Source: Rhodothermales bacterium
Lineage (GTDB): Bacteria > Bacteroidota > Rhodothermia > Rhodothermales > UBA10348
NCBI GenBank assembly: GCA_040221055.1
Contig: JAVJVN010000016.1
Location: forward strand, 1-64,000
DNA: 64,000 nt
Reading direction: 5' to 3'
Under the pieces are notes generated by a model. The model was not told the origin of the DNA. It made no database searches and was given only the letters and a program-made list of their open reading frames with translations. Position 1 is the first letter of the stretch; each line of letters begins with the position of its first letter. A program made the translations under genes and the position numbers. Below are positions 1 through 64,000 of the stretch, piece after piece.

Positions 1-112
1 CCGGTCTGTCTCAAGCCCGAAAGAGGGTCCAGGACGGACGCTGACCCGGCTCTGAGCCACCGGAACGTCCGGGGCGTGGTTCATCACAGACAAATCAGCG
101 ATATTGGACACG

Positions 113-595
113 TCACAAATACGAATCGCTCAGCTTAGGTACCGGAAACCCGTTCACAAATCCTTGCTGCTCCGAAAACTCATCGGGTTTGCTTAATGGT
201 ACAAACGGCATGTCCGTTGTAAACGGTTCATCAAACTGCGCATCAATAGTCGCTGAAACTGAACTGAAAGGCCGTTTCTCGCCCTCGACATCTGGAAACT
301 CAACGGGATCGCTCGCTTGAGACATAAATCCAGGAACGACTCGAACGAAAGGAAAGCCGTCATAATACTTTTCCCTGGCTAGCGACTTTATTCTCCTGAC
401 ATGTCGCTGAGCGAGGTCCTTCGAGAGAGCGATAGTGATCCTGCCTTCGGGCACGTACACGTAAAGAGTGTATTGGGGGTCAACCTCAACCCACAAATCA
501 TGGTCTTCTTCCGGAAACTGTGCCATCGCCAGACCTGGCAGAAAAATGCCCAGCATGAGGGATAGAAGACAAAATGCCTCAATGCGGATGGACAT
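113..595 (-). CDS. Secreted cyclophilin-type peptidyl-prolyl isomerase, C-terminally truncated (cassette 8)
   Basis: The product has about 160 residues. It starts with a signal peptide (hydrophobic AFCLLSLMLGIFLPGLAMA, then Gln). A cyclophilin N-terminal half follows: EGRITIALSKDLAQRHV, then YYDGFPFVRVVPGFMSQASDP, matching the family pattern G-x-I-x-I-x-L and YYDG-x-x-F-x-R-V-x-P-G-F-M-x-Q-x-x-D-P. The second half of the fold, which normally carries the FxMAR and SQFFI-like active-site strands, is missing. The frame stops shortly after GFVNGFPVPKLSD, and bases 1-112 hold no recognisable continuation in the other frames. The ATG at 595 is preferred over an in-frame TTG at 607. It is the last cassette seen and its own attC is not in the window. 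It may be a decayed periplasmic isomerase or a divergent short form. Confidence 0.6.
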   Translation of the reverse strand: MSIRIEAFCLLSLMLGIFLPGLAMAQFPEEDHDLWVEVDPQYTLYVYVPEGRITIALSKDLAQRHVRRIKSLAREKYYDGFPFVRVVPGFMSQASDPVEFPDVEGEKRPFSSVSATIDAQFDEPFTTDMPFVPLSKPDEFSEQQGFVNGFPVPKLSDSYL

Positions 596-618
596 CGGTC
601 GAAACAAGGATTGGAAGG

Positions 619-723
619 ATAACGGCTGGGGGATTTACGGCGAGCGAACGCCCTCCTGACACAAAGTAACTGGTCTCAGACGGGCACGCCAGAACTGCGA
701 GTCCGCAAAAAGCGCTTGTTATG
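619..723 (-). repeat. attC site of the HigBA cassette
   Basis: The ends read TAACGGCTGGGGGATTTACG and GCGCTTGTTATG on the + strand, and the inner arms (GGCGAGC and GCGAGTCCGC) can pair. It has one extra G and a TTTACG variant relative to the other copies. It lies directly downstream of the antitoxin gene and separates cassettes 7 and 8. Confidence 0.88.
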
Positions 724-733
724 TGGAACCCAA

Positions 734-1042
734 TCAGACAGTAGAAACCGGGCGAATGCGCTTAATTACTTTTGCAGAGGGCGCTCTCATCGCATGCCAA
801 AGATCCCAGTTACGCTGACCATTGAGCCAAAACTCAGGGGAAGTACTAAATAGAGCAGCGAGGCGAAGAGCGGTGTCCGGAGTAACTCCCCTTTTCCCTT
901 TTACAATCTGATTGACGCGCGGATAGGAGACTTCAATCTTTTCAGCCAGCTCTACCTGGGTCATGCCAAGTGGATTGAGGAATTCCTCCAGAAGCATTTC
1001 TCCCGGATGTGTCGGAGGGCGATTGGATGGCAGACGTGTCAT
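734..1042 (-). CDS. higA: HigA-family antitoxin (XRE helix-turn-helix), cassette 7
   Basis: The product has 102 residues from the ATG at 1042. After a short N-terminus it carries HPGEMLLEEFLNPLGMTQVEL and then a helix-turn-helix, AEKIEVSYPRVNQIVKGKRGVT. The C-terminal segment TALRLAALFSTSPEFWLNGQ is diagnostic of the HigA/VapI family. The antitoxin binds and neutralises the toxin encoded just upstream (one base separates the genes) and normally represses the pair by binding the operator over the toxin start. A longer in-frame start at 1150 would overlap the toxin gene and gives a non-family N-terminus, so it was rejected. Toxin-first order is typical of HigBA. Toxin-antitoxin cassettes are common in integrons and are thought to stabilise the array. 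Confidence 0.92.
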   Translation of the reverse strand: MTRLPSNRPPTHPGEMLLEEFLNPLGMTQVELAEKIEVSYPRVNQIVKGKRGVTPDTALRLAALFSTSPEFWLNGQRNWDLWHAMRAPSAKVIKRIRPVSTV

Positions 1043-1043
1043 A

Positions 1044-1337
1044 TCAGTGATAGTCGGTGACCTCAACTTCAGCGGGACCATGATCAGTCCAGATGAAGCA
1101 AACGCGGTATTGGTCGTTGATTCTGATGCTGTGTTGACCGGATCGATCACCTTTGAGCTTTTCGAGACGATTGCCTGGCGGGACTTTAAGGTCCTCGAGA
1201 TACTCGGCCTGGTTCAGTTGGTCCAGTTTGCGAGTGGCAATCCTCCACAACTCAGCCGGACAGACCTTGCTGGCCTGTTTGGAGCGCTTGCCGTCGAAAA
1301 TGTCTTCGGAAGCCTTATTGGCGAAGGATACAATCAT
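1044..1337 (-). CDS. higB: HigB-family toxin (RelE-like mRNA interferase), cassette 7
   Basis: The product has 97 residues and is complete. It shows the HigB/RelE-fold pattern: KLDQLNQAEYLEDLKVPPGNRLEKLKGDR, then the core strand HSIRINDQYRVCFIWTD and a C-terminal EVEVTDYH. Members of this family cut mRNA at the ribosome. It is the first gene of the two-gene cassette. Its start codon overlaps a perfect inverted repeat (1336-1360), so the transcript is likely to be repressed by the HigA partner. The pair is intact and probably functional. Confidence 0.92.
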   Translation of the reverse strand: MIVSFANKASEDIFDGKRSKQASKVCPAELWRIATRKLDQLNQAEYLEDLKVPPGNRLEKLKGDRSGQHSIRINDQYRVCFIWTDHGPAEVEVTDYH

Positions 1338-1360
1338 GTATAACGCATATCGTTATACAT
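1336..1360 (-). promoter_or_regulatory. Palindromic operator at the higB start
   Basis: There are two perfect 10-base arms, ATGTATAACG and CGTTATACAT, separated by CATAT, overlapping the higB start codon. The right arm read on the - strand contains TATAAC, usable as a -10 element. The position fits the autoregulatory site of a HigBA pair; the function is inferred. Confidence 0.7.
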
Positions 1361-1388
1361 GGCACGTTCGCCTAAGAGAAGGGTTCCA

Positions 1389-1496
1389 CATAACGGTTGG
1401 CGGATTTGCGGCGAGCACTCGCTCCCCGTCCAGAAAGTAACTGTTTCAGACCGGCACGCCAGAAATGCGAGCCCGCAAAATGCGCTTGTTAAGTGG
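1389..1496 (-). repeat. attC site of the DUF4365-TPR cassette
   Basis: The + strand ends are CATAACGGTTGGCGGATTTG and GCGCTTGTTAAG. The terminal TTAAG differs from the TTATG of most copies. The stop codon of the DUF4365-TPR gene lies 4 bases from its edge. Confidence 0.9.
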
Positions 1497-1499
1497 AAA

Positions 1500-3416
1500 T
1501 CAATCTGGCAGTAAAAAGGATTGGTCCCAACTGTGGTCGTCATTGTGCTTTCTCAGGACGAACTCGCCCTTATCTCGAGATACGGGTTCAAGGACGCTCA
1601 TGAGGAAGCTCAACAGCTCTGGCCTTTTTTCGGATGCTTGATCTGAGATTCTTACTAAGAATTCTGCCCCATTGAACTGGTAGGCGGTCAGGATTACCAG
1701 TTCGAAATACTGTTTGTTTTCTTCTCGAAGCGACAGTACAAAAGCATTTTCCCAAGCATCGACATCATTTGGACGAATCATGGAAGCGGCCAGATAGCAG
1801 AGGAACGCTTCGGCGTAATTGCCATCTTCATTAAATGTGCCGCCAAGATTGAACCATGCCAATGAATCCAGAGCATCTTGCTGCAATATCAAGAGGGACA
1901 ACTCGCGGATTTCTGAGCTTTTCAATTCGCTAGGATCAAAATTCTCGTCGTATTGATGTCGATTCCTTTTTTGCTTCCGCATGCCAACTGTATTGATAAT
2001 GTGCTGAGCGAAAACATGCTTCAGAGACCATTCGGCCTCAGTAGTATCACAACCCTCCTGTAATAAGTTGTTAAACTGTCGTGCGGAATCATCGAAATGA
2101 CCGGCAAAAAGAAGCGCGTCAGCATGAAGGAATTCGACGAAACGGCTGGATTCTAGACCTAGAGAGCATTTGTAGCACTTTTCAGCAAGTTGGAACTTCT
2201 CCAAGCCAAATAGCACTCCACCTAGTTCCTTCCAAAAGTATGGACGTTCGGCATATTCAGGACCGAATCTTCTTGCATCCAAGTAGAATTTCAAGGAGGC
2301 CTTCAGGCTTCCAGAGCTTCGTAAATAATTGCCCAGGTTATATGACAATATTGCTGCGTTGGAACCATCATTCCGCGAATAGAATGTTTGAATAATGCTC
2401 TCAACCAGTTGGATTCCGAGGCTCTGTTCTAAAGCCGAAACACTTTTCCGAACGGCGAAAAACGGAAGCAAATATAACTGGACCGCCTCCACACCGTCTT
2501 CACTACTCATCAGGCTGTCCGCAACCTCCAACGCCGACGTCAACATGTTTGCCCTTGCAAACAGAAACGCAATTTGTAAAGCAAAAACAGGCTTGGCACC
2601 CAGCTCTGATGTCAATACGTAGGGTTTGACGATTGATGCTGCCTCTCTGAAATGTCCATGGGCATCAAATGCCAGACCAATCGCCACAAAAACGTCGTGC
2701 TCGATGGTGCTGCTTGTCAGGGCTCCCGTTCCCCTTGATTCGTAGTGAAACGTCGCACCGGGAAAGTCTCCAAGCCGAACAGAAACGTGGTTAGACTCAA
2801 AGATGACCTTGAACGGCTTTTTGTCAGAAAACGAGATTTTCAACCCTGACGAAGAAAGAGTGGAAGCAGCCAATAGTCGCTTTTGAATTTCATATTCGTC
2901 ATCAAACAGCTCAGAGTCGCCAGATAGAACAACCTCGAATTCTAGAGGTGTCTCAATGACGGGGGATTTCAGATCCCGATAGATTTGGACAGATGTCTTT
3001 AGTTCTTCTGAAGTCTCCGTGTTGAATAGGTTTTTTTGAGGGATCTTAAAGCTAAATGATCTTTTGGCAATCTTATCAAAGCCGGAATCGAAGCTGTGAA
3101 ACCACCGCCAATACATGCTTTTACTGGCAGAGTGATATCGAACAATTAGAACCGGCAGATCTAACGCATGGTAGTAGTCTCCATAGGCGTGATCGAATCT
3201 GAGTTTAAGTGCTTTGTTAAGGCTGCTTTCGTCTGTTGCCTTTAGCTGCACATAGAATTTTAGACCGGTGGTTTCTTCGTTGTCAAATATTTCTACCTCA
3301 CGGTCAATCCCATAGTCTAGTTCGACTGGCCTCACTACCCATTCGAGAGGGATACGATTGTCGAAGTGCCGCTGAGATTCTGTCTCTATCTGGTGCGACC
3401 TAGGTCGTTTCGGCAT
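1500..3416 (-). CDS. DUF4365-like nuclease-fold domain plus TPR repeats (cassette 6)
   Basis: The product has 638 residues, very long for an integron cassette. Residues 1 to about 130 (SHQIETESQRHFDNRIP, DYGIDREVEIF, GLKFYVQLKATD) match the DUF4365 pattern, in which an Asp, an acidic residue and Q-x-K occupy the positions of a PD-(D/E)xK nuclease core. Residues from about 240 onward look like TPR-type helical repeats (LAFDAHGHFREAASIVKPYV; AILSYNLGNYLRSSGSLKASLKFY; LAWFNLGGTFNEDGNYAEAFLCYLAAS). No signal peptide or membrane segment is seen, so it should be cytoplasmic. DUF4365 proteins turn up in defence neighbourhoods, so an anti-phage role is possible, but the sequence alone does not prove it. 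Nothing indicates decay. Confidence 0.75.
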   Translation of the reverse strand: MPKRPRSHQIETESQRHFDNRIPLEWVVRPVELDYGIDREVEIFDNEETTGLKFYVQLKATDESSLNKALKLRFDHAYGDYYHALDLPVLIVRYHSASKSMYWRWFHSFDSGFDKIAKRSFSFKIPQKNLFNTETSEELKTSVQIYRDLKSPVIETPLEFEVVLSGDSELFDDEYEIQKRLLAASTLSSSGLKISFSDKKPFKVIFESNHVSVRLGDFPGATFHYESRGTGALTSSTIEHDVFVAIGLAFDAHGHFREAASIVKPYVLTSELGAKPVFALQIAFLFARANMLTSALEVADSLMSSEDGVEAVQLYLLPFFAVRKSVSALEQSLGIQLVESIIQTFYSRNDGSNAAILSYNLGNYLRSSGSLKASLKFYLDARRFGPEYAERPYFWKELGGVLFGLEKFQLAEKCYKCSLGLESSRFVEFLHADALLFAGHFDDSARQFNNLLQEGCDTTEAEWSLKHVFAQHIINTVGMRKQKRNRHQYDENFDPSELKSSEIRELSLLILQQDALDSLAWFNLGGTFNEDGNYAEAFLCYLAASMIRPNDVDAWENAFVLSLREENKQYFELVILTAYQFNGAEFLVRISDQASEKRPELLSFLMSVLEPVSRDKGEFVLRKHNDDHSWDQSFLLPD

Positions 3417-3446
3417 GGCAATTAGTATGTATCAATTCAATTTCCA

Positions 3447-3553
3447 CTTAACGGCTGGCGGATTTGCGGCGAGCTAACGCTCCCCTTCCAGAAAGTAACT
3501 GGCCCCAGACCGGCACGCCAGCACTGCGAGTCCGCAATATGCGCTTGTTATGT
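3447..3553 (-). repeat. attC site of the membrane-protein cassette
   Basis: The + strand ends are TTAACGGCTGGCGGATTTGC and GCGCTTGTTATG, with complementary inner arms GGCGAGC and GCGAGTCCGC. It separates cassettes 5 and 6. Confidence 0.9.
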
Positions 3554-3578
3554 GGACCTCAAAGGTGAAAAGTCTTTC

Positions 3579-4217
3579 TCAGTCGTCCCCGATGCGAGCA
3601 TATCCAGTCACAAGGATCCATGAGACGACGCTGAGAACATTCAACTTCTGGATGGCGGGCATGAACTCGAAGGTCGATCCGGTGAAGTAGAGTGACGCAC
3701 TCAGTACCGAAAGGCCCAGACTCAGCAACCCCCACGTGAAGAGTTTCCAGGCCCTTGCCGTGTACAGAAATAGCACAGTGGTCACAAGCGCCGTCAGGCT
3801 GAAGACCAACCCGATTATGACCATCAAGTCATGCATGGGTGTAGCGACGAAAAAGGCATAGACGGCGGCGCCTATGCCGGCAATCTCGATAATCTTGCGC
3901 AAGGCCGTGTGCGAGGCCTGGTTGGAGATCCATTTGAACGAGAATGCCAAGGAGACGCACCAAAACGCCAGAGCCGCGACTGCAAATGGGCGTCCCGGGT
4001 TCGGCAGTCCGTTGAGCGCCTGAGGAGCGAACAACGCTGAAATGAAGTTGCGCGACCAGCTGTAGCCAACTGATTCGGGTGAGAGGCCCGTCCCACCTGG
4101 ATACAAGGATGATGCTACGGCAAAGAGTGCCAAGCCAACGGCAACTCCATAACACGGAAGAAGGCGGGCTTTCAAATATAGATCTCCGTTGTCAAGGATT
4201 GGTGTTGACGCGAACAA
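3579..4217 (-). CDS. Multi-spanning membrane protein of unknown function, DUF998-like (cassette 5)
   Basis: The product has 212 residues with about six hydrophobic segments (for example LLPCYGVAVGLALFAVASSL, IIEIAGIGAAVYAFFVA, LMVIIGLVFSLTALVTTVLFLY, LFTWGLLSLGLSVLSASLY), so it is an integral inner-membrane protein. The loop SVGYSWSRNFISALF and the segment ATPMHDLM resemble DUF998-type membrane proteins, but the match is weak. The start codon is TTG at 4217, 20 to 25 bases inside the cassette; no in-frame ATG exists near the N-terminus. Function unknown. Confidence 0.7.
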   Translation of the reverse strand: MFASTPILDNGDLYLKARLLPCYGVAVGLALFAVASSLYPGGTGLSPESVGYSWSRNFISALFAPQALNGLPNPGRPFAVAALAFWCVSLAFSFKWISNQASHTALRKIIEIAGIGAAVYAFFVATPMHDLMVIIGLVFSLTALVTTVLFLYTARAWKLFTWGLLSLGLSVLSASLYFTGSTFEFMPAIQKLNVLSVVSWILVTGYARIGDD

Positions 4218-4233
4218 TCAAGAACGAGGTCCG

Positions 4234-4340
4234 CATAACGGCTGGCGGATTTGCGGCGAGCATTCGCTCAGCTGCCAGAAAGTAATCGTTTCAGATCGGC
4301 TTAGCCAGTCGTGCGAGTCCGCAACATGCGCTTGTTATGC
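4234..4340 (-). repeat. attC site of the collagen-like cassette
   Basis: The + strand ends are CATAACGGCTGGCGGATTTG and GCGCTTGTTATG, spaced about 107 bp. The 73 bases between it and the collagen-like gene stop at 4414 show nothing recognisable. Confidence 0.9.
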
Positions 4341-4413
4341 TGCCAAATCAGAAATTTCCACACGAGATACCTCAAACCATCTAGTGGACTGCTATGTCCG
4401 TATTAATCAAATA

Positions 4414-5010
4414 CTATTTTCGATACAGAAAGAGAACTGCCTTGGCGACACGAGCAGGCTGCGATAGTGATTGATTCTGTGCTTTAACAATCACCCTAAG
4501 TGTAATTTCCTTTTCTGGAAGACGATATAGTGGAATGGACGATTCATGTATAGAACTCTCCGTCGAGTTAGTCTGAACGCTGATAATTGATTCACCATCT
4601 GTTGAGTTTACCAGTTCGACGATCGCGGTATTTTCTGGATCCGTTGTATACATCTTAGCTGCAAAGACCACAGAATCCACACCTGGATAATGCGCGATGC
4701 TGAATTTGTAGACCTCATCCACTAGGTTGCCGCTCGTACTACCGCTGATTTTTATCGAGCCATTGCCTCCGTCATAAAGCACAACCCGAATCTGCCTATC
4801 ATAGTCTCCTCGTGGTCCCTCTGGTCCCCGCTCACCTCGTTCTCCGCGTAATCCCCGCTCACCTTGCGGTCCCGCTTCCCCCGTAGATCCCACCGGACCT
4901 TCAGGACCAACCGGTCCGACGGGTCCCGCGCACGCTCCTGCGAAGAAACAAATGACACACAAAGACAAACGGAAGAGAATCAAAGCGATAGTGTTTAGAT
5001 TTGGCTGCAT
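4414..5010 (-). CDS. Collagen-like repeat lipoprotein (cassette 4)
   Basis: The product has 198 residues. The N-terminus is a lipoprotein signal, a hydrophobic stretch ending FFAGAC with Cys at about position 27. About 13 Gly-X-Y triplets follow immediately (GPVGPVGPEGPVGSTGEAGP, then GERGLRGERGERGPEGPRG), so a short collagen-like triple helix is expected at the cell surface. The remaining 130 residues (YDRQIRVVLYDGGNGSIKISG and beyond) look like a beta-rich globular head and match no family I recognise. The start codon ATG (5008-5010) lies inside the GTTATG core of the upstream attC, so the recombination site itself supplies the start of translation. Likely role: a trimeric surface-exposed protein; function unknown. 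Confidence 0.8.
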   Translation of the reverse strand: MQPNLNTIALILFRLSLCVICFFAGACAGPVGPVGPEGPVGSTGEAGPQGERGLRGERGERGPEGPRGDYDRQIRVVLYDGGNGSIKISGSTSGNLVDEVYKFSIAHYPGVDSVVFAAKMYTTDPENTAIVELVNSTDGESIISVQTNSTESSIHESSIPLYRLPEKEITLRVIVKAQNQSLSQPARVAKAVLFLYRK

Positions 5011-5114
5011 AACGGCTGGCGGATTTGCGGCGAGCTGACGCCCACCTACCAGAAATTAACTGGTTTGAGATCAGCACGCACCCAGAGCGAGCCCGCAAAA
5101 TGCGCTTGTTATGC
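5008..5114 (-). repeat. attC site of the HNH cassette
   Basis: The + strand ends are CATAACGGCTGGCGGATTTG and GCGCTTGTTATG. The site is bifunctional: one end carries the start codon of the collagen-like gene and the other contains the TAA stop of the HNH-type gene. Confidence 0.9.
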
Positions 5115-5798
5115 CTCCTGATCTTTCTCTGGGATCCGGTTGATGATATATCCGAGCATATGCACAGTTGAATACAAGGTTATTAAAGCGATTCCGCTGT
5201 CAGGCTCATCATGCACGAACTTCAACCGATATCGAAAAACGTCTCGTCCAACAACCGTTTCTGGGACATCATTGAGGAAAGCGATCGTTCGCTGTAACTC
5301 GAGCAAGATCTGACCATCTCGGTCGTCCACTGAGTCCAGCACAATTACAGATACTTCACAGGAAGCCGGAACTCGTTTGCCTTTCTGTTTGAAATAGAGT
5401 CCCTTGAGTACTCGGGAGAAGACCCGGTTAAGCCTTGACAAATCAGCGTCGAACTTGCCCGTCTTCCCAAGGATCAGTCCAGCAGCAGTCCTCAGCTCAA
5501 CTTCTCGAACGGTCTTGACGAAGGCATTGCGAAAACCGGCTGCCTCGGGACGAGCCAGTGATCGAATTGCTCGGCCAAGCACTTGTTCGACGTCCGGATG
5601 CTCATACACGTCGTAGCGCATAGCCAAGATCAGGCGAACATACTCATCGTCAAGCGATGCATCAGAATTGCAGTCTTCGCAGCAAGGAACCGTGATCAGA
5701 TTATCCGGCAAAGGCTTTGCAAAGAAGCCCTTGGGGGGAACGTGGTCCTTCGTAGTCGCCGGGTTTGGACAGTATGCACATTCTTGAGGCATGGACAT
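5109..5798 (-). CDS. HNH-type zinc-finger endonuclease-like protein (cassette 3)
   Basis: The product has 229 residues. The N-terminal 45 residues carry CAYC, KDHVPPKGFF and then CCEDCN. This is the C-x2-C, D-H, C-x2-C arrangement of HNH endonucleases of the 5-methylcytosine/McrA-like group. The remaining 180 residues are mixed helix and strand, with no family recognised. ATG at 5798 (MSMPQ) or 5792 (MPQECA) are both reasonable; longer in-frame starts run into the attC and were rejected. The stop codon TAA is formed by the ATAAC of its own attC. A nuclease role in defence is plausible but unproven. Confidence 0.75.
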   Translation of the reverse strand: MSMPQECAYCPNPATTKDHVPPKGFFAKPLPDNLITVPCCEDCNSDASLDDEYVRLILAMRYDVYEHPDVEQVLGRAIRSLARPEAAGFRNAFVKTVREVELRTAAGLILGKTGKFDADLSRLNRVFSRVLKGLYFKQKGKRVPASCEVSVIVLDSVDDRDGQILLELQRTIAFLNDVPETVVGRDVFRYRLKFVHDEPDSGIALITLYSTVHMLGYIINRIPEKDQEA

Positions 5799-5805
5799 CA
5801 GGAGG

Positions 5806-6012
5806 CATAACGGCTGGGCAATCTGCGGCGAGCACGCCGACTTTCCGAGAATGTAACTGATCCGGCTGGCAGATGCCCGTTGGTGCTTCATAATGGCACT
5901 TGGGACCGGATTCCAAGACAAAAATACCTCCCTGCCCTCCCAGCCGGGTCAGCCTTCCTCGCCCACGAAACCAGACCGGTGGCCGCGAGCCCGCAGAATT
6001 GCCTTGTTATGT
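5806..6012 (-). repeat. Unusually long, divergent attC site of the DUF1643 cassette
   Basis: The + strand ends are CATAACGGCTGGGCAATCTG and GCCTTGTTATG, about 207 bp apart, twice the length of the other six. The outer arms differ from the other copies but still pair with each other: GGCAATCTGCGG on one side and CCGCAGAATTGCC on the other, so changes in one arm are matched in the other. The central 150 bases show no gene. It contains the TAA stop codon of the DUF1643 gene. Confidence 0.8.
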
Positions 6013-6501
6013 GCCGTATGGAGTCGGTTTCAGACTGTTCTTCAAATAGAGAGGATGAGCGGGCTCACCAGTCACATTAATCTTCAAGCAGGACAATTGA
6101 CCAAGCATGCTTCTTACTTCGACATTTCTCTCCATTTGGGAACCATCGTTTCCCCATGCAGCGACAACAAGATCTGAGTGGTTCTTCGCTTCCTTGATCC
6201 AGTAGTCATTGTCAGGCCCGACTGGATCATGAACCTCGCGCAGTAGGGAGCGATCTGTTGACCTGAATGCGAATAGATTTACAACGACTAGTTTTCCGAA
6301 ACCCCAGGAATCAGCATAGCGAACACACTTGCACAGTGTGCGATCATCGTCGTTTGCGTCCGCCGTCGACGGATTCAGACAAATGAATGCTACTGATTTC
6401 GAGTTTGGCTTCCAGGCTCGAAACAGCGAATACCGATAAGTCCCGCATTCGGATAAAACCGCCGATTTCTCTAGGTATGGCTCCATATCTGAAATAGGCA
6501 C
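6007..6501 (-). CDS. DUF1643 family protein (cassette 2)
   Basis: The product has 164 residues covering a complete DUF1643 domain: YRYSLFRAWKP, then VAFICLNPSTADANDDDRTLCKCVRYADSWGFGKLVVVNLFAFRST, then AAWGNDG. The LNPSTAD and GFGKLVVVNLFAFR blocks are the family hallmarks. DUF1643 proteins are frequent integron and phage passengers whose function is unknown. Translation starts at a GTG touching the GTTATG core of the upstream attC (an in-frame ATG five codons in is an alternative), and the TAA stop lies within the downstream attC. The gene therefore fills the cassette almost exactly. Confidence 0.88.
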   Translation of the reverse strand: MPISDMEPYLEKSAVLSECGTYRYSLFRAWKPNSKSVAFICLNPSTADANDDDRTLCKCVRYADSWGFGKLVVVNLFAFRSTDRSLLREVHDPVGPDNDYWIKEAKNHSDLVVAAWGNDGSQMERNVEVRSMLGQLSCLKINVTGEPAHPLYLKNSLKPTPYGT

Positions 6502-6605
6502 ATAACGGCTGGCGGATTTGCGGCGAGCTAATGCCCACCTGCCAGAAAGTAATCGTTTCAGATCAGCAAAACAGAAAGGCGAGTCCGCAACATGCGCTTG
6601 TTATG
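6501..6605 (-). repeat. attC site of the first cassette
   Basis: The + strand ends are CATAACGGCTGGCGGATTTG and GCGCTTGTTATG, spaced about 105 bp with complementary inner arms. It closes the attI-proximal cassette. Confidence 0.9.
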
Positions 6606-6614
6606 CAACCGGAA

Positions 6615-7592
6615 TCAGAAGGTAAAACCAACGAGGCGACCTTCGGGAATATCATCCTCGGCAATTAGCAATCTTGAACAGCCAGCCTCATAATCGAATG
6701 CCCACAATGAATTCTTGTGCTCTCCCCACCTCAAATACAACACATACCCTGGCGGGCCAAATGTAGCGTGACTCCTGAGAGTATCTGAGGACTCGAATTG
6801 ACCCAATATGTCACCATTTGTGTCAATGACGTAGATCCCCGCTGATTCCGCCGGGCCTGACGATCCCGTTGACAAAGCTGTGGCGCCAGAATCCAAATCG
6901 AAGTCTACATCGATAATGCGTCCATAAGGCGCGCCAGTTGCTTGCCGCGACCAAAACTGTCCTCGATCTGGGGCGAACAGAGAATCCGTTTCAATGTCAT
7001 ACCAGTAGGTCATTCCCCTTGACGTGATCACGACTTTGGATCCTTCAATGATACCGCGAGCCCACCCATCGAACGCATTGACCACCTCACCGGCATCGAC
7101 ATTCCAGACTGATACCCGACCACCAGACACGTTTACGCTTGAACTGACATAAACAAGATGTTCACTTTGCTCTACCACAAACGTGGCAACAGGATTAACA
7201 GGCAGTTCTGGCAGGTTGATAGGCTCAGAAAATGAGTTGTTGAGATGGCTGAATAGCTTTAGGATGGTCGACTCCGTATTCCCGATGATCAACTTAGATC
7301 TATCGGAATTGAATCGAGCACTCAAGGTGATCGAAGGATCAACCGGCAATTGATCCAACGCTGTGGGGTTATTGAATGGAGCCGAATATGCACGGTGAAG
7401 TCCATCTGTACCCCAAACAACCAGCACCACTTTGGACGAATCGTCCTCAAATGGTGAATAATCGCCTTGAGGATTTTCTATCTCTGTCTCATCCGGCTCA
7501 TTTGGTCCGCCCATTGAATTGGTGTCGCAACCAACGAAAACGAATACAGCCACAAGAAAGACGAGCCACTTCGCTGAATGAATCCTGTTCAT
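6615..7592 (-). CDS. Lipoprotein with beta-propeller-like repeats (cassette 1)
   Basis: The product has 325 residues. The signal sequence WLVFLVAVFVFVGC ends in a lipobox with Cys at about position 22, so it should be a lipid-anchored envelope protein. An acidic linker (PNEPDETEIENPQGDYSPFEDD) precedes a body of repeated strands such as SITLSARFNSDRSKLIIGN, SEHLVYVSSS and GGRVSVWNVDAGEVVNAFDG, resembling WD40/YVTN propeller blades. It is the first cassette after attI and should be the best expressed. A nine-codon reading frame starting in the attI core ends 7 bases before its ATG. Function unknown. Confidence 0.75.
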   Translation of the reverse strand: MNRIHSAKWLVFLVAVFVFVGCDTNSMGGPNEPDETEIENPQGDYSPFEDDSSKVVLVVWGTDGLHRAYSAPFNNPTALDQLPVDPSITLSARFNSDRSKLIIGNTESTILKLFSHLNNSFSEPINLPELPVNPVATFVVEQSEHLVYVSSSVNVSGGRVSVWNVDAGEVVNAFDGWARGIIEGSKVVITSRGMTYWYDIETDSLFAPDRGQFWSRQATGAPYGRIIDVDFDLDSGATALSTGSSGPAESAGIYVIDTNGDILGQFESSDTLRSHATFGPPGYVLYLRWGEHKNSLWAFDYEAGCSRLLIAEDDIPEGRLVGFTF

Positions 7593-7599
7593 GGTAACT

Positions 7600-7629
7600 C
7601 TAGGACAGACTTGAAAATTCCGGTTGCAT
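7600..7629 (-). other. Mini reading frame starting in the attI core
   Basis: An ATG inside the GTTATGC recombination core opens a nine-codon frame (MQPEFSSLS) that ends with TAG 7 bases before the first cassette gene. The arrangement resembles the short leader frames in class 1 attI sites that help ribosomes load on cassette genes. The role here is inferred. Confidence 0.4.
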
Positions 7630-7690
7630 AACTAATCTTTTATGGATCTCCCGAATCAATGTGGGTGCGCATAGCAGCAGGAGCCATTTC
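7626..7690 (-). other. attI recombination site
   Basis: A single GTTATGC core (7626-7632, - strand) joins the first cassette to non-cassette DNA on the intI side. Unlike the attC sites it has no partner arm. The crossover is expected just after the G of GTTATGC. The outer boundary of attI is not visible from sequence and is given only approximately. Confidence 0.7.
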
Positions 7691-7696
7691 GTGATA

Positions 7697-7725
7697 AGTA
7701 TAAGCGCATCATGCAGTTGGAGCAA
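7697..7725 (-). promoter_or_regulatory. Candidate cassette promoter Pc
   Basis: On the - strand TTGCTC (7720-7725) and TATACT (7697-7702) are exactly 17 bases apart, close to the sigma-70 consensus. The pair lies between intI and attI and points into the array. This is where the common promoter of a chromosomal integron is expected. Confidence 0.55.
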
Positions 7726-7861
7726 GGGGTTTCTGTAAAGGACGCGGGGGTTGGCGGCGTAGGACGATTCCTGATAGGACCATTCCACATAGGCCGCGAA
7801 CCTGGGGAAAGGGTATGTTCGGGTCCAGCTGGTGTCATTTCAGCTCATCAGGGAGCGGATA

Positions 7862-8857
7862 ATGGGATCCAATAGTGTATTGGTTCGGGGTCGGAGAATC
7901 GCCCGCACACGCGGAACGTTGCAGGCCATGTTCCATACAGCCTGCAGGCGTCGGGGTCTGGCAGCGACAACGGAGCGCCTGTATTTCCAATGGGTGCGGC
8001 GGTACGTCCGTTTCAATGGCCTGACGCATCCGCAGGATCTGGAGGCAGACAATGTCCGGGAGTTCCTGTCATGGCTGGCAACCGACCGGGAAGTGGCCGC
8101 ATCTACCCAGAATCAGGCGCTTAATGCGCTGGTTTTCCTCTACAGGGAAGTCCTGCGGGTCGACCTGGAAGAGTTCGACTCGTTCGTGCGAGCCAAACGG
8201 CACCGCCATCTGCCGGTTGTGCTCACGCAACTGGAGGCGCGCCTGCTCATGGGTTTCCTCACGGGCACAGCGGGGCTGGTGGCGCGGTTGCTTTATGGGT
8301 CGGGGCTCCGCGTATCCGAAGGGGTGCAATTGCGGGTAAAGGACATCGATTTCGATGGACGGATGTTGCATCTGGTCCACACGAAAAGTGGAAAAGGGCG
8401 CAAAACGCTGCTTCCGGAGCGGCTGGTCGCGCCGCTTCACACCCATTTGAGACGGGTTCGTCAAATCCACTCGCAGGACTTGGTTCAGGGGCATGGACGT
8501 GCTCCATTACCGCGTGCGTTCGCCCGGAAGTCGTCTTCGGCTGCCACGTCCTGGTCCTGGCAGTATGTGTTTCCGAGCGTACGGAGGTCCGAGGAGGACG
8601 GGTGCCGGTATCATGTATCGCAGAGTTCCGTCCAGAAAATGGTCCGGAAGGCGGCTCGCGCTGCAGGGCTGACGAAGCGGGTGAGCTGCCATACGCTTCG
8701 GCACAGTTTTGCGACGCATTTGCTCGAGTCGGGCTACGATATCCGGACCGTCCAGGAGTTATTGGGTCACGCAGATGTACGCACAACAATGATCTATACG
8801 CACGTTCTCGGCCGTGGGCACCACATTCGCAGTCCGCTGGACTGGGAGGGGCGCTGA
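7862..8857 (+). CDS. intI: Integron integrase IntI
   Basis: A tyrosine recombinase of 331 residues that inserts and excises cassettes at attI and attC. All catalytic residues are present: Arg150 (YGSGLRVSE), Lys175 (TKSGKGRK), His277 and Arg280 (CHTLRHSFATHLLE), His303 (LLGHADVRTT) and Tyr312 (IYTHVL). The IntI-specific insert before the C-terminal motif is also present (WQYVFPSVRRSEEDGCRYHVSQSSVQ). The ATG at 7862 has GGGAG six bases upstream and places the active-site residues at positions very close to those of class 1 integrases. A GTG at 7832 would add ten residues. No frameshift or premature stop is seen, so the array should still be able to rearrange. Confidence 0.96.
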   Translation: MGSNSVLVRGRRIARTRGTLQAMFHTACRRRGLAATTERLYFQWVRRYVRFNGLTHPQDLEADNVREFLSWLATDREVAASTQNQALNALVFLYREVLRVDLEEFDSFVRAKRHRHLPVVLTQLEARLLMGFLTGTAGLVARLLYGSGLRVSEGVQLRVKDIDFDGRMLHLVHTKSGKGRKTLLPERLVAPLHTHLRRVRQIHSQDLVQGHGRAPLPRAFARKSSSAATSWSWQYVFPSVRRSEEDGCRYHVSQSSVQKMVRKAARAAGLTKRVSCHTLRHSFATHLLESGYDIRTVQELLGHADVRTTMIYTHVLGRGHHIRSPLDWEGR

Positions 8858-8874
8858 TCCAACGCCTCCACGGA

Positions 8875-9137
8875 TCACAATGCCTGGCCACACTTGATGC
8901 AGTGGCCTTCCGGCGTCTCTACGAGGAACTCGCGTAGCCCCACGGCTTGTCGGCAATCGGCTCTTTGATGGCGACCTGACGGGCCTGGTACTGCTGATAC
9001 AAGTCATCGATACCCATGCAATTGACATAGGCGAACCACGAATGATTGCCTGTGTCTCGCGCCAGCACTTCGCCGTGGCAATCGCCGACCATGAGCCAGA
9101 AGTCCCCGAGTTGAAGAAAGGACCAGCCGTGACGATT
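8875..9137 (-). pseudogene. Remnant of a VOC/glyoxalase-family gene, frameshifted and truncated
   Basis: On the - strand a reading frame gives WSFLQLGDFWLMVGD, then HSWFAYVNCMGIDDLYQQ, then IKEPIADKPWG. After a one-base shift it continues LREFLVETPEGHCIKCGQAL and stops. The order (G-I-D-D-L-Y, K-P-W-G-x-R-E-F, P-E-G-H) is that of bleomycin-resistance/glyoxalase proteins of the VOC superfamily. The shift falls in a run of four G, one short of the number needed, and the N-terminal third is missing behind a stop at 9138-9140. It lies immediately downstream of intI. A sequencing error could explain the frameshift, but not the missing N-terminus. Confidence 0.7.
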
Positions 9138-9226
9138 TCAGGAGTCTGGTTTCATCGGATGCACTCCGGTTGTCCGATCCCACTTTAATATTCGGTAGTG
9201 ATGACTATTTAATTATATAGTGACGA

Positions 9227-9661
9227 TCATGACGCGGACGACGTTGGGGAAGCTTCCATCATCCGCAGCGCCTTGAGCTCGTCCACGTGTTCGCCGAGGA
9301 CGTATCGCAGGACCCAAATGAACAGATAGAATGTCAGCAGGGGCCCGACGGTGAATACGTACCACCAGAGCATGGCCCGGGGGTCCACGAGGGGGCGGAC
9401 GACAAGGAGAGGGACGAGAACGACCACCACGAACACCCCCAGCCAGCCGTACCATCCAATCTGGTACAGACGCCAGAGCAGGTAGGGCGTGAAGAGCAGG
9501 GCGAGGACCACAACCAGCATGATGACGGGGCCAATGGGCAGCCAGAAGGCTCCGAATCCCAGGATGGCGGACTTGGAGCCGTAGTTCAGCCAGTGGTGCA
9601 GCCGGGTGGCGGCATGCTCCCGACGGTCCGTGTCGGTCTCGTTCGGCATCAAAGAGTTCAT
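9227..9661 (-). CDS. Small membrane protein of unknown function
   Basis: The product has 144 residues from the ATG at 9661 (a second ATG at 9649 is an alternative). It has a hydrophilic N-terminus (NETDTDRREHAATRLHHWLNYG) followed by three or four hydrophobic helices (ILGFGAFWLPIGPVIMLVVVLALLF, WLGVFVVVVLVPLLVV, FTVGPLLTFYLFIWVLRYVLG). It is divergent from murQ with about 120 bases between. No family recognised. The A+T-rich bases 9138-9226 behind it hold no gene. Confidence 0.7.
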   Translation of the reverse strand: MNSLMPNETDTDRREHAATRLHHWLNYGSKSAILGFGAFWLPIGPVIMLVVVLALLFTPYLLWRLYQIGWYGWLGVFVVVVLVPLLVVRPLVDPRAMLWWYVFTVGPLLTFYLFIWVLRYVLGEHVDELKALRMMEASPTSSAS

Positions 9662-9779
9662 GGAAGCATCACCCGGAATGAGCGTGGAGCAAGATCCTGG
9701 GGCGGGTTTTTTCGTATTGGCCCGCGTACGCCCTAACTTCGCCATTCCACACGACTTCTGCCGCGGCCAAACTGACCCC

Positions 9780-10736
9780 ATGCCCGACGACTCCACCCGC
9801 ACGAACGCGTCCCATCTGTTCAACGAGCTCCGGAATCTGGCCACGGAACAGCGGAATCCGCGGTCCATGGGGATAGATGCGGCATCCATCCCGGAAATCC
9901 TGGCCATCATGAACGATGATGACCATCTGGTACCGGCAGCCGTGAAGACGGAGCTGCCCTGGATTGCGGAGGCCGTTGAACTGGTCGTACAGGCGTTTCG
10001 ATCGGGCGGACGGCTGTTCTATGCCGGAGCGGGCACGAGTGGGCGGCTGGGCATCCTGGATGCATCGGAGTGCCCCCCGACCTTCGGAAGCCCCCCGGAA
10101 ATGGTCCAGGGGCTGATTGCGGGCGGCCTGCCTGCGGTGTTCAAGTCCCAGGAGGGCGCCGAGGACCTGGAGGAAAGTGGTCGCAAGGCGCTGGACGAGG
10201 CCGGCGTCCGTGCCGGCGACGTGGTCTGCGGCATTGCAGCCAGTCGGCGCACGCCCTACGTCATCGGGGCCGTGAAGCATGCCCGCACGCTCGGCGCCAA
10301 GACCCTCTTCGTGACGTGCACGCCCCGGAGCGCGTTCAATGTGGACGTGGATGTGGCCATCTGCCCGGTGGTGGGCCCCGAAATCGTTATGGGCTCCACG
10401 CGCCTGAAAAGTGGAACGGCCCAGAAACTGGTCCTGAACATGATTACGACGGCCGCCTTCATCCGCATGGGCAAGGTGTACGAGAACATGATGGTGGACC
10501 TGCAAATGACCAACGCCAAGCTTGTGGAGCGCTCCAAGCGGACGGTCATGACCGTCACCGACCTGGACTACGCCGGGGCCACCGAGGTGCTGGAGGCCGC
10601 TGGCGGGCACGTCAAGACCGCCCTGGTCATGCATCTGGCGGAGGTGGACCGCAAGGAGGCCGAGAGCCGTTTGGCGGCCGCCGCCGGGTTCGTGCGCCCT
10701 GCGGTTGCCGGTCAATCCTATTCACCCGAAGCGTAA
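9780..10736 (+). CDS. murQ: N-acetylmuramic acid 6-phosphate etherase
   Basis: A cytoplasmic enzyme of 318 residues that cleaves the lactyl ether of N-acetylmuramic acid 6-phosphate to give N-acetylglucosamine 6-phosphate and D-lactate during cell-wall recycling. The SIS sugar-isomerase domain is clear: GAGTSGRLGILDASECPPTF near residue 85, GIAASRRTPYV, then GSTRLKSGTAQKLVLNM, all MurQ signatures. The C-terminus carries the LEAAGGHVKTALVM helix. The start was placed at MPDDSTRTNASH because the upstream in-frame sequence overlaps the divergent gene and is not family-like. It is followed 12 bases later by mfd, so the two are probably cotranscribed. Confidence 0.95.
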   Translation: MPDDSTRTNASHLFNELRNLATEQRNPRSMGIDAASIPEILAIMNDDDHLVPAAVKTELPWIAEAVELVVQAFRSGGRLFYAGAGTSGRLGILDASECPPTFGSPPEMVQGLIAGGLPAVFKSQEGAEDLEESGRKALDEAGVRAGDVVCGIAASRRTPYVIGAVKHARTLGAKTLFVTCTPRSAFNVDVDVAICPVVGPEIVMGSTRLKSGTAQKLVLNMITTAAFIRMGKVYENMMVDLQMTNAKLVERSKRTVMTVTDLDYAGATEVLEAAGGHVKTALVMHLAEVDRKEAESRLAAAAGFVRPAVAGQSYSPEA

Positions 10737-10748
10737 CAGGAACCGTCC

Positions 10749-13700
10749 GTGTCGCTTGCCCCGTTTTTTGCCTCCATTTCTGCGTCGGACGCGGCCGCCG
10801 AGCTGTCCCGGACGCTGAAGGAGGGTTCCGTTTCGGTTCGCGGCGCCGCAGGCTCCCTGCCCGCTTTCCTGGCCGCCCACATCGGAGAGCGCCTGAAACG
10901 CCCGGTGCTCGTCATCCTGGAAGAACCGGATGATGCCGCGTATTTCTGCAGCGACGTGCGGCAGGTGTTGGCCCGCGAGGAGGGCGTGCTGCTCTTCCCG
11001 CCGCCCGACAAGCGCTCGGGGGATGCGGGTCACATGCCCGACCCCGAACCGGTGATTGCCCGGGGCGAAGTCCTGCAGGCCCTCGAAGAGGATTTCTCGG
11101 GCATCCTGGTCTCCAGCATCCACGCCCTGACCGAGAAAGTCCCGCCGCGATCGACGGTTCGGGACGCCGCCTTCGACCTGTCTGTGAATGACACAGTCGA
11201 CCCAGAGGATCTCATTGAACGGCTTGTCACGCAAGGGTTTACGCGGACGGAGTTTGTCGAGGCGCCGGGCGATCTGGCCCTTCGGGGTGGCATCCTGGAC
11301 GTGTTTCCGTTTTCGGGCTCGTATCCGGTGCGCATCGAGTTCTTCGGCGACGAAGTGGACTCCATCCGCGAGTTCGACATCCACACCCAGCGGTCCGTGA
11401 GCCGCAAGTCCACCACCCGGATTGTGCCGAACCTGGAAGCGCCCATTCAGCGCGATACTGACGAGCCTAGCGACATAGACCCCCACGCGGACTGGGTCTC
11501 CATCCTGGATTACCTCCCGACTTCCACCGTGGTCATGGTCCAGGATGCGCAGCGCCTCTACGAGCAGGTGGCCGAAGCCGGGAAGGACGAGGCGGCGGTG
11601 CGGGCCGCGCTGGCGCCCTACGCCACGGTCCACATGGGCAGTTTCCAGGAAGCCGATTCGGGGCATCGCATTGATTTCGGGGCCCAGCCGCAGCCCTCGT
11701 TCTCGTCCCGCATTGCCACACTGCGCCAGCGGCTGTCGGCCAACAGCGCGGCGGGCATGAAGACCACCATTCTGTGCGACAACCGGGGCCAGGAAACCCG
11801 GCTGCAGGAGCTCCTGGCCGAGGAAATCAGCGAGGGCCGTCTGGACCTGCGCGTGGACAGCCTCCACGAGGGGTTCGAGATGCCCGCCATCGGGCTCGCC
11901 CTCTACACGGATCATCAGATCTTTGACCGGTACCACCGACCGACGGCTCGGCGGCAGAAACAGCGGTACGGCGGACTCAGCCTGCGCGAACTGCATCACC
12001 TGACGCCCGGCGATTTCGTGGTGCACATCGACTACGGCGTGGGCCGGTTCGCGGGCATGGAGCAGATTGAGGTGCGGGGCCGCCAGCAGGAGGCCGTCCG
12101 GCTCAACTACCTGAGCGGCGACACCCTCTACGTCAACGTCAACGCTCTCCATAAACTGCATAAATACAAGGGGAAAGAGGGACATCAACCGCAGCTCACG
12201 AAGCTGGGCAGCGGCCAGTGGGAAAAGACCAAATCCCGCACGAAGGCGCGCGTAAAGGACATCGCGCGCGAGCTCATCCAGCTCTATGCCGAGCGCAAGG
12301 CATCGGATGGATTCGCCTTCTCGCCCGACACCGTCTGGCAGCAGGAGCTCGAGGCGAGCTTCGAATTCGAGGATACGCCCGATCAGGCGTCGGCCACCGC
12401 CGCCGTCAAGGCGGACATGGAAGAGCCGGTCCCCATGGATCGCCTGGTGTGCGGCGACGTCGGATTCGGCAAGACGGAAATCGCGGTCCGCGCTGCCTTC
12501 AAGGCCGTCCAGGACGGCAAGCAGGTGGCCATTCTGGTCCCCACCACCGTCCTCGCCGCGCAGCACTACCGCACGTTCGCCAAGCGGATGACGAATTTCC
12601 CGGTGCAGATCGGCATCCTGTCGCGCTTCCAGTCGGCAGCGGACATCAAGGAAACGCTCCGGAAACTGAAAGCCGGCCAGCTCGACATCGTGGTCGGAAC
12701 GCATCGGTTGATTTCCAAGGACGTCGAATTCAACGATCTGGGGCTGCTCATCATCGATGAAGAGCAGCGCTTCGGCGTCAGCGTGAAGGAAAAGCTCCGC
12801 CGCCTGCGCGTCAACGTCGACACTCTGACGCTGACCGCGACGCCCATCCCCCGGACCCTCCAGTTTTCGCTTCTGGGCGCGCGCGACCTGTCCATCATGT
12901 CCACGCCGCCGCCCAACCGGCAGTCCATCATCACGGAAATCCACACGTTCGACAAGGATCTCATTCGGGATGCGCTCCTCCAGGAGCTCGGGCGCGGGGG
13001 CCAGGTCTTCTTCATCCACAACCGGGTCCAGTCCATCCAGGAGCTGGCCGATACGCTCCGCATGATCGTCCCCGATGTGCGCATCCGAACGGCACACGGC
13101 CAGATGAAGGGCGCGGACCTCGAGCGCGTCATGATGGATTTCGTGGAGGGGCGCTTCGATGTGCTCGTATCGACCAGCATCATCGAAAACGGGCTGGACA
13201 TCTCGAACGCGAACACCATCATCATCAACCGGGCCGACCATTTCGGGCTCGCGGAACTGCACCAGCTCCGGGGCCGCGTGGGCCGCTCGGACCGCAAGGC
13301 GTTCTGCTACCTGCTCGTGCCCACCATCCAGGGGCTCACGCGGGAGGCGCGGCAGCGGTTGCAGGCCGTCGAGGAGTTCACCGAGCTGGGCTCGGGCGTG
13401 CACCTGGCCATGCGGGACCTGGACATCCGCGGGGCGGGCAACCTCTTGGGCGCCGAGCAGAGCGGCTTCGTGGAGGACGTCGGGTTCGAGACGTACCACC
13501 GGATCCTGGACGAGGCGGTCGAGGAACTTCGCACCTCCGAGTTCGCCGAGCTCTTCAAGGACGGTTCGCCGCCGCGCCCGCAGGAGACGACGGTCGACAT
13601 CGATGCCGATGCGCTCATCCCCGACGCCTACCTCTCCAACCGCGTCGAGCGGCTGAACATGTACCGCCGGATTTCGGAGGCGGCGAACGTGGAGAACCTG

Positions 13701-14072
13701 GCCGTGCTCCGCGACGAAATGATCGACCGGTTCGGGCCGCTGCCGGATGAAGTCCGGTCGCTCTTCTCCGGGGTCGAGCTGAAACTCGAGGCCGAGCACC
13801 TCCGCCTGCCGCGGGTCATCTTCAAGAACGAGCGGCTCTTCCTCACCGTCCCCGACCCCGAGCAGGACCCTTGGTTCTTCGAGCATCTCTTCCAACCGTT
13901 TCTCGGCGCGCTCTCGGAACTCGACCACCGCTACGTGCTGAAAGAGACCGCGAGCAAGAAACTCCAGGCCATCGTACAGGACGTCCCCGACATGGACGTG
14001 GCCCTCGGAATTGTGTCCGCACTCCGCGCCGGAACCGGCACGCTCACGCTGTCCACAGTCGGGTCAGCATAG
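10749..14072 (+). CDS. mfd: Transcription-repair coupling factor
   Basis: A complete protein of 1107 residues. Mfd removes RNA polymerase stalled at DNA lesions and recruits UvrA. The order of modules is conserved: a UvrB-like N-terminal region (to about 330), the RNA-polymerase-interaction domain (HLTPGDFVVHIDYGVGRFAG near 420), a RecG-like helicase core with Walker A GDVGFGKTEIAVRA (about 571) and Walker B LLIIDEEQRFGV (about 667), the TRG motif region GLDISNANTIIINRADHFGLAELHQLRGRVGRS, and the C-terminal D7 domain. The start is GTG at 10749, with AGGA about 8 bases upstream. Convergent with the WYL regulator; the 121 bases between show no obvious terminator. Confidence 0.98.
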   Translation: MSLAPFFASISASDAAAELSRTLKEGSVSVRGAAGSLPAFLAAHIGERLKRPVLVILEEPDDAAYFCSDVRQVLAREEGVLLFPPPDKRSGDAGHMPDPEPVIARGEVLQALEEDFSGILVSSIHALTEKVPPRSTVRDAAFDLSVNDTVDPEDLIERLVTQGFTRTEFVEAPGDLALRGGILDVFPFSGSYPVRIEFFGDEVDSIREFDIHTQRSVSRKSTTRIVPNLEAPIQRDTDEPSDIDPHADWVSILDYLPTSTVVMVQDAQRLYEQVAEAGKDEAAVRAALAPYATVHMGSFQEADSGHRIDFGAQPQPSFSSRIATLRQRLSANSAAGMKTTILCDNRGQETRLQELLAEEISEGRLDLRVDSLHEGFEMPAIGLALYTDHQIFDRYHRPTARRQKQRYGGLSLRELHHLTPGDFVVHIDYGVGRFAGMEQIEVRGRQQEAVRLNYLSGDTLYVNVNALHKLHKYKGKEGHQPQLTKLGSGQWEKTKSRTKARVKDIARELIQLYAERKASDGFAFSPDTVWQQELEASFEFEDTPDQASATAAVKADMEEPVPMDRLVCGDVGFGKTEIAVRAAFKAVQDGKQVAILVPTTVLAAQHYRTFAKRMTNFPVQIGILSRFQSAADIKETLRKLKAGQLDIVVGTHRLISKDVEFNDLGLLIIDEEQRFGVSVKEKLRRLRVNVDTLTLTATPIPRTLQFSLLGARDLSIMSTPPPNRQSIITEIHTFDKDLIRDALLQELGRGGQVFFIHNRVQSIQELADTLRMIVPDVRIRTAHGQMKGADLERVMMDFVEGRFDVLVSTSIIENGLDISNANTIIINRADHFGLAELHQLRGRVGRSDRKAFCYLLVPTIQGLTREARQRLQAVEEFTELGSGVHLAMRDLDIRGAGNLLGAEQSGFVEDVGFETYHRILDEAVEELRTSEFAELFKDGSPPRPQETTVDIDADALIPDAYLSNRVERLNMYRRISEAANVENLAVLRDEMIDRFGPLPDEVRSLFSGVELKLEAEHLRLPRVIFKNERLFLTVPDPEQDPWFFEHLFQPFLGALSELDHRYVLKETASKKLQAIVQDVPDMDVALGIVSALRAGTGTLTLSTVGSA

Positions 14073-14193
14073 GGGCTCGGCGGATTTATCGCGTCTCAGC
14101 GCGCTCTGTTTTGTGGATTGATGCGCGTGATGCGTTGTGCCGCAATGGGTTAAGAGGATTTGGCATACCCCGTCGTAAAAATGGTACTACGAC

Positions 14194-15180
14194 TTAGTAT
14201 TTGGCGACAATCGATGCGCCGAGCTCCTTGTGCCGTTTCGCGAGTTCATCGGGCGCCAGGACCTGGACCGATGCGCCGAATCGCATGAGCCAGTCGGAGA
14301 GGTAATCCAGATTGTCGAACCGGAAGCGGATGTCGACCCAGTCGTCGCCCTCCACTTCCTCTTCCGGATGCGCCGGCAGGGTCCGCCGGGCCCGGGCAAG
14401 GGCCGGCTTCTCGAAACGCAGGCGTACCTCGTGCGCTTCGTCCCGGACACCGCTCTCCTTGAGGAACGCGGCCAGGTCAAATCCCTCCATGATCTCGAAG
14501 CGCTCGGTCAGCACGAACAGCTCGCGCATCTGGTCCAGCCGGAAATTCCGGACTTCGCCCCGGAGGTGGTCGAAGGCTATCAGATTCCAGTGGTCCGTGT
14601 AGTAGACCAGGCCGTACGGATCCACGCGGCGCTGCGTGAGCTCCTGCCGCCGCTCCACCCAGTACTCCATGATGACTTTGCGCTGCCGGGCCACGGCTTC
14701 GCTGAGTTTGTACCAGCGTCCGGAGTCGACATCGGTATCGGCGTCCGCCTCGCCCTCCGTCGCGTGCGCCCAGTACGGATCCAGGACCGTCCGCGAGCGC
14801 AACTGGTCCACGAATTCGCGGATTTCCCGGGGCAGCACGGCCTCGATCTTGCGCGCCACCGCGTCGGCATCGTGCTGCAGGGATGCATCGGATTGAAGGC
14901 GCATGAACTCGGTGCCAATCAGCAGCGTGGCCGCTTCCCGCGCCGTCAGCATGAGCGGCGGAAGCTGGTAGCCTTCCAGGATTTCGTATCCCCCGCCCTC
15001 CGAATACGTGAGCGGCACGCCCGAATCCGCCAGCGCCCGCAGGTCACGGAATATGGTCCTGCGGCTCACATCGAAGTGCTCCGCCAGATCCCGCGACGTC
15101 ATGCTCGGCCGCGTCTGCAGCAGCAGGATCATGGCGAACAACCGCTCCGTCCGCGTGCCTTGTCGGTCTTCAGCTTTCAT
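14194..15180 (-). CDS. WYL-domain transcriptional regulator (YafY type)
   Basis: The product has 328 residues. The N-terminal DeoR-like helix-turn-helix reads RLFAMILLLQTRPSMTSRDLAEHFDVSRRTIFRDLRAL. A middle region with the SEGGGYEILEGYQLPPLMLT motif follows, then a WYL domain (about 165-240: QRRVDPYGLVYYTDHWNLIAFDHLRGEVRNFRLDQM) and a WCX-type C-terminal extension. WYL domains bind small ligands or nucleic acids, and such proteins often govern DNA-damage or defence genes; the target here cannot be read from the sequence. It is monocistronic, upstream of rsmG in map order but transcribed in the same direction after a 54-base gap. Confidence 0.9.
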   Translation of the reverse strand: MKAEDRQGTRTERLFAMILLLQTRPSMTSRDLAEHFDVSRRTIFRDLRALADSGVPLTYSEGGGYEILEGYQLPPLMLTAREAATLLIGTEFMRLQSDASLQHDADAVARKIEAVLPREIREFVDQLRSRTVLDPYWAHATEGEADADTDVDSGRWYKLSEAVARQRKVIMEYWVERRQELTQRRVDPYGLVYYTDHWNLIAFDHLRGEVRNFRLDQMRELFVLTERFEIMEGFDLAAFLKESGVRDEAHEVRLRFEKPALARARRTLPAHPEEEVEGDDWVDIRFRFDNLDYLSDWLMRFGASVQVLAPDELAKRHKELGASIVAKY

Positions 15181-15234
15181 GGGTTACCGTTCATCTTCGT
15201 CATAGCGCGCGGTCTGTGAAGGCCAATGCAGGTC

Positions 15235-16020
15235 CTACTTTGTACCTTTCTCATATACGTGCAGGAGCTCCTTTTCCCGGAAATACGCGTCTGAAAGGTA
15301 CTCCTGGACCGGGTAGCGGTCCACGGTGAGCGTGGGAAACTCCGCCCCGAACGCGTCAAACAGCTCGGCTATTTCCCCGTCCAGGTCCCCTCCTTTCAGG
15401 CAGAGCAGCCCCCGCTCCCAGTACGGCGGACAGATTCCAGATTGGTCCTGGTCTCCAGTTTCCTCTGCACTCATTTCCGGGACTCCTCTGTTTTCATCGG
15501 CTGATGCTTGGGTCGGCGCCGACCGCGCTGCACACGGGACGTGCCAGGACCATAATGTGGCCAGCGGCGCCGTTGCCCGGGAGACGGAGTAGTCGGTCCA
15601 TTCCGTCACGGCCTCTGCCCGCGCGTGCAGCACGCGCACGTTCGCGAGCCCCAGCCGCCGCGCGAACAGCGCCACGGACCGGGCCTTCTTGTTGTTGGAA
15701 TCCACGGCTACCATGTCCACGTCCGGCCACACCACGGCCAGGGGTATGGCCGGCAAACCCCCTCCCGTGCCCCAGTCCATCACCCGGCTTCTGGCGGGAA
15801 TCGGACGAACGGCCGGCACCAGGCAATGCAGGATATGATGCTCCCAGAGGTGCGCCCGCTCGCTCCGCGACAGCAGGTTGAAGTTCTGATTGACCGTCCG
15901 GAGCAGGGTCTCATACTCCCGCAGGGTCGCCCACTGGTCCGCGTTCAGCAGATCCGCCAGCACGGGCCCCACGCTGCCTATTCCGGGACTGGATACGCCT
16001 TGATTGCCTGTCTGGGCCAT
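15235..16020 (-). CDS. rsmG: 16S rRNA (guanine-527 N7) methyltransferase
   Basis: The SAM-dependent enzyme (also called GidB) modifies G527 of 16S rRNA. Visible signatures are NFNLLSRSERAHLWEHHILHCL, the SAM-binding VMDWGTGGGLPAIPLAVVWP, VDMVAVDSNNKKARSVALFA and ATAPLATLW. It has 261 residues, about 50 longer than usual, because of an inserted low-complexity stretch (about residues 175-210, rich in Ala, Glu, Asp and Gln) before the final strands. The ATG at 16020 is preferred; the alternative TTG at 16050 would place a parS site inside the coding region. It is separated from the co-oriented mnmG by about 470 bases holding two parS sites and a small + strand frame. Confidence 0.95.
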   Translation of the reverse strand: MAQTGNQGVSSPGIGSVGPVLADLLNADQWATLREYETLLRTVNQNFNLLSRSERAHLWEHHILHCLVPAVRPIPARSRVMDWGTGGGLPAIPLAVVWPDVDMVAVDSNNKKARSVALFARRLGLANVRVLHARAEAVTEWTDYSVSRATAPLATLWSWHVPCAARSAPTQASADENRGVPEMSAEETGDQDQSGICPPYWERGLLCLKGGDLDGEIAELFDAFGAEFPTLTVDRYPVQEYLSDAYFREKELLHVYEKGTK

Positions 16021-16033
16021 ATTTGCGTCAGAA

Positions 16034-16049
16034 TGTTTCACGTGAAACA
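16034..16049. promoter_or_regulatory. parS: parS site 1 (ParB binding)
   Basis: The sequence TGTTTCACGTGAAACA is an exact match to the bacterial parS consensus and a perfect 16-base palindrome. It lies 14 bases before the rsmG start. Such sites nucleate ParB for origin segregation and typically sit near oriC; parA/parB are not in this window. Confidence 0.93.
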
Positions 16050-16287
16050 ATCAGCTTCGGGTGTAAGCGTGCGAACGGGGAGAACCTTGCGTGACAAGGT
16101 ACGGCGATTCACCTTGGGCCCGCGCGATCGTGCGTGATTCTGCAGCCAATTGCAGGTTATGGCATCGTGGCTGATGGGTCTAGACAACACCAAGCACCCT
16201 GCGGTCCGTCCATGACGGCAACATTTTTAAAGCCTGATTTGTATTTCCGTTATATACATAGATGTGACGCATACGCGTGACCGAATC

Positions 16288-16443
16288 ATGAACTACCCCA
16301 TTCATACCGATTCACAACCTCTTGTAGGTGCTGCGGCTAAACGAGTCGTTCGCGCGGTCCAGGAAGGAAGAGTCCTTACCAATGCACAGGCTCGAAAGAC
16401 CGCCGCACGAATCGCGAAGCAGATTGCTCACGAGAAGAAGTAG
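16288..16443 (+). CDS. Small basic protein, 51 residues, between the parS sites
   Basis: This is an open frame with ATG at 16288 and TAG at 16441-16443, on the strand opposite mnmG and rsmG. The product (MNYPIHTDSQPLVGAAAKRV..., ending AHEKK) has many Arg and Lys and a helical second half (VVRAVQEGRVLTNAQARKTA and ARIAKQIAHEKK), resembling a small nucleic-acid-binding protein. It matches no family I know. It fits neatly into the gap between rsmG and mnmG. The A+T-rich segment upstream (TTTTTAA and TTATATACAT around 16224-16259) could hold a promoter. Whether it is translated is uncertain. Confidence 0.5.
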   Translation: MNYPIHTDSQPLVGAAAKRVVRAVQEGRVLTNAQARKTAARIAKQIAHEKK

Positions 16444-16465
16444 CCGGGGCGTTCAGGCCCCAGAA

Positions 16466-16481
16466 TGTTTCACGTGAAACA
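16466..16481. promoter_or_regulatory. parS: parS site 2 (ParB binding)
   Basis: A second exact TGTTTCACGTGAAACA palindrome, 432 bases from the first and 7 bases beyond the mnmG stop codon. Two perfect copies in one intergenic gap make chance occurrence very unlikely. Confidence 0.93.
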
Positions 16482-16488
16482 ATGGCCG

Positions 16489-18396
16489 CTATGCATCCAC
16501 GTAGGAGCCGGCCTTGCCGGAGCGCAGCAGGACCATCAACACCGATACGTCGGCGGGGCTGACGCCTGATATCCGGGAGGCCTGTCCCAGGTTTTCGGGG
16601 CGGATCTTGCCCAGCTTCTCGCGGGCTTCCATGGACACCGAGGTCAGGCGGTCGAACGCGAATCCTTCCGGAATAGCGACGGATTCCATCTGCTCGAACC
16701 GCTCCAGGTCTTCGCGGGCCCGGTCCACGTAGCCCTCGTACTTGAGTTCCGTTTCGACCATGGCGACAAGGTCATCGAGCCCCGGGGCCGTGGTCATGCC
16801 GTCGGGCGCACCGCCCACGACTTCGAGCAGGGCGTGCAGCGAGACCTGGGGACGCAGCGCCACCCGGGACAGCCGTTCCGGCTGCGAAATCGGAGACGTA
16901 CCGAGCTGCTCCAGCCAGCCGTTTATCCGCTCCGGGGCCACATTCGTGCTGTCAATCCACTCCCGAAGGGCCGCGCGGCGCGTCTGGCGCTCCTGCATCC
17001 GGTCCATTCGGTCCTGGCCTACGAGGCCCCATGAGTGCGCCATACCGGTCAGACGCTCATCGGCGTTGTCCTGACGCAGCAGCATGCGGTACTCCGCGCG
17101 CGACGTGAACATGCGGTACGGCTCCTCGGTCCCCTTGGCCACGAGGTCATCAATAAGAACCCCGATGTAGGCATCGGACCGCTTCAGCACGATCGGCTCC
17201 TGGTCATTCACGTACCGGGCCGCGTTCAAACCGGCCATCAATCCCTGGGCCGCTGCCTCTTCGTAGCCGGTCGTACCGTTGATCTGTCCCGCGAAGAACA
17301 GGCCGGGCACGAGCTTCGTCTCGAGCGAGTACTTCACCTGATACGGCGGAAAATAGTCGTATTCGATGGCGTAGCCGGGCCGCAGCACGTGGGCCTTCTC
17401 CAATCCGGGAATGGAAGCGAGCGCCTCCAACTGGACTTCTTCCGGGAGACTGGTCGAGAAGCCGTTGACGTAGACCTCGTCGGTGTCGAACCCCTCCGGC
17501 TCCAGGAACAGCTGATGCTGGCTCTTGTCGGCAAACCGGTCAATCTTGTCTTCGATGGACGGACAGTACCGGGGGCCGCGCCCCTGGATGCGCCCCACGA
17601 ACATGGGGCTCCGGTCAAAACCCGTGCGCAGGATGTCATGCACGGCGTCCGACGTGTAGGTAATCCAACAGCTGCGCGATTCGGTGGGCAATTGGTCGCT
17701 CATGTACGAGAACGGACTGGGCACATCGTCCCCCTTCTGTTCTTCGAGCGATGCGTAGTCGATGGTCCGGCCATCAATCCGCGGCGGCGTCCCGGTTTTC
17801 AGCCGACCGCTTTCGAAGCCGAGCCGATGCAGCGCGCCCGTCAATCCGGTGGATGCGCCCTCGCCCATGCGTCCGCCTCCGTATTGGCGGTCGCCGATAT
17901 GGATGAGTCCGTTCATGAACGTGCCGCTGGTCAGGACCACGGCGCGCGCCATAATGCGCTGGCCCAGCTGCGATACGATCCCGGCAATCCGACCGTCCTC
18001 GACCAGCAGGTCGACGGCCATGTCCGAACGGAAGAACAGGTTTTCGTGGGCCTCGAGTTCGCGCCGGACGACGGCCGAGTACCGGTGACGGTCGCACTGG
18101 GCGCGCGGCGACCACACGGCGGGGCCCTTGCTCCGGTTGAGCATCTTGAACTGCAGGCCCGTCTCGTCGGTCACGCGTCCCATGAGGCCGCCCATGGCAT
18201 CCACCTCGCGGGCAATCTGGCCCTTGCCAATGCCGCCGATGGCCGGGTTGCAGGACATCCGCCCTATGGCCTCCAGGCTCATGGTTACCAGCAGGGTGCG
18301 CGCACCCAGGCGAGCCGCGGCCGCGGCCGCCTCGCCGCCGGCGTGGCCGCCACCGACGACGATCACGTCGAACTGCTGTAACCCGTTGCAGGACAT
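16489..18396 (-). CDS. mnmG: tRNA uridine-5-carboxymethylaminomethyl modification enzyme MnmG (GidA)
   Basis: The product has 635 residues. With MnmE this FAD enzyme forms cmnm5U at the wobble position of several tRNAs. The N-terminus has the dinucleotide-binding motif [16 protein letters not shown], then the GidA signature [24 protein letters not shown]. Further hallmarks are [38 protein letters not shown] and the C-terminal [23 protein letters not shown]. Its ATG directly abuts the mnmE stop codon, so the two partner proteins are translated from one message. Full length; no anomaly. Confidence 0.98.
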
Positions 18397-19857
18397 TTAC
18401 TTACCGATACAGAACTGTGAAAATATCCGGTCCAGGACGTCCTCGTTGGAGAGGGCGCCCGTGACGAGGCCGAGCTCGTCCATGGCGCGGCGGAGGTCCT
18501 CGACGAGCATGTCGCCGCTGGCGCCTGCATGGAAGGCAGTTTCGGCGCGTTCCAGGGCCTCGAGGGCAGCCCGGAGGTGAGCCACGTGCCGGGCGCTGGT
18601 CACCGTGCGATGTTCTTCGGTCGCCGACCCGTCACCGAGCGCCGCATCGAGTACCCGTTGGAGAACGGTATCCGGTAACCGCCGTTCCGCGAGCATCCGG
18701 CTGGCGGAAATCCGGACCGGCGAAGGGGTGGACGGGGATTGGGAAAGACGTGGGGATTCAGGTGAGGAAACGGCGGCAGGGGCGGGGGCAGGGGCAGAAG
18801 CCGGGGCGATGAGGTCCGTCTTGTTCGCGACCAGCACCACCGGAATGCCTTGGGGGCCAACGGACGAATCCGAACGCGTGCCCGAGACTTCCTCCAGGAA
18901 CGCCACTTCGTCATCGCCGAGCCCGACGGTCACGTCGTACACGTACACCAGCACATCAGCGTGCGAGACGGCGCGGCGGGCCCGCGCCACCCCCTCCTGT
19001 TCTATGGCATTGGCCGTTTCGCGCAGGCCCGCCGTATCGATCCAGATGAAGCGATGCCCGTCGAACTCCGACTCGGCTTCAATGGAGTCGCGGGTGGTGC
19101 CGGCCACATCCGACACAATGGCCCGGTCGTCACCCACCACCGCGTTCAGCAATGTGGACTTGCCGGCATTGGGGCGGCCGGCTATGGCCACGCGCACGCC
19201 GTCCACCAGGGACCGGCCGTACCGGTACGAGGCAACGAGGTCCGCTAAAAGCGCACGGCCGTCCTTGAACGCCTGCTCCAGGCGCGCCCGGTCGGCGAAT
19301 TCCACGTCCTCCTCGCTGAAGTCCAATTCGAGTTCGAGGAAGGCCACCAGATCGAGCAATTCGTCACGAAAGCGCGCCAACAGCGCCGAATACCGGCCCG
19401 TCAAGTGGGCCATCGACACGCGATGGGCCTTCACGGAGCGCGCGTGGATGAGGGCGCCGACGCTTTCGGCCTGCGCCAGGTCCATCTTGCCGTTCAGGAA
19501 CGCCCGCTGCGTGAACTCGCCGGGGCCTGCCGGCCGTGCGCCGGCCTCCACCAAGCGCTCCATGACGAGGGTGCTGGCCACGTCGCCGCCGTGGCAGGAT
19601 ATTTCCACCACGTTCTCGCCCGTCACCGAGCGCGGCGCCAGGAACAGCGTCACCACGACCTGATCCAGCAGGTCGCCGTCGGCGCCCCGCAGCGTGCCCA
19701 CATGGACGGTGTGCGAGGCGGCCGCCCTGAGGTCAGTGCCGGCGAAGATGCCGGCGACCATGCGGACCGCATCCGGACCACTCAGCCGGATGACGGCGAG
19801 GGCCGATTGGCCACGTGCGGTGGCCAGCGCTACTATCGTGTCGTGGCCGCTGCGCAT
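18397..19857 (-). CDS. mnmE: tRNA modification GTPase MnmE
   Basis: The product has 486 residues and is the GTPase partner of MnmG. The N-terminal folate-binding domain (TIVALATARGQSALAVIRLSG; GPGEFTQRAFLNGKMDLAQAE) is followed by a G domain with P-loop GRPNAGKSTLLN (about 228), GTTRDSIE, DTAGLRE and NKTD. The protein ends in the essential CIGK motif. Unusually, between NKTD and the rest of the G domain there is an insertion of about 35 residues rich in Ala, Pro and Ser (APASAPAPAPAAVSSPESP). The start is MRSGHDTIVAL; upstream in-frame sequence overlaps yidC and is not family-like. Confidence 0.97.
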   Translation of the reverse strand: MRSGHDTIVALATARGQSALAVIRLSGPDAVRMVAGIFAGTDLRAAASHTVHVGTLRGADGDLLDQVVVTLFLAPRSVTGENVVEISCHGGDVASTLVMERLVEAGARPAGPGEFTQRAFLNGKMDLAQAESVGALIHARSVKAHRVSMAHLTGRYSALLARFRDELLDLVAFLELELDFSEEDVEFADRARLEQAFKDGRALLADLVASYRYGRSLVDGVRVAIAGRPNAGKSTLLNAVVGDDRAIVSDVAGTTRDSIEAESEFDGHRFIWIDTAGLRETANAIEQEGVARARRAVSHADVLVYVYDVTVGLGDDEVAFLEEVSGTRSDSSVGPQGIPVVLVANKTDLIAPASAPAPAPAAVSSPESPRLSQSPSTPSPVRISASRMLAERRLPDTVLQRVLDAALGDGSATEEHRTVTSARHVAHLRAALEALERAETAFHAGASGDMLVEDLRRAMDELGLVTGALSNEDVLDRIFSQFCIGK

Positions 19858-19865
19858 GGTGGGGC

Positions 19866-21725
19866 CTATTTCCGCTTTTTGCGGGCGGCGGAGTCTTTCC
19901 CGGATCCGGCTTTCGAGGAACTGCCGGAGCCCGAGCCCGAGCCCGAGCCTTTCTTGGAGCCAGCCGTTTTCTTTGCCCATCCCTGTACTTCCGGTTCGGT
20001 GCCCTTCTCCGCGCTTTCCTTCTCGATCTGCTTGTTGATGGTCCGTTGCTGCAGGGCCGTCAACACGTTGTAGCACAGGTAGTACAGGCTGAGACCGGCC
20101 GCCAGGCGGTTGAAGATGACAAACATCATGATCGGGAAGACATAGACCATGAACTTCATCTGCGGGTTCGAGGCCTGCGAGCTCATCTGCATCTTCATCT
20201 GGACGACCATGGAGAGGCCCATCAACAGTGTGAAGCCGGCTACGAAGTCGCCGTAGAACGGAATGTTGAAGGGCAGCGCCAGAATGACGTCCGGCGCCGA
20301 AAGGTCGTCGGCCCACAGGAAGCCCTGCTGCCGGATTTCAATGGCCTGCGGAAGGAACTGCCACAGCGCGATGATGATGGGGTACTGGAGCAGCATGGGC
20401 AGACACCCGCCTATCGGGTTCACCCCCGTCTCCTTGTACATCTTCATCATGGCCTGCTGCTGCTTCTGCGGGTCGTTCGCGTACTTCTCCTTGATGACCT
20501 CCATGCGCGGCTGCAGTTCACGCATGCGGGCCATGCTGCGGAACGAGCTCTTCGTGAGCGGCGACAGGACGACCTTGATCAGGATGGAGAAGATGATGAT
20601 GACCAGGCCGTAGTTCGGGATGAACCGGGCCAGGAAATCGAACACCGGAATGAAAACGAACTTGGCCAGCGGGCGCGTGATGACTTCGAAGAAATCCCAC
20701 CCGTAGTCGACCATGTTGTACAGGTCCAGGTCGTACTTGCGGATGCGGCTCAGCTCGAGCGGCCCCACGTACAGGCGGTATTCGTCCGATTCGCCGACCA
20801 TGGGCGGCATCCGGACGCTGGCCGCGTAGTCGTGGCGCAGGTACGACTGCGAGACTTCGCCGAAACGCTCGCCCACCAGTTCCGCACCCCGGGTCTCGCC
20901 CGAGGGGATGATGACAGCCGCGAAATACTTGTTCTTGGCGGCTACCCAGTCCACCTGGCCGTTCAGGCCTTTTTCCGAATACGGGTCGGCGTTCAACTGG
21001 ATGCTCTCTACTTCGCCGCCGCTGCGGGCATAGGCGCCGGTCAGCATGGACGAGCTCTCCACGTCCTTCTCGCTGAAGGGGATGCCGCCGTTCCAGACCA
21101 GTTCGTAGCCCTCCAGGGTGGCAAACGACGCGGCGTTCTGCATGCGCACCGAAAGGCCGACTTCGTAGGTGCCTGGCGTGAACGTGTAGACGTATTCAAT
21201 CCGGCCGTCCGCCAACTCGGTGGTGTAGGTCACGGAGCGCGGCGCATCGTTCACCTCCAGGCGCTCGGCGGTGGTGGACGGCACGAACGGGAAGGAGCGC
21301 GTATCGTAAATCCGCGAGCCCGGGGACGTGAAGACCATGCCCAGGGCTCCCCCGCGCGTCGAATCGACCAGTTCCACCATCCGCTCCAGTCCGGCTTGCT
21401 GGTATTCCTTCAGGCGGAACGAGCGGAGCGTGCCCCCCTGGGCCGAGAATTCGGCCACATACAGGTCCGTTTCAACGGTCAGCGTCGGGTTCGACGGGAG
21501 CACGGTGCGCACGAACGAGGTATCGTCGGCCGCCAATTCGGCGACGGCGCCCACGCGGGGCGGGGCCTGTACAATGGTTTCCTGCTCAGGTTCGGCGTCG
21601 GTCTGGAGCGTATCGACCGTGGCCGGGAGCGAGCCCGGTTCCGGAGGGGGAGGCGACAGCCACATGAGCCATACCACCATGATGATGGCAATCAGGACGG
21701 TCGCGGTAACTACGTTCTTGTCCAC
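19866..21725 (-). CDS. yidC: Membrane protein insertase YidC
   Basis: The product has 619 residues and inserts and folds inner-membrane proteins. An N-terminal membrane helix (VVTATVLIAIIMVVWLMWLS) is followed by a large periplasmic beta domain (to about 360) and the conserved insertase core: FFEVITRPLAKFVFIPVFDF, NYGLVIIIFSILIKVVLSPLT, the cytoplasmic loop MRELQPRMEVIKEKYANDPQ, NPIGGCLPMLLQYPIIIALW and the final helices. The tail is a Ser/Gly repeat (KKGSGSGSGSGSSSKAGSG) ending in Arg and Lys, of the kind that contacts ribosomes. The start is a GTG (VDKNVVTAT), 11 bases after rnpA. Confidence 0.97.
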   Translation of the reverse strand: MDKNVVTATVLIAIIMVVWLMWLSPPPPEPGSLPATVDTLQTDAEPEQETIVQAPPRVGAVAELAADDTSFVRTVLPSNPTLTVETDLYVAEFSAQGGTLRSFRLKEYQQAGLERMVELVDSTRGGALGMVFTSPGSRIYDTRSFPFVPSTTAERLEVNDAPRSVTYTTELADGRIEYVYTFTPGTYEVGLSVRMQNAASFATLEGYELVWNGGIPFSEKDVESSSMLTGAYARSGGEVESIQLNADPYSEKGLNGQVDWVAAKNKYFAAVIIPSGETRGAELVGERFGEVSQSYLRHDYAASVRMPPMVGESDEYRLYVGPLELSRIRKYDLDLYNMVDYGWDFFEVITRPLAKFVFIPVFDFLARFIPNYGLVIIIFSILIKVVLSPLTKSSFRSMARMRELQPRMEVIKEKYANDPQKQQQAMMKMYKETGVNPIGGCLPMLLQYPIIIALWQFLPQAIEIRQQGFLWADDLSAPDVILALPFNIPFYGDFVAGFTLLMGLSMVVQMKMQMSSQASNPQMKFMVYVFPIMMFVIFNRLAAGLSLYYLCYNVLTALQQRTINKQIEKESAEKGTEPEVQGWAKKTAGSKKGSGSGSGSGSSSKAGSGKDSAARKKRK

Positions 21726-21736
21726 GGAATTCGGGT

Positions 21737-22147
21737 TCAGGTTGTGCCCGGCAGCTCCAGTCGGGCGATGGCGTCTGTGAGATCGTGCGGTATACGCGGG
21801 ATGTCGTCGCGGGTTGACCGGAAAAGGACCATAGCCGTTACGACTTCGTTGCGCTGGCCCAGCGCATGGATGAGTTCCGGATCCGAAACGCGGGGATGCT
21901 GCCGCCAGACTTCCCGCATGATCCGGCGGATGCGGTTGCGCTGCACGGCGTTGCCGGTCCTCTTTGGAACAGCGAAGCCGGCTCGGATGCAATGTCCGGG
22001 GCCGGCTTCACGTTCACTGGCAATGCGATATACGACCCGGACGGACCCTGAGGAAACCGTCCTGGAATCGGTCGCTGTCCGGTCGAACAAGGGACGAACA
22101 AGCCGTTGCCGCTTCAGGTGGTGGGAGCGCGGAAAACGGTGGGGCAA
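21737..22147 (-). CDS. rnpA: Ribonuclease P protein component
   Basis: The product has 136 residues and is the protein subunit of RNase P, which matures tRNA 5' ends. It shows LKRQRLVRPLFDR, the central strand CIRAGFAVPKRTGNAVQ and the RNA-binding RNRIRRIMREVWRQH. The start is a TTG at 22147, one base after the rpmH stop; there is no suitable ATG. It sits in the conserved rpmH-rnpA-yidC order and is surely cotranscribed. Confidence 0.95.
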   Translation of the reverse strand: MPHRFPRSHHLKRQRLVRPLFDRTATDSRTVSSGSVRVVYRIASEREAGPGHCIRAGFAVPKRTGNAVQRNRIRRIMREVWRQHPRVSDPELIHALGQRNEVVTAMVLFRSTRDDIPRIPHDLTDAIARLELPGTT

Positions 22148-22148
22148 T

Positions 22149-22304
22149 CTACTTGCCTGGCTTCGCGTCGCTGACGGTCAAGACCTTGCGTCCTTTGGCG
22201 CGACGACGCGCCAGCACCTGGCGACCCTTCTTGTTCGACATCCGAGCCCGGAAACCGTGCTTGTTGGCGCGCTTGCGTCGACTCGGTTGATACGTTCTCT
22301 TCAT
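22149..22304 (-). CDS. rpmH: 50S ribosomal protein L34
   Basis: The product has 51 residues, highly basic, starting [22 protein letters not shown] and continuing with the L34 core ([20 protein letters not shown]), then the short extension TVSDAKPGK. It is the first gene of the - strand operon rpmH-rnpA-yidC-mnmE-mnmG. Confidence 0.98.
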
Positions 22305-22377
22305 GACTCTGCTGATTTCGGTGGTAACGGTCTACCAGGACGGGGATGCCTGGCGCGCAAAACTGCGCAGACCGATA

Positions 22378-22405
22378 AAGATACGCAAACACCCTTTAAG
22401 GTCAA
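22378..22405 (-). promoter_or_regulatory. Candidate promoter of the rpmH operon
   Basis: On the - strand TTGACC (22400-22405) and TATCTT (22378-22383) are 16 bases apart, about 75 bases before rpmH. A matching spacing and -10 sequence occurs upstream of the sulfur operon. Confidence 0.5.
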
Positions 22406-22414
22406 CGCTCCCCG

Positions 22415-22443
22415 TTGACATTCATAAAAAACCAGAGTAATTT
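22415..22443 (+). promoter_or_regulatory. Candidate promoter of the tRNA genes
   Basis: A perfect TTGACA (22415-22420) and TAATTT (22438-22443) are separated by exactly 17 bases, 40 bases before the tRNA-Gly gene. It is back to back with the rpmH promoter. Confidence 0.6.
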
Positions 22444-22483
22444 TGCGGGCTCTGCAATAAACCTTGCAGCGGCCGGATACCAT

Positions 22484-22556
22484 GCGGGAATAGCTCAGTT
22501 GGTAGAGCATCAGCTTCCCAAGCTGAGGGTCGCGGGTTCGAGTCCCGTTTCCCGCT
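22484..22556 (+). tRNA. tRNA-Gly (anticodon CCC)
   Basis: The cloverleaf is complete. Acceptor GCGGGAA pairs with TTCCCGC, the D arm is GCTC-AGTTGGTA-GAGC, the anticodon stem TCAGC/GCTGA encloses TTCCCAA, and the T arm is GCGGG-TTCGAGT-CCCGT. The anticodon is therefore CCC, reading GGG. CCA is not encoded. Confidence 0.95.
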
Positions 22557-22587
22557 CTCCCGAACGGCTCATTCCGCCGTCGGTTTC

Positions 22588-22664
22588 GGGCGATTAGCTC
22601 AGTTGGTTAGAGCGCCTGTCTTACACACAGGAGGTCGTAGGTTCGAATCCTACATCGCCCACCA
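22588..22664 (+). tRNA. tRNA-Val (anticodon TAC)
   Basis: Acceptor GGGCGAT pairs with ATCGCCC, the D arm is GCTCAGTTGGTTAGAGC, the anticodon stem CCTGT/ACAGG encloses CTTACAC (anticodon TAC), and the T loop is TTCGAAT. The 3' CCA is encoded (22662-22664). It lies 31 bases after tRNA-Gly and is probably cotranscribed with it. Confidence 0.95.
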
Positions 22665-22697
22665 TTTCCGCCCTCTGCCCGCCGCCCGCCTTCCGCC

Positions 22698-23138
22698 GTG
22701 CCGCAACTCGCCCTTCTGAATATTGCCCGCACGGCGCATCCGTTGGACGCGCCCGAAATGGCCGACTTCGTGGCGAACATCGGGCAGGTCAATGCGCTGG
22801 CCTACGCATCCCCCGGATTCCTGTGGCATTTGGACGAGGACAATGACGAGGTTCGCACGCTCTTTGGCGACGACATCGTGGTGAACGTCTCGGTGTGGGC
22901 CTCCCTGGAGGACATGCACGCCTACGTGTACCGCTCCCGACACGCCGATTTCATTGGCCGGCGCAAGGAGTGGTTCCTGCACATGAAGGAGGCCTACGTG
23001 GTGCTGTGGTGGGTGCCCGAGGGACACCGGCCCAGCCTGTCGGAAGCCGCGGACCGGCTCGCACGTTTGCGCGAAGATGGCCCGACCGCGGAAGCCTTCA
23101 CGTTCAAGACGCCGTTCCCGGCGCCTCGCAGTACGTAG
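22698..23138 (+). CDS. DUF3291 family protein
   Basis: The product has 146 residues from a GTG start (an upstream ATG is absent). The DUF3291 pattern is clear: LALLNIARTAHPLDAPEMADFVANIGQVNALAYASPGFLWHL, then NVSVWASLEDMHAYVYRSRHADFIGRRKEWF, then VLWWVPEGHRPSLSEAADRL. It resembles ferredoxin-like/antibiotic-biosynthesis monooxygenase-type folds and should be a soluble protein; its function is unknown. It begins 34 bases after tRNA-Val and may be on the same transcript. Confidence 0.88.
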   Translation: MPQLALLNIARTAHPLDAPEMADFVANIGQVNALAYASPGFLWHLDEDNDEVRTLFGDDIVVNVSVWASLEDMHAYVYRSRHADFIGRRKEWFLHMKEAYVVLWWVPEGHRPSLSEAADRLARLREDGPTAEAFTFKTPFPAPRST

Positions 23139-23205
23139 GAGCGACCCGCAGGAAAAGCGGTCGTTGAGCGCTGCATCATTCCCGCGGCTCATTGGTATAG
23201 GCCCC

Positions 23206-24945
23206 ATGAGCAGCATGAGCCGTAAACGCTGGCAAATAAAACCCGTCCCGTCCGAAGCCGAGGTCGCCGATCTGGCCCGGCAACTGAACGGATTGCACCC
23301 CGCGCTCGCCCGTACCCTGGTGGCGCGCGGAATCGATACCTTCGATTCCGCGCGCCACTATTTCCGGGCCGGAATATCGGAGTTGCACGATCCTTTCCTC
23401 ATGCGGGACATGGATTTGGCGGTGGATCGTCTGGTCCTCGCCATCGAGAACGACGAGCGGATCCTGGTCTACGGGGACTACGACGTGGACGGTACGACCG
23501 CCACGGCGCTCCTGACCCGGTACCTGCGCGACGTGGGCGGGGACGTCTGCTATTTCATTCCGGATCGCTTCAAGCACGGCTACGGGCTGAGCGTGAAGGG
23601 ACTGGATCATGCCGTCTCGGAAGGCGCGAGCCTGGTCGTCGCCCTCGACTGTGGCGTGACGGCGGTGGAGGAGGCCGCCTACGCCCGGAGCGTGGGGCTG
23701 GACCTCGTCATCTGTGACCATCACACGCCACAGGCCGTACTGCCGGACGCGATTGCCGTGGTCGATCCCAAGCGGGCCGACTGCGACTACCCGTTCAAGG
23801 AGCTGTGCGCCTGCGCCGTCGCGTTCAAACTGGCCCAGGCCCTGGAAAGCCGGCTCCAGCGGTCCCGCACCCCGCTCACGGATTTCCTGGACCTCGTCGC
23901 CCTGGCCACGGCCAGTGACGTGGTATCGGTAACGGGCGAGAACCGCATCCTGCTGCGCGAGGGCCTCGAACGGCTGCGCACGAATGCGCGTGTGGGATTG
24001 AAGATGCTTGCCGAGGAGGCAGGCGTCCGCATGAGCGATTGCTCCGCATCGAACATCATTTTTGCCCTCGGACCCCGGATAAACGCCGCGGGCCGACTCG
24101 GCGATGCGTCGCGCGCGGTCGCCCTCATGCTGGCCTTCGACGAACTGGAGGCGGTCGCGCGGGCACGCCAACTGGAACGTTTGAACCAGGAGCGGCGGGA
24201 GTTGGACCAGGAAACGCAGGAACTGGCCTTTGCGAAGGCCGACCGCCTGCTGGCCAAGGGATCCCGCCACACCATCGTGCTGCACGACGAGGACTGGCAT
24301 CTGGGGGTCATCGGGATCGTGGCCAGCCGGCTGGTGGAGCGGCACTACCGGCCGACCATCATGATGACGACCCTGAACGGCATGGCCAAGGGATCGGCCC
24401 GGTCGGTGGCCGGCATCAACATCTACGCCGCGCTGCAGGAATGCGAGGATCTGCTGACGGAGTTCGGCGGCCACGACTTCGCGGCCGGCGTCACGCTGCC
24501 GGTGGCGCACCTCGCGGAATTCGCCAACCGGTTCGAGCAGGCAGTGTCCGGCGCCATTACGGCCGACGTCCTGGAGCCGGTCGTGCACGTGGATGCCGAA
24601 CTGGCCCTGAGGGACGTGGATGCCAAGTTCTGGAGCATCCTGCGCCAGTTTGCGCCGTTCGGCGCCGACAACGAGATGCCCATCTTCCAGTCCTCCAACC
24701 TGGAGGTCGTGGGCCCCATTTCGACGGTCGGGAAGGACCGGTCCCACCTCCGGTTCGCGGTGAAGGACCGCGACGGCGGACAGCGTCGTGACGTGATCGG
24801 GTTCCGCATGGCAAAGCACCTGGACGTGGTTACCGAGAGCCAGGCCACGGGTCAGCCACTCGAAATGCTGCATTCCATCCAGGAAAACACCTGGAACGGA
24901 CGCACGAAACTGCAACTGCAGGCGGTGGACGTGCGGCTGGGGTAA
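23206..24945 (+). CDS. recJ: Single-stranded-DNA-specific exonuclease RecJ
   Basis: The product has 579 residues and is a 5'-3' exonuclease in recombination and mismatch repair. DHH-family motifs are intact: motif I ILVYGDYDVDGTTATALL, VVALDCGVTAVEEA, VICDHHTPQAVLPDAIAVVDPKRADCDYPF and FALGPRINAAGRLGDA. The DHHA1 domain reads VLHDEDWHLGVIGIVASRLVERHYRPTIMM, with GSARSVAGINIYAALQ and EFGGHDFAAGVTL. A C-terminal OB-fold follows. ATG at 23206 or 23215 are both acceptable starts; longer forms overlap the preceding gene. It overlaps no neighbour and ends at the promoter of the sulfur operon. Confidence 0.96.
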   Translation: MSSMSRKRWQIKPVPSEAEVADLARQLNGLHPALARTLVARGIDTFDSARHYFRAGISELHDPFLMRDMDLAVDRLVLAIENDERILVYGDYDVDGTTATALLTRYLRDVGGDVCYFIPDRFKHGYGLSVKGLDHAVSEGASLVVALDCGVTAVEEAAYARSVGLDLVICDHHTPQAVLPDAIAVVDPKRADCDYPFKELCACAVAFKLAQALESRLQRSRTPLTDFLDLVALATASDVVSVTGENRILLREGLERLRTNARVGLKMLAEEAGVRMSDCSASNIIFALGPRINAAGRLGDASRAVALMLAFDELEAVARARQLERLNQERRELDQETQELAFAKADRLLAKGSRHTIVLHDEDWHLGVIGIVASRLVERHYRPTIMMTTLNGMAKGSARSVAGINIYAALQECEDLLTEFGGHDFAAGVTLPVAHLAEFANRFEQAVSGAITADVLEPVVHVDAELALRDVDAKFWSILRQFAPFGADNEMPIFQSSNLEVVGPISTVGKDRSHLRFAVKDRDGGQRRDVIGFRMAKHLDVVTESQATGQPLEMLHSIQENTWNGRTKLQLQAVDVRLG

Positions 24946-24974
24946 TAGACCGTTTTGTCGTTTCTTCATATCTT
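24946..24974 (+). promoter_or_regulatory. Candidate promoter of the sulfur-uptake operon
   Basis: TAGACC (24946-24951) and TATCTT (24969-24974) are 17 bases apart directly after the recJ stop. The expected transcription start (about 24981) lies at the edge of the palindromic operator that follows. Confidence 0.4.
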
Positions 24975-24984
24975 ATGCGGAAAC

Positions 24985-25000
24985 ACTTGTCATGACAAGT
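24985..25000. promoter_or_regulatory. Palindromic operator, ACTTGT-N4-ACAAGT
   Basis: ACTTGTCATGACAAGT is a perfect 16-base palindrome in the leader of the yeeE operon. The same half-sites with the same spacing appear twice in front of the GntR-family gene at 61626, so this is probably a binding site for that regulator. Confidence 0.6.
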
Positions 25001-25035
25001 CAATACAACCGGCATATCACCAGCCCACCTCCCCC

Positions 25036-25590
25036 ATGATCGACTTCCTGTCCCAACCCTGGCCCTGGTACGTGGCCGGCCCCCTCATCGGGCTGACGGT
25101 ACCCGTCCTGCTGCTCCTGGGCGGCAAGCAATTCGGCATTTCGGACAACCTGCGCACCATGTGCGCCATCCTGCCGACCAAGGTATCGTTCTTCCAGATT
25201 GACTGGCGCGCCAACGCCTGGAACCTGACCATCTCGGCAGGCATCCTGATCGGGGCGTTCCTCGCCACCCTGTTCCTGGCGAATCCCGATCCGATCGCCC
25301 TTTCATCGGCCACGCAAGCCGACCTGGCGTTGCTGGGCGTGACGGAATTCAATGGATACGCTCCGGAGCAGTTCTTCTCCTGGGAAGGCCTCCTGAGCCT
25401 CAACGGGTTCATCCTGATCGTAGTGGGGGGCTTCCTGGTCGGATTCGGCGCCCGGTATGCAGGGGGATGCACCTCCGGTCATGCCATCAGTGGGCTGGCC
25501 GACCTGCAACCCGCATCGCTCATTGCGGTCCTGGGCTTCTTCGCCGGTGGACTGCTGGTCACGCATCTCCTTCTCCCCATCCTGCTGTAG
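25036..25590 (+). CDS. YeeE/YedE family sulfur transporter, first half-protein
   Basis: The product has 184 residues and is an integral membrane protein. Hydrophobic helices include [55 protein letters not shown] and [23 protein letters not shown]. The signature [20 protein letters not shown] carries the conserved Cys of YeeE/YedE channels, which pass thiosulfate or related sulfur species. It is half the size of the full TsuA-type protein and pairs with the next gene, 2 bases away, as in other split YeeE/YedE systems. The start at MIDFLSQPW was chosen because the upstream in-frame sequence covers the operator. First gene of the operon. Confidence 0.92.
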
Positions 25591-25592
25591 CC

Positions 25593-26021
25593 ATGAAAAT
25601 CCGCCAACTCCTGCCCTATCTGCTCGTGGGCATCGCCTTCGGGATCGTGGCCGCCAAGAGCGAGATCATTTCGTGGTACCGCATCCAGGAGATGTTCCGC
25701 TTCCAGGCCTTCCACATGTACGGCATCATCGGCAGCGCCGTGCTGGTCGCCGCCGTTTCCGTACGCATCATCAAGTCCCGCGGCGTCCGCACGCTCTCGG
25801 GCGAACCCATTGTCATTCCTCCCAAGGACCTGTCCGCACCGGGTACCCGGTACTGGCTGGGAGGCACCCTTTTCGGAGTCGGCTGGGCCCTGACAGGCGC
25901 CTGCCCGGGTCCCATGTTCGCACTGGCGGGCACCGGCATGACGGTCATCCTGGTGGCGGTTGCCGCGGCATTGGCCGGCACGTACACCTACGGCGTCCTG
26001 CGCCCCCGCCTCCCGCATTGA
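25593..26021 (+). CDS. YeeE/YedE family sulfur transporter, second half-protein
   Basis: The product has 142 residues: a membrane protein starting MKIRQLLPYLLVGIAFGIVAAKSEIISW, with the conserved LGGTLFGVGWALTGACPGPMFALAGTG containing the second characteristic Cys. Together with the preceding gene it would form the complete two-Cys pore. In other bacteria such pairs are encoded beside rhodanese/metallo-beta-lactamase fusions, as here. Substrate (thiosulfate, sulfide or persulfide) cannot be told from sequence. Confidence 0.92.
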   Translation: MKIRQLLPYLLVGIAFGIVAAKSEIISWYRIQEMFRFQAFHMYGIIGSAVLVAAVSVRIIKSRGVRTLSGEPIVIPPKDLSAPGTRYWLGGTLFGVGWALTGACPGPMFALAGTGMTVILVAVAAALAGTYTYGVLRPRLPH

Positions 26022-26077
26022 CCGACCCGCGTGTCGGCTGACGGGCCATATTTTTCAAAACAAAACACACAGAGACC

Positions 26078-27523
26078 ATGCTGTTCAGACAGATCTTCGA
26101 CGAGAAGCTGGCGCAATACGCCTACCTCATTGGATGCCAGAAGACCGGTGAGGCCATTGTCATCGACCCCGAGCGGGACATTGACACCTACATCGACATC
26201 GCCGAGAAGGAGGGCCTGACCATCACGTCCGTGGTGGACACCCACATCCATGCCGACTACCTCACGGGCATGCGCGAGTTCGCCGAGCGCGGCGTCCACG
26301 TGTACGCTTCCGACGAGGGCGATGCCGACTGGAAGTACGAGTGGCTCATTGGCTCCGACTACAACTATACCCTGCTCAAGGACGGCGATACGTTCAAGGT
26401 CGGCAACATCGAGTTCCGCGCGGTGCATTCCCCGGGCCATACGCCCGAGCACCTGTCCTACCTGATCACCGACCTGGGTGGCGGCGCCAACGCGCCCATC
26501 GGCCTCGCATCGGGCGACTTCGTGTTCGTGGGCGACCTCGGCCGTCCGGACCTGCTGGAATCGGCCGCCGGACACGCCGGCGTCATGGAGCCCTCGGCCC
26601 GCACCCTGTTCCAGTCCGTGCAGCGGTTCCTGGACCTGGAGGATTACCTGCAGGTGTGGCCGGCCCACGGCGCCGGTTCGGCCTGCGGCAAGGCCCTGGG
26701 TGCCGTTCCGGACACGACGGTCGGGTACGAGCGACGCTTCAACGTGGCCATCCAGACCGCCATGCGCGGCGAGGACGATTTCGTGGCGGCCATCCTGGAC
26801 GGACAGCCGGAGCCTCCGCTCTACTTCGCCCGGATGAAGCGCGACAACAAGCTGGGGCCCAAGGTCCTGGGCACGCTGCCCAACCCGCGCCACCTGTTCG
26901 TGGATGACCTGAAGCGCCTGGTGGGACGCACGGACGTCGCCATCCTGGATACCCGGATCGACAAGGCGGCCTTCATGGCCCGCCATCTGCCGGGCTCGCT
27001 CTATGCCGGATTCAACAAGTCGTTCAACACGGCCGCCGGATCCATCATCGACGACGAAACGCCCATCTACCTCATCATCGAGGAAGAGCATGTGGACCAG
27101 GCCGTTCGCGACCTCATCCGCATCGGGCTCGACCGGATTGAAGGATATGCCACCCCGGAAACCCTGGAGGCCTACGCCGACACGCACGGGGAAGTGGCCC
27201 AGATTCCGTTCGCAACCATCGCCCAGCTCCCCGAACTGGCGGCGCAGGACGACGTGACCGTACTGGACGTGCGCAACCTGGCCGAATATGAGGCCGCGCA
27301 CGTTCCCGGCGCCCAGAACCTGGCGTACACCCGGCTCATTCCCCGCAAGGGCGAAGTGCCCACGGGCGGACGTCTGGCCATCCACTGCAAGACCGGTGGA
27401 CGCGCGGCGGTGGCCAGCGCGTTCCTGGCCCGCGAAGGCCACGACGTCATCTACGTCGAAGGCGACTTCGAGGAGTGGGCGCTGTCGAATGACCTGGCCA
27501 CGGGAGCACCCGCACTCGCGTGA
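26078..27523 (+). CDS. Persulfide dioxygenase-like metallo-beta-lactamase fused to two rhodanese domains
   Basis: The product has 481 residues. The N-terminal ETHE1-like domain has metal ligands in DTHIHADYLTG (His56, His58, Asp60), His121 (SPGHTPEH), Asp153 and His197 (PAHGAGSACG). The fourth residue of the usual HxHxDH box is Tyr, as tolerated in mononuclear-iron ETHE1-type enzymes. The first rhodanese domain (about 285-360) lacks a Cys and is structural. The second (about 385-470) has the active-site Cys437 in HCKTGGRAA. The expected reaction is oxidation of glutathione or other low-molecular-weight persulfide to sulfite, with sulfur transfer by the rhodanese. Its last bases overlap the SulP gene, so expression is coupled. 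Confidence 0.9.
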   Translation: MLFRQIFDEKLAQYAYLIGCQKTGEAIVIDPERDIDTYIDIAEKEGLTITSVVDTHIHADYLTGMREFAERGVHVYASDEGDADWKYEWLIGSDYNYTLLKDGDTFKVGNIEFRAVHSPGHTPEHLSYLITDLGGGANAPIGLASGDFVFVGDLGRPDLLESAAGHAGVMEPSARTLFQSVQRFLDLEDYLQVWPAHGAGSACGKALGAVPDTTVGYERRFNVAIQTAMRGEDDFVAAILDGQPEPPLYFARMKRDNKLGPKVLGTLPNPRHLFVDDLKRLVGRTDVAILDTRIDKAAFMARHLPGSLYAGFNKSFNTAAGSIIDDETPIYLIIEEEHVDQAVRDLIRIGLDRIEGYATPETLEAYADTHGEVAQIPFATIAQLPELAAQDDVTVLDVRNLAEYEAAHVPGAQNLAYTRLIPRKGEVPTGGRLAIHCKTGGRAAVASAFLAREGHDVIYVEGDFEEWALSNDLATGAPALA

Positions 27524-29115
27524 CCTCCTTCTTTCCGGCCCTGAAGGCCTTCAAGGGGTACGACCGGCGGTTCCTTTCGGGGGACGTGAACGCCGGGATC
27601 ACGGTGGGGGTCATGCTCATTCCCCAGGGCATGGCCTACGCCATGATCGCAGGCATGCCGCCCATCTACGGGCTCTATGCCTCGCTCGTACCCCTGTTGG
27701 TCTACGCCTTCATGGGCACCTCGGCGCAACTGGCCGTCGGGCCGGTAGCCATGGTCTCCCTGCTTGTGGCCACGGGCGTCGGCGCGCTGGCGGACCAGGG
27801 TACGGAAGCCTACATCACGCTGGCCATCCTGTTGGCGTTCCTGGTGGGCGTCTTCCAGCTGGCGCTGGGGCTGGCCCGGTTCGGTTTCCTGACGGCGTTC
27901 CTGTCGCACCCGGTGCTGAGCGGGTTCACGTCGGCGGCCGCGCTCATGATTGGGTACAGCCAGGTGGGGCATCTGCAGGTCAGCACGACGGCGGCCCTCG
28001 TTGGCGCCGCGGGCATTGTCCTGCTCGTCGCCTTCCGGATGGTCAAACGCCGGCTGCCGGGAGCCCTCATCGTGGTGGCGCTCGGTACGGCCGCCACATG
28101 GTATTTCGGGCTCGAAGTCCCCATTGTGGGCACCGTCCCGGCCGGTTTGCCCATGCCGTCGTTCACGGTCCCGGCCATGGACCAGGTCACGGCACTCCTG
28201 CCGACCGTCCTGGCCATCGGTCTGGTGGGTTTCATGGAGTCGATTGCCGTGGCCAAGAGCCTGGCCGCCAAACACGGCGACCGGATTGAATCCTCGCAGG
28301 AACTGGTGGCGCTCGGCGCATCGAACATCGCCGGCGCCCTGTTCCAGTCCTTCCCGGTCACAGGCGGCTTCTCCCGGAGTGCGGTCAACGACCAGTCCGG
28401 CGCACGCACCTCGCTCGCCAGCCTCATTTCCGCAGGAGTGGTGGGACTGACCCTGCTGTTCCTGACGCCCCTCTTCACGCATCTTCCGAAAGCCCTGCTC
28501 GCATCCATCGTGCTCGTGGCGGTGTACCCGCTCGTGAACTGGCGCGATGCGCTGCATCTCTGGAAAACCAGCAAGCCGGACCTGGCCCTGCTCGTGGTCA
28601 CGTTCGTGGCGACGCTGGCGCTCGGCATTGAGGAGGGCATCCTCGTGGGCGTCGTGCTGTCCATCCTGATGGTCGTACAGCAGGCCTCGCGGCCGCATGT
28701 GGCCCGCCTGGGATGCCTGCCCGGCACCACCACGTACAAGAACCTGCAGCGCTGGCCGTCGGCCGTCGAACCCGACGGGATTGCCATCCTGCGCGTGGAC
28801 GCCTCGCTGTTCTTCGCGAATGTGGACTTCCTGTGGGATACGGTCATGGAGCTGCTGGACAAGCGGACCGATGCGCGCGTGGTCCTGATTGACATGTATC
28901 CGGTGAACCGGATGGATGCCTCGGCCGTGCACGGCCTGGAAACCCTGCTGGAGGAGCTCGGCGATCGCGGCATTGCCCTCTTCCTGTCGGGCGTGAAGGG
29001 TCCGGTGGCAGACATCATGGATCGTTCAGGCCTCCTGGAACGGGTGGGACGGGACCGGATGGCCCTGGAAATCCATGACGCCGTGGAAGCCGCCCAACGT
29101 TATCTTTCCGGATGA
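27520..29115 (+). CDS. SulP family anion transporter 1
   Basis: The product has 531 residues. It opens with the SulP pattern DVNAGITVGVMLIPQGMAYAMIAGMPPIYGLYASLVPLL, has about 12 to 14 membrane segments and the GANIAG/SFPVTGGFSRSAVN signature, and ends in a cytoplasmic STAS domain (about 425-525: ILRVDASLFFANVDFL, VVLIDMYPVNRMDASAVHGL). SulP proteins carry sulfate, bicarbonate or other anions. The GTG start lies within the stop of the preceding gene (GTGA overlap). In this operon the most economical role is sulfate or sulfite movement, but direction and substrate are inferred. Confidence 0.93.
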   Translation: MTSFFPALKAFKGYDRRFLSGDVNAGITVGVMLIPQGMAYAMIAGMPPIYGLYASLVPLLVYAFMGTSAQLAVGPVAMVSLLVATGVGALADQGTEAYITLAILLAFLVGVFQLALGLARFGFLTAFLSHPVLSGFTSAAALMIGYSQVGHLQVSTTAALVGAAGIVLLVAFRMVKRRLPGALIVVALGTAATWYFGLEVPIVGTVPAGLPMPSFTVPAMDQVTALLPTVLAIGLVGFMESIAVAKSLAAKHGDRIESSQELVALGASNIAGALFQSFPVTGGFSRSAVNDQSGARTSLASLISAGVVGLTLLFLTPLFTHLPKALLASIVLVAVYPLVNWRDALHLWKTSKPDLALLVVTFVATLALGIEEGILVGVVLSILMVVQQASRPHVARLGCLPGTTTYKNLQRWPSAVEPDGIAILRVDASLFFANVDFLWDTVMELLDKRTDARVVLIDMYPVNRMDASAVHGLETLLEELGDRGIALFLSGVKGPVADIMDRSGLLERVGRDRMALEIHDAVEAAQRYLSG

Positions 29116-30830
29116 TGAAGCGCTACCTGCCGATCCTGGACTGGCTGCCCCGCTATGACCGGACCCTGTTCCGGGGCGATGCGGTGGCCGGCATCACGGT
29201 CGGCGTCATGCTCATTCCCCAGAGCATGGCCTATGCCAGCCTGGCCGGCCTGCCGCCCATCCACGGGCTCTACGCCAGCCTCCTGCCGCTGGTGGTGTAC
29301 GCCTTCATGGGCTCGTCCCGGCATCTGGCGTTCGGCATCATGGCCATCGACTGCCTCATTGTGGCCGCGGCGGTCTCCCAGTTCACCCCGTCCGGCACGC
29401 CGGAATACGTGGGTCTGGTGCTCGCCCTGACGCTCATGGTGGGCATCATCCAGATGCTCCTCGGGTTCATGCGCTTCGGTTTCCTGGTCAACCTGCTGTC
29501 CCGGCCCGTCATTTCCGGGTTCACCGGTGCCGCCGCCATCGTCATCTGCCTGAGCCAGCTCAAGAGCCTGCTCGGCATTCCCATGCCCCAGAGCACAGCC
29601 CTCCCGGCCCTCATGATGGCCCTGTTCCGGGAAGCGGCAGACATCCACGTGCTGACGCTGCTCATCGGTCTGGCGGGCATGGTATTGCTGGCCTCCATCA
29701 AACACTGGTTGCCGCGCGTCCCGGGCGCCCTCGTGGCCGTCACCCTGTCCACACTCGCCGTGTGGTATTTCCGCCTGGACACGATCGGCGTCGACACCGT
29801 TGGCGTCATCCCGACGGGCCTGCCCTCCGTGGATGTCCCCGCCGGCGGGTGGGGCATTGTGCAGGCGCTCGTGCCGTCCGCCATCATGCTGGCGCTGGTG
29901 CAGTTCATGACCGTCGTCTCGCTCGGCAAGCTCTACGCCGGCAAATACGGATACCGGCTCGATGCGAACCAGGAACTGGTGGCCCTCGGCGCATCGAACG
30001 CCGCGGCCGGTCTGTTCCAGGGCGCACCCGTGTCGGGCAGCTTCTCCCGCAGTGCGGTCAGCGAAGGCACCGGCGCCCAGACCCCGCTCTCGAATTTCTT
30101 TGCTGCGGCCGTCGTTGCCGTGACGCTGCTGTTCCTGACGCCGCTGTTCTTCTACCTGCCCATCCCCATCTTTGCCTCCATCATCATCATGGCGGCCATC
30201 GGCCTGGTGGACATCCGCGAACTGCGCTACCTGCTGCGCACCAAGAAGGTCGACGGGGTGATCGCCCTGGTCACGTTCACGGTGACGCTCATGGTGGGCA
30301 TCCAGGCAGGCATCCTGACGGGCGTCGGATTGTCGGTGGTGGCCATCATGGCGCGGATAAGCCGTCCGAACATCGTCCGGCTCGGACTCATCCCGGGCAC
30401 CCAGACGTTCCGCGACGTCACGCATCACCCCGAAGCCATCGAAGTGGACGACCTGCTGATGGTCCGGATGGATGCGTCATTTTCCTTCGCCAATGCCGAA
30501 CGCCTGCGCGACACCATTATCGAGGAGGTCGCCGATGCGCCGTACCGGGCGGTCGTGATCGACGCCCAGCCCATCAATGACATCGATACCACGGCCCTGG
30601 CCGTACTGTCGGAGTTGCACGATGCACTCTCGGCTCGGCACATCCGCCTGGTCATCGGGGGCATGAAGGAGCCGGTGCTGGAAACGGTGCGCGAGGCCGG
30701 ACTCGACGACGAAATGGGGCCGGGTCACCTGTTCATGACGCCGTTCGATGCGGTACAGGCCGTACTCACCGACTGGGAGCGCGCCTTGCTACCCCGCGGC
30801 GACGGCGGTCACCATCCGCTCGAGCAGTAG
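29112..30830 (+). CDS. SulP family anion transporter 2
   Basis: The product has 572 residues and is clearly a paralogue of the preceding gene (same opening DAVAGITVGVMLIPQSMAYA, the same LYASLLPLVVYAFMG and NAAAGLFQGAPVSGSFSRSAVS blocks), with a C-terminal STAS domain (MVRMDASFSFANAERLRDTI; VVIDAQPINDIDTTAL). It begins with an ATGA overlap with SulP 1, so the two are translated together and might form a heterodimer. Its last 42 bases overlap the 3' end of the convergent TorD-like gene. The tandem is probably an old duplication, since the two differ widely in detail. Confidence 0.93.
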   Translation: MMKRYLPILDWLPRYDRTLFRGDAVAGITVGVMLIPQSMAYASLAGLPPIHGLYASLLPLVVYAFMGSSRHLAFGIMAIDCLIVAAAVSQFTPSGTPEYVGLVLALTLMVGIIQMLLGFMRFGFLVNLLSRPVISGFTGAAAIVICLSQLKSLLGIPMPQSTALPALMMALFREAADIHVLTLLIGLAGMVLLASIKHWLPRVPGALVAVTLSTLAVWYFRLDTIGVDTVGVIPTGLPSVDVPAGGWGIVQALVPSAIMLALVQFMTVVSLGKLYAGKYGYRLDANQELVALGASNAAAGLFQGAPVSGSFSRSAVSEGTGAQTPLSNFFAAAVVAVTLLFLTPLFFYLPIPIFASIIIMAAIGLVDIRELRYLLRTKKVDGVIALVTFTVTLMVGIQAGILTGVGLSVVAIMARISRPNIVRLGLIPGTQTFRDVTHHPEAIEVDDLLMVRMDASFSFANAERLRDTIIEEVADAPYRAVVIDAQPINDIDTTALAVLSELHDALSARHIRLVIGGMKEPVLETVREAGLDDEMGPGHLFMTPFDAVQAVLTDWERALLPRGDGGHHPLEQ

Positions 30831-31649
30831 GCGCGTCGCCGCCAGCCGGTCGTTCCAGGCCTGCTGCCACGCCGCGCCCACGAATTCCGGCCAACGTGCT
30901 TCGGTGGCGTCCACGTGCGCGCTGAGTACGGCGCAGACGTCCTCGAGTGCATCGTAGGCACTCGCGCCCCGGAGCAATCCCTCCAGGCTGCGCGCCCGAC
31001 TGCCGAATCCGGTCGGTACGCGGAACGAACGGGCCGCCTCGTGGATGTCGGTGTGGGTCAGGAACAGGCCGCACTGCGCCGGCAGCGACAGATGCCGCCC
31101 GATCCGAGCCAGGGAGGTCTTCGGATCGTCCAGGATGTCCTCGACCGGGGGGAGGAGGGTTTCGGGTGGCATTTCCGTTGCGCCGGCAGATGCAGACGCG
31201 TGGTCCCGGCCGGTCGGCTGCCCCTCAGTGGACTGAGCATGAGCTGCCCTCATGATCCGGTCCATCTCGTCCGCCCAGCGCACGGTTTCCTCGTCCACCG
31301 CCATGCGGCGCACGGCGGCCGTCTGCAGCGGCAGCCAGGGGGAAACGTGCTCCATGAGAAAGGCCGCGAGCATACCGCTATTGGACGCTGAGAGATCGGC
31401 TTGGGGCGTATCCATCCGTTCTGCTGCCTGATCGAGCAGTTCTGCCGCCTGCGCCAGCAGCTCCGAAATGTGCCCGTCCGGATTCATCATGCCGTCCGCC
31501 GAGAGATAGATGGACGCCACCGGCATGGCTTCATGCACGAATACCCGGTAGTGTGCGGCGGCGTGGGCATCGCCCAGCTCCGCGCGGGGCATGGCGGCCA
31601 CGCCCCCCAACCGCCTGAGCTCTTCGGCGTCGGGCATGCTGTGTGGCAT
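30789..31649 (-). CDS. TorD/DmsD-like chaperone for the molybdoenzyme
   Basis: The product has 286 residues. Its all-helical composition and the block FLMEHVSPWLPLQTAAVRRM match the TorD/NarJ family (FxxxHxxPWLP), chaperones that hold molybdopterin-enzyme catalytic subunits until cofactor is loaded. The region RVFVHEAMPVASIYLSADGMM precedes it, and a long Ala/Glu/Pro-rich insert (about residues 155-185) separates two helical halves. The ATG at 31649 overlaps the stop codon of the SQR gene by one base, so it is the last gene of the - strand sulfur operon. The location next to an oxidoreductase operon supports the assignment; sequence similarity alone is modest. Confidence 0.7.
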   Translation of the reverse strand: MPHSMPDAEELRRLGGVAAMPRAELGDAHAAAHYRVFVHEAMPVASIYLSADGMMNPDGHISELLAQAAELLDQAAERMDTPQADLSASNSGMLAAFLMEHVSPWLPLQTAAVRRMAVDEETVRWADEMDRIMRAAHAQSTEGQPTGRDHASASAGATEMPPETLLPPVEDILDDPKTSLARIGRHLSLPAQCGLFLTHTDIHEAARSFRVPTGFGSRARSLEGLLRGASAYDALEDVCAVLSAHVDATEARWPEFVGAAWQQAWNDRLAATRLLLERMVTAVAAG

Positions 31650-32851
31650 CAGGCGCGTCCCTTCAACATCCCGTGCCAGTACATGGCCGGCAACAGGAAG
31701 CGCTTCATCATCATCATGGACCACCGCTCCTTCGTGGTATCGAACGGGAAGGAGGGGTCGGGGCGGTTGTCATAGTCGAATTCCGCCAGCACCAGACTGT
31801 TGTACCCCGTGACGAGCGGACAGGAGCTGTATCCGTTGTAGGAGCCGACCTTGCCGACCGTCCCTTTATCCATGTGCTCCAACAGGTTGCCGACCACGAT
31901 CGGGGCCTGTTTCCGGACGGCGGCACCGGTCCGGGCATTCGGGGTCGAGCTGGCATCGCCCAGCGAAAACACGTTGGCATACGTATTGTGCTGCAGGGTG
32001 TGCTTGTGCACGTCCACCCAGCCTTCGGCGTTGGCCAGCGGGCTCTGCCGCACGAAGTCCGGGGCGGACTGCGGCGGCACGGCATGCAGCATGTTGAACT
32101 CGAATTCCTTGTTGGTCGTGTTGCCATCGGCATCCGTCACGCGGATGACGGCCACCTGCTCGTCGCCCCGGACCGCAATCAGTTCGTGCTGGCGGTTGAA
32201 CGTGATGCCGTACCGCTCGATGACCTTGAACAGGGTCTCCTGGAACTCCGATACGCCGAAGACCACCGTGCCGGGCGACATGAACTGGATGTCCACATCG
32301 ACCAGATGGCCGTGCTTGCGCAGGTAATCGGCCGTCAGGTACATGATTTTCTGGGGCGCGCCACCACACTTGATGGGGGTCGACGGCTGCGTGAACAGCG
32401 CCCGCCCGCCCTTCAGCCCCTGGATGACCTGCCACGTGTAGGGAGCCAGGTCCACCCGGTAATTCGAGGTCACGCCGTTTCGTCCGAGGGTCTCGGGCAG
32501 TCCGTCGACGAGATGCCAGTTGAGTTGGATGCCGGGTGCGACGACCAGGTAGTCGTAGGTCAGTTCGCCGCCGGATTCCAGCGTCAGGGCATTGCTTTCC
32601 GGTTGGAAGGATCCGGCCCGCTCCTTGATCCAGGTCACCCCTTTCGGCATGACGTCGGCCATGGGCCGCGCGGTATCGGAGACCGAATTCAGCCCACCGC
32701 CCACCAGCGTCCAGAGCGGCTGGTACCAGTGCGTATCGGACGGCTCCACGACGGCCACGTCCAGCGCTTGCCGGGCCTTCTTCAGCCGGGCGGCGACGGT
32801 CAGCCCCGCGGTTCCTCCTCCAATGATGACGACGGTATGATGCTGTTTCAT
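31649..32851 (-). CDS. sqr: Sulfide:quinone oxidoreductase, type II
   Basis: The product has 400 residues. The FAD motif VVIIGGGTAGLTVAARL opens the protein. The redox cysteines are Cys162 (PIKCGGAPQKIMYL) and Cys344 (YSSCPLVTGYN), and a second flavin-contact block is VFSLGDASSTPNARTGAAVRKQAP. The I-K-C-x-G-A-P-Q-K-I-M-Y-L motif and the SCPLVTGYN block with an acidic EFDY tail are those of type II SQR, the group that includes the mitochondrial enzyme. The reaction transfers electrons from sulfide to quinone and makes a persulfide. The start codon overlaps the preceding molybdoenzyme stop by 4 bases. Confidence 0.92.
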   Translation of the reverse strand: MKQHHTVVIIGGGTAGLTVAARLKKARQALDVAVVEPSDTHWYQPLWTLVGGGLNSVSDTARPMADVMPKGVTWIKERAGSFQPESNALTLESGGELTYDYLVVAPGIQLNWHLVDGLPETLGRNGVTSNYRVDLAPYTWQVIQGLKGGRALFTQPSTPIKCGGAPQKIMYLTADYLRKHGHLVDVDIQFMSPGTVVFGVSEFQETLFKVIERYGITFNRQHELIAVRGDEQVAVIRVTDADGNTTNKEFEFNMLHAVPPQSAPDFVRQSPLANAEGWVDVHKHTLQHNTYANVFSLGDASSTPNARTGAAVRKQAPIVVGNLLEHMDKGTVGKVGSYNGYSSCPLVTGYNSLVLAEFDYDNRPDPSFPFDTTKERWSMMMMKRFLLPAMYWHGMLKGRA

Positions 32852-35682
32852 GGTCTTGCACTCGGTTTATTCCGGTCGGGGCGGCCGAACGGCATGTCCG
32901 GCAGGGCATAGGCCTCCTTCACCGGTTTCAACGGACGGTTCAGCCAGTAGGGCCGGCGCGTCCCGTCGGGGCTGTGGTCGACTGCCGACCGGGCCAGCGC
33001 AACCCACTCGTGGTAGTTCTCCATGGAGGCGTCCGTGTCCACGAACACGTCACCGTGCCGGTCTTCCGGACGGGCCTTTTCCACGTTGAACGCCTTCTGC
33101 AGCCAGCAGTGGTGTCCCGATACGGGGTCCGGCTGCACGGCATGGGTCAGGTTCTGGTGGACGCCCACGTCTTCCCACCAGATGCGGCTCGTATCGGGGT
33201 CGAAGGATTCCCATGCCGTGGCGCCGTGTTCAACGCGCAGCCGGTTCTCCTTGGACGAGGGTTGCGAGATGGTCACCAGGTTCGATGCGCCCCGGCTCAG
33301 CCCCTCGCCCTCTTTCAGGCGCCAGCGACCCAGGTGGTGGCTCATGGCAATCACGCCGGGTTTTATGCCCTCTGTGATCCACACCTTGTCCACGAAATAC
33401 CCTATCCGGGTCGTGACGCGGATGAGGTCGCCCGTATCCACGCCGAGTCGCCGGGCATCTTCCGGATGCATCCAGACCGGATTCTTGTGGCTCAGTTCGT
33501 AGAGCCACTTGGCGTTGGCCGACCGGGTATGGATGAGCGTCGGCAGCCGGAAATTCGGCAGCAGCAGCATTTCCCCTTTCGCCCGGTCGATGTTGTCGGG
33601 ATGCACGTGGCTCTTGAGCGTCCACGGCAGGGTGAATTCCTTTTCGGGCCATCCCCACTCCCGCATGGTCGGGGAGAAGAACTCCAGTTTCTTGCTCGGG
33701 GTCTTGAACCCGGCGCCGTCCTTGGCGAACGGCCGGTAGTTGTGCGCCGTCACCTCGAAGGCGGCATAGCGCCGCATGTACTCGAGCGGGGAGAGGCCTT
33801 CCTTGGCCGCGGTTTCCGGCAGGCCGGGTACGCTGTTCTCGAAGATCCAGCGGTAGTACTCCTCCACGGTAACGATTTCACCCGGCCGGTACGGGCTCTC
33901 GAAATGTTGCCTGACGCCGAGCGCCCCGTCGGGGTCCATGGCCGTGGACAGTTCAATCCAGAACTCGTTCTCTTCCCAGACCTCGCCCGGATTGGCTTCC
34001 CATGTATGCGTGACCTTCTTGCCGAGCCGCTCCATGGCCACCCGCCGGACGGGCTGCCGGAAGGCAATCCACTGCCCGGAGTGGGTTTCCTGGCTCATGA
34101 GGTCGTGCCGTTCACCCGCGTGCCCCATGGGCAACACGTAGTCTGCGAACCAGGCCGATTCGTTCCAGGTGGGCGTCAGCGCCACGTGGCACTTCATTTT
34201 CTCCTCGTCCTGGAGCGCCTTCATCCACATGAACCCGTCCGGGTTTATCCAGAGCGGATTGTACACGCGCGTGAAGTAGACGTCGATGTCTCCGCGGCCC
34301 TCTTCCAGGAAATGCGGCAACAGGAAACTCATTTCGTAGAACGCCAGCGGCCATTCGTGCGGCAAATGCAGTTCGTTCCATGCATTCAGCGGCGGCGGCG
34401 ACGAGAAGGGTTTCGGGACGAACTTGTTCCAGGAGTTGCCGGACGTGCCGCCCTCGTTGCCCACGCTTCCGGTGAGCACGTTCAGGAACAGCAGGCACCG
34501 TGCCACCTGCCAGCCGCCCAGGTTTCCGATGGAAGCACTCCGCCACGTGTGCGCCGCCAACCGGCCCTGGCAACGGGAAATGATTTCTGCCGCCTCCTGG
34601 ATGCGTTGGATGGGCACCTGGGCCTCGGCCGCCGCACGTTCGAACGTGAACTCAGCGTAGAGGGCCTTCAGCAGCCGGTCGAAGTCCTCGAAGGTGGGGT
34701 TTTCCGGGACGTCGAAGACCACGTTGTCGTACGGATTCGACCGGAAGAAGGTGAGGGAGTCCTCCCAGTTCACCCATTCCTCCACGAAGGCCTTGTCGTA
34801 CAGGTCATTCTGGATGAGATAATTGGCAATGGCCAGCAGCAAGGTCTGCTCCGAGCCCGGCCACGTCGGCAACCAGACATCGGATTTCGATGCGGTGTTC
34901 GACAGCCGGGGGTCGAGCGTGATGAGCTTGGCACCCCGGTTCTTCGCCTCCATGATGCGTTGCGCATGCGGATTGAAGTAGTGCCCGGTTTCCAGGTGGC
35001 TCGAAATGAGCAGCACCACATTGGCGTTCGCATAGTCGGGGCTCGGCCGGTCGAAACCCGACCACAGGAAATACCCCGCCCGGGCGCCCGCCGAACAGAT
35101 GTTCGTGTGGCTGTTGTGTCCGTCCACGCCCCATGCCTGGATGCATCGATTGGTGTAGCCGTCCTCGCCCGGACGACCCACGTGGTACATGATGCCGTCG
35201 CGGCGCTTCTTGCGGCTTTCCCGCATCTTTTCGCCGATTTCCTCCAGCGCCGTATCCCAGGAAATCCGCTTCCATTTGCCCTCGCCCCGCTTGCCGACCC
35301 GTTTCAGCGGGTACAGGATGCGCTCGGGGTCATACACCTGGTTGATGGTGGCCGGTCCTTTCGCGCAGTTCCGGCCGCGGCTGCCGGGATGTTTCGGATT
35401 ACCCTCGAACTTCTTGATTTCGAGGGTCTCCCGGTCCACGTAGGCCAACAGGCCACAGGCGCTTTCGCAGTTGAAACAGACGGTGGGCACCAGGGTGTAG
35501 TGGCGGGCCACTTTCTTGGGCCATTGCTTGCCGTCCCATTCCACCCAGTCATCCCACCGGTCGGTGGGCGGATACTGGCTCATGCGCCCATCCGGGTGGA
35601 TGACCGTGGTCATTTCCGGTCGGTCCTGGTGCGGTGTCCGATCGGATTCCGAGAAGGTGGGGAGGCCAAAAGGTTTGTCCAT
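32848..35682 (-). CDS. Molybdopterin oxidoreductase, SoeA-like (sulfite dehydrogenase or polysulfide/thiosulfate reductase type)
   Basis: The product has 944 residues, in the DMSO-reductase superfamily. The [4Fe-4S] motif is Cys69, Cys72, Cys76 and Cys106. The probable molybdenum ligand is Cys196 in HTNICSAGAR. The molybdopterin-contact blocks AKLITLDPRLSNTASKSDVWLPTWPGSE, FLNVLTGSVGNEGGT and the C-terminal MHPEDARRLGVDTGDLIRV are all present. There is no Tat signal, so the enzyme should be cytoplasmic. This fits SoeA, which oxidises sulfite to sulfate, better than exported Psr/Phs enzymes. The location downstream of the FeS/NrfD fusion and upstream of SQR supports sulfite oxidation; a reductase role cannot be ruled out. 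Confidence 0.85.
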   Translation of the reverse strand: MDKPFGLPTFSESDRTPHQDRPEMTTVIHPDGRMSQYPPTDRWDDWVEWDGKQWPKKVARHYTLVPTVCFNCESACGLLAYVDRETLEIKKFEGNPKHPGSRGRNCAKGPATINQVYDPERILYPLKRVGKRGEGKWKRISWDTALEEIGEKMRESRKKRRDGIMYHVGRPGEDGYTNRCIQAWGVDGHNSHTNICSAGARAGYFLWSGFDRPSPDYANANVVLLISSHLETGHYFNPHAQRIMEAKNRGAKLITLDPRLSNTASKSDVWLPTWPGSEQTLLLAIANYLIQNDLYDKAFVEEWVNWEDSLTFFRSNPYDNVVFDVPENPTFEDFDRLLKALYAEFTFERAAAEAQVPIQRIQEAAEIISRCQGRLAAHTWRSASIGNLGGWQVARCLLFLNVLTGSVGNEGGTSGNSWNKFVPKPFSSPPPLNAWNELHLPHEWPLAFYEMSFLLPHFLEEGRGDIDVYFTRVYNPLWINPDGFMWMKALQDEEKMKCHVALTPTWNESAWFADYVLPMGHAGERHDLMSQETHSGQWIAFRQPVRRVAMERLGKKVTHTWEANPGEVWEENEFWIELSTAMDPDGALGVRQHFESPYRPGEIVTVEEYYRWIFENSVPGLPETAAKEGLSPLEYMRRYAAFEVTAHNYRPFAKDGAGFKTPSKKLEFFSPTMREWGWPEKEFTLPWTLKSHVHPDNIDRAKGEMLLLPNFRLPTLIHTRSANAKWLYELSHKNPVWMHPEDARRLGVDTGDLIRVTTRIGYFVDKVWITEGIKPGVIAMSHHLGRWRLKEGEGLSRGASNLVTISQPSSKENRLRVEHGATAWESFDPDTSRIWWEDVGVHQNLTHAVQPDPVSGHHCWLQKAFNVEKARPEDRHGDVFVDTDASMENYHEWVALARSAVDHSPDGTRRPYWLNRPLKPVKEAYALPDMPFGRPDRNKPSARP

Positions 35683-35688
35683 GACAGA

Positions 35689-37383
35689 TCAGCTGTTCGG
35701 TATGTCCTGCGGCGCCATCACGAAGGCGTGCTCATACAGGTAAAGGCCAACGAGGGCAGACAGTCCGGCGGCCACGCCGACCACGGCCATCCATGCCGCG
35801 GCGGCAGGAACGAAGAAGAACCCGGCGGCCAGGACCAGGGGCAGGACGTGGCCGAGACCAACGCTTCCCCACCAGAACGCGCGGGCGTAGCGCCCGTGGG
35901 TGATGTCGTGGGCCGCCTTGGCCGCGGCTTCGCTGGCATGGGACATGCCCACTTCACCGAAGATGGTGACGACCAGGTCGACGACCAGGGCCACCGACAG
36001 GGCCACCCAGGCCAGATGCATCCAGTCGGCGGACAAGCCCGCAAGGGCACCTCCGGCCAACAGGGTGGCGGCGCCCGCCACGATGGAATGGACAATCAGG
36101 TGGAAGGGCAAGAGCGAATTCTGCCACAGATCCCGACCTTCCGCCTGGCTGAACAGGAACGCCGTGTAGACCGCGGTTCCGATGGCGAGCGGCGAACCCA
36201 CGCCCAGCAACCAGGGTCGCCAGGCGGCTACCAGATCGGTGGCCAGCCAGCCCTGCCAGGCGGCCACTTCGGCAGCCGCCCAGAGCGTGGCCAGGCCCGA
36301 GAACCCGATGAGCAGGAAGGCGCCGCGGACGAGCCAGCTCTTCCACTGGGGCCGGAAAACGATGCTCAGGAAGCGTTCGGGCCGCTCCAGGTCATAGACC
36401 AGGAGGGCGGTCGTGGCCAGCAGGAAGATCACCGTAGCCACCGAGGCGCCCGCCAGGACCACGGGAGATGCCGTGACCCAATCGAAAACCAGGCCGAGGG
36501 CGGCCAGCAGGAACAGTCCGGCGGCAATGCCCTTCGTGACCAGGTAGGCCGGAACGGGCCAGTGCCACGGCACCTTGTGCTGGGCATTGTACACGACCTG
36601 GACCATCTGTTCGGCCATGCGGCCGTCCCCGATGAGGATGGGGCCGCCTCCCGGCAGGCCCTGCGTTCCGGGCGTCCGGATGGGGGTGCCGCTCTTGGAC
36701 AGGGATCCGCGATCGGCGTTCGGCGGCTGACCGGTGGCTCCGTCGCCGCCGCTCTTGACCGCGCCCGACTCCAGTTCCAGCACGTCGGCCCAGGCAAAAC
36801 TGGTCGGGGTCCGGTCCGTGGCGGTCGGATGCATGGCGGCAGCGTCGCCGCCGATGTAGTACAGTTTCGGGGCCGTGCCCTGCTCCGGCTTGCGCACGGT
36901 CACTTTGTTCTCGGCGAGCACCTTGGCGATTTCCGTATCCGGGTTGTCCAGATCACCGGCCAGAATGGCGTGCTCGGGGCACACCACCACGCAGGCCGGC
37001 TCCAGCCCCACCTCCACGCGGTGTGCACAGAAGTGGCACTTGGCCGCCGTATGGGTCTCCGGATCGATGTAAATGGCATCGTACGGGCAGGCCTGCATGC
37101 AGGCCTTGCACCCAATACACACATCGGGGTCGAATTCCACGATTCCGTCCTGCCGCTGGTACATGGCGGTCACCGGACAAATCCGCACGCAGGGCGGGTT
37201 CGCACAGTGATTGCATCGCGTCACCTGGAAGGTGCGGCGGACATTGGGGTAAACGCCCTTCTCGACACTCTTCACCCACGTTCGCTGAACGCCGAGCGGG
37301 ACCTCGTTTTCACTCTTGCAGGCGGTGGAACAGGCGTGGCACCCAATGCAGGAGTCGTTGTTGATGACAAAGCCGTAATTCAT
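35689..37383 (-). CDS. Fused iron-sulfur and NrfD membrane subunit (SoeB-SoeC-like)
   Basis: The product has 564 residues. Residues 1-200 are a ferredoxin subunit with 16 cysteines in four groups (from Cys12, Cys57, Cys89 and Cys116), enough for four [4Fe-4S] clusters. Residues about 250-560 are an NrfD/PsrC-type quinone-binding membrane domain, with about nine hydrophobic helices and the loops PERFLSIVFRPQWKSWLVRGAF and HITHGRYARAFWWG-like (HDITHGRYARAFWWG). These two subunits are separate genes in most Soe, Psr and Dms complexes, so the fusion is notable. A Gly/Pro/Ser-rich linker (about 205-240) joins them. It should pass electrons from the catalytic subunit into the quinone pool. Confidence 0.92.
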   Translation of the reverse strand: MNYGFVINNDSCIGCHACSTACKSENEVPLGVQRTWVKSVEKGVYPNVRRTFQVTRCNHCANPPCVRICPVTAMYQRQDGIVEFDPDVCIGCKACMQACPYDAIYIDPETHTAAKCHFCAHRVEVGLEPACVVVCPEHAILAGDLDNPDTEIAKVLAENKVTVRKPEQGTAPKLYYIGGDAAAMHPTATDRTPTSFAWADVLELESGAVKSGGDGATGQPPNADRGSLSKSGTPIRTPGTQGLPGGGPILIGDGRMAEQMVQVVYNAQHKVPWHWPVPAYLVTKGIAAGLFLLAALGLVFDWVTASPVVLAGASVATVIFLLATTALLVYDLERPERFLSIVFRPQWKSWLVRGAFLLIGFSGLATLWAAAEVAAWQGWLATDLVAAWRPWLLGVGSPLAIGTAVYTAFLFSQAEGRDLWQNSLLPFHLIVHSIVAGAATLLAGGALAGLSADWMHLAWVALSVALVVDLVVTIFGEVGMSHASEAAAKAAHDITHGRYARAFWWGSVGLGHVLPLVLAAGFFFVPAAAAWMAVVGVAAGLSALVGLYLYEHAFVMAPQDIPNS

Positions 37384-37399
37384 ACTTGTAATATCAGGT
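37384..37399 (-). promoter_or_regulatory. Degenerate operator abutting the SoeBC start codon
   Basis: ACTTGT-AATA-TCAGGT matches the left half of the ACTTGT-N4-ACAAGT site perfectly and the right half at four of six positions. It ends one base before the ATG. On the - strand TTGAAC and GATATT are spaced 17 bases apart and would start transcription close to the ATG. Both readings are tentative. Confidence 0.3.
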
Positions 37400-37414
37400 T
37401 ATATCAAGCAACGT

Positions 37415-38026
37415 TCAAGTCAAATCGGCTCGTGTATTCACATTTTTCACGGTCTGCTCATCCACCCGGACCCGCAGGACCTGCGCCTCATCCAACAGCC
37501 CGAGGACCGACCGTCTGCCGCTATCCAGATAGGCCGTGATCCTCGGCAACATGCCGGGCGTCCACAGGGACAGGAGGGGCTGCAGGCGTCCATCCGGGGT
37601 TTCGGCCGCCACCACATCCACGCCATATACGGCCGTGCGCCACGCATCCATGAGCCGCTGGAACACGTCCGGCCCGGCCAGCGGCAGGTCCACCGCACGC
37701 ACCAGCACGGGGAGGGAGGCCGCCCACTGCATCCCCGCCTCCACACCGGCCAGTGGTCCGGCTTCGGGCCGCGCATCGTCCAGGCAGATCACGTTCGGCC
37801 AGGATTCGGCAATCCATGACCGGACATCCGGGTGGCGCGGATCCCCGACCGATACGGCAAGACGGGGCGTCAGTGCGGCCAGGGTGTCCATGGCCCCTTC
37901 CAACAGCGTACTCCCGCGGAAGACGGCCCGGGCCTTCGCACTGCCGAAGCGGCGACTCTGTCCTCCGGCCAAGACCAATCCGGCGTATATTGGCGAACCG
38001 GGCCATCGTTCGTTTGCTGCAACCAT
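37415..38026 (-). CDS. mobA: Molybdenum cofactor guanylyltransferase (MobA-like)
   Basis: The product has 203 residues. The N-terminal nucleotide-binding motif AGLVLAGGQSRRFGSAKARAVFRGSTLLE is the MobA signature, followed by VNVICLDDARPEAGPLAGVEAGM-like sequence, VRAVDLPLAGPDVFQRL (the conserved D-x-P) and VVAAETPDGRLQPLLSLW. MobA attaches GMP to molybdopterin to form the bis-MGD cofactor that SoeA-type enzymes need. It is the first gene of the - strand operon, 31 bases before the FeS/NrfD fusion. Its ATG overlaps the ATG of the divergent Nudix gene by two bases, leaving no intergenic promoter space. Confidence 0.88.
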   Translation of the reverse strand: MVAANERWPGSPIYAGLVLAGGQSRRFGSAKARAVFRGSTLLEGAMDTLAALTPRLAVSVGDPRHPDVRSWIAESWPNVICLDDARPEAGPLAGVEAGMQWAASLPVLVRAVDLPLAGPDVFQRLMDAWRTAVYGVDVVAAETPDGRLQPLLSLWTPGMLPRITAYLDSGRRSVLGLLDEAQVLRVRVDEQTVKNVNTRADLT

Positions 38027-38660
38027 GTTCTATTTCTACGTCGACAAAATCAGGAAAGCAGAAAAAGGAGTCCCCCAGGACCGGTTCACGCGGAAACGCC
38101 TGTACCGGACGCACGCCAAGGCCCAGGATGATGGACGGGGCGCCGTGATCGTGGTGGATACCCGCAAGATGGATGCACTCCCGACCGAGGCCGATGCCCT
38201 CCCCAAGAAGGCCCTGGTGAATGTCCGACCCTACCTTCCCACGAAGGAAATCGTGGCCGGGGGCGGGGTCCTCACCAAGATGGGAAAAACCAAGCTGAAA
38301 GTCCTGCTCATCTTCCGAAAGGGCCGGTGGGATCTGCCAAAGGGCAAGCTGGACCCCGGAGAAACAGTGAAGCAGTGCGCAAAGCGGGAGGTATGCGAGG
38401 AGTTGGGTATCGATGCCGTGAAGGTCGTCCAGTTCCTGGATACCACCGTCCACGGATACGCCGAGGACGACCACTTCATGGTCAAGACCACCTATTGGTA
38501 CCACATGACGACCAAGGCCACCTCGTTCGTACCGCAGCTGGAGGAGAAAATCACGGCCGTCAAATGGATGTCCATTGACAAGGCCCGCCGCAAGCTGGGC
38601 CACGCCACCCTCATCCACTTGCTGGACCGCGTCGAAGCCAAGCTCATGCAAAACCCGTAG
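38025..38660 (+). CDS. Nudix hydrolase
   Basis: The product has 211 residues. The Nudix box is complete: GKLDPGETVKQCAKREVCEELGI (G-x5-E-x7-R-E-V-x-E-E-x-G-I), within the fold AGGGVLTKMGKTKLKVLLIFRKGRWDLPKGKL. About 85 residues precede the domain (MFYFYVDKIRKAEKGVPQDRF and beyond) and are unusual for small Nudix enzymes. It hydrolyses nucleoside diphosphate derivatives of an unknown kind; the RKGRWDLPKGK element is typical of diadenosine or diphosphoinositol polyphosphate-type members. Divergent from mobA with overlapping start codons. Confidence 0.9.
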   Translation: MFYFYVDKIRKAEKGVPQDRFTRKRLYRTHAKAQDDGRGAVIVVDTRKMDALPTEADALPKKALVNVRPYLPTKEIVAGGGVLTKMGKTKLKVLLIFRKGRWDLPKGKLDPGETVKQCAKREVCEELGIDAVKVVQFLDTTVHGYAEDDHFMVKTTYWYHMTTKATSFVPQLEEKITAVKWMSIDKARRKLGHATLIHLLDRVEAKLMQNP

Positions 38661-38732
38661 CACTCCCTATATTGCATGTGCGGCATGGCCCTTGGGCCGG
38701 CTGTCGTGCCCACAAACCTTTCTGCATTCCCC

Positions 38733-39113
38733 ATGTCCGAAACCACGCTGGACGCCAAGATTGAACGGCGCACCGCCAAGAAGAACAAGGACCGCCGTAC
38801 GCGTCGGGACAAGAAGGTCGGCATGCCGGCACCCTGGGTCTTCTGGCTCGTCGCTCCCTTCGGCGCCGCCGGTGTGGCCACGCCCGTGGTCTGGGACTAC
38901 GGCTGGGTCTGGATGACGCTCTCCATGATCCTGGTCCAGATCGGTGTGCTGCTCATCAATGATCGCCGCGGTTTTGTCCGTTCGCGCGAAATGCGACGCG
39001 CCTACGAAACCCGTCGCCACTTCTCGATCATGGAAACGATCGTGCTGTTCGTCCTGGTCATGGCCAACATGCTCGCCGCCGCCTACGCCATCCTCATGGC
39101 TAACGCACCGTGA
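38733..39113 (+). CDS. Small membrane protein of unknown function
   Basis: The product has 126 residues from MSETTLDAKIERR. A strongly basic N-terminus (RRTAKKNKDRRTRRDKKVG) precedes three predicted membrane helices (WVFWLVAPFGAAGVATPVVW, VWMTLSMILVQIGVLLI, METIVLFVLVMANMLAAAYAILM). No family recognised. Its last 14 bases overlap the end of the convergent M14 peptidase gene. Confidence 0.65.
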   Translation: MSETTLDAKIERRTAKKNKDRRTRRDKKVGMPAPWVFWLVAPFGAAGVATPVVWDYGWVWMTLSMILVQIGVLLINDRRGFVRSREMRRAYETRRHFSIMETIVLFVLVMANMLAAAYAILMANAP

Positions 39114-41670
39114 AGAACACGGCGTTTGCCAGCAGGTGACGCCCGGAATACCAGAACCCCCGGAATACCGGGTTGTCCACGATATACACCACCGTTCCCC
39201 GGCCCATCTGCTCGGCACCGAACGCCAGTGAGCCCTCAATGCGCGGCTCGGCCCGGTAGCCCACCTGTCCCGATACGCGTTCGCCCACCAGGCCCGTGTT
39301 CCACGCACTGTCCCCGGTCATCACCACCGGCCCGTCGGCCCGACGACGCAGGATCCACGTGGTGGCGGACATGCCGTACCCCAGCGGATGCGTGACATCG
39401 ACCTTGGCCGTGAAAATGGCCCCGGGGTTGTCCGTCGCCAGGCGGTCGCGCCCCCGTTCGGCATAGACCTTGGTGCGGGCGACTTCCTTGCGCACGCTGT
39501 CGGCCGGCTCGTCGCGGGGCGCGGCCTTGAGTGCGAATCCGTCTTTTCCGGTCAGCCACGAGGCCGCGCCCTCGATGGCGACGAGCCGGCCGCCTGAACG
39601 GATCCAGGACCGCAGCCCGTCGAGTTGGTCATCCGGCCAGATCCGGCTGTAGCTGCCCGAGGGCAGCAGCAGTACGTCGTAGTCATCCAGGTCCACGCTG
39701 CGGATGTCCTCCGCCTGGATCCGGGTCACGGGGTATTCCCAGATCTCGTCGAACAGGTGCCACAGTTCGCCCACGCTGGACGACGAGGCCGGACTGCCCG
39801 TCAGCATGGCCACGCGCGGGGCCTCCAGGTACCGGACGTCGGAGGAGCCCAGATCGGGACCGCCGTCCACCATGCCGGTCTGCATGGGCTGCAGGTGCTG
39901 TTTGTGCCCGGCAGCCAGGTCCGCCAGCAGGGTCGGAAGGGCGTCGCCGAAACGCTCGTTCCCCCTCCGGGTCACGATCAATGCACCCGGGTCGTACGTT
40001 TGGCCGTCCACGGTCATGGGCCGCTCCGTGAACCGGACCCGCACGCCGGCCTTCAGCAGCGCCGACAGGAAGGGGGCGTCGCCAGCGTCCTGCCACGCGG
40101 AAATCCAGGCGTAGGGGAGGGAGGCGGGGGTGGCGTTCGGCGCCGGGGCCCAGGTGTCCAGCGGGATCTCCGCATCCACCGTCCAGGCATCCAGGTCATA
40201 CGCATACGGCAGCGCCCACGCGGTGATGTCGTAGGTCATGGAGTCCGGAATGGCCGATTCCGGCTCGAACAGGACGTGCGCCATGGTGCCCCGCGGCTGG
40301 GCAGCCGGCACCACCAGGTCGCCGGGCTTCAGCGCCACCGATTCGGCCGCGCGTGACCGGTACGACCAGCCCCGTCGGCTGGCCGCGGCGGCAGGTGTGC
40401 CGTACGCAATGCCCAGCCCATCCAGATGCGCGGCGAGCGCAGCGAGCCGCTCCGGGCCGGCCGGAGAGCGGAGGACCCAGGCGCGGACGTCGTCCGGCCC
40501 GGATCGCGCGGCCCGGTCGAAGAACGCCTCGAACTCGGCCGCCAGCTCGGCAGCATGGGCCGCAGACACCTCGACGGTCGACATGCCGGTCGTGTAGTGG
40601 CCGGCAATGCGCATGGCCAGCGTCAGCGTGTCCCCCTCGGCCGTTTCCACGCCGAGCCCCGCGCGGCCGGAGCCGCCCTGTTCATAGGTCATGCCGATGG
40701 CGCCGTTGTAGGTGGGGTAGGTGTCGCCGTATCCCGGATAGAACAGGTCGAACACCTGCCCGGTGAAGTACAACCAGCCGTTCGCATCGAAATAGCGGGC
40801 ATGATTGCGGCCAATCGTCTCCTGGAAGCTCCGCTGCCAGTCGGTGATGACCGGGTGATAGGGCTCGGCGGCGGGCGCGAAGTAGTACGGGGAGTCAATG
40901 CCCTGCTCGTGGAAATCCACGTGGACCTGGGGCATCCAGGTGTTGTAGAGCGCCAACCGGGCACGGGTCTCCTGCTGGGTCAGCCAGGCCCAGTCCCGGT
41001 TCAGGTCGAAGTAATAATGGTTCGTGCGTCCACCCGGCCACGGTTCGTTGTGTTCGACCGCATCCGGATTGACGTCCTGCCACTGACCCAGCTGCTGCCG
41101 GTACCAGTTCACGTACCGATCCCGGCCATCCGGGTTGATCATCGGATCGATGACCACGACCGTGTTCTCGAGCCATGCGCCCGTGCGGGCGTTGCGCTCG
41201 TCGGCCAGTTCGTAGAGCGTCTGCAGGGCGGCCTCACTGCTCACGCTTTCGTTGCCGTGTACGTTGTAGCTGAGCCAGACCACGATCGGGGATGCAGCCG
41301 GCGCATCGGCCGCGGCGGCGGAGGCCGTCAGGAAGGTGGCACCGTCCGGTCCCAGGTTCGCTCGCTGCAGGTTGGCGCGGCGCACCGCATCGAGGGACGC
41401 GATGTGCGCAGGGGCGGATACGTAGGCCACCAGCAATTCCCGGCCCTCATAGGTCACCCCGTACGACTCGATGGCAACCCGGTCACTGTGTTCAGCCACG
41501 TGGCGGACATAGTCCATGACCCGGTGGTGCGGGGTGAATTGCTCGCCCAGCTCGTATCCCAGGAATTCGGCCGGGGATTCCTGGGCACTCGCGGGCGTTG
41601 CGAGGAGGAACAGGGTGAGAATCGACGGTGCGACCATCAAAAGGCGGACCGGCAAGAACGAAACGCGCAT
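39100..41670 (-). CDS. Secreted M14-family zinc carboxypeptidase
   Basis: The product has 856 residues. A signal peptide (MRVSFLPVRLLMVAPSILTLFLLATPASAQ) precedes the catalytic domain. Zinc ligands are His138 and Glu141 (YNVHGNESVSSEA) and a later His in VDFHEQG (about 254), as in M14 peptidases. IDPMINPDGRDRYVNWYRQ and FDLNRDWAWLTQQETRA supply the substrate Arg and Asn. The large C-terminal half (from about 400) is of the class-1-glutamine-amidotransferase-like type seen in such large bacterial M14 proteins (YDVLLLPSGSYSRIWPDDQLDGLRSWIRSGGRLVAIEG). It probably digests peptides outside the inner membrane. Confidence 0.93.
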   Translation of the reverse strand: MRVSFLPVRLLMVAPSILTLFLLATPASAQESPAEFLGYELGEQFTPHHRVMDYVRHVAEHSDRVAIESYGVTYEGRELLVAYVSAPAHIASLDAVRRANLQRANLGPDGATFLTASAAAADAPAASPIVVWLSYNVHGNESVSSEAALQTLYELADERNARTGAWLENTVVVIDPMINPDGRDRYVNWYRQQLGQWQDVNPDAVEHNEPWPGGRTNHYYFDLNRDWAWLTQQETRARLALYNTWMPQVHVDFHEQGIDSPYYFAPAAEPYHPVITDWQRSFQETIGRNHARYFDANGWLYFTGQVFDLFYPGYGDTYPTYNGAIGMTYEQGGSGRAGLGVETAEGDTLTLAMRIAGHYTTGMSTVEVSAAHAAELAAEFEAFFDRAARSGPDDVRAWVLRSPAGPERLAALAAHLDGLGIAYGTPAAAASRRGWSYRSRAAESVALKPGDLVVPAAQPRGTMAHVLFEPESAIPDSMTYDITAWALPYAYDLDAWTVDAEIPLDTWAPAPNATPASLPYAWISAWQDAGDAPFLSALLKAGVRVRFTERPMTVDGQTYDPGALIVTRRGNERFGDALPTLLADLAAGHKQHLQPMQTGMVDGGPDLGSSDVRYLEAPRVAMLTGSPASSSSVGELWHLFDEIWEYPVTRIQAEDIRSVDLDDYDVLLLPSGSYSRIWPDDQLDGLRSWIRSGGRLVAIEGAASWLTGKDGFALKAAPRDEPADSVRKEVARTKVYAERGRDRLATDNPGAIFTAKVDVTHPLGYGMSATTWILRRRADGPVVMTGDSAWNTGLVGERVSGQVGYRAEPRIEGSLAFGAEQMGRGTVVYIVDNPVFRGFWYSGRHLLANAVFFTVR

Positions 41671-41797
41671 GGAAGTATATACTGGTGAATGGCGTCAAAG
41701 TAGGGCGGGCGTACCGGCTTCGGCAAACCGGACCCCCCATCCCTGACCCATCGACCCCGCCCGAACGCCAGGCTCCCGATCCATCGACCCTGATTCC

Positions 41798-44700
41798 ATG
41801 ACCGATACATCGAACCGGAAACGATCCGGCCCGCTGCTTCTTTTTTTCGCCCTGTTCACCGTCATCGTGATCGTGCTGTTGGGTTGGTTGGCCATGAACG
41901 CCACCCGTCCGGACGAGTACGTCGAGCCGGCCAAGAGCGATGCCATCCGGTTCATGGAGATGCAGGCCCTCATCCGCTCGGTCGAAGGCGAACCCACGGA
42001 CGCCTATCCGCAGACCTACAAATTCGATGCGCTGGACGCCTCCCGGGCGGTCGCCAAACAGGGGGCTACGATCCTGCCCTGGTCTGAACGGGGACCGTCC
42101 AACGTGGGCGGCCGCACGCGCGCCATCGTGGTGGATGCCAACGACCCCACGAACCGGACCTGGTTCGCCGGCGCGGTGAGTGGCGGAATCTGGCGCACCA
42201 CGGACCAGGGCCAGTCCTGGACACCGCTCACGGAGGATTGGCCCACGTTGTCGGTGACGGCCATCGTGCAGGCCCCGTCCCGACCGGACGTGCTGTACGC
42301 GGGCACCGGAGAGGGTTTCTTCAATGTCGGGGCCGTCGTCGGGGATGGCTTGTTCCAATCCACGGACGGTGGGGACACGTGGAGCCCCATGTGGTCCACG
42401 CGGGGCAATCCGTTGTTCAAATACGTGAACCGGATGATCGTGCATCCTGAATTCCACTCGGTGCTGGTGGTCGCCACGAACACGGGCGTCTACCGGACCG
42501 AGGATGGAGGCGCCACGTGGAAGGCCGTTCTCGAACCGGGTGGGAGGATGGCCCAGATCGGCCATGAACCGGGAAATTTTTACACCCAGTACGCCTCCGA
42601 GACGGGGCGGGGCATCTGGAAATCCACCGACGGCGGCTCGACATGGGCCTTTTCGGGTGCCGGAATGACGGTACCGAACGGAAGCCGTGTGGAGTTCGGG
42701 ATCTCACCCGTCTTGCCCGGCCGCATCATCGCCATGGTGGATGTACGCAGCGGCCTGGAGGAGATCTACATTTCGGACAATCGGGCCAGCCACTGGGTCC
42801 TGGTTCCGTCGACCGCCGCCAATCCGCCGGACATCGGTGCCGACCAGGCCTGGTACGACATGGTGGTCACGCCTCATCCCTACGACGCCAACGTGGTTTT
42901 CGTAGGGGGCGTTCAGATGTACCGGCTGACGCTGAACGGTTCGCAATCCACGCTGGCCGCCTCGACCCGGGAAATCGGCACCGACTTCTTCCTGGACTTC
43001 ATTGACTTCGGCGCGGAATACTTGCGGGGCGGCCTGCGACTGGGGATTGACGACGATGAGGCCAACATTACGCCGGAACAGATGACCTCCGTGGAAATCC
43101 GGTTCGGGCCGGGCATTTCCCAGCGGGCCCACCGGTTCACACCACCCGACGGCCCGGGAATTGCGTTCGTCGACTACCCCTATGCCGATTTTGTGGACGT
43201 ACCGTTCCAGGTCTGGGACACGCAGAACAACCGGCAACTCCACGTCTCCTTCCGGGACCGGCTCGGCGACGGCGTATTCGATCTGACGCCGGACGACGCG
43301 AGCAACCTGGGAAGGGAATACATCCTCATTCACGCGTTCCCCTACGGCGCCGGAACGGCGCACTCCAGCATCGCCCAGAACGGTGGCGTCCGGAATGGCC
43401 TCATGTATTTCCTGTGGCCCATCCTGGCCCCCGAGGCGCTGTGGCAACCCGACAACCTGCCCTCATCCACCCTCCACATTGATCTCGTCCAAGCCACGGC
43501 CCCGGCCACCTGGACGTCCACCATCATCGGAACGGGCGTCCACGTGGACCACCACGCTCTTGTGCCCGTGCCCTTCGACCCACAGGCCGGTACCTTCGGG
43601 CTCATTTCGGGCAACGACGGTGGCGTGTTCTGGTCGGGCAGCGGGGGACAATCCTGGGTGGACCGCAGCCGGGGATACAACACCACCCAGTTCTACGGCG
43701 TGGATCGCCGTCCGGGCGCGAACATCTACATCGGCGGCATGCAGGACAACGGTACCTACCGCTCTTTCCAGCCGTTCGGGACCGATATTCCCGGTTGGAC
43801 GCCGGCGGCCATCGGGGGAGACGGGTTCGATGCCGTCTGGCATCAGTCCGACCCCAACCGCCTGCTTGGCGGCTCCCAGTTCAACGGCCTGCGCCGGTCC
43901 GTGGACGGCGGGTTGACGTGGTCCAACGCCACGACGGGCCTGCTGGACACCGGCGGATCCAATGCCAATGCGCCCTTCCTGAACTCCATTGAGCGCAGCC
44001 CCTTCAACTCGGACACCTTGTTTGCCATAGGCGGCTCGGGCGTGTGGTTGAGCCCCAATTTCGGTCAATCCTGGCAACTCCGTCCCGCCCTGGCCGATCG
44101 TTGGGCCTTCCAGAGCAACGCCCGGGGCACCGTCCGGCCGTCCCTGGCCTCGCCGCGCGTAATCTGGGCCGGCTACGAGATGGACCCCTTCGACAACGGT
44201 GGCGATGACATCGTGGGACAACTCCACGTATCGACCAATGCCGGTGCGACGTTCCGGCCCGTCCCGACGCCCTCCATTTCCCCGGGATACCTGTCCGGCC
44301 TGGCGACGCATCCCACCCAGGACAGCACGGCGTTCGCCCTGTTTTCGTCCTCGGGCCGCGCCAAGATCCTGCGGACCACAGACCTCGGAGAGACCTGGAC
44401 CGACCTCTCCGGCTTCTCGGACGGCCCCTCGGGCACCTTGTCCGTGCGCGGCTTCCCGGATGTGGCCGTGCATGACCTCGTGGTCCTTCCGGGTGCCACC
44501 GAAGTGCTCTGGGTGGGCACGGAAATCGGACTGTTTGTTTCGGAAGACGACGGCGAGAGCTGGTCGTTCGCCAACAACGGGCTGCCGGCCGTCTCCATCT
44601 GGAGGATGCGCGTCGTCGGCGACGAAGTCGTCCTCGCGACGCATGGCCGGGGGGTCTGGACGGTTCCCCTGAACGCGGCAATCGCCACCGCCGCCGAGCC

Positions 44701-44980
44701 GACCGATGCGCTCCCCACGACCACGACGCTCGGAAGCGCGTATCCCAACCCGTTCCGGGCGCAGTTGGCCATCCCGTATGAACTGGACGGAGCCGGCCGC
44801 GTGCGCATGGACATCTACGACCTGCAGGGCCGGCGCGTGGCTACGCTGGTGGACGGGGAGCAACCGGTCGGCCGCCATGTGGCCCTGTGGCAAGCCGACG
44901 CGGCCGCAGCCGGGACGTACGTCATCCGGCTCAGCGCAGACGGCCACACCTCCACGCGGACCGTCGTCCGCCTGAACTGA
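41798..44980 (+). CDS. Large secreted BNR/sortilin-type repeat protein with T9SS sorting domain
   Basis: The product has 1060 residues. An N-terminal hydrophobic helix (PLLLFFALFTVIVIVLLGWLAM) is followed by repeated Asp-box motifs of the BNR/sortilin beta-propeller: TTDQGQSWTPL, STDGGDTWSPM, TEDGGATWKAV, STDGGSTWAFS, SVDGGLTWSNA, TTDLGETWTDL and SEDDGESWSFA. An inserted region near 400-500 (DFLDFIDFGAEYLRGGLRLGIDDDE and beyond) is not propeller-like. The last 85 residues are a type IX secretion sorting domain (GSAYPNPFRAQLAIPYEL ... GTYVIRLSADG), so the protein should be exported and attached to the surface. No enzymatic site was recognised. Confidence 0.9.
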   Translation: MTDTSNRKRSGPLLLFFALFTVIVIVLLGWLAMNATRPDEYVEPAKSDAIRFMEMQALIRSVEGEPTDAYPQTYKFDALDASRAVAKQGATILPWSERGPSNVGGRTRAIVVDANDPTNRTWFAGAVSGGIWRTTDQGQSWTPLTEDWPTLSVTAIVQAPSRPDVLYAGTGEGFFNVGAVVGDGLFQSTDGGDTWSPMWSTRGNPLFKYVNRMIVHPEFHSVLVVATNTGVYRTEDGGATWKAVLEPGGRMAQIGHEPGNFYTQYASETGRGIWKSTDGGSTWAFSGAGMTVPNGSRVEFGISPVLPGRIIAMVDVRSGLEEIYISDNRASHWVLVPSTAANPPDIGADQAWYDMVVTPHPYDANVVFVGGVQMYRLTLNGSQSTLAASTREIGTDFFLDFIDFGAEYLRGGLRLGIDDDEANITPEQMTSVEIRFGPGISQRAHRFTPPDGPGIAFVDYPYADFVDVPFQVWDTQNNRQLHVSFRDRLGDGVFDLTPDDASNLGREYILIHAFPYGAGTAHSSIAQNGGVRNGLMYFLWPILAPEALWQPDNLPSSTLHIDLVQATAPATWTSTIIGTGVHVDHHALVPVPFDPQAGTFGLISGNDGGVFWSGSGGQSWVDRSRGYNTTQFYGVDRRPGANIYIGGMQDNGTYRSFQPFGTDIPGWTPAAIGGDGFDAVWHQSDPNRLLGGSQFNGLRRSVDGGLTWSNATTGLLDTGGSNANAPFLNSIERSPFNSDTLFAIGGSGVWLSPNFGQSWQLRPALADRWAFQSNARGTVRPSLASPRVIWAGYEMDPFDNGGDDIVGQLHVSTNAGATFRPVPTPSISPGYLSGLATHPTQDSTAFALFSSSGRAKILRTTDLGETWTDLSGFSDGPSGTLSVRGFPDVAVHDLVVLPGATEVLWVGTEIGLFVSEDDGESWSFANNGLPAVSIWRMRVVGDEVVLATHGRGVWTVPLNAAIATAAEPTDALPTTTTLGSAYPNPFRAQLAIPYELDGAGRVRMDIYDLQGRRVATLVDGEQPVGRHVALWQADAAAAGTYVIRLSADGHTSTRTVVRLN

Positions 44981-45095
44981 CCTGACACCCGGACGAAGTG
45001 GCGCAATCGACAGCGCGAAAACCGGGATTTCCAACGTACTTGATAGCAGACGAACCGCCGCCTTTCATTCGTCTCACTTTCAGGAGTCCGCTCCT

Positions 45096-46976
45096 GTGTC
45101 CATGCTTCGTCATTTTACCCTTCTCCTGCTGCTGGTGCTGGCGCTCGTTCCCGACGCGTCCGCCCGGCAAGCCGAGGTCCGTGTGGTCTATTCCGTCCAG
45201 GAAGTCCGCAGCGGCCGGTTCATATCGCATGTGAGCCTGACGAACATGACCGCGTCGCCCATCCGCGCGTGGACCCTTTCGTTCCGTTTGGCCGATCCCG
45301 TCGACCAGATGGACAACGTGGTCTGGAACCGGTTCGGCGACATCTACGACGTCCAGGGCGCCGGATGGACCCATGAAATCCAACCCGGCGGGGTAGCCTT
45401 CTTCACCATCCACGGGGTCACGAGCGGACCCACGGCCCCGACCCCCACGGCCTGCACGTTCAACGGCGTGACCTGCACGGTGGAAGGCGCTACGGTTCCC
45501 CAGGAGCCGACGGTGAACCTGCGCGACCTCATTGTGGCCTCCTGGATAGGCGAACAGGACCAGACCACCTACACCGGATATATCATCATCCGGAATCCCA
45601 CCGCGGTCGACCTGGACCGGTGGAAACTGACGTTCACCACCTCCTCGCTCATTACCCGGATGGAGCATGTGGACTGGACCCGCTCGGGCTCCACCTACAG
45701 CGTGAACGGGGTGGCCGAAACCTCCCGGATCCGCGCCGGAGAGTTCATTTTCTTCGCCTTCTCCGGCGTCCACAACGGCACGCCGGCGCTTCCGCAGGGA
45801 TGCTCCATCAATGGCACCGGATGTGAATTCACGACGCCGGACCGGGTCATCGAGACCCCGCGCATCAACCTGTTCATGAAGGTCGAGAAAATCACGGCGA
45901 CCGTGTTCGAGGGCTATATCGAACTCCAGAATCCGTCGGATATGGACCTGTCGTCCTGGACCCTCCGCTTCACGTTCGACGACCGGATCACGACGGTCGG
46001 CGGCGAAGTGAAATGGTCCCGGTCCGACAAATTGTACACGCTGCAGGGCATGAACGGCCGGCAGCGCATCCTCCGGGGGACCAGTATCGTGTTTCCCATT
46101 GCGGGTACGTACGAGGATGAAATCGAACCCCCGCTGAATTGCACCGTGAACGGCGTGCTCTGCCTGGTCGATGCCGAAGGCACGACCGTGCAGCCCGACG
46201 AAACGAGCGATGGCGGCACGGGCGGCGGGGGTGACGACGGGGGTGGAGATGACGGCGGCGGCGACGACGGTGGCGGCGATGACGGCGGTGGTGGCGGCAC
46301 GGCCACGTGCGCAGGCACGGGCGGCACCACAACGGCCGTGCCGGAAATCGACTTCCGCTTCCTCTGGACCACGGCCTCGCAATACGTGGCGCTCATCAGA
46401 CTCACCAATACGTCCGGCGGTGTCATCCGGGGCTGGAGCCTGTCCTTTCGGCTCGTGGACGGAATGGAAATCACGCGACACGACTCATCCGTGATCAACC
46501 AGAACGCGGATGGCTCCTATGTGGTCACGAACGATACCACCAACGACTGTATTGAGTCTGGAGGATCCATCGAGTTCGGGTTCAACGGAACGCACAACGG
46601 AAATTTCGACGAGCCCATCGGGTGTCAGTTCGGAACGGCCTCGTGTGTCTTCCTGCGGGCCCAGTCCGTGGCCACGGAGCAGACGCCGTCCACGGCGCTG
46701 CAGCCGGGCGGCGTGGCCCTGCTGGGTGTATGGCCCAACCCGTTCAACCCCATGGCGCGCCTGGAATTCGAATCGGAATCCACGCAGCATGTGGTGGCCG
46801 CCATGTGGGACATGCTGGGCCGCCGCGTCGCGGTGCTCCACGATGGCATGGTTGCCGCCGGTGAGCGCACGTCCGTGCGGATTGACGGATCGGGACTTCC
46901 ATCCGGGTCGTATCTTGTGCGTATTGCCGGGCAGAACGGGCAGACCGTGAGCCGAACCATTTCCCTGCTCAAATGA
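45096..46976 (+). CDS. Secreted protein with four CBM2-like domains and T9SS sorting domain
   Basis: The product has 626 residues. A signal peptide (to about residue 24, ASA-RQ) is followed by three tandem repeats of about 115 residues in the CBM2 (cellulose-binding) style: RVVYSVQEVRSGRFISHVSLTN ... IRAWTLSFRLADPVDQMDNV, then WIGEQDQTTYTGYIIIRNPT and KITATVFEGYIELQNPSDMDLSSWTLRF. A Gly/Asp linker and a fourth copy (DFRFLWTTASQYVALIRLTNTSGGVIRGWSLSFRL) come next, ending in WPNPFNPMARLEFESES with a T9SS domain. There is no catalytic domain. The start is GTG at 45096, nine bases after AGGAG; ATG at 45102 is an alternative. It could be an adhesin for polysaccharide. Confidence 0.88.
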   Translation: MSMLRHFTLLLLLVLALVPDASARQAEVRVVYSVQEVRSGRFISHVSLTNMTASPIRAWTLSFRLADPVDQMDNVVWNRFGDIYDVQGAGWTHEIQPGGVAFFTIHGVTSGPTAPTPTACTFNGVTCTVEGATVPQEPTVNLRDLIVASWIGEQDQTTYTGYIIIRNPTAVDLDRWKLTFTTSSLITRMEHVDWTRSGSTYSVNGVAETSRIRAGEFIFFAFSGVHNGTPALPQGCSINGTGCEFTTPDRVIETPRINLFMKVEKITATVFEGYIELQNPSDMDLSSWTLRFTFDDRITTVGGEVKWSRSDKLYTLQGMNGRQRILRGTSIVFPIAGTYEDEIEPPLNCTVNGVLCLVDAEGTTVQPDETSDGGTGGGGDDGGGDDGGGDDGGGDDGGGGGTATCAGTGGTTTAVPEIDFRFLWTTASQYVALIRLTNTSGGVIRGWSLSFRLVDGMEITRHDSSVINQNADGSYVVTNDTTNDCIESGGSIEFGFNGTHNGNFDEPIGCQFGTASCVFLRAQSVATEQTPSTALQPGGVALLGVWPNPFNPMARLEFESESTQHVVAAMWDMLGRRVAVLHDGMVAAGERTSVRIDGSGLPSGSYLVRIAGQNGQTVSRTISLLK

Positions 46977-46992
46977 ACGCGCGGCTGAACCC

Positions 46993-47562
46993 GTGAACCC
47001 ACGCATCTCCCCATCCTGCCTGGCGCTCCTCCTGGCGCTCCTCTGTGCGGCTTCCGCGCCGACCGGCGTCCGGGCCCAGAACGGCCAGGCCGTCAGCGTG
47101 GGTGTCTCGCCCATCCTCGTCATGAGTGTATCGGGCAACCCCATGCTCCAGATCGTGGACCGGACCCAGCGGAAGGGACGGGTCACCCTCGTGGATCCGA
47201 CCACCTTCTACAACCTCACGTCCAACGTGGACAATGTCCGCCTGGAAGCCGCCATCGATATGCCCCTGCCCCCCGGCGTCCAACTGGAAGTCCGGCTGCA
47301 GTCGTCCCTGGGCCAGAGCCTCGGCTGGGTGCCGCTGACCTCCGCTTCGACGGTCCTGTCCGGCATGCAGCGCGGCCTGGAAAACGGGCAGGCCATCACT
47401 TACCGCCTGGTCATCGACCCCCATGTGGACGAACTCCCGCTCCAGTTCCGGCGCGTAGCCTTCTCGCTGGTATCGGAGCGCTCGTCGCAGCCCTTCACCG
47501 TGGTGCAGGACTTCGGCTTCGGCGTCCTTCCGGACGCCCGTAAACCGGACTCCGGACGGTAG
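46993..47562 (+). CDS. Secreted protein of unknown function
   Basis: The product has 189 residues with a clear signal peptide (LALLLALLCAASAPTGVRAQ). The rest is beta-rich: SVGVSPILVMSVSGNPMLQIVD, RKGRVTLVDPTTFYNLTSNVDNVRLEAAIDM, then VAFSLVSERSSQP. Its end (xVAFSLVSE) recalls that of the secreted protein at 52416 (HTVTFTLTE). No known family. It follows the CBM gene by 16 bases and converges on the sigma factor gene, from which 3 bases separate it. Confidence 0.6.
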   Translation: MNPRISPSCLALLLALLCAASAPTGVRAQNGQAVSVGVSPILVMSVSGNPMLQIVDRTQRKGRVTLVDPTTFYNLTSNVDNVRLEAAIDMPLPPGVQLEVRLQSSLGQSLGWVPLTSASTVLSGMQRGLENGQAITYRLVIDPHVDELPLQFRRVAFSLVSERSSQPFTVVQDFGFGVLPDARKPDSGR

Positions 47563-47565
47563 CGG

Positions 47566-48330
47566 TCAGGCCGCGTAGCGCAGGGTCGGTTCGAGTGCCT
47601 GCTCCAGCACATCCAATGAGCGGCGACGGATCTGTGACACGCGGGCCTCGGTAATGCCCAGCAGCGCTCCGATTTCCGTCTGCGTCAGCCCTTCGTTGAA
47701 GTACAACTCCAGGATGGTCCGCTCCCGCTCTGACAGCCGGGCCTGTGCCTGCTCCAGGTGCGCACGGACATCCGACCACTCGTACACGGCGTAGCCCTCC
47801 TGGCCCGACGGATCCGGAACCAATTCCAGCAAGCGGCACTCCTCGTCGTCCTGCGCATCCAGGGAAATCCCGTGACGACGCCAGGCGTCGTGTCGGATGC
47901 CATCCAACTGATCGATGGAAATGCCCATGGACGCGGCCACCGGTGCCATGCCGGGCTCATCGCCCAGACGCTGTGCAAGCAGGTCTTCCGCATGCCGTGC
48001 AGCGGCCACTTTCGCGCGCCGTCGGCGTGGCAGCGGGTCCAACCGCCGCAGATGGTCCACGATCTCGCCACGGATGCGTGCATAGGCATAGGTCACGAAC
48101 CGCGTTCCCGTGGTCGGATCGAACTGATCGAGCGCCTGCAACGTGGCAATCACGCCCACCTGTACCAATTCGGAAGCTTGCGCCAGCACGTCGGACGGCA
48201 GGGGCAGTTTGGCGATGATGGATCGGATGACGGGCTCCATGGCCGCGACGACGCGGTCCCGGTGGGCCTGGACGGGCTCGGCCACGAAGGCGAGCGCGCA
48301 TTCTTCAATGGAAAGGGGGGCGGTTTGCAT
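47566..48330 (-). CDS. Sigma-28-type (FliA/WhiG-like) sigma factor
   Basis: The product has 254 residues from the ATG at 48330 (a second ATG at 48375 would add 15). The region 2 core reads LVQVGVIATLQALDQFDPTTGTRFVTYAYARIRGEIVDHLRRLDP, a region 3 helix follows (VAASMGISIDQLDGI), and the C-terminal region 4 is RERTILELYFNEGLTQTEIGALLGITEARVSQIRRRSLD. The pattern is that of the FliA/WhiG/SigB group. No flagellar gene is nearby. It may direct the adjacent secreted/usher-like genes, but no matching promoters were identified. Confidence 0.9.
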   Translation of the reverse strand: MQTAPLSIEECALAFVAEPVQAHRDRVVAAMEPVIRSIIAKLPLPSDVLAQASELVQVGVIATLQALDQFDPTTGTRFVTYAYARIRGEIVDHLRRLDPLPRRRRAKVAAARHAEDLLAQRLGDEPGMAPVAASMGISIDQLDGIRHDAWRRHGISLDAQDDEECRLLELVPDPSGQEGYAVYEWSDVRAHLEQAQARLSERERTILELYFNEGLTQTEIGALLGITEARVSQIRRRSLDVLEQALEPTLRYAA

Positions 48331-48567
48331 GGCGGTACTGCGGTTTGCGTGATGCGTGCAGTCCATCCATTTCAAACACGGTGCCTGATCGGCCTGGAAG
48401 TGGCCAAATCGCCCTTATTCGCCTTTTCAGGGTCCTTTCTTCGGGATGATGCGTCCTGGGGGCACCCGAAGGTGTTTCGCTATCGAAACAATCCCGGTCC
48501 GCCAGCGGGTCGATCCACATCCGATGCGCCGCAAGCAGACCCGTGCGGGGTCAAACTTCGCCGGAGC

Positions 48568-51549
48568 TTACGGCAATTCGGGGATGCGCAGGACCTGGCC
48601 GACGCGCAGGAAGTCCGGGGCCGGCACGACCTGCCGGTTGGCCTCCCAGATCCGCTGCCACTGAAGCCGGTCGCCGTAATACCGCTCGGCGAGTGTCGAC
48701 AGGCTCTCACCTGCCACGACCACATGGGTCCGCCCGACATCTGCTCCTGCATCCTCCTCAGCCTCTCCGTCCGCACCCGGCCGCACCAGGGAAATCGGCG
48801 TACCGGTCTCCACGAAGCGGATGGCTCGGCGGCGAGGCTGCAGCTGAAGCGCGGATTCCGACCGCCCACCCGGCTCCAGGGTGATGGCCAGGGTATCGGG
48901 GCGCGTCACGTACCCGTCCGGGAGTGTGGACGCCACGACGCGCACCGACCAGGGTCCGGGCACCAGTTCCGAAAACACCGCCACCCCGGTCCGGTCCGTG
49001 ACGCGCCTCACGCGGCGCTCGGAGGACGCCGCCTCCACCACCATGCCCGACAGATCCTCCTGCGACAGGCGTCCGCCGAGCGCCGCATCCTGCCCGGCAC
49101 GGGCATCGGCCGGCAACAGGACGGGGACGGTCAGCCGCGCGGATCGCACGACGGCCACGTCCAGCACACCGGTCTCGAACATGGCGGCGTCCACGCGGAG
49201 CGGAAACTCCATGACGGGGGTCCGCTCCAGTCCGATGGTCTGTCGGTCGAGCAGGATCCAACTGGCCTCGCCAGCGGGCAATGCCAGGACGGTCCGCCCG
49301 TCCGCATCGGTGCGCACGGTGGATTCCGCGACGGTCAGCGCCACGCCCTCCAGCGGTTCGCCCGACTCCGCATCGAACACATAGACATTCAACTCCCGAC
49401 GGGACGCGGTATGGGACCATGGCGCCGGGACATTGAGCGGGACGCGGTAGGCCACCTGGACGACGCCGTTCTGCACGACTTGACCGAATTGCGTCCGCGT
49501 GTAGCGGCCTCGCACTTCCAGTTGGTGCCCTGCCCACAGATCCCGCTCCACCCACGCATCGGCCATCAGGAACTGCTGTTCAATACCCGATCGCTCCCGG
49601 CTCACGTGCAGGGACGTGGAAAACCGGGTCGCGGCGCCGCGATCGTAGGACAGGCTCGAGCCCAAGCTCGTACGGCTGCGGGTAATGGGGCTGTAGAAGG
49701 TGGGGCCGGACGAAACGGACGTCGTTACACTGAGCGTCCACGGCCCCCATCCGCGGAACGCCGACCCGTACGCGGTCCAGAAGGGATCCATTTCGAGGGC
49801 CAGGTCCTCGGCCCGTCCCGCCTGGATCGTGGCGGTGGCCCCCGCCCGACGCTGGTTGTAACCCAACTGGAGTTCGCCCCGCCGCTCCGTCCGGTCCAGA
49901 CCCGACGCAGTGAATTGCCGGGCCTGCTGCTGGCCGTACACCATGGCCCGGAACTGACGGCCGTCGGTACTCCAGGTGCCGCCCACACCCCCGCGCACCG
50001 AAGACGTGGAGAGCACGGCCGGATCGGGCGAGCCCACATCAAAGAACCGGCGTTGCATCTGGCCCTGGAACTGCGCCCGGAACCATCCCGCCGACGTGAA
50101 GGAGAAGCCCCCTTGCACCCGCTCGGTGTTCTGGATGCCTCCCAGGAAATTGGCCCCGGCCTTCTCGGCCCGCAGGCTGAAGGTGGAACGCCCCACCGAC
50201 CCCAGGGCCGACACCTGTGCCGCCTGGTCCCGACCGGCATCGTACGAACCGCTGGCGGCCTCCGCCCGGATGGTCGTCCCGTCGACGGGTCGCCAGTCCA
50301 GGGCCAGGGAGAGCGCATCGCCCTCCTCGAACTGCCGTCGGGACAACACATTGGCCTCCAGGGTCACGCGCGACATGGGCCGGAAATGAAGGAATCCCCC
50401 GGCGCGGTCGGCCACCGGAAATACATGGCGTCCGCGCGCCGCGAACACGCCCGTGTCCCACCGGAGGGTGGACCAGGTTACCTCGGCGCCCGTCCCGATG
50501 GACGAGTTGTCCAGCAGGTCGGTGGTGGTATACGCGGCATCGCCCAAGCGCACGCCCAGCCGGGGCCCTTGGATGGAGGCCGAAAAAACGTCCCGTTCGC
50601 CCACCGTGGACGAGGAACGCACGTCCGGGACCCGGACGAGGGCACTCACGACGGCGCGTCCTACCGGCGCTTCCGGCAACGCGAGCTCGATCTGACCGTG
50701 GGTCGACCCGCCGTCCCACGCCCCGCGCGTGGTCAGATAGAGGGGAAGCATGCCTTCCCGTTCCACGGGACGGCTCCGCCGCACGGGCACAATGGTGGTC
50801 GAGGCACTGGCGCGGGCCACCCGTTCCGTGCCGGCCACCTGCACCTGTACCGACGTGACATGGGTGACTTCGTTGACCAGGTCGTCCCGCGAGCGCACCT
50901 CGACGTCGAGCCGCTTGCGCTCACCCGGGGCCAGGGGAAAGGAGGGCGCGGAAACCGACACGCCGTAGGAGAGGGTACTGGTGGCCGAGGCCGACACGAG
51001 GATGGCCGTGTTTCCGGTATTCTCCACGGCAAATGTGCCCTCCCACACGCCACCGGCGCGGATCCGCTCGGGCGCATCGATGAACGCCACCGAGATCGCG
51101 GCTTCGGCGGCCACGCGCACGGTCAGGGAGTGGCTCGGCGCACCTGCCTGCGCATCGGCCGGATCTTCTGCCACAGGGGTGAACGCCACGGTCCAGTCCC
51201 CGCTCAGGGCGTTGCCCGGTATCTGTATGGACACGAGTTGGGTGGCTGCCCCCCCGGCTTCCACGCGGACGCTTGAGAGTGGGATGAGCAGGCTCCACCC
51301 GTCGGGCAGCTCCGGCGAAAGGCGGACGGTCCTGTCCCGGGGGCCCTCGTTCACCAAACGGAGCAGGACACTGGCGACGCGTCCGGCCGCGGTTTCGATC
51401 TCCAACCGGCTTTCCACGCGGAGGTCTCCTCCGGACGGGGGCACCTGACGGGCCAGCGACGACTGCGGACCGACCACGAGGCACGCGACGAGCACGACCC
51501 ATGCAGCCAAGGCCGCACGGAACATCAGCGGGCGCCCGGGCAGGGTCAC
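48568..51549 (-). CDS. Large outer-membrane-like protein with Ig domains, barrel-like region and LysM domain (usher-like)
   Basis: The product has 993 residues. After a signal peptide (AALAAWVVLVACLVVGPQSSLA) come two Ig-like domains (about 40-140 and 150-260). A region of about 450 residues (270-720) follows, with alternating hydrophobic/polar residues and many aromatic strand ends (RGELQLGYNQRRAGATATI; HQLEVRGRYTRTQFGQVVQNG), as in an outer-membrane barrel. Then come two CarboxypepD-regulatory-like beta sandwiches (RRELNVYVFDAESGEPLEGVAL; LTVPVLLPADA) and a C-terminal LysM domain (THVVVAGESLSTLAERYYGD). It is not a canonical fimbrial usher, but its size and order and the PapD-like gene just upstream suggest an assembly platform. 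A GTG start overlaps the upstream stop codon (GTGA). Confidence 0.65.
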   Translation of the reverse strand: MTLPGRPLMFRAALAAWVVLVACLVVGPQSSLARQVPPSGGDLRVESRLEIETAAGRVASVLLRLVNEGPRDRTVRLSPELPDGWSLLIPLSSVRVEAGGAATQLVSIQIPGNALSGDWTVAFTPVAEDPADAQAGAPSHSLTVRVAAEAAISVAFIDAPERIRAGGVWEGTFAVENTGNTAILVSASATSTLSYGVSVSAPSFPLAPGERKRLDVEVRSRDDLVNEVTHVTSVQVQVAGTERVARASASTTIVPVRRSRPVEREGMLPLYLTTRGAWDGGSTHGQIELALPEAPVGRAVVSALVRVPDVRSSSTVGERDVFSASIQGPRLGVRLGDAAYTTTDLLDNSSIGTGAEVTWSTLRWDTGVFAARGRHVFPVADRAGGFLHFRPMSRVTLEANVLSRRQFEEGDALSLALDWRPVDGTTIRAEAASGSYDAGRDQAAQVSALGSVGRSTFSLRAEKAGANFLGGIQNTERVQGGFSFTSAGWFRAQFQGQMQRRFFDVGSPDPAVLSTSSVRGGVGGTWSTDGRQFRAMVYGQQQARQFTASGLDRTERRGELQLGYNQRRAGATATIQAGRAEDLALEMDPFWTAYGSAFRGWGPWTLSVTTSVSSGPTFYSPITRSRTSLGSSLSYDRGAATRFSTSLHVSRERSGIEQQFLMADAWVERDLWAGHQLEVRGRYTRTQFGQVVQNGVVQVAYRVPLNVPAPWSHTASRRELNVYVFDAESGEPLEGVALTVAESTVRTDADGRTVLALPAGEASWILLDRQTIGLERTPVMEFPLRVDAAMFETGVLDVAVVRSARLTVPVLLPADARAGQDAALGGRLSQEDLSGMVVEAASSERRVRRVTDRTGVAVFSELVPGPWSVRVVASTLPDGYVTRPDTLAITLEPGGRSESALQLQPRRRAIRFVETGTPISLVRPGADGEAEEDAGADVGRTHVVVAGESLSTLAERYYGDRLQWQRIWEANRQVVPAPDFLRVGQVLRIPELP

Positions 51550-52406
51550 AACGTCAATTCAAATTGGCCGCCGAACACGGCATCGTCCCCGGCATCCACG
51601 ATCAGAATGGCCTGGTAGGCACCGGCCGGCACGTCCACCAGCTCCAGGCGCTGCCGGACGGACGTGCCCGGATACATGCGGTAGAGCGTGCCGTTGAAGG
51701 GCCCGAATTCGGCGCCCTCGGCATTGAACAGTCGGAGATAGACTTCCGGGCGGATCATCCGCGAGCCGGTATTGACGATATCCGCCTGGAACACCGTACG
51801 GCCGTCTTCGCCGGCCACGAGCGTCACACCGCTGAATTCCACATTGGCCTCGGCCCGGGATTCATCCACATGCGTGGCAAGCTGCACTCCGTACCGGGTG
51901 ACCTGGCGGAACCCCATTTCCCGCTCGGCCGGAGGATCGTCACCCAGGGTGGATTCGGCCGAGGAGGGATCGATGGATTCCACCATGAGCATGCTCCAGT
52001 AGGTCCCGGGCCCGGCCGATGCGGGGACCGCCACTTCGTAGGAGACGGTCACGTTGCCGTTCGGAGGGATGGTCATGGTTTCGGGGGAATACGTAATCCA
52101 GCGCGCATTGGAGCGCTCCAGGAGTCCCGGCTCGCCGTACTCGTTCGTGCCGTCCGAAAAGAAGCGGTAGTCAGTCTGGTAGATGCGTGCCTGTTGGACC
52201 TCGGAAGTCTCGTTGTCCACGATGATCTGGCCGGTCACCGGTTGGCCGGGCGTGGCCGGAATGTCATGCGCCAACCGCCCCCGGACCGTGATCTGGGCCC
52301 CGGCATCCACCGGCCACACGAGCAGGACGACGAGCAGGACCATCAGGAGAACGGCCTGCAGGATGGTCGGAGACAGGGACCGCGGCAGGGAAATCTGTCG
52401 GGACAT
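51546..52406 (-). CDS. PapD-like periplasmic Ig-fold protein (putative chaperone)
   Basis: The product has 286 residues. A long hydrophobic N-terminus (ILQAVLLMVLLVVLLVWPVDAGA) serves as signal or anchor. The body is two Ig-type beta domains: TVRGRLAHDIPATPGQPVTGQIIVDNETSEVQQARIYQTDYRFFSDG, IPPNGNVTVSYEVAVPASAGPGTYWSMLMVE, then VTLVAGEDGRTVFQADIVNTGSRMIRPEVYLRLFN and PAGAYQAILIVDAGDDAVFGGQFELTL. The plan resembles fimbrial chaperones (NxG and PAGxYxAxLIVD elements), but the classical PapD signature residues are not clear. It is coupled to the large usher-like gene and 9 bases from the secreted subunit-like gene upstream. Confidence 0.6.
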   Translation of the reverse strand: MSRQISLPRSLSPTILQAVLLMVLLVVLLVWPVDAGAQITVRGRLAHDIPATPGQPVTGQIIVDNETSEVQQARIYQTDYRFFSDGTNEYGEPGLLERSNARWITYSPETMTIPPNGNVTVSYEVAVPASAGPGTYWSMLMVESIDPSSAESTLGDDPPAEREMGFRQVTRYGVQLATHVDESRAEANVEFSGVTLVAGEDGRTVFQADIVNTGSRMIRPEVYLRLFNAEGAEFGPFNGTLYRMYPGTSVRQRLELVDVPAGAYQAILIVDAGDDAVFGGQFELTL

Positions 52407-52415
52407 CGGAAAAGC

Positions 52416-52883
52416 CTACTGTTCGGTCAACGTGAACGTAACGGTGTGATAGTCGGAGCCGCCCATGGAGGTGGAGCCCTCGTCCAACCGGGCTTCCGCA
52501 ATGTACCGGATATCGGCTTTTCCTGCGCCTTTTGACTTGATGTTTCTGATAAGATCGGTGTCCATCATTCCGTGGCGCAGTTCGACCCGGCCCGTGGCCT
52601 GGCCGCGCGTCACGTTGCGGGCCTCGATCGAGAGGGACACCTGCTGGCCGGGGGCGAAGGTGTTCACGGTAATCTTCGAGCGTTCACGGACCTGATTCCA
52701 GAACAGGCTGCTGGACTCATCCTGGGCCGATGCCGTGCCGTCGCCATACAGCGTGGGCTCAATGTGCAGCTGGACCGTGCCGGGTCCCAGCAGCGAGAGC
52801 CGCTGGGCCTGCACGTCCGGGGCGAAGGCCAGCAGAGCCGACAGCAGCAGCATCAGGGCGGATATGTGGATTCGGGTAGACAT
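52416..52883 (-). CDS. Secreted beta-rich protein, possible structural subunit
   Basis: The product has 155 residues with a signal peptide ([20 protein letters not shown]). The mature part starts [17 protein letters not shown], has [45 protein letters not shown] and ends [11 protein letters not shown], a single beta-sandwich pattern. It is the first gene of the operon before the PapD-like and usher-like genes, so it could be their substrate. The start was placed at [10 protein letters not shown] because longer in-frame sequence upstream is not signal-like. No family recognised. Confidence 0.55.
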
Positions 52884-52921
52884 GATGTGCTTCACACTTC
52901 TGCAAGAAGCGTGCCATCGGA

Positions 52922-53134
52922 TCAAAGCCACCATCGGGGGCGGATTCCATCGGTCGTCGACGGATCTTCGGCGTCCGGTCCGGCCATCAGGGTGATGGAG
53001 CAGGTGGGCCGGACTTGGGCCGGGACGATCGGGCCTGCAGGAACGCCGAAATCGGCCAACAGGCTCAACGAACGGTATTCCGGCCGACGCTCCGTGATGG
53101 CGTAAAGGCTGCGGTACGTGATTTGGGCAGTCAT
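52922..53134 (-). CDS. Small hypothetical protein, 70 residues
   Basis: The frame uses high-GC third positions like the surrounding genes and starts with ATG at 53134 ([21 protein letters not shown]). The product has no signal or membrane segment and ends GIRPRWWL. It is upstream of, and co-oriented with, the secreted subunit gene. It is plausible as a gene but has no recognised family; it may be a chance frame. Confidence 0.4.
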
Positions 53135-53347
53135 GATCGTGGGGTTTGTCGTTTGGTGTCCACGTCAAGCAAGGCAACCGCCGTGCCCAATGCTGTTCCG
53201 GCACCTTTCCGCAACGCCAGGGCATTCCGGCCGGCCAAAACTGTTTCGCCAGCGCTACAGCAGTGGTGTGCCTGGACTTCAGCCGACCGGTTCGCAAGGA
53301 GTACATATTCGCCGTATCATGAAACCGGAATCATCCCCGCTCCGACC

Positions 53348-54436
53348 GTGCCCGATCCCGACTCCCGGATCACCATCCTGGTGGCCGACGACAACTCCCT
53401 CAACCGGGAGCTCCTGAAAGAGTATCTCGATGCACTCGGCTACCAGCCCCGACTGGTCGGCGACGGGCGGGCCGCGCTCGACGCATTGGCGGGCGAATTG
53501 CCTGAAGCCATCCTGCTCGACATCGACATGCCCGAACTGGACGGGTTCGAAGTGCTGGCGGCCGTATCTGCGGATGAGCGCCTGCGTGACATCCCGGTCA
53601 TCATGATCTCGGGCCGGGATGACATCCCCAGCATTGTGCGTTGCCTGGAAATGGGCGCGGCGGATTTCCTGCCCAAGCCGTTCAATCCCCGGATCCTGCA
53701 AGCCCGGCTTTCGGCAAGTCTGGACAAGAAGCGTCTGCGGGACCGGGAGCGGGACCTCATCCGCATGCAGGAGGCCCTCACCCACATGATTGTGCACGAT
53801 CTCGGGAATCCGCTGTCGGTCATCCAGATGAACGCCGAAATGATGGCCATGCTGGGAACGGGGGACAACGAACAGTTGACGCACATCACGCGGGCAGCGG
53901 CCTCCATGGGGACCATGATCGAGTCCATGCTGGACCTGACGAAGCTGGAATCGGGCACCATGCCCGTCCGGCCTGAGCGCGTTGATCTGGCCCGGCTTCT
54001 GTCCCGTTTCGACGCGGAATACCAGCCGTTCGCCGACGATCGCGGGCTGCGCCTGGAGTTCGATGGACAGGCTCCTCACGTGTATGCGGATCCCCTGCTC
54101 CTGCAGCGCATGCTCGCCAACCTGGTCGGCAACGCCTTGAAATACGCGCGCCCGGCGACCTTCATCCGCGTATCGACCGAACGGCATGACACCGTGACCC
54201 GCATTGCGGTGTCCGACGATGGACCCGGCATTCCAGAAGCCCACCGGGAGCGTGTGTTCGACCGGTTCTACCAGGTGGAAGCCAAGGAAGCCGGCGTCCG
54301 CGCCGGCATAGGCCTCGGGCTGTCCTTCTGCCGCTTGGCCGCCGAGGCCCAGAACGGCACCATCCACGTGGACACCACCGAAGGCGGCGGCACCACATTC
54401 ATCCTGGAACTCCCGGCGGCGCAGGGAGATCGTTGA
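53348..54436 (+). CDS. Receiver-histidine kinase hybrid protein
   Basis: The product has 362 residues from a GTG (PDPDSRITILVADDN); no good ATG precedes it. The N-terminal receiver domain has acidic residues DDN, phospho-acceptor Asp58 (ILLDIDMPELDG) and Lys in FLPKPF. A linker leads to a kinase with His150 in MIVHDLGNPLSVIQMN, an N box ANLVGNALKYA, G1 DDGPGIPEAH and G2 AGIGLGLSFC. Such soluble receiver-first kinases receive a signal by phosphotransfer rather than by sensing it directly. It faces the NtrC-type regulator tail to tail across a long inverted repeat. Confidence 0.9.
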   Translation: MPDPDSRITILVADDNSLNRELLKEYLDALGYQPRLVGDGRAALDALAGELPEAILLDIDMPELDGFEVLAAVSADERLRDIPVIMISGRDDIPSIVRCLEMGAADFLPKPFNPRILQARLSASLDKKRLRDRERDLIRMQEALTHMIVHDLGNPLSVIQMNAEMMAMLGTGDNEQLTHITRAAASMGTMIESMLDLTKLESGTMPVRPERVDLARLLSRFDAEYQPFADDRGLRLEFDGQAPHVYADPLLLQRMLANLVGNALKYARPATFIRVSTERHDTVTRIAVSDDGPGIPEAHRERVFDRFYQVEAKEAGVRAGIGLGLSFCRLAAEAQNGTIHVDTTEGGGTTFILELPAAQGDR

Positions 54437-54455
54437 TACCCTTCAGGCAAGCCCT

Positions 54456-54550
54456 GGGCCTGCAAACCCGCTCCCGGAACTCGCGAAAAGGGCCCCGTCC
54501 CTTCGGGTTGCGCCAGCAACAGCGGGTTCCGGGAGCGGTTTTGCAGGCCC
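54456..54550. terminator. Long inverted repeat between convergent genes
   Basis: Two 25-base arms are complementary with one mismatch: 54456-54480 (GGGCCTGCAAACCCGCTCCC then GGAAC) and 54526-54550 (GTTCCGGGAGCGGTTTTGCA then GGCCC). A 45-base G+C-rich loop separates them. It fills the gap between convergent genes and could terminate both transcripts or fold as an RNA element. Confidence 0.6.
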
Positions 54551-55920
54551 TAATAAGGGATGTCGAATTTCTTCAGTTTGGCGTAGATGTTCGAGCGCTG
54601 CAGGTCGATTTCCTCGGACATGCGTGAGATGTTGCCCTCGAATTCCGCGAGCTTGCGCCGCAGGAACACCGCCTCGGCGGCATCCCGGAAGTCCGCGATC
54701 TTCGGATACTGCCCCACCAGGTACGCCACGGAATCCTGGGGCGCCGATCCCGGATTGGCGAACAGCTCCACATCGTCGGCCGTGATTTCGTCGGCATCGC
54801 TGAGCACGATCAGCCGCTCGACGGCGTTGTGCAGCTCCCGCACATTCCCCCGCCAGGGGTAGGTCCGCAACAGGCGGAGCGCACTGTCCGAGAACCGCTT
54901 CTCGGGACGACCATTCCGGCGGCCCAGTTTTTCGCAGAAGAACGCGGCGAGCGCATCGATATCCTCCGCGCGCTCCCTGAGGGGCGGCGACTCGATCCGG
55001 ATGACCGCCAGCCGGTGGAAGAGGTCGTCCCGGAACGTGCCGTCCTGGATGGCCCGCTCCAGATCCTTGTTCGTGGCGGCCACCACACGGACGTTGATGG
55101 CAATGTCCTTGTCGCCTCCCACACGGCGGACGCGGCTCTCCTGGAGCACGCGCAGCACCTTGGCCTGCGCCGACGTCGCCATGTCACCGACCTCGTCCAG
55201 GAACAGCGTGCCCCCGTCGGCCTGCTCGAAACTTCCTATATGCTGCTTGTGCGCTCCGGTGAACGCGCCTTTTTCGTGCCCGAACAACTCGCTTTCAATG
55301 AGATCCGACGGAATGGCCGCGCAATTCACGGCCACGAACGGCCCGCCGCTCCGGTCTGAAAGGTGATGAACCCACTGCGCGATGAGCTCCTTGCCGCTCC
55401 CGGCCTCGCCGGTCACCAGCACCCTCGCCTCGGACGGCGCCGCCTTTTCCAGCAGCTTCTTGATGCGTTTCATGGGGGCACTCTCGCCGAGCAGCGGCGG
55501 AATGTCCGTATCGATCTTCTCCAGACGCGCCTTCATGCGTCCATGCTCGCGCTGGAGCTTCTCGGCGGCCAGCGCATTCCGGATGGTCACCAGGAAGCGC
55601 TGCAGGTTCGGGGGTTTCGGCACGAAGTCGTACGCCCCTTCCTTGATGGCTTCCACCGCCAGTTCGATGGTCGCGTTCGCGGTCAGCATGACGAACGGCA
55701 GCTCGGGCCACTTCGCCTTCGACGCCTTCAGCAGGTCCATGCCGTTCATGTTGGGCATCATCATGTCCGACAACACGAGGTCGAACGAACCGGCTTCAAT
55801 GGCCGCGAGGGCTTCCTTCCCGTCGGCCGCCCCCTCGACATCGTAGTCCTGCTTCTCGAGCAGTGCCATGAGCGTGCGGCGGATTCCGGGTTCGTCGTCG
55901 ACTATGAGGAGGCGCGGCAT
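54550..55920 (-). CDS. NtrC-family sigma-54-dependent response regulator
   Basis: The product has 456 residues. Receiver domain: [14 protein letters not shown] and Asp52 ([13 protein letters not shown]). AAA+ domain: Walker [17 protein letters not shown], sigma-54 contact loop GAFTGAHKQ, Walker [13 protein letters not shown] and arginine finger region [17 protein letters not shown]. The C-terminus carries a Fis-type helix-turn-helix ([29 protein letters not shown]). It should activate sigma-54 promoters on phosphorylation. It is divergent from the large hybrid sensor (72 bases between the starts), so the sensor may be its input. Longer in-frame upstream sequence is antisense to the sensor gene and was discarded. 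Confidence 0.97.
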
Positions 55921-55992
55921 GGGCGGACGGTGCTTTTTTGGGCAATATACGTGTACCTTGTGGCGACTTTCTTCTTTCCCGGAATTCGTTGC

Positions 55993-60158
<4,166 letters not shown>

Positions 60159-60162
<4 letters not shown>

Positions 60163-61316
60163 CCAAGCCGACAGCGAATCCGAATCCCGGCCACATCCTG
60201 ATTGTGGACGATACGCAGAAGAACATCCAGGTGTTGGGCTCCATATTGCGCCAGGAGGGCTATGCCATCAACGTGGCCACGAACGGGCGTCAGGCCCTTG
60301 AGTCCCTGGCGCGCATCCATCCGGACCTGATCCTGTTGGACGTGATGATGCCGGAAATGGATGGATTCGAAACGTGCCGGCATCTGAAGGAAGATCCGTC
60401 CACGGCGGATATTCCGGTCATTTTCCTGACGGCCAAGGTGGAAACGGCCGACCTCGTGCGCGGGTTTGAACTGGGTGCCGTCGACTATGTGACGAAGCCC
60501 TTCAACGCCACCGAATTGCTGCGACGGGTGGAAACGCATTTGATGGTGGCCCGGCTCCGCCGCGAGCTCCAGGGGCGGGTGGACAGCCTGCAACAGGCAC
60601 TCGAGGAAATCGAGCGCATGCAACGCGAGCAGGATGCGTTCCTGCGGCACGAAGTGAACAATGCCGTGGGGCCGATATCCGGATACGCCTACCTGCTGGA
60701 AGAGCAGGCCGGTGCCGCCCTGTCCGATCAGCAGAAGGACTGGCTCTCGAGGATCCGCACCGGAACGACCTCCATCCAGTCGCTGCTGGAAGACATGCGG
60801 CGCCTGCAGACGTTCGAGCGGCAGGACGTCGCGCTCGATCGACGCCCGGTGGACCTCGGGGAGGTGCTCGGTGATGTGGTCCGGGACCTGGTGTCGGCCC
60901 GGCGCCGGGAGCAGTCACGCCCCGTCGAGGTGCAGGTGGACATGCCCGATGACGCCGTGCGCGTGCAGGCCGATCCGTCGTTCCTGCCCGGCGTGTTCAC
61001 CAATCTGGTGAAGAATGCCATGGAGCATGTGGACGGGGAGGGGACGGGCGACGGCGAAGGGTCGGCCCGGGTCCGCGTCCAACTCTCGGTGGAAGACGGC
61101 TATGCCGTCGTGCGCGTCCGGAACGGGGGAGCGCCCGTGTCGGCGGAGTGCCTGCCCACGTTTTTCGACAAATTCAACTCCACCAAGAGCGACCGCGGGG
61201 GCACGGGCCTCGGTACGTCCTATGCCGCCCTGGTGACGCGCGCACATGGGGGACGGATCGAGGTCGCTTCAAACGCGACAGACGGCACGACCGTCACGGT
61301 CCGGTTGCCGCTCTGA
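60159..61316 (+). CDS. Receiver-kinase protein, translationally coupled to the hybrid sensor
   Basis: The product has 385 residues. Receiver: [11 protein letters not shown], Asp61 ([14 protein letters not shown]), [28 protein letters not shown] coiled-coil linker leads to a kinase-like domain with His164 in [24 protein letters not shown]-binding [33 protein letters not shown] and GGRIEVAS. The start overlaps the sensor stop by 4 bases (ATGA), so both are made together. The kinase domain has the H-E-x-N-N form seen in Hpt-like kinases. Confidence 0.9.
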
Positions 61317-61334
61317 GATTCCTCCGGGGCCGAC

Positions 61335-61369
61335 AAAAAAGGCCCGGAAGGCGCAACCTGACCTTCCGG
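61335..61369 (-). terminator. Hairpin with T-run on the - strand
   Basis: CCGGAAGG (61344-61351) and CCTTCCGG (61362-61369) form an 8-base stem extended by GGCC/GGACC pairs with a 10-base loop. Read on the - strand it is followed by six T (complement of A at 61335-61340), a classic intrinsic terminator. On the + strand it follows the receiver-kinase gene but has only a weak T-run. Confidence 0.55.
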
Positions 61370-61398
61370 ACCCTGTTTCGGGTGCGCCCGGGAGTCTT

Positions 61399-61424
61399 TA
61401 CAATTTGTAACCTGGCAGGTTACA
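61399..61424. promoter_or_regulatory. Overlapping palindromes upstream of gntR
   Basis: TTACAATTTGTAA (61399-61411) is a 6+1+6 palindrome and TGTAACCTGGCAGGTTACA (61406-61424) a perfect 9+1+9 palindrome. They share six bases and lie about 200 bases before gntR. Neither has the half-sites of the ACTTGT-N4-ACAAGT operators. The binding protein is unknown. Confidence 0.4.
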
Positions 61425-61470
61425 TTTAAGAACTCCTGATCACCCCGACCTGTGCCATCGCGCACGGCCT

Positions 61471-61486
61471 ACTTGTAATTACAAGT
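61471..61486. promoter_or_regulatory. Palindromic operator upstream of gntR
   Basis: ACTTGTAATTACAAGT is a perfect 16-base palindrome, identical to the site at 24985-25000 except for the four central bases. It is probably an autoregulatory site of the GntR protein. Confidence 0.6.
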
Positions 61487-61588
61487 GGGCGCGTTGGCGA
61501 ACCATCGGGCCGGATCCTTGATCCAATGCCATGTAAGCCCCGCATGGTGTGTCGGGCGGGCCCTGACGCCGGATCCTTATGCCGGGTT

Positions 61589-61604
61589 GCTTGTACTGAC
61601 AAGC
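61589..61604. promoter_or_regulatory. Second palindromic operator upstream of gntR
   Basis: GCTTGTACTGACAAGC keeps the CTTGT-N4-ACAAG core with changed outer bases, 21 bases before the gntR start. The position suits repression of the gene by its own product. Confidence 0.6.
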
Positions 61605-61625
61605 AGAGCCAAACCCATTCCACTC

Positions 61626-62420
61626 ATGAGCAGCGTCCACATGGCGGGCAAGCCCCGCCACGAAACCGTCAGTACCTGGATTCGATCGAAAATTGAAGCC
61701 GGAGAGTGGACGGAAGATCATCAACTGCCTTCGGAGAGTCAGCTCGGAAAGCAATTCGACGTGAGTCGAATTACCGTGCGACGGGCCCTGCAGACCCTGG
61801 AAGCGGACAATCTGATTTATCGCCGACAGGGACTCGGCTCTTTCGTCAAGGACAACCGGATCCATCAGGGGCTCGTTCGCCTGACGGACTTCGTTGAGGA
61901 CATGGAAGCGGCGGGCCTGGTCCCTGCCAGCCGCATCCTGCACTACGAGCAGGAAACGGCATCGACCCGGATTTCCGAACAACTGGAAATCGAGAACGAC
62001 AGTCCCGTCATGCGCATAGACCGGCTCCGGACCGGTGACGGCGAACCGATGGCTTTCGACCGTACCTGGCTGCCCATGTTCTACGCGCAGTTGCTGTCGG
62101 ACTTCGACATGGAAAAGGAGACCATTTTCACGGTGCTGGAACGGGAATACGACATCTGTGTCTGTCGTGGCCGTTTCCGTATTGAAGCGGTCAACGCGCC
62201 CAATGATGTTGCCCAGTTCCTGGATGTCCCCTGGGGCCGGGCGCTGCTCGTGATCGAGCGGACCTCCTACACGGAACAGAATCGTCCCATCTACTACCAG
62301 CAGCGGTTCTACCGCAGCGACCGGGTTGCCTACGACATCGAGTTGAAGCGATCCCGGAACGGATCGGCCCTGTCACCGGGGTTGCCCCTCACGGAATTCG
62401 AGCCCGTATTCAAGAAGTAG
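61626..62420 (+). CDS. GntR-family regulator with UTRA ligand domain (HutC type)
   Basis: The product has 264 residues from ATG at 61626 (61641 is a second choice). The GntR winged helix covers about residues 8-75: VSTWIRSKIEAGEWTEDHQLPSESQLGKQFDVSRITVRRALQTLEADNLIYRRQGLGSFV. The C-terminal UTRA domain (about 95-255) includes ESPVMRIDRLRTGDGEPMAFDRTWLP-like (NDSPVMRIDRLRTGDGEPMAFDRTWLP) and VIERTSYTEQNRPIYYQQRFYRSDRVAYDIEL. UTRA binds small effectors; the effector here is unknown. Two operator-like palindromes precede it and a third precedes the sulfur operon, so it may control that operon. Convergent with moeA. Confidence 0.93.
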   Translation: MSSVHMAGKPRHETVSTWIRSKIEAGEWTEDHQLPSESQLGKQFDVSRITVRRALQTLEADNLIYRRQGLGSFVKDNRIHQGLVRLTDFVEDMEAAGLVPASRILHYEQETASTRISEQLEIENDSPVMRIDRLRTGDGEPMAFDRTWLPMFYAQLLSDFDMEKETIFTVLEREYDICVCRGRFRIEAVNAPNDVAQFLDVPWGRALLVIERTSYTEQNRPIYYQQRFYRSDRVAYDIELKRSRNGSALSPGLPLTEFEPVFKK

Positions 62421-62427
62421 GGCCTGT

Positions 62428-63732
62428 TCAGACGACCGGGATCGCCCACGGCAGCCACTGGATGGAAACCTTCCATCCGGCAGCGGGAGCGGCGACCCCC
62501 TCGGGAACGTGCACCACGCAGTTGGCCTGCAGTACGGATCCGTACAGGTTGGACCCCTGGGCTCCTGTGGTGCGCACACGCCATCCTTCGTCACCGGGCC
62601 GCGCCACACCGCGCACGAACGTGTGCAGTCCTTCCGGCTTCCGGATGTCCTCCTCCAGGATGGCCGTCACCAGACCCTCACCGGCGGACCAGTCCGCGGG
62701 CGTCCGGCCGGCCATCGTTTCCATGAGAGGGCGGACATACATCTCGAACCCCATGGCGGCGCTTACCGGATTGCCCGGCAGGCCGAAGACGTGGCAATGG
62801 CCCGCACGGCCATACAACAGGGGTTTTCCGGGTCGTTGGCGCACTTTCCAGAACAGGAGTTCGACGCCGGCCGCGCGCAGCGCGTCCTGCACGTGATCGT
62901 GGGCGCCCATGCTGACGCCGCCCGAAAGAACGACGACATCCGCCCGGCGCACGGCCTCTGCGACCTGTCCGGTGAGCGCCTCCAGGTCATCCGGCACGTG
63001 CGTCCACGCCCGCCCGTCGCCCGCGAGTCGTCCTCCCGCCAGCAGCGCCTGGGCCGCCAGGCCTGGCCCGTTCGTATTGCGCACCTGTCCGAACACCGGG
63101 TCCGACGCCGGATCCACGATTTCATCTCCCGTCGAGACGATCCTGACGCGGGGTTGGAACTGCACGGCCAACCGGTCTACGCCGAGTCCGGCCAGGACGC
63201 CCACCACCGGCGGTGTGATCACGGTCCCGGCGCGCAGCACCCGCTGCCCCGCGCGCACGTCCTCGGCCGCCGGGCGCACATGTTTGCCCGCCTCAATGCC
63301 GCGGTCCACGATGACGGACCCGTCGACGGAGGCCCAGCCCTCTTCATCGTTTCCTTCCACCTTGGTCCACTCGACCGGTACCACGGCATTGGCGCCCACC
63401 GGCACCGGCGCCCCGGTCATGATCCGCACGGCCTCGCCGGCCGTGAGTGGCCGGGCCGTCGGTCGTCCGGCCGCCGCATGCGACACCACCCGCAGCACGC
63501 CGCCATCCGGTCCCAGGTCCTCATGACGGACCGCGTATCCATCCATGGCCGAACTCGCGAAATCCGGGACATCGACCGTAGCTACCACATCCCGCGAAAT
63601 CCGCCGCCCCAGAATGCCGTGCAGTTGGTCTGCATCGAGCCAGGCGCCCGGCTCCAGCCATTCATCATCTCGCTTGCGGACATCGTCCAGGACCAGGCGC
63701 AGGGCGGGCCCCACGGACAGGAACGTTCTCAT
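62428..63732 (-). CDS. moeA: Molybdopterin molybdenumtransferase
   Basis: The product has 434 residues and inserts molybdate into adenylated molybdopterin. MoeA blocks: VDVPDFASSAMDGYAVRHEDL, RPLTAGEAVRIMTGAPVPVGANAVVPVEW, VRIVSTGDEIVDP, VVLSGGVSMGAHDHVQDAL, VRQRPGKPLLYG and VFGLPGNPVSAAMGFEMYVRP. The C-terminal domain (about 360-434) is present. It supplies cofactor for the SoeA-type enzyme in this window, though it is 25 kb away, and faces gntR with 7 bases between them. No molybdenum-cofactor riboswitch was seen in the short leader. Confidence 0.95.
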   Translation of the reverse strand: MRTFLSVGPALRLVLDDVRKRDDEWLEPGAWLDADQLHGILGRRISRDVVATVDVPDFASSAMDGYAVRHEDLGPDGGVLRVVSHAAAGRPTARPLTAGEAVRIMTGAPVPVGANAVVPVEWTKVEGNDEEGWASVDGSVIVDRGIEAGKHVRPAAEDVRAGQRVLRAGTVITPPVVGVLAGLGVDRLAVQFQPRVRIVSTGDEIVDPASDPVFGQVRNTNGPGLAAQALLAGGRLAGDGRAWTHVPDDLEALTGQVAEAVRRADVVVLSGGVSMGAHDHVQDALRAAGVELLFWKVRQRPGKPLLYGRAGHCHVFGLPGNPVSAAMGFEMYVRPLMETMAGRTPADWSAGEGLVTAILEEDIRKPEGLHTFVRGVARPGDEGWRVRTTGAQGSNLYGSVLQANCVVHVPEGVAAPAAGWKVSIQWLPWAIPVV

Positions 63733-63810
63733 TTCTGACGGTATTTCGTACTACTTTGGCATGCTCCGACTCCCGGGCATACGCACCAGTTTACAACCCT
63801 GCTCCGCACC

Positions 63811-64000
63811 ATGCTTTCCTTCGATTTCACGGGCAGCAACGCCCACCTGCCGGAACCGGATCGCCAGCGCATGCTGCCCCGTGCCCGGGCCGCCCATCGC
63901 GCCCTGCTCCAGGGGACCGGCGCCGGTCCCGAGTGGCTGGGATGGCGACGCCTGCTGGCCGAGCCCGACGATGCCCTGCTGGACCAGGTCGAACAGGTGG
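63811..64000 (+). CDS. pgi: Probable glucose-6-phosphate isomerase, N-terminus only
   Basis: The frame runs off the end of the window. It begins MLSFDFTGSNAHLPEPDRQR and continues with RAAHRALLQ, GTGAGPEWLGWRRLLAEPDDALL. The T-G-A-G-x-x-W/F-L-G-W pattern preceded by an A-H helix is that of the N-terminal region of bacterial glucose-6-phosphate isomerases. Only 63 residues are visible, so the call rests on this motif alone. Confidence 0.6.
   Translation, partial: MLSFDFTGSNAHLPEPDRQRMLPRARAAHRALLQGTGAGPEWLGWRRLLAEPDDALLDQVEQV

Follow-up and report, generated by a model that had tools for sequence, protein, structure and literature searches.

We identified, in a genome of 3.32 Mb in 22 contigs, to which Rhodothermales/Bacteroidota metagenome-assembled genomes are the closest named relatives, a minus-strand operon that, together with a secreted protein encoded on the opposite strand (P0004), probably represents a chaperone-usher-like pathway lying outside all the family models searched. 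Pili of the chaperone-usher type, known mostly from Proteobacteria, are assembled by a textbook pathway. The gene set observed here supports the existence of a type of operon, so far without annotation and shared across phyla, that works like such a system, and secretion, donor-strand exchange and the formation of a fibre would all be part of it. The DNA analysed (hereafter the window) is a stretch of 64,000 nucleotides, of which an earlier sequence-only reading had proposed that the cluster mirrors the plan of chaperone-usher systems while no part of it clearly matches the classical families. Both proposals agree with our results, namely a predicted barrel protein with usher-like domain order, for which FimD was the first whole-chain structural match, and the lack of matches to those families in Pfam, NCBIfam and profile searches.

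All the reading frames claimed for the window were found on the strand indicated, and they form two convergent transcription units. The minus-strand unit comprises, in this order, a conserved, cytoplasmic-looking ORF of 70 aa (52922..53134), which is the first gene of the unit in type I clusters; P0003 (52416..52883), a secreted protein of 154 aa that we consider the chaperone-proximal subunit; P0002 (51546..52406), a 286-aa protein with a signal peptide and two Ig-like domains, proposed as a periplasmic chaperone of WxLIP/PapD fold; P0001 (48568..51549), a 993-aa usher-like protein predicted to reside in the outer membrane; and a sigma factor of the FliA/WhiG type (47566..48375). The successive gaps are of 38, 9, −4 and 192 bp: the P0002 gene starts 9 bp past that of P0003, the P0001 gene overlaps the P0002 gene by 4 bp, and a gap of 192 bp separates the sigma gene, which, as had been claimed, follows the gene of the large protein. 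The plus-strand genes converging on this unit encode a Sortilin/VPS10-BNR repeat protein with a T9SS C-terminal sorting domain identified by Pfam (41798..44980), a protein with four CBM2 (cellulose-binding) domains (PF00553, 6e-46) and a T9SS C-terminal sorting domain (PF18962; 45096..46976), and P0004 (46993..47562), a secreted subunit of 189 aa whose gene begins 16 bp past the end of the CBM2/T9SS gene. The VPS10/BNR and CBM2 genes are conserved neighbours, their order being kept in related clusters; the CBM2/T9SS protein, with its four cellulose-binding domains, might act at the surface as a partner of the assembly system.

To evaluate how widely the gene set occurs, public genomes (one per GTDB species) were scanned by using the P0002-family alignment as the sole seed, so that the neighbouring genes provide independent evidence. 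The scan found 48 loci, distributed over roughly twelve major groups of bacteria; a P0001 relative lay within 600 bp downstream of the P0002 relative in 47 of them, and one to seven small secreted subunit relatives were present upstream in 42 of the 44 loci with enough upstream sequence. The gene order described in the sequence-only reading (small protein, two-Ig protein, large protein), for which a search in other genomes had been suggested, therefore recurs far beyond chance. P0001 used as a single query against genome contigs gave no match, and it was the two-Ig alignment that succeeded instead. According to the record titles, the loci belong to Bacteroidota, Ignavibacteria, KSB1, Zixibacteria, Troglogloeales, Thiocapsa, Thiococcus, Deltaproteobacteria, Myxococcota, Armatimonadetes, Verrucomicrobia, Bipolaricaulota and Ozemobacter. 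The P0002 family was matched in 38 of 394 sampled Bacteroidota genomes, in some of them weakly, and is rare in Pseudomonadota, with weak matches in 8/397 besides the seed; these latter, and partial matches elsewhere in Bacteroidota, are left out of the member counts. The divergences of chaperone and barrel proteins are correlated (Spearman 0.56, reached in 0 of 999 permutations), with a certainty that is overstated by the kinship of the sequences.

Closer to the window, the whole neighbourhood is kept in the same order in six related genomes, and P0004 orthologs are present in 6/6 of the related clusters. The window's own genome has a single copy of the P0002 family. A second, paralogous version of the cluster, found in the same family, encodes a T9SS-sorted protein, at least one subunit and P0003-like, P0002-like and P0001-like proteins, with no adjoining sigma gene. 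In many loci outside Bacteroidota, the P0002 gene is separated from the subunits by one further small gene, which encodes a secreted protein of a diverged type of subunit, and an Armatimonadetes locus (L086, 1122-5505) carries seven tandem subunit genes followed by the chaperone and barrel genes. Deinococcus plasmids also carry the gene set, with a compact version on Deinococcus deserti VCD115 plasmid 2 (L137, 5396-9783). In this species the annotation of the four neighbouring genes goes no further than hypothetical protein, FimB/Mfa2 subunit, carboxypeptidase-like and hypothetical protein, and the name given to the chaperone gene, FimB/Mfa2 family fimbrial subunit, looks like a misannotation. 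A search of open-licence papers found no description of the system.

As for the single components, Pfam assigned to P0001 a NEW3-like Ig domain, a CarboxypepD_reg domain and a LysM, with no other match in Pfam or NCBIfam, and a PDB sequence search with its profile returned only matches of the C-terminal sandwich/NOMO and NEW3 types. The AF2 model, obtained with 45 sequences (pLDDT 87), has a pTM of 0.56, which makes the domain placement uncertain. From N to C terminus it shows two Ig domains, a barrel, two small TTR/CarboxypepD-like sandwiches, a low-confidence linker and the LysM; hence, the domains listed in the sequence-only reading were all recovered, the second Ig domain, the second sandwich and the barrel by the model. 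It had been asked, moreover, whether the barrel has 24 strands and a plug. The ushers FimD and PapC have a plug domain inserted in the barrel, which in classical ushers consists of 24 strands. The model of P0001 predicts a barrel, but one of 26 strands (mature residues 234 to 675) with no inserted domain, no inter-strand gap exceeding about 14 residues; the shortest full-length relatives (838-844 aa) leave no room for a plug. In this P0001 differs from FimD and PapC, and the usher reading does not explain how the pore would be gated, which counts against it. Nevertheless, in whole-chain Foldseek searches FimD was the first match (E 2.6e-13), with PapC among the next.

The model of P0002, built on an alignment of 37 sequences, contains two Ig-like sandwiches (pLDDT 95), and its best PDB fold matches were WxLIP of Enterococcus faecium (Z 17.4 and 16.5), followed by CfaA (Z 13.3) and then by FimC, CsuC, CupB2 and Caf1M (about 12). 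When the profile of the mature P0002 family was compared with WxLIP by hhalign, the score was 95% over 221 columns, covering both domains, while 20 column-shuffled WxLIP profiles gave 0-0.5%; on these profiles and on the model, P0002 is judged homologous to WxLIP over both domains. PF06030 was matched by 12 of the 37 members (best 9e-5), the P0002 of the window itself falling below the Pfam threshold. Against PapD-type chaperones the mature family scored 1.7%, and no sequence relation was found by this comparison; an initial score of 26% was an effect of the signal peptide and dropped to that value after its removal. The description of this protein as PapD-like is right for the chaperone fold (Z 12-13 to FimC, CsuC and CfaA), but by sequence and fold the protein is a relative of WxLIP rather than of PapD. 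A PDB sequence search with the P0002 profile returned nothing useful, and P0002, P0003 and P0004 matched no family in Pfam, NCBIfam or PHROGs. The P0002 chain stops with the final strand of its second Ig domain, without a C-terminal transmembrane helix, and QVTRYGVQLATH is a candidate G1-like strand. In a control search the WxLIP model PF06030 also matched Thermotoga maritima; this bacterium has an outer sheath, and the match is possibly another link of WxLIP to diderm envelopes.

An iterated HMM placed P0003 and P0004 in one family with the tandem subunits of the other loci (alignment A4). The sequence-only reading had noticed that the protein starting at 46993 (P0004) is a second secreted protein with a similar end: it does belong to the same profile family, but the pairwise identity is 14% and its C terminus is extended. 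The residues between the signal core and the common anchor have a median of 28.5 in chaperone-distal subunits versus 14 in proximal ones (Mann-Whitney p 2e-8, a certainty overstated because related sequences are not independent). The distal subunits, P0004 included, thus have about 14 extra N-terminal residues with alternating hydrophobic pattern, e.g. QTVTFEVTAINE, and P0003 has no such extension; further proximal subunits, which the HMM family does not include, also start without it. In known chaperone-usher systems, the chaperone strand gives way to an N-terminal extension of the subunit that comes in (PMC4654587). An extension found only in distal subunits is the pattern expected of donor strands, P0003 then being the starter, and we propose that P0003 may be the initiating or tip subunit and P0004 the polymerising one. 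A subunit-pilin profile score of 36% derived from the signal peptide alone and was discarded.

Taken together, the locus shares with chaperone-usher systems (FimC/FimD, Csu, CFA/I) an operon of subunit, chaperone and outer membrane barrel genes, a two-Ig chaperone, a barrel between N- and C-terminal beta-sandwich domains, and subunits with an alternating N-terminal extension, one of them lacking it. By contrast, it shows no match to PF00577, PapD or pilin families, its usher-like barrel consists of 26 strands and lacks an inserted plug, the chaperone is WxLIP-related, the proximal subunit is single-domain, the type I barrel protein has a terminal LysM, and the hosts include many non-proteobacterial phyla. 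The PF00577 usher model had no match in P0001, in the window's genome or in any of 23 carrier genomes, the E. coli control being positive. Given the absence of both PF00577 and the plug, the locus should not be counted in the classical or archaic chaperone-usher family. Instead of forming a lineage of its own, it could belong to the alternative (class 5/ECP/CFA-I) family as a strongly diverged branch, as CfaA is the best chaperone match after WxLIP and some members give weak matches to CooC_C or TcfC; we regard this as improbable, in view of the plugless P0001 and of the hhalign scores of 0.6% with EcpB and 2.7% with EcpC, which are a weak test because the known pair PapD-EcpB also gives only 0.7%.

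The relation of P0002 to WxLIP suggests a different explanation, i.e. a WxL system of diderm type, in which P0002 would be a WxLIP-like scaffold holding P0003 and P0004, as Ig-like surface proteins, on the envelope, with P0001 as an anchor or exporter in the outer membrane and no donor-strand polymer. To our knowledge, the WxL/WxLIP surface system occurs only in Gram-positive bacteria, and we know of no demonstration of polymer chaperoning by their WxLIP relatives. In the clusters of Firmicutes (DUF916-DUF3324), as here, the subunit (WxL) genes precede that of WxLIP, and two WxL proteins with one WxLIP are the typical set (PMC10599100). On the other hand, no Pfam WxL match was obtained in 49 subunits, the hhalign score between the subunit family and WxL was 1.1%, and P0002 has no equivalent of the C-terminal transmembrane helix of WxLIP (PMC10599100); thus, despite the homology of P0002, the locus is not a WxL system. 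Furthermore, our hosts are diderm and have an outer-membrane barrel partner, for which the WxL clusters examined contain no gene, and a polymer is suggested by the tandem subunits, up to seven in number, with their donor-like extensions. A diderm WxL version is therefore rather unlikely, though of the alternatives it is the one to which we give most weight. As for the barrel, VIA-align placed MtrB first (Z 21.7, rmsd 4.3, 408 residues, 9% identity), whereas FimD (Z 16.2) and PapC scored 15-16, level with several other large barrels, which in general reach a Z of about 15 with P0001. P0001 shares with MtrB, a 26-strand outer-membrane barrel, both size and geometry of the barrel, which in P0001 has no plug, and could be an MtrB/PioB-like porin-scaffold for another complex, the Ig proteins being accessory structural proteins. 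This seems very improbable: P0001 has additional Ig, TTR and LysM domains, the terminal Ig/TTR domains and the first rank of FimD in the whole-chain search fit an usher, the gene is constantly linked to a chaperone-fold gene and small subunits, and no predicted gene with at least three CxxCH motifs, i.e. no multihaem cytochrome, was found in any fetched locus. Since the barrel is nearest to MtrB and its scores with FimD and PapC are level with those of other large barrels, the usher reading draws on domain order, whole-chain match and gene context, not on the barrel alone.

In the chaperone-usher-like pathway that we favour, P0003 and P0004 would be exported to the periplasm by their predicted signal peptides, where P0002, given its modelled fold, could bind each subunit by lending a beta strand. 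The N-terminal Ig domains of P0001 would take the chaperone-subunit complexes and the subunits would cross the 26-strand barrel, while the C-terminal sandwiches may act like the CTDs of ushers and the LysM, in this clade, may tie the platform to peptidoglycan. In donor-strand exchange, as the pattern of the extensions suggests, a P0004-type extension would complete the preceding subunit, and P0003, having none, would start the chain. The product might be a surface fibre or coat, perhaps, and more speculatively, with the T9SS-secreted cellulose-binding neighbour.

Whether these loci amount to a fourth chaperone-usher-like lineage, spread over a dozen or so phyla, with a chaperone that shares WxLIP ancestry and an usher that is a plugless 26-strand barrel, is in our opinion evenly balanced. 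If so, this lineage would tie the donor-strand surface assembly of diderms to the WxL surface complexes of monoderms, and the link to WxLIP points to a way in which chaperone-like pairs of Ig domains and the WxL surface complexes could have a common origin. A parallel pathway of this kind would supply a surface organelle so far lacking from the picture of Bacteroidota, Ignavibacteria, Zixibacteria, Armatimonadota, Deinococcota, purple sulfur bacteria and others, in which its genes are currently named 'hypothetical' or wrongly, and a plugless 26-strand usher would raise a new question of gating.

The sigma factor contains regions 2, 3 and 4 and, like FliA/WhiG sigma factors, matches TIGR02479 as best family (E 8e-47), with a score of 159.8 that is below the curated 189.6; it differs from them in being linked to the P0001 cluster and not to flagella. 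Its gene follows that of P0001 in 7/7 orthologous clusters (the window and six related), and FliP is absent from the window's genome. The sequence-only reading had considered it the cluster's own sigma factor, and this synteny suggests that it probably controls the cluster, but no promoter was found: within the window there was no sigma-28 consensus, and scans for sigma-70 promoters and terminators performed no better than chance. The 70-aa ORF, which heads the operon, might encode a regulator of this sigma factor. With the ORF of the window and its L035 ortholog as queries, tblastn located it upstream of the subunit gene in three other genomes, each represented by two overlapping loci (L034/L053, L035/L052 and L036/L054), and the relatives show the pattern YKSLYAITE...QCPI...WVL.

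At the other end of the window, positions 1-8857 are a chromosomal integron, with an integrase on the plus strand at 7832-8857 (TIGR02249, 379.9 bits versus a cut-off of 265) and seven attC-like direct repeats at 613, 1384, 3442, 4229, 5003, 5801 and 6496, having a core of 33 nt and a length of up to about 110 nt. Its GC content is about 0.50 versus 0.65 elsewhere, and most of the cassette ORFs are on the minus strand.
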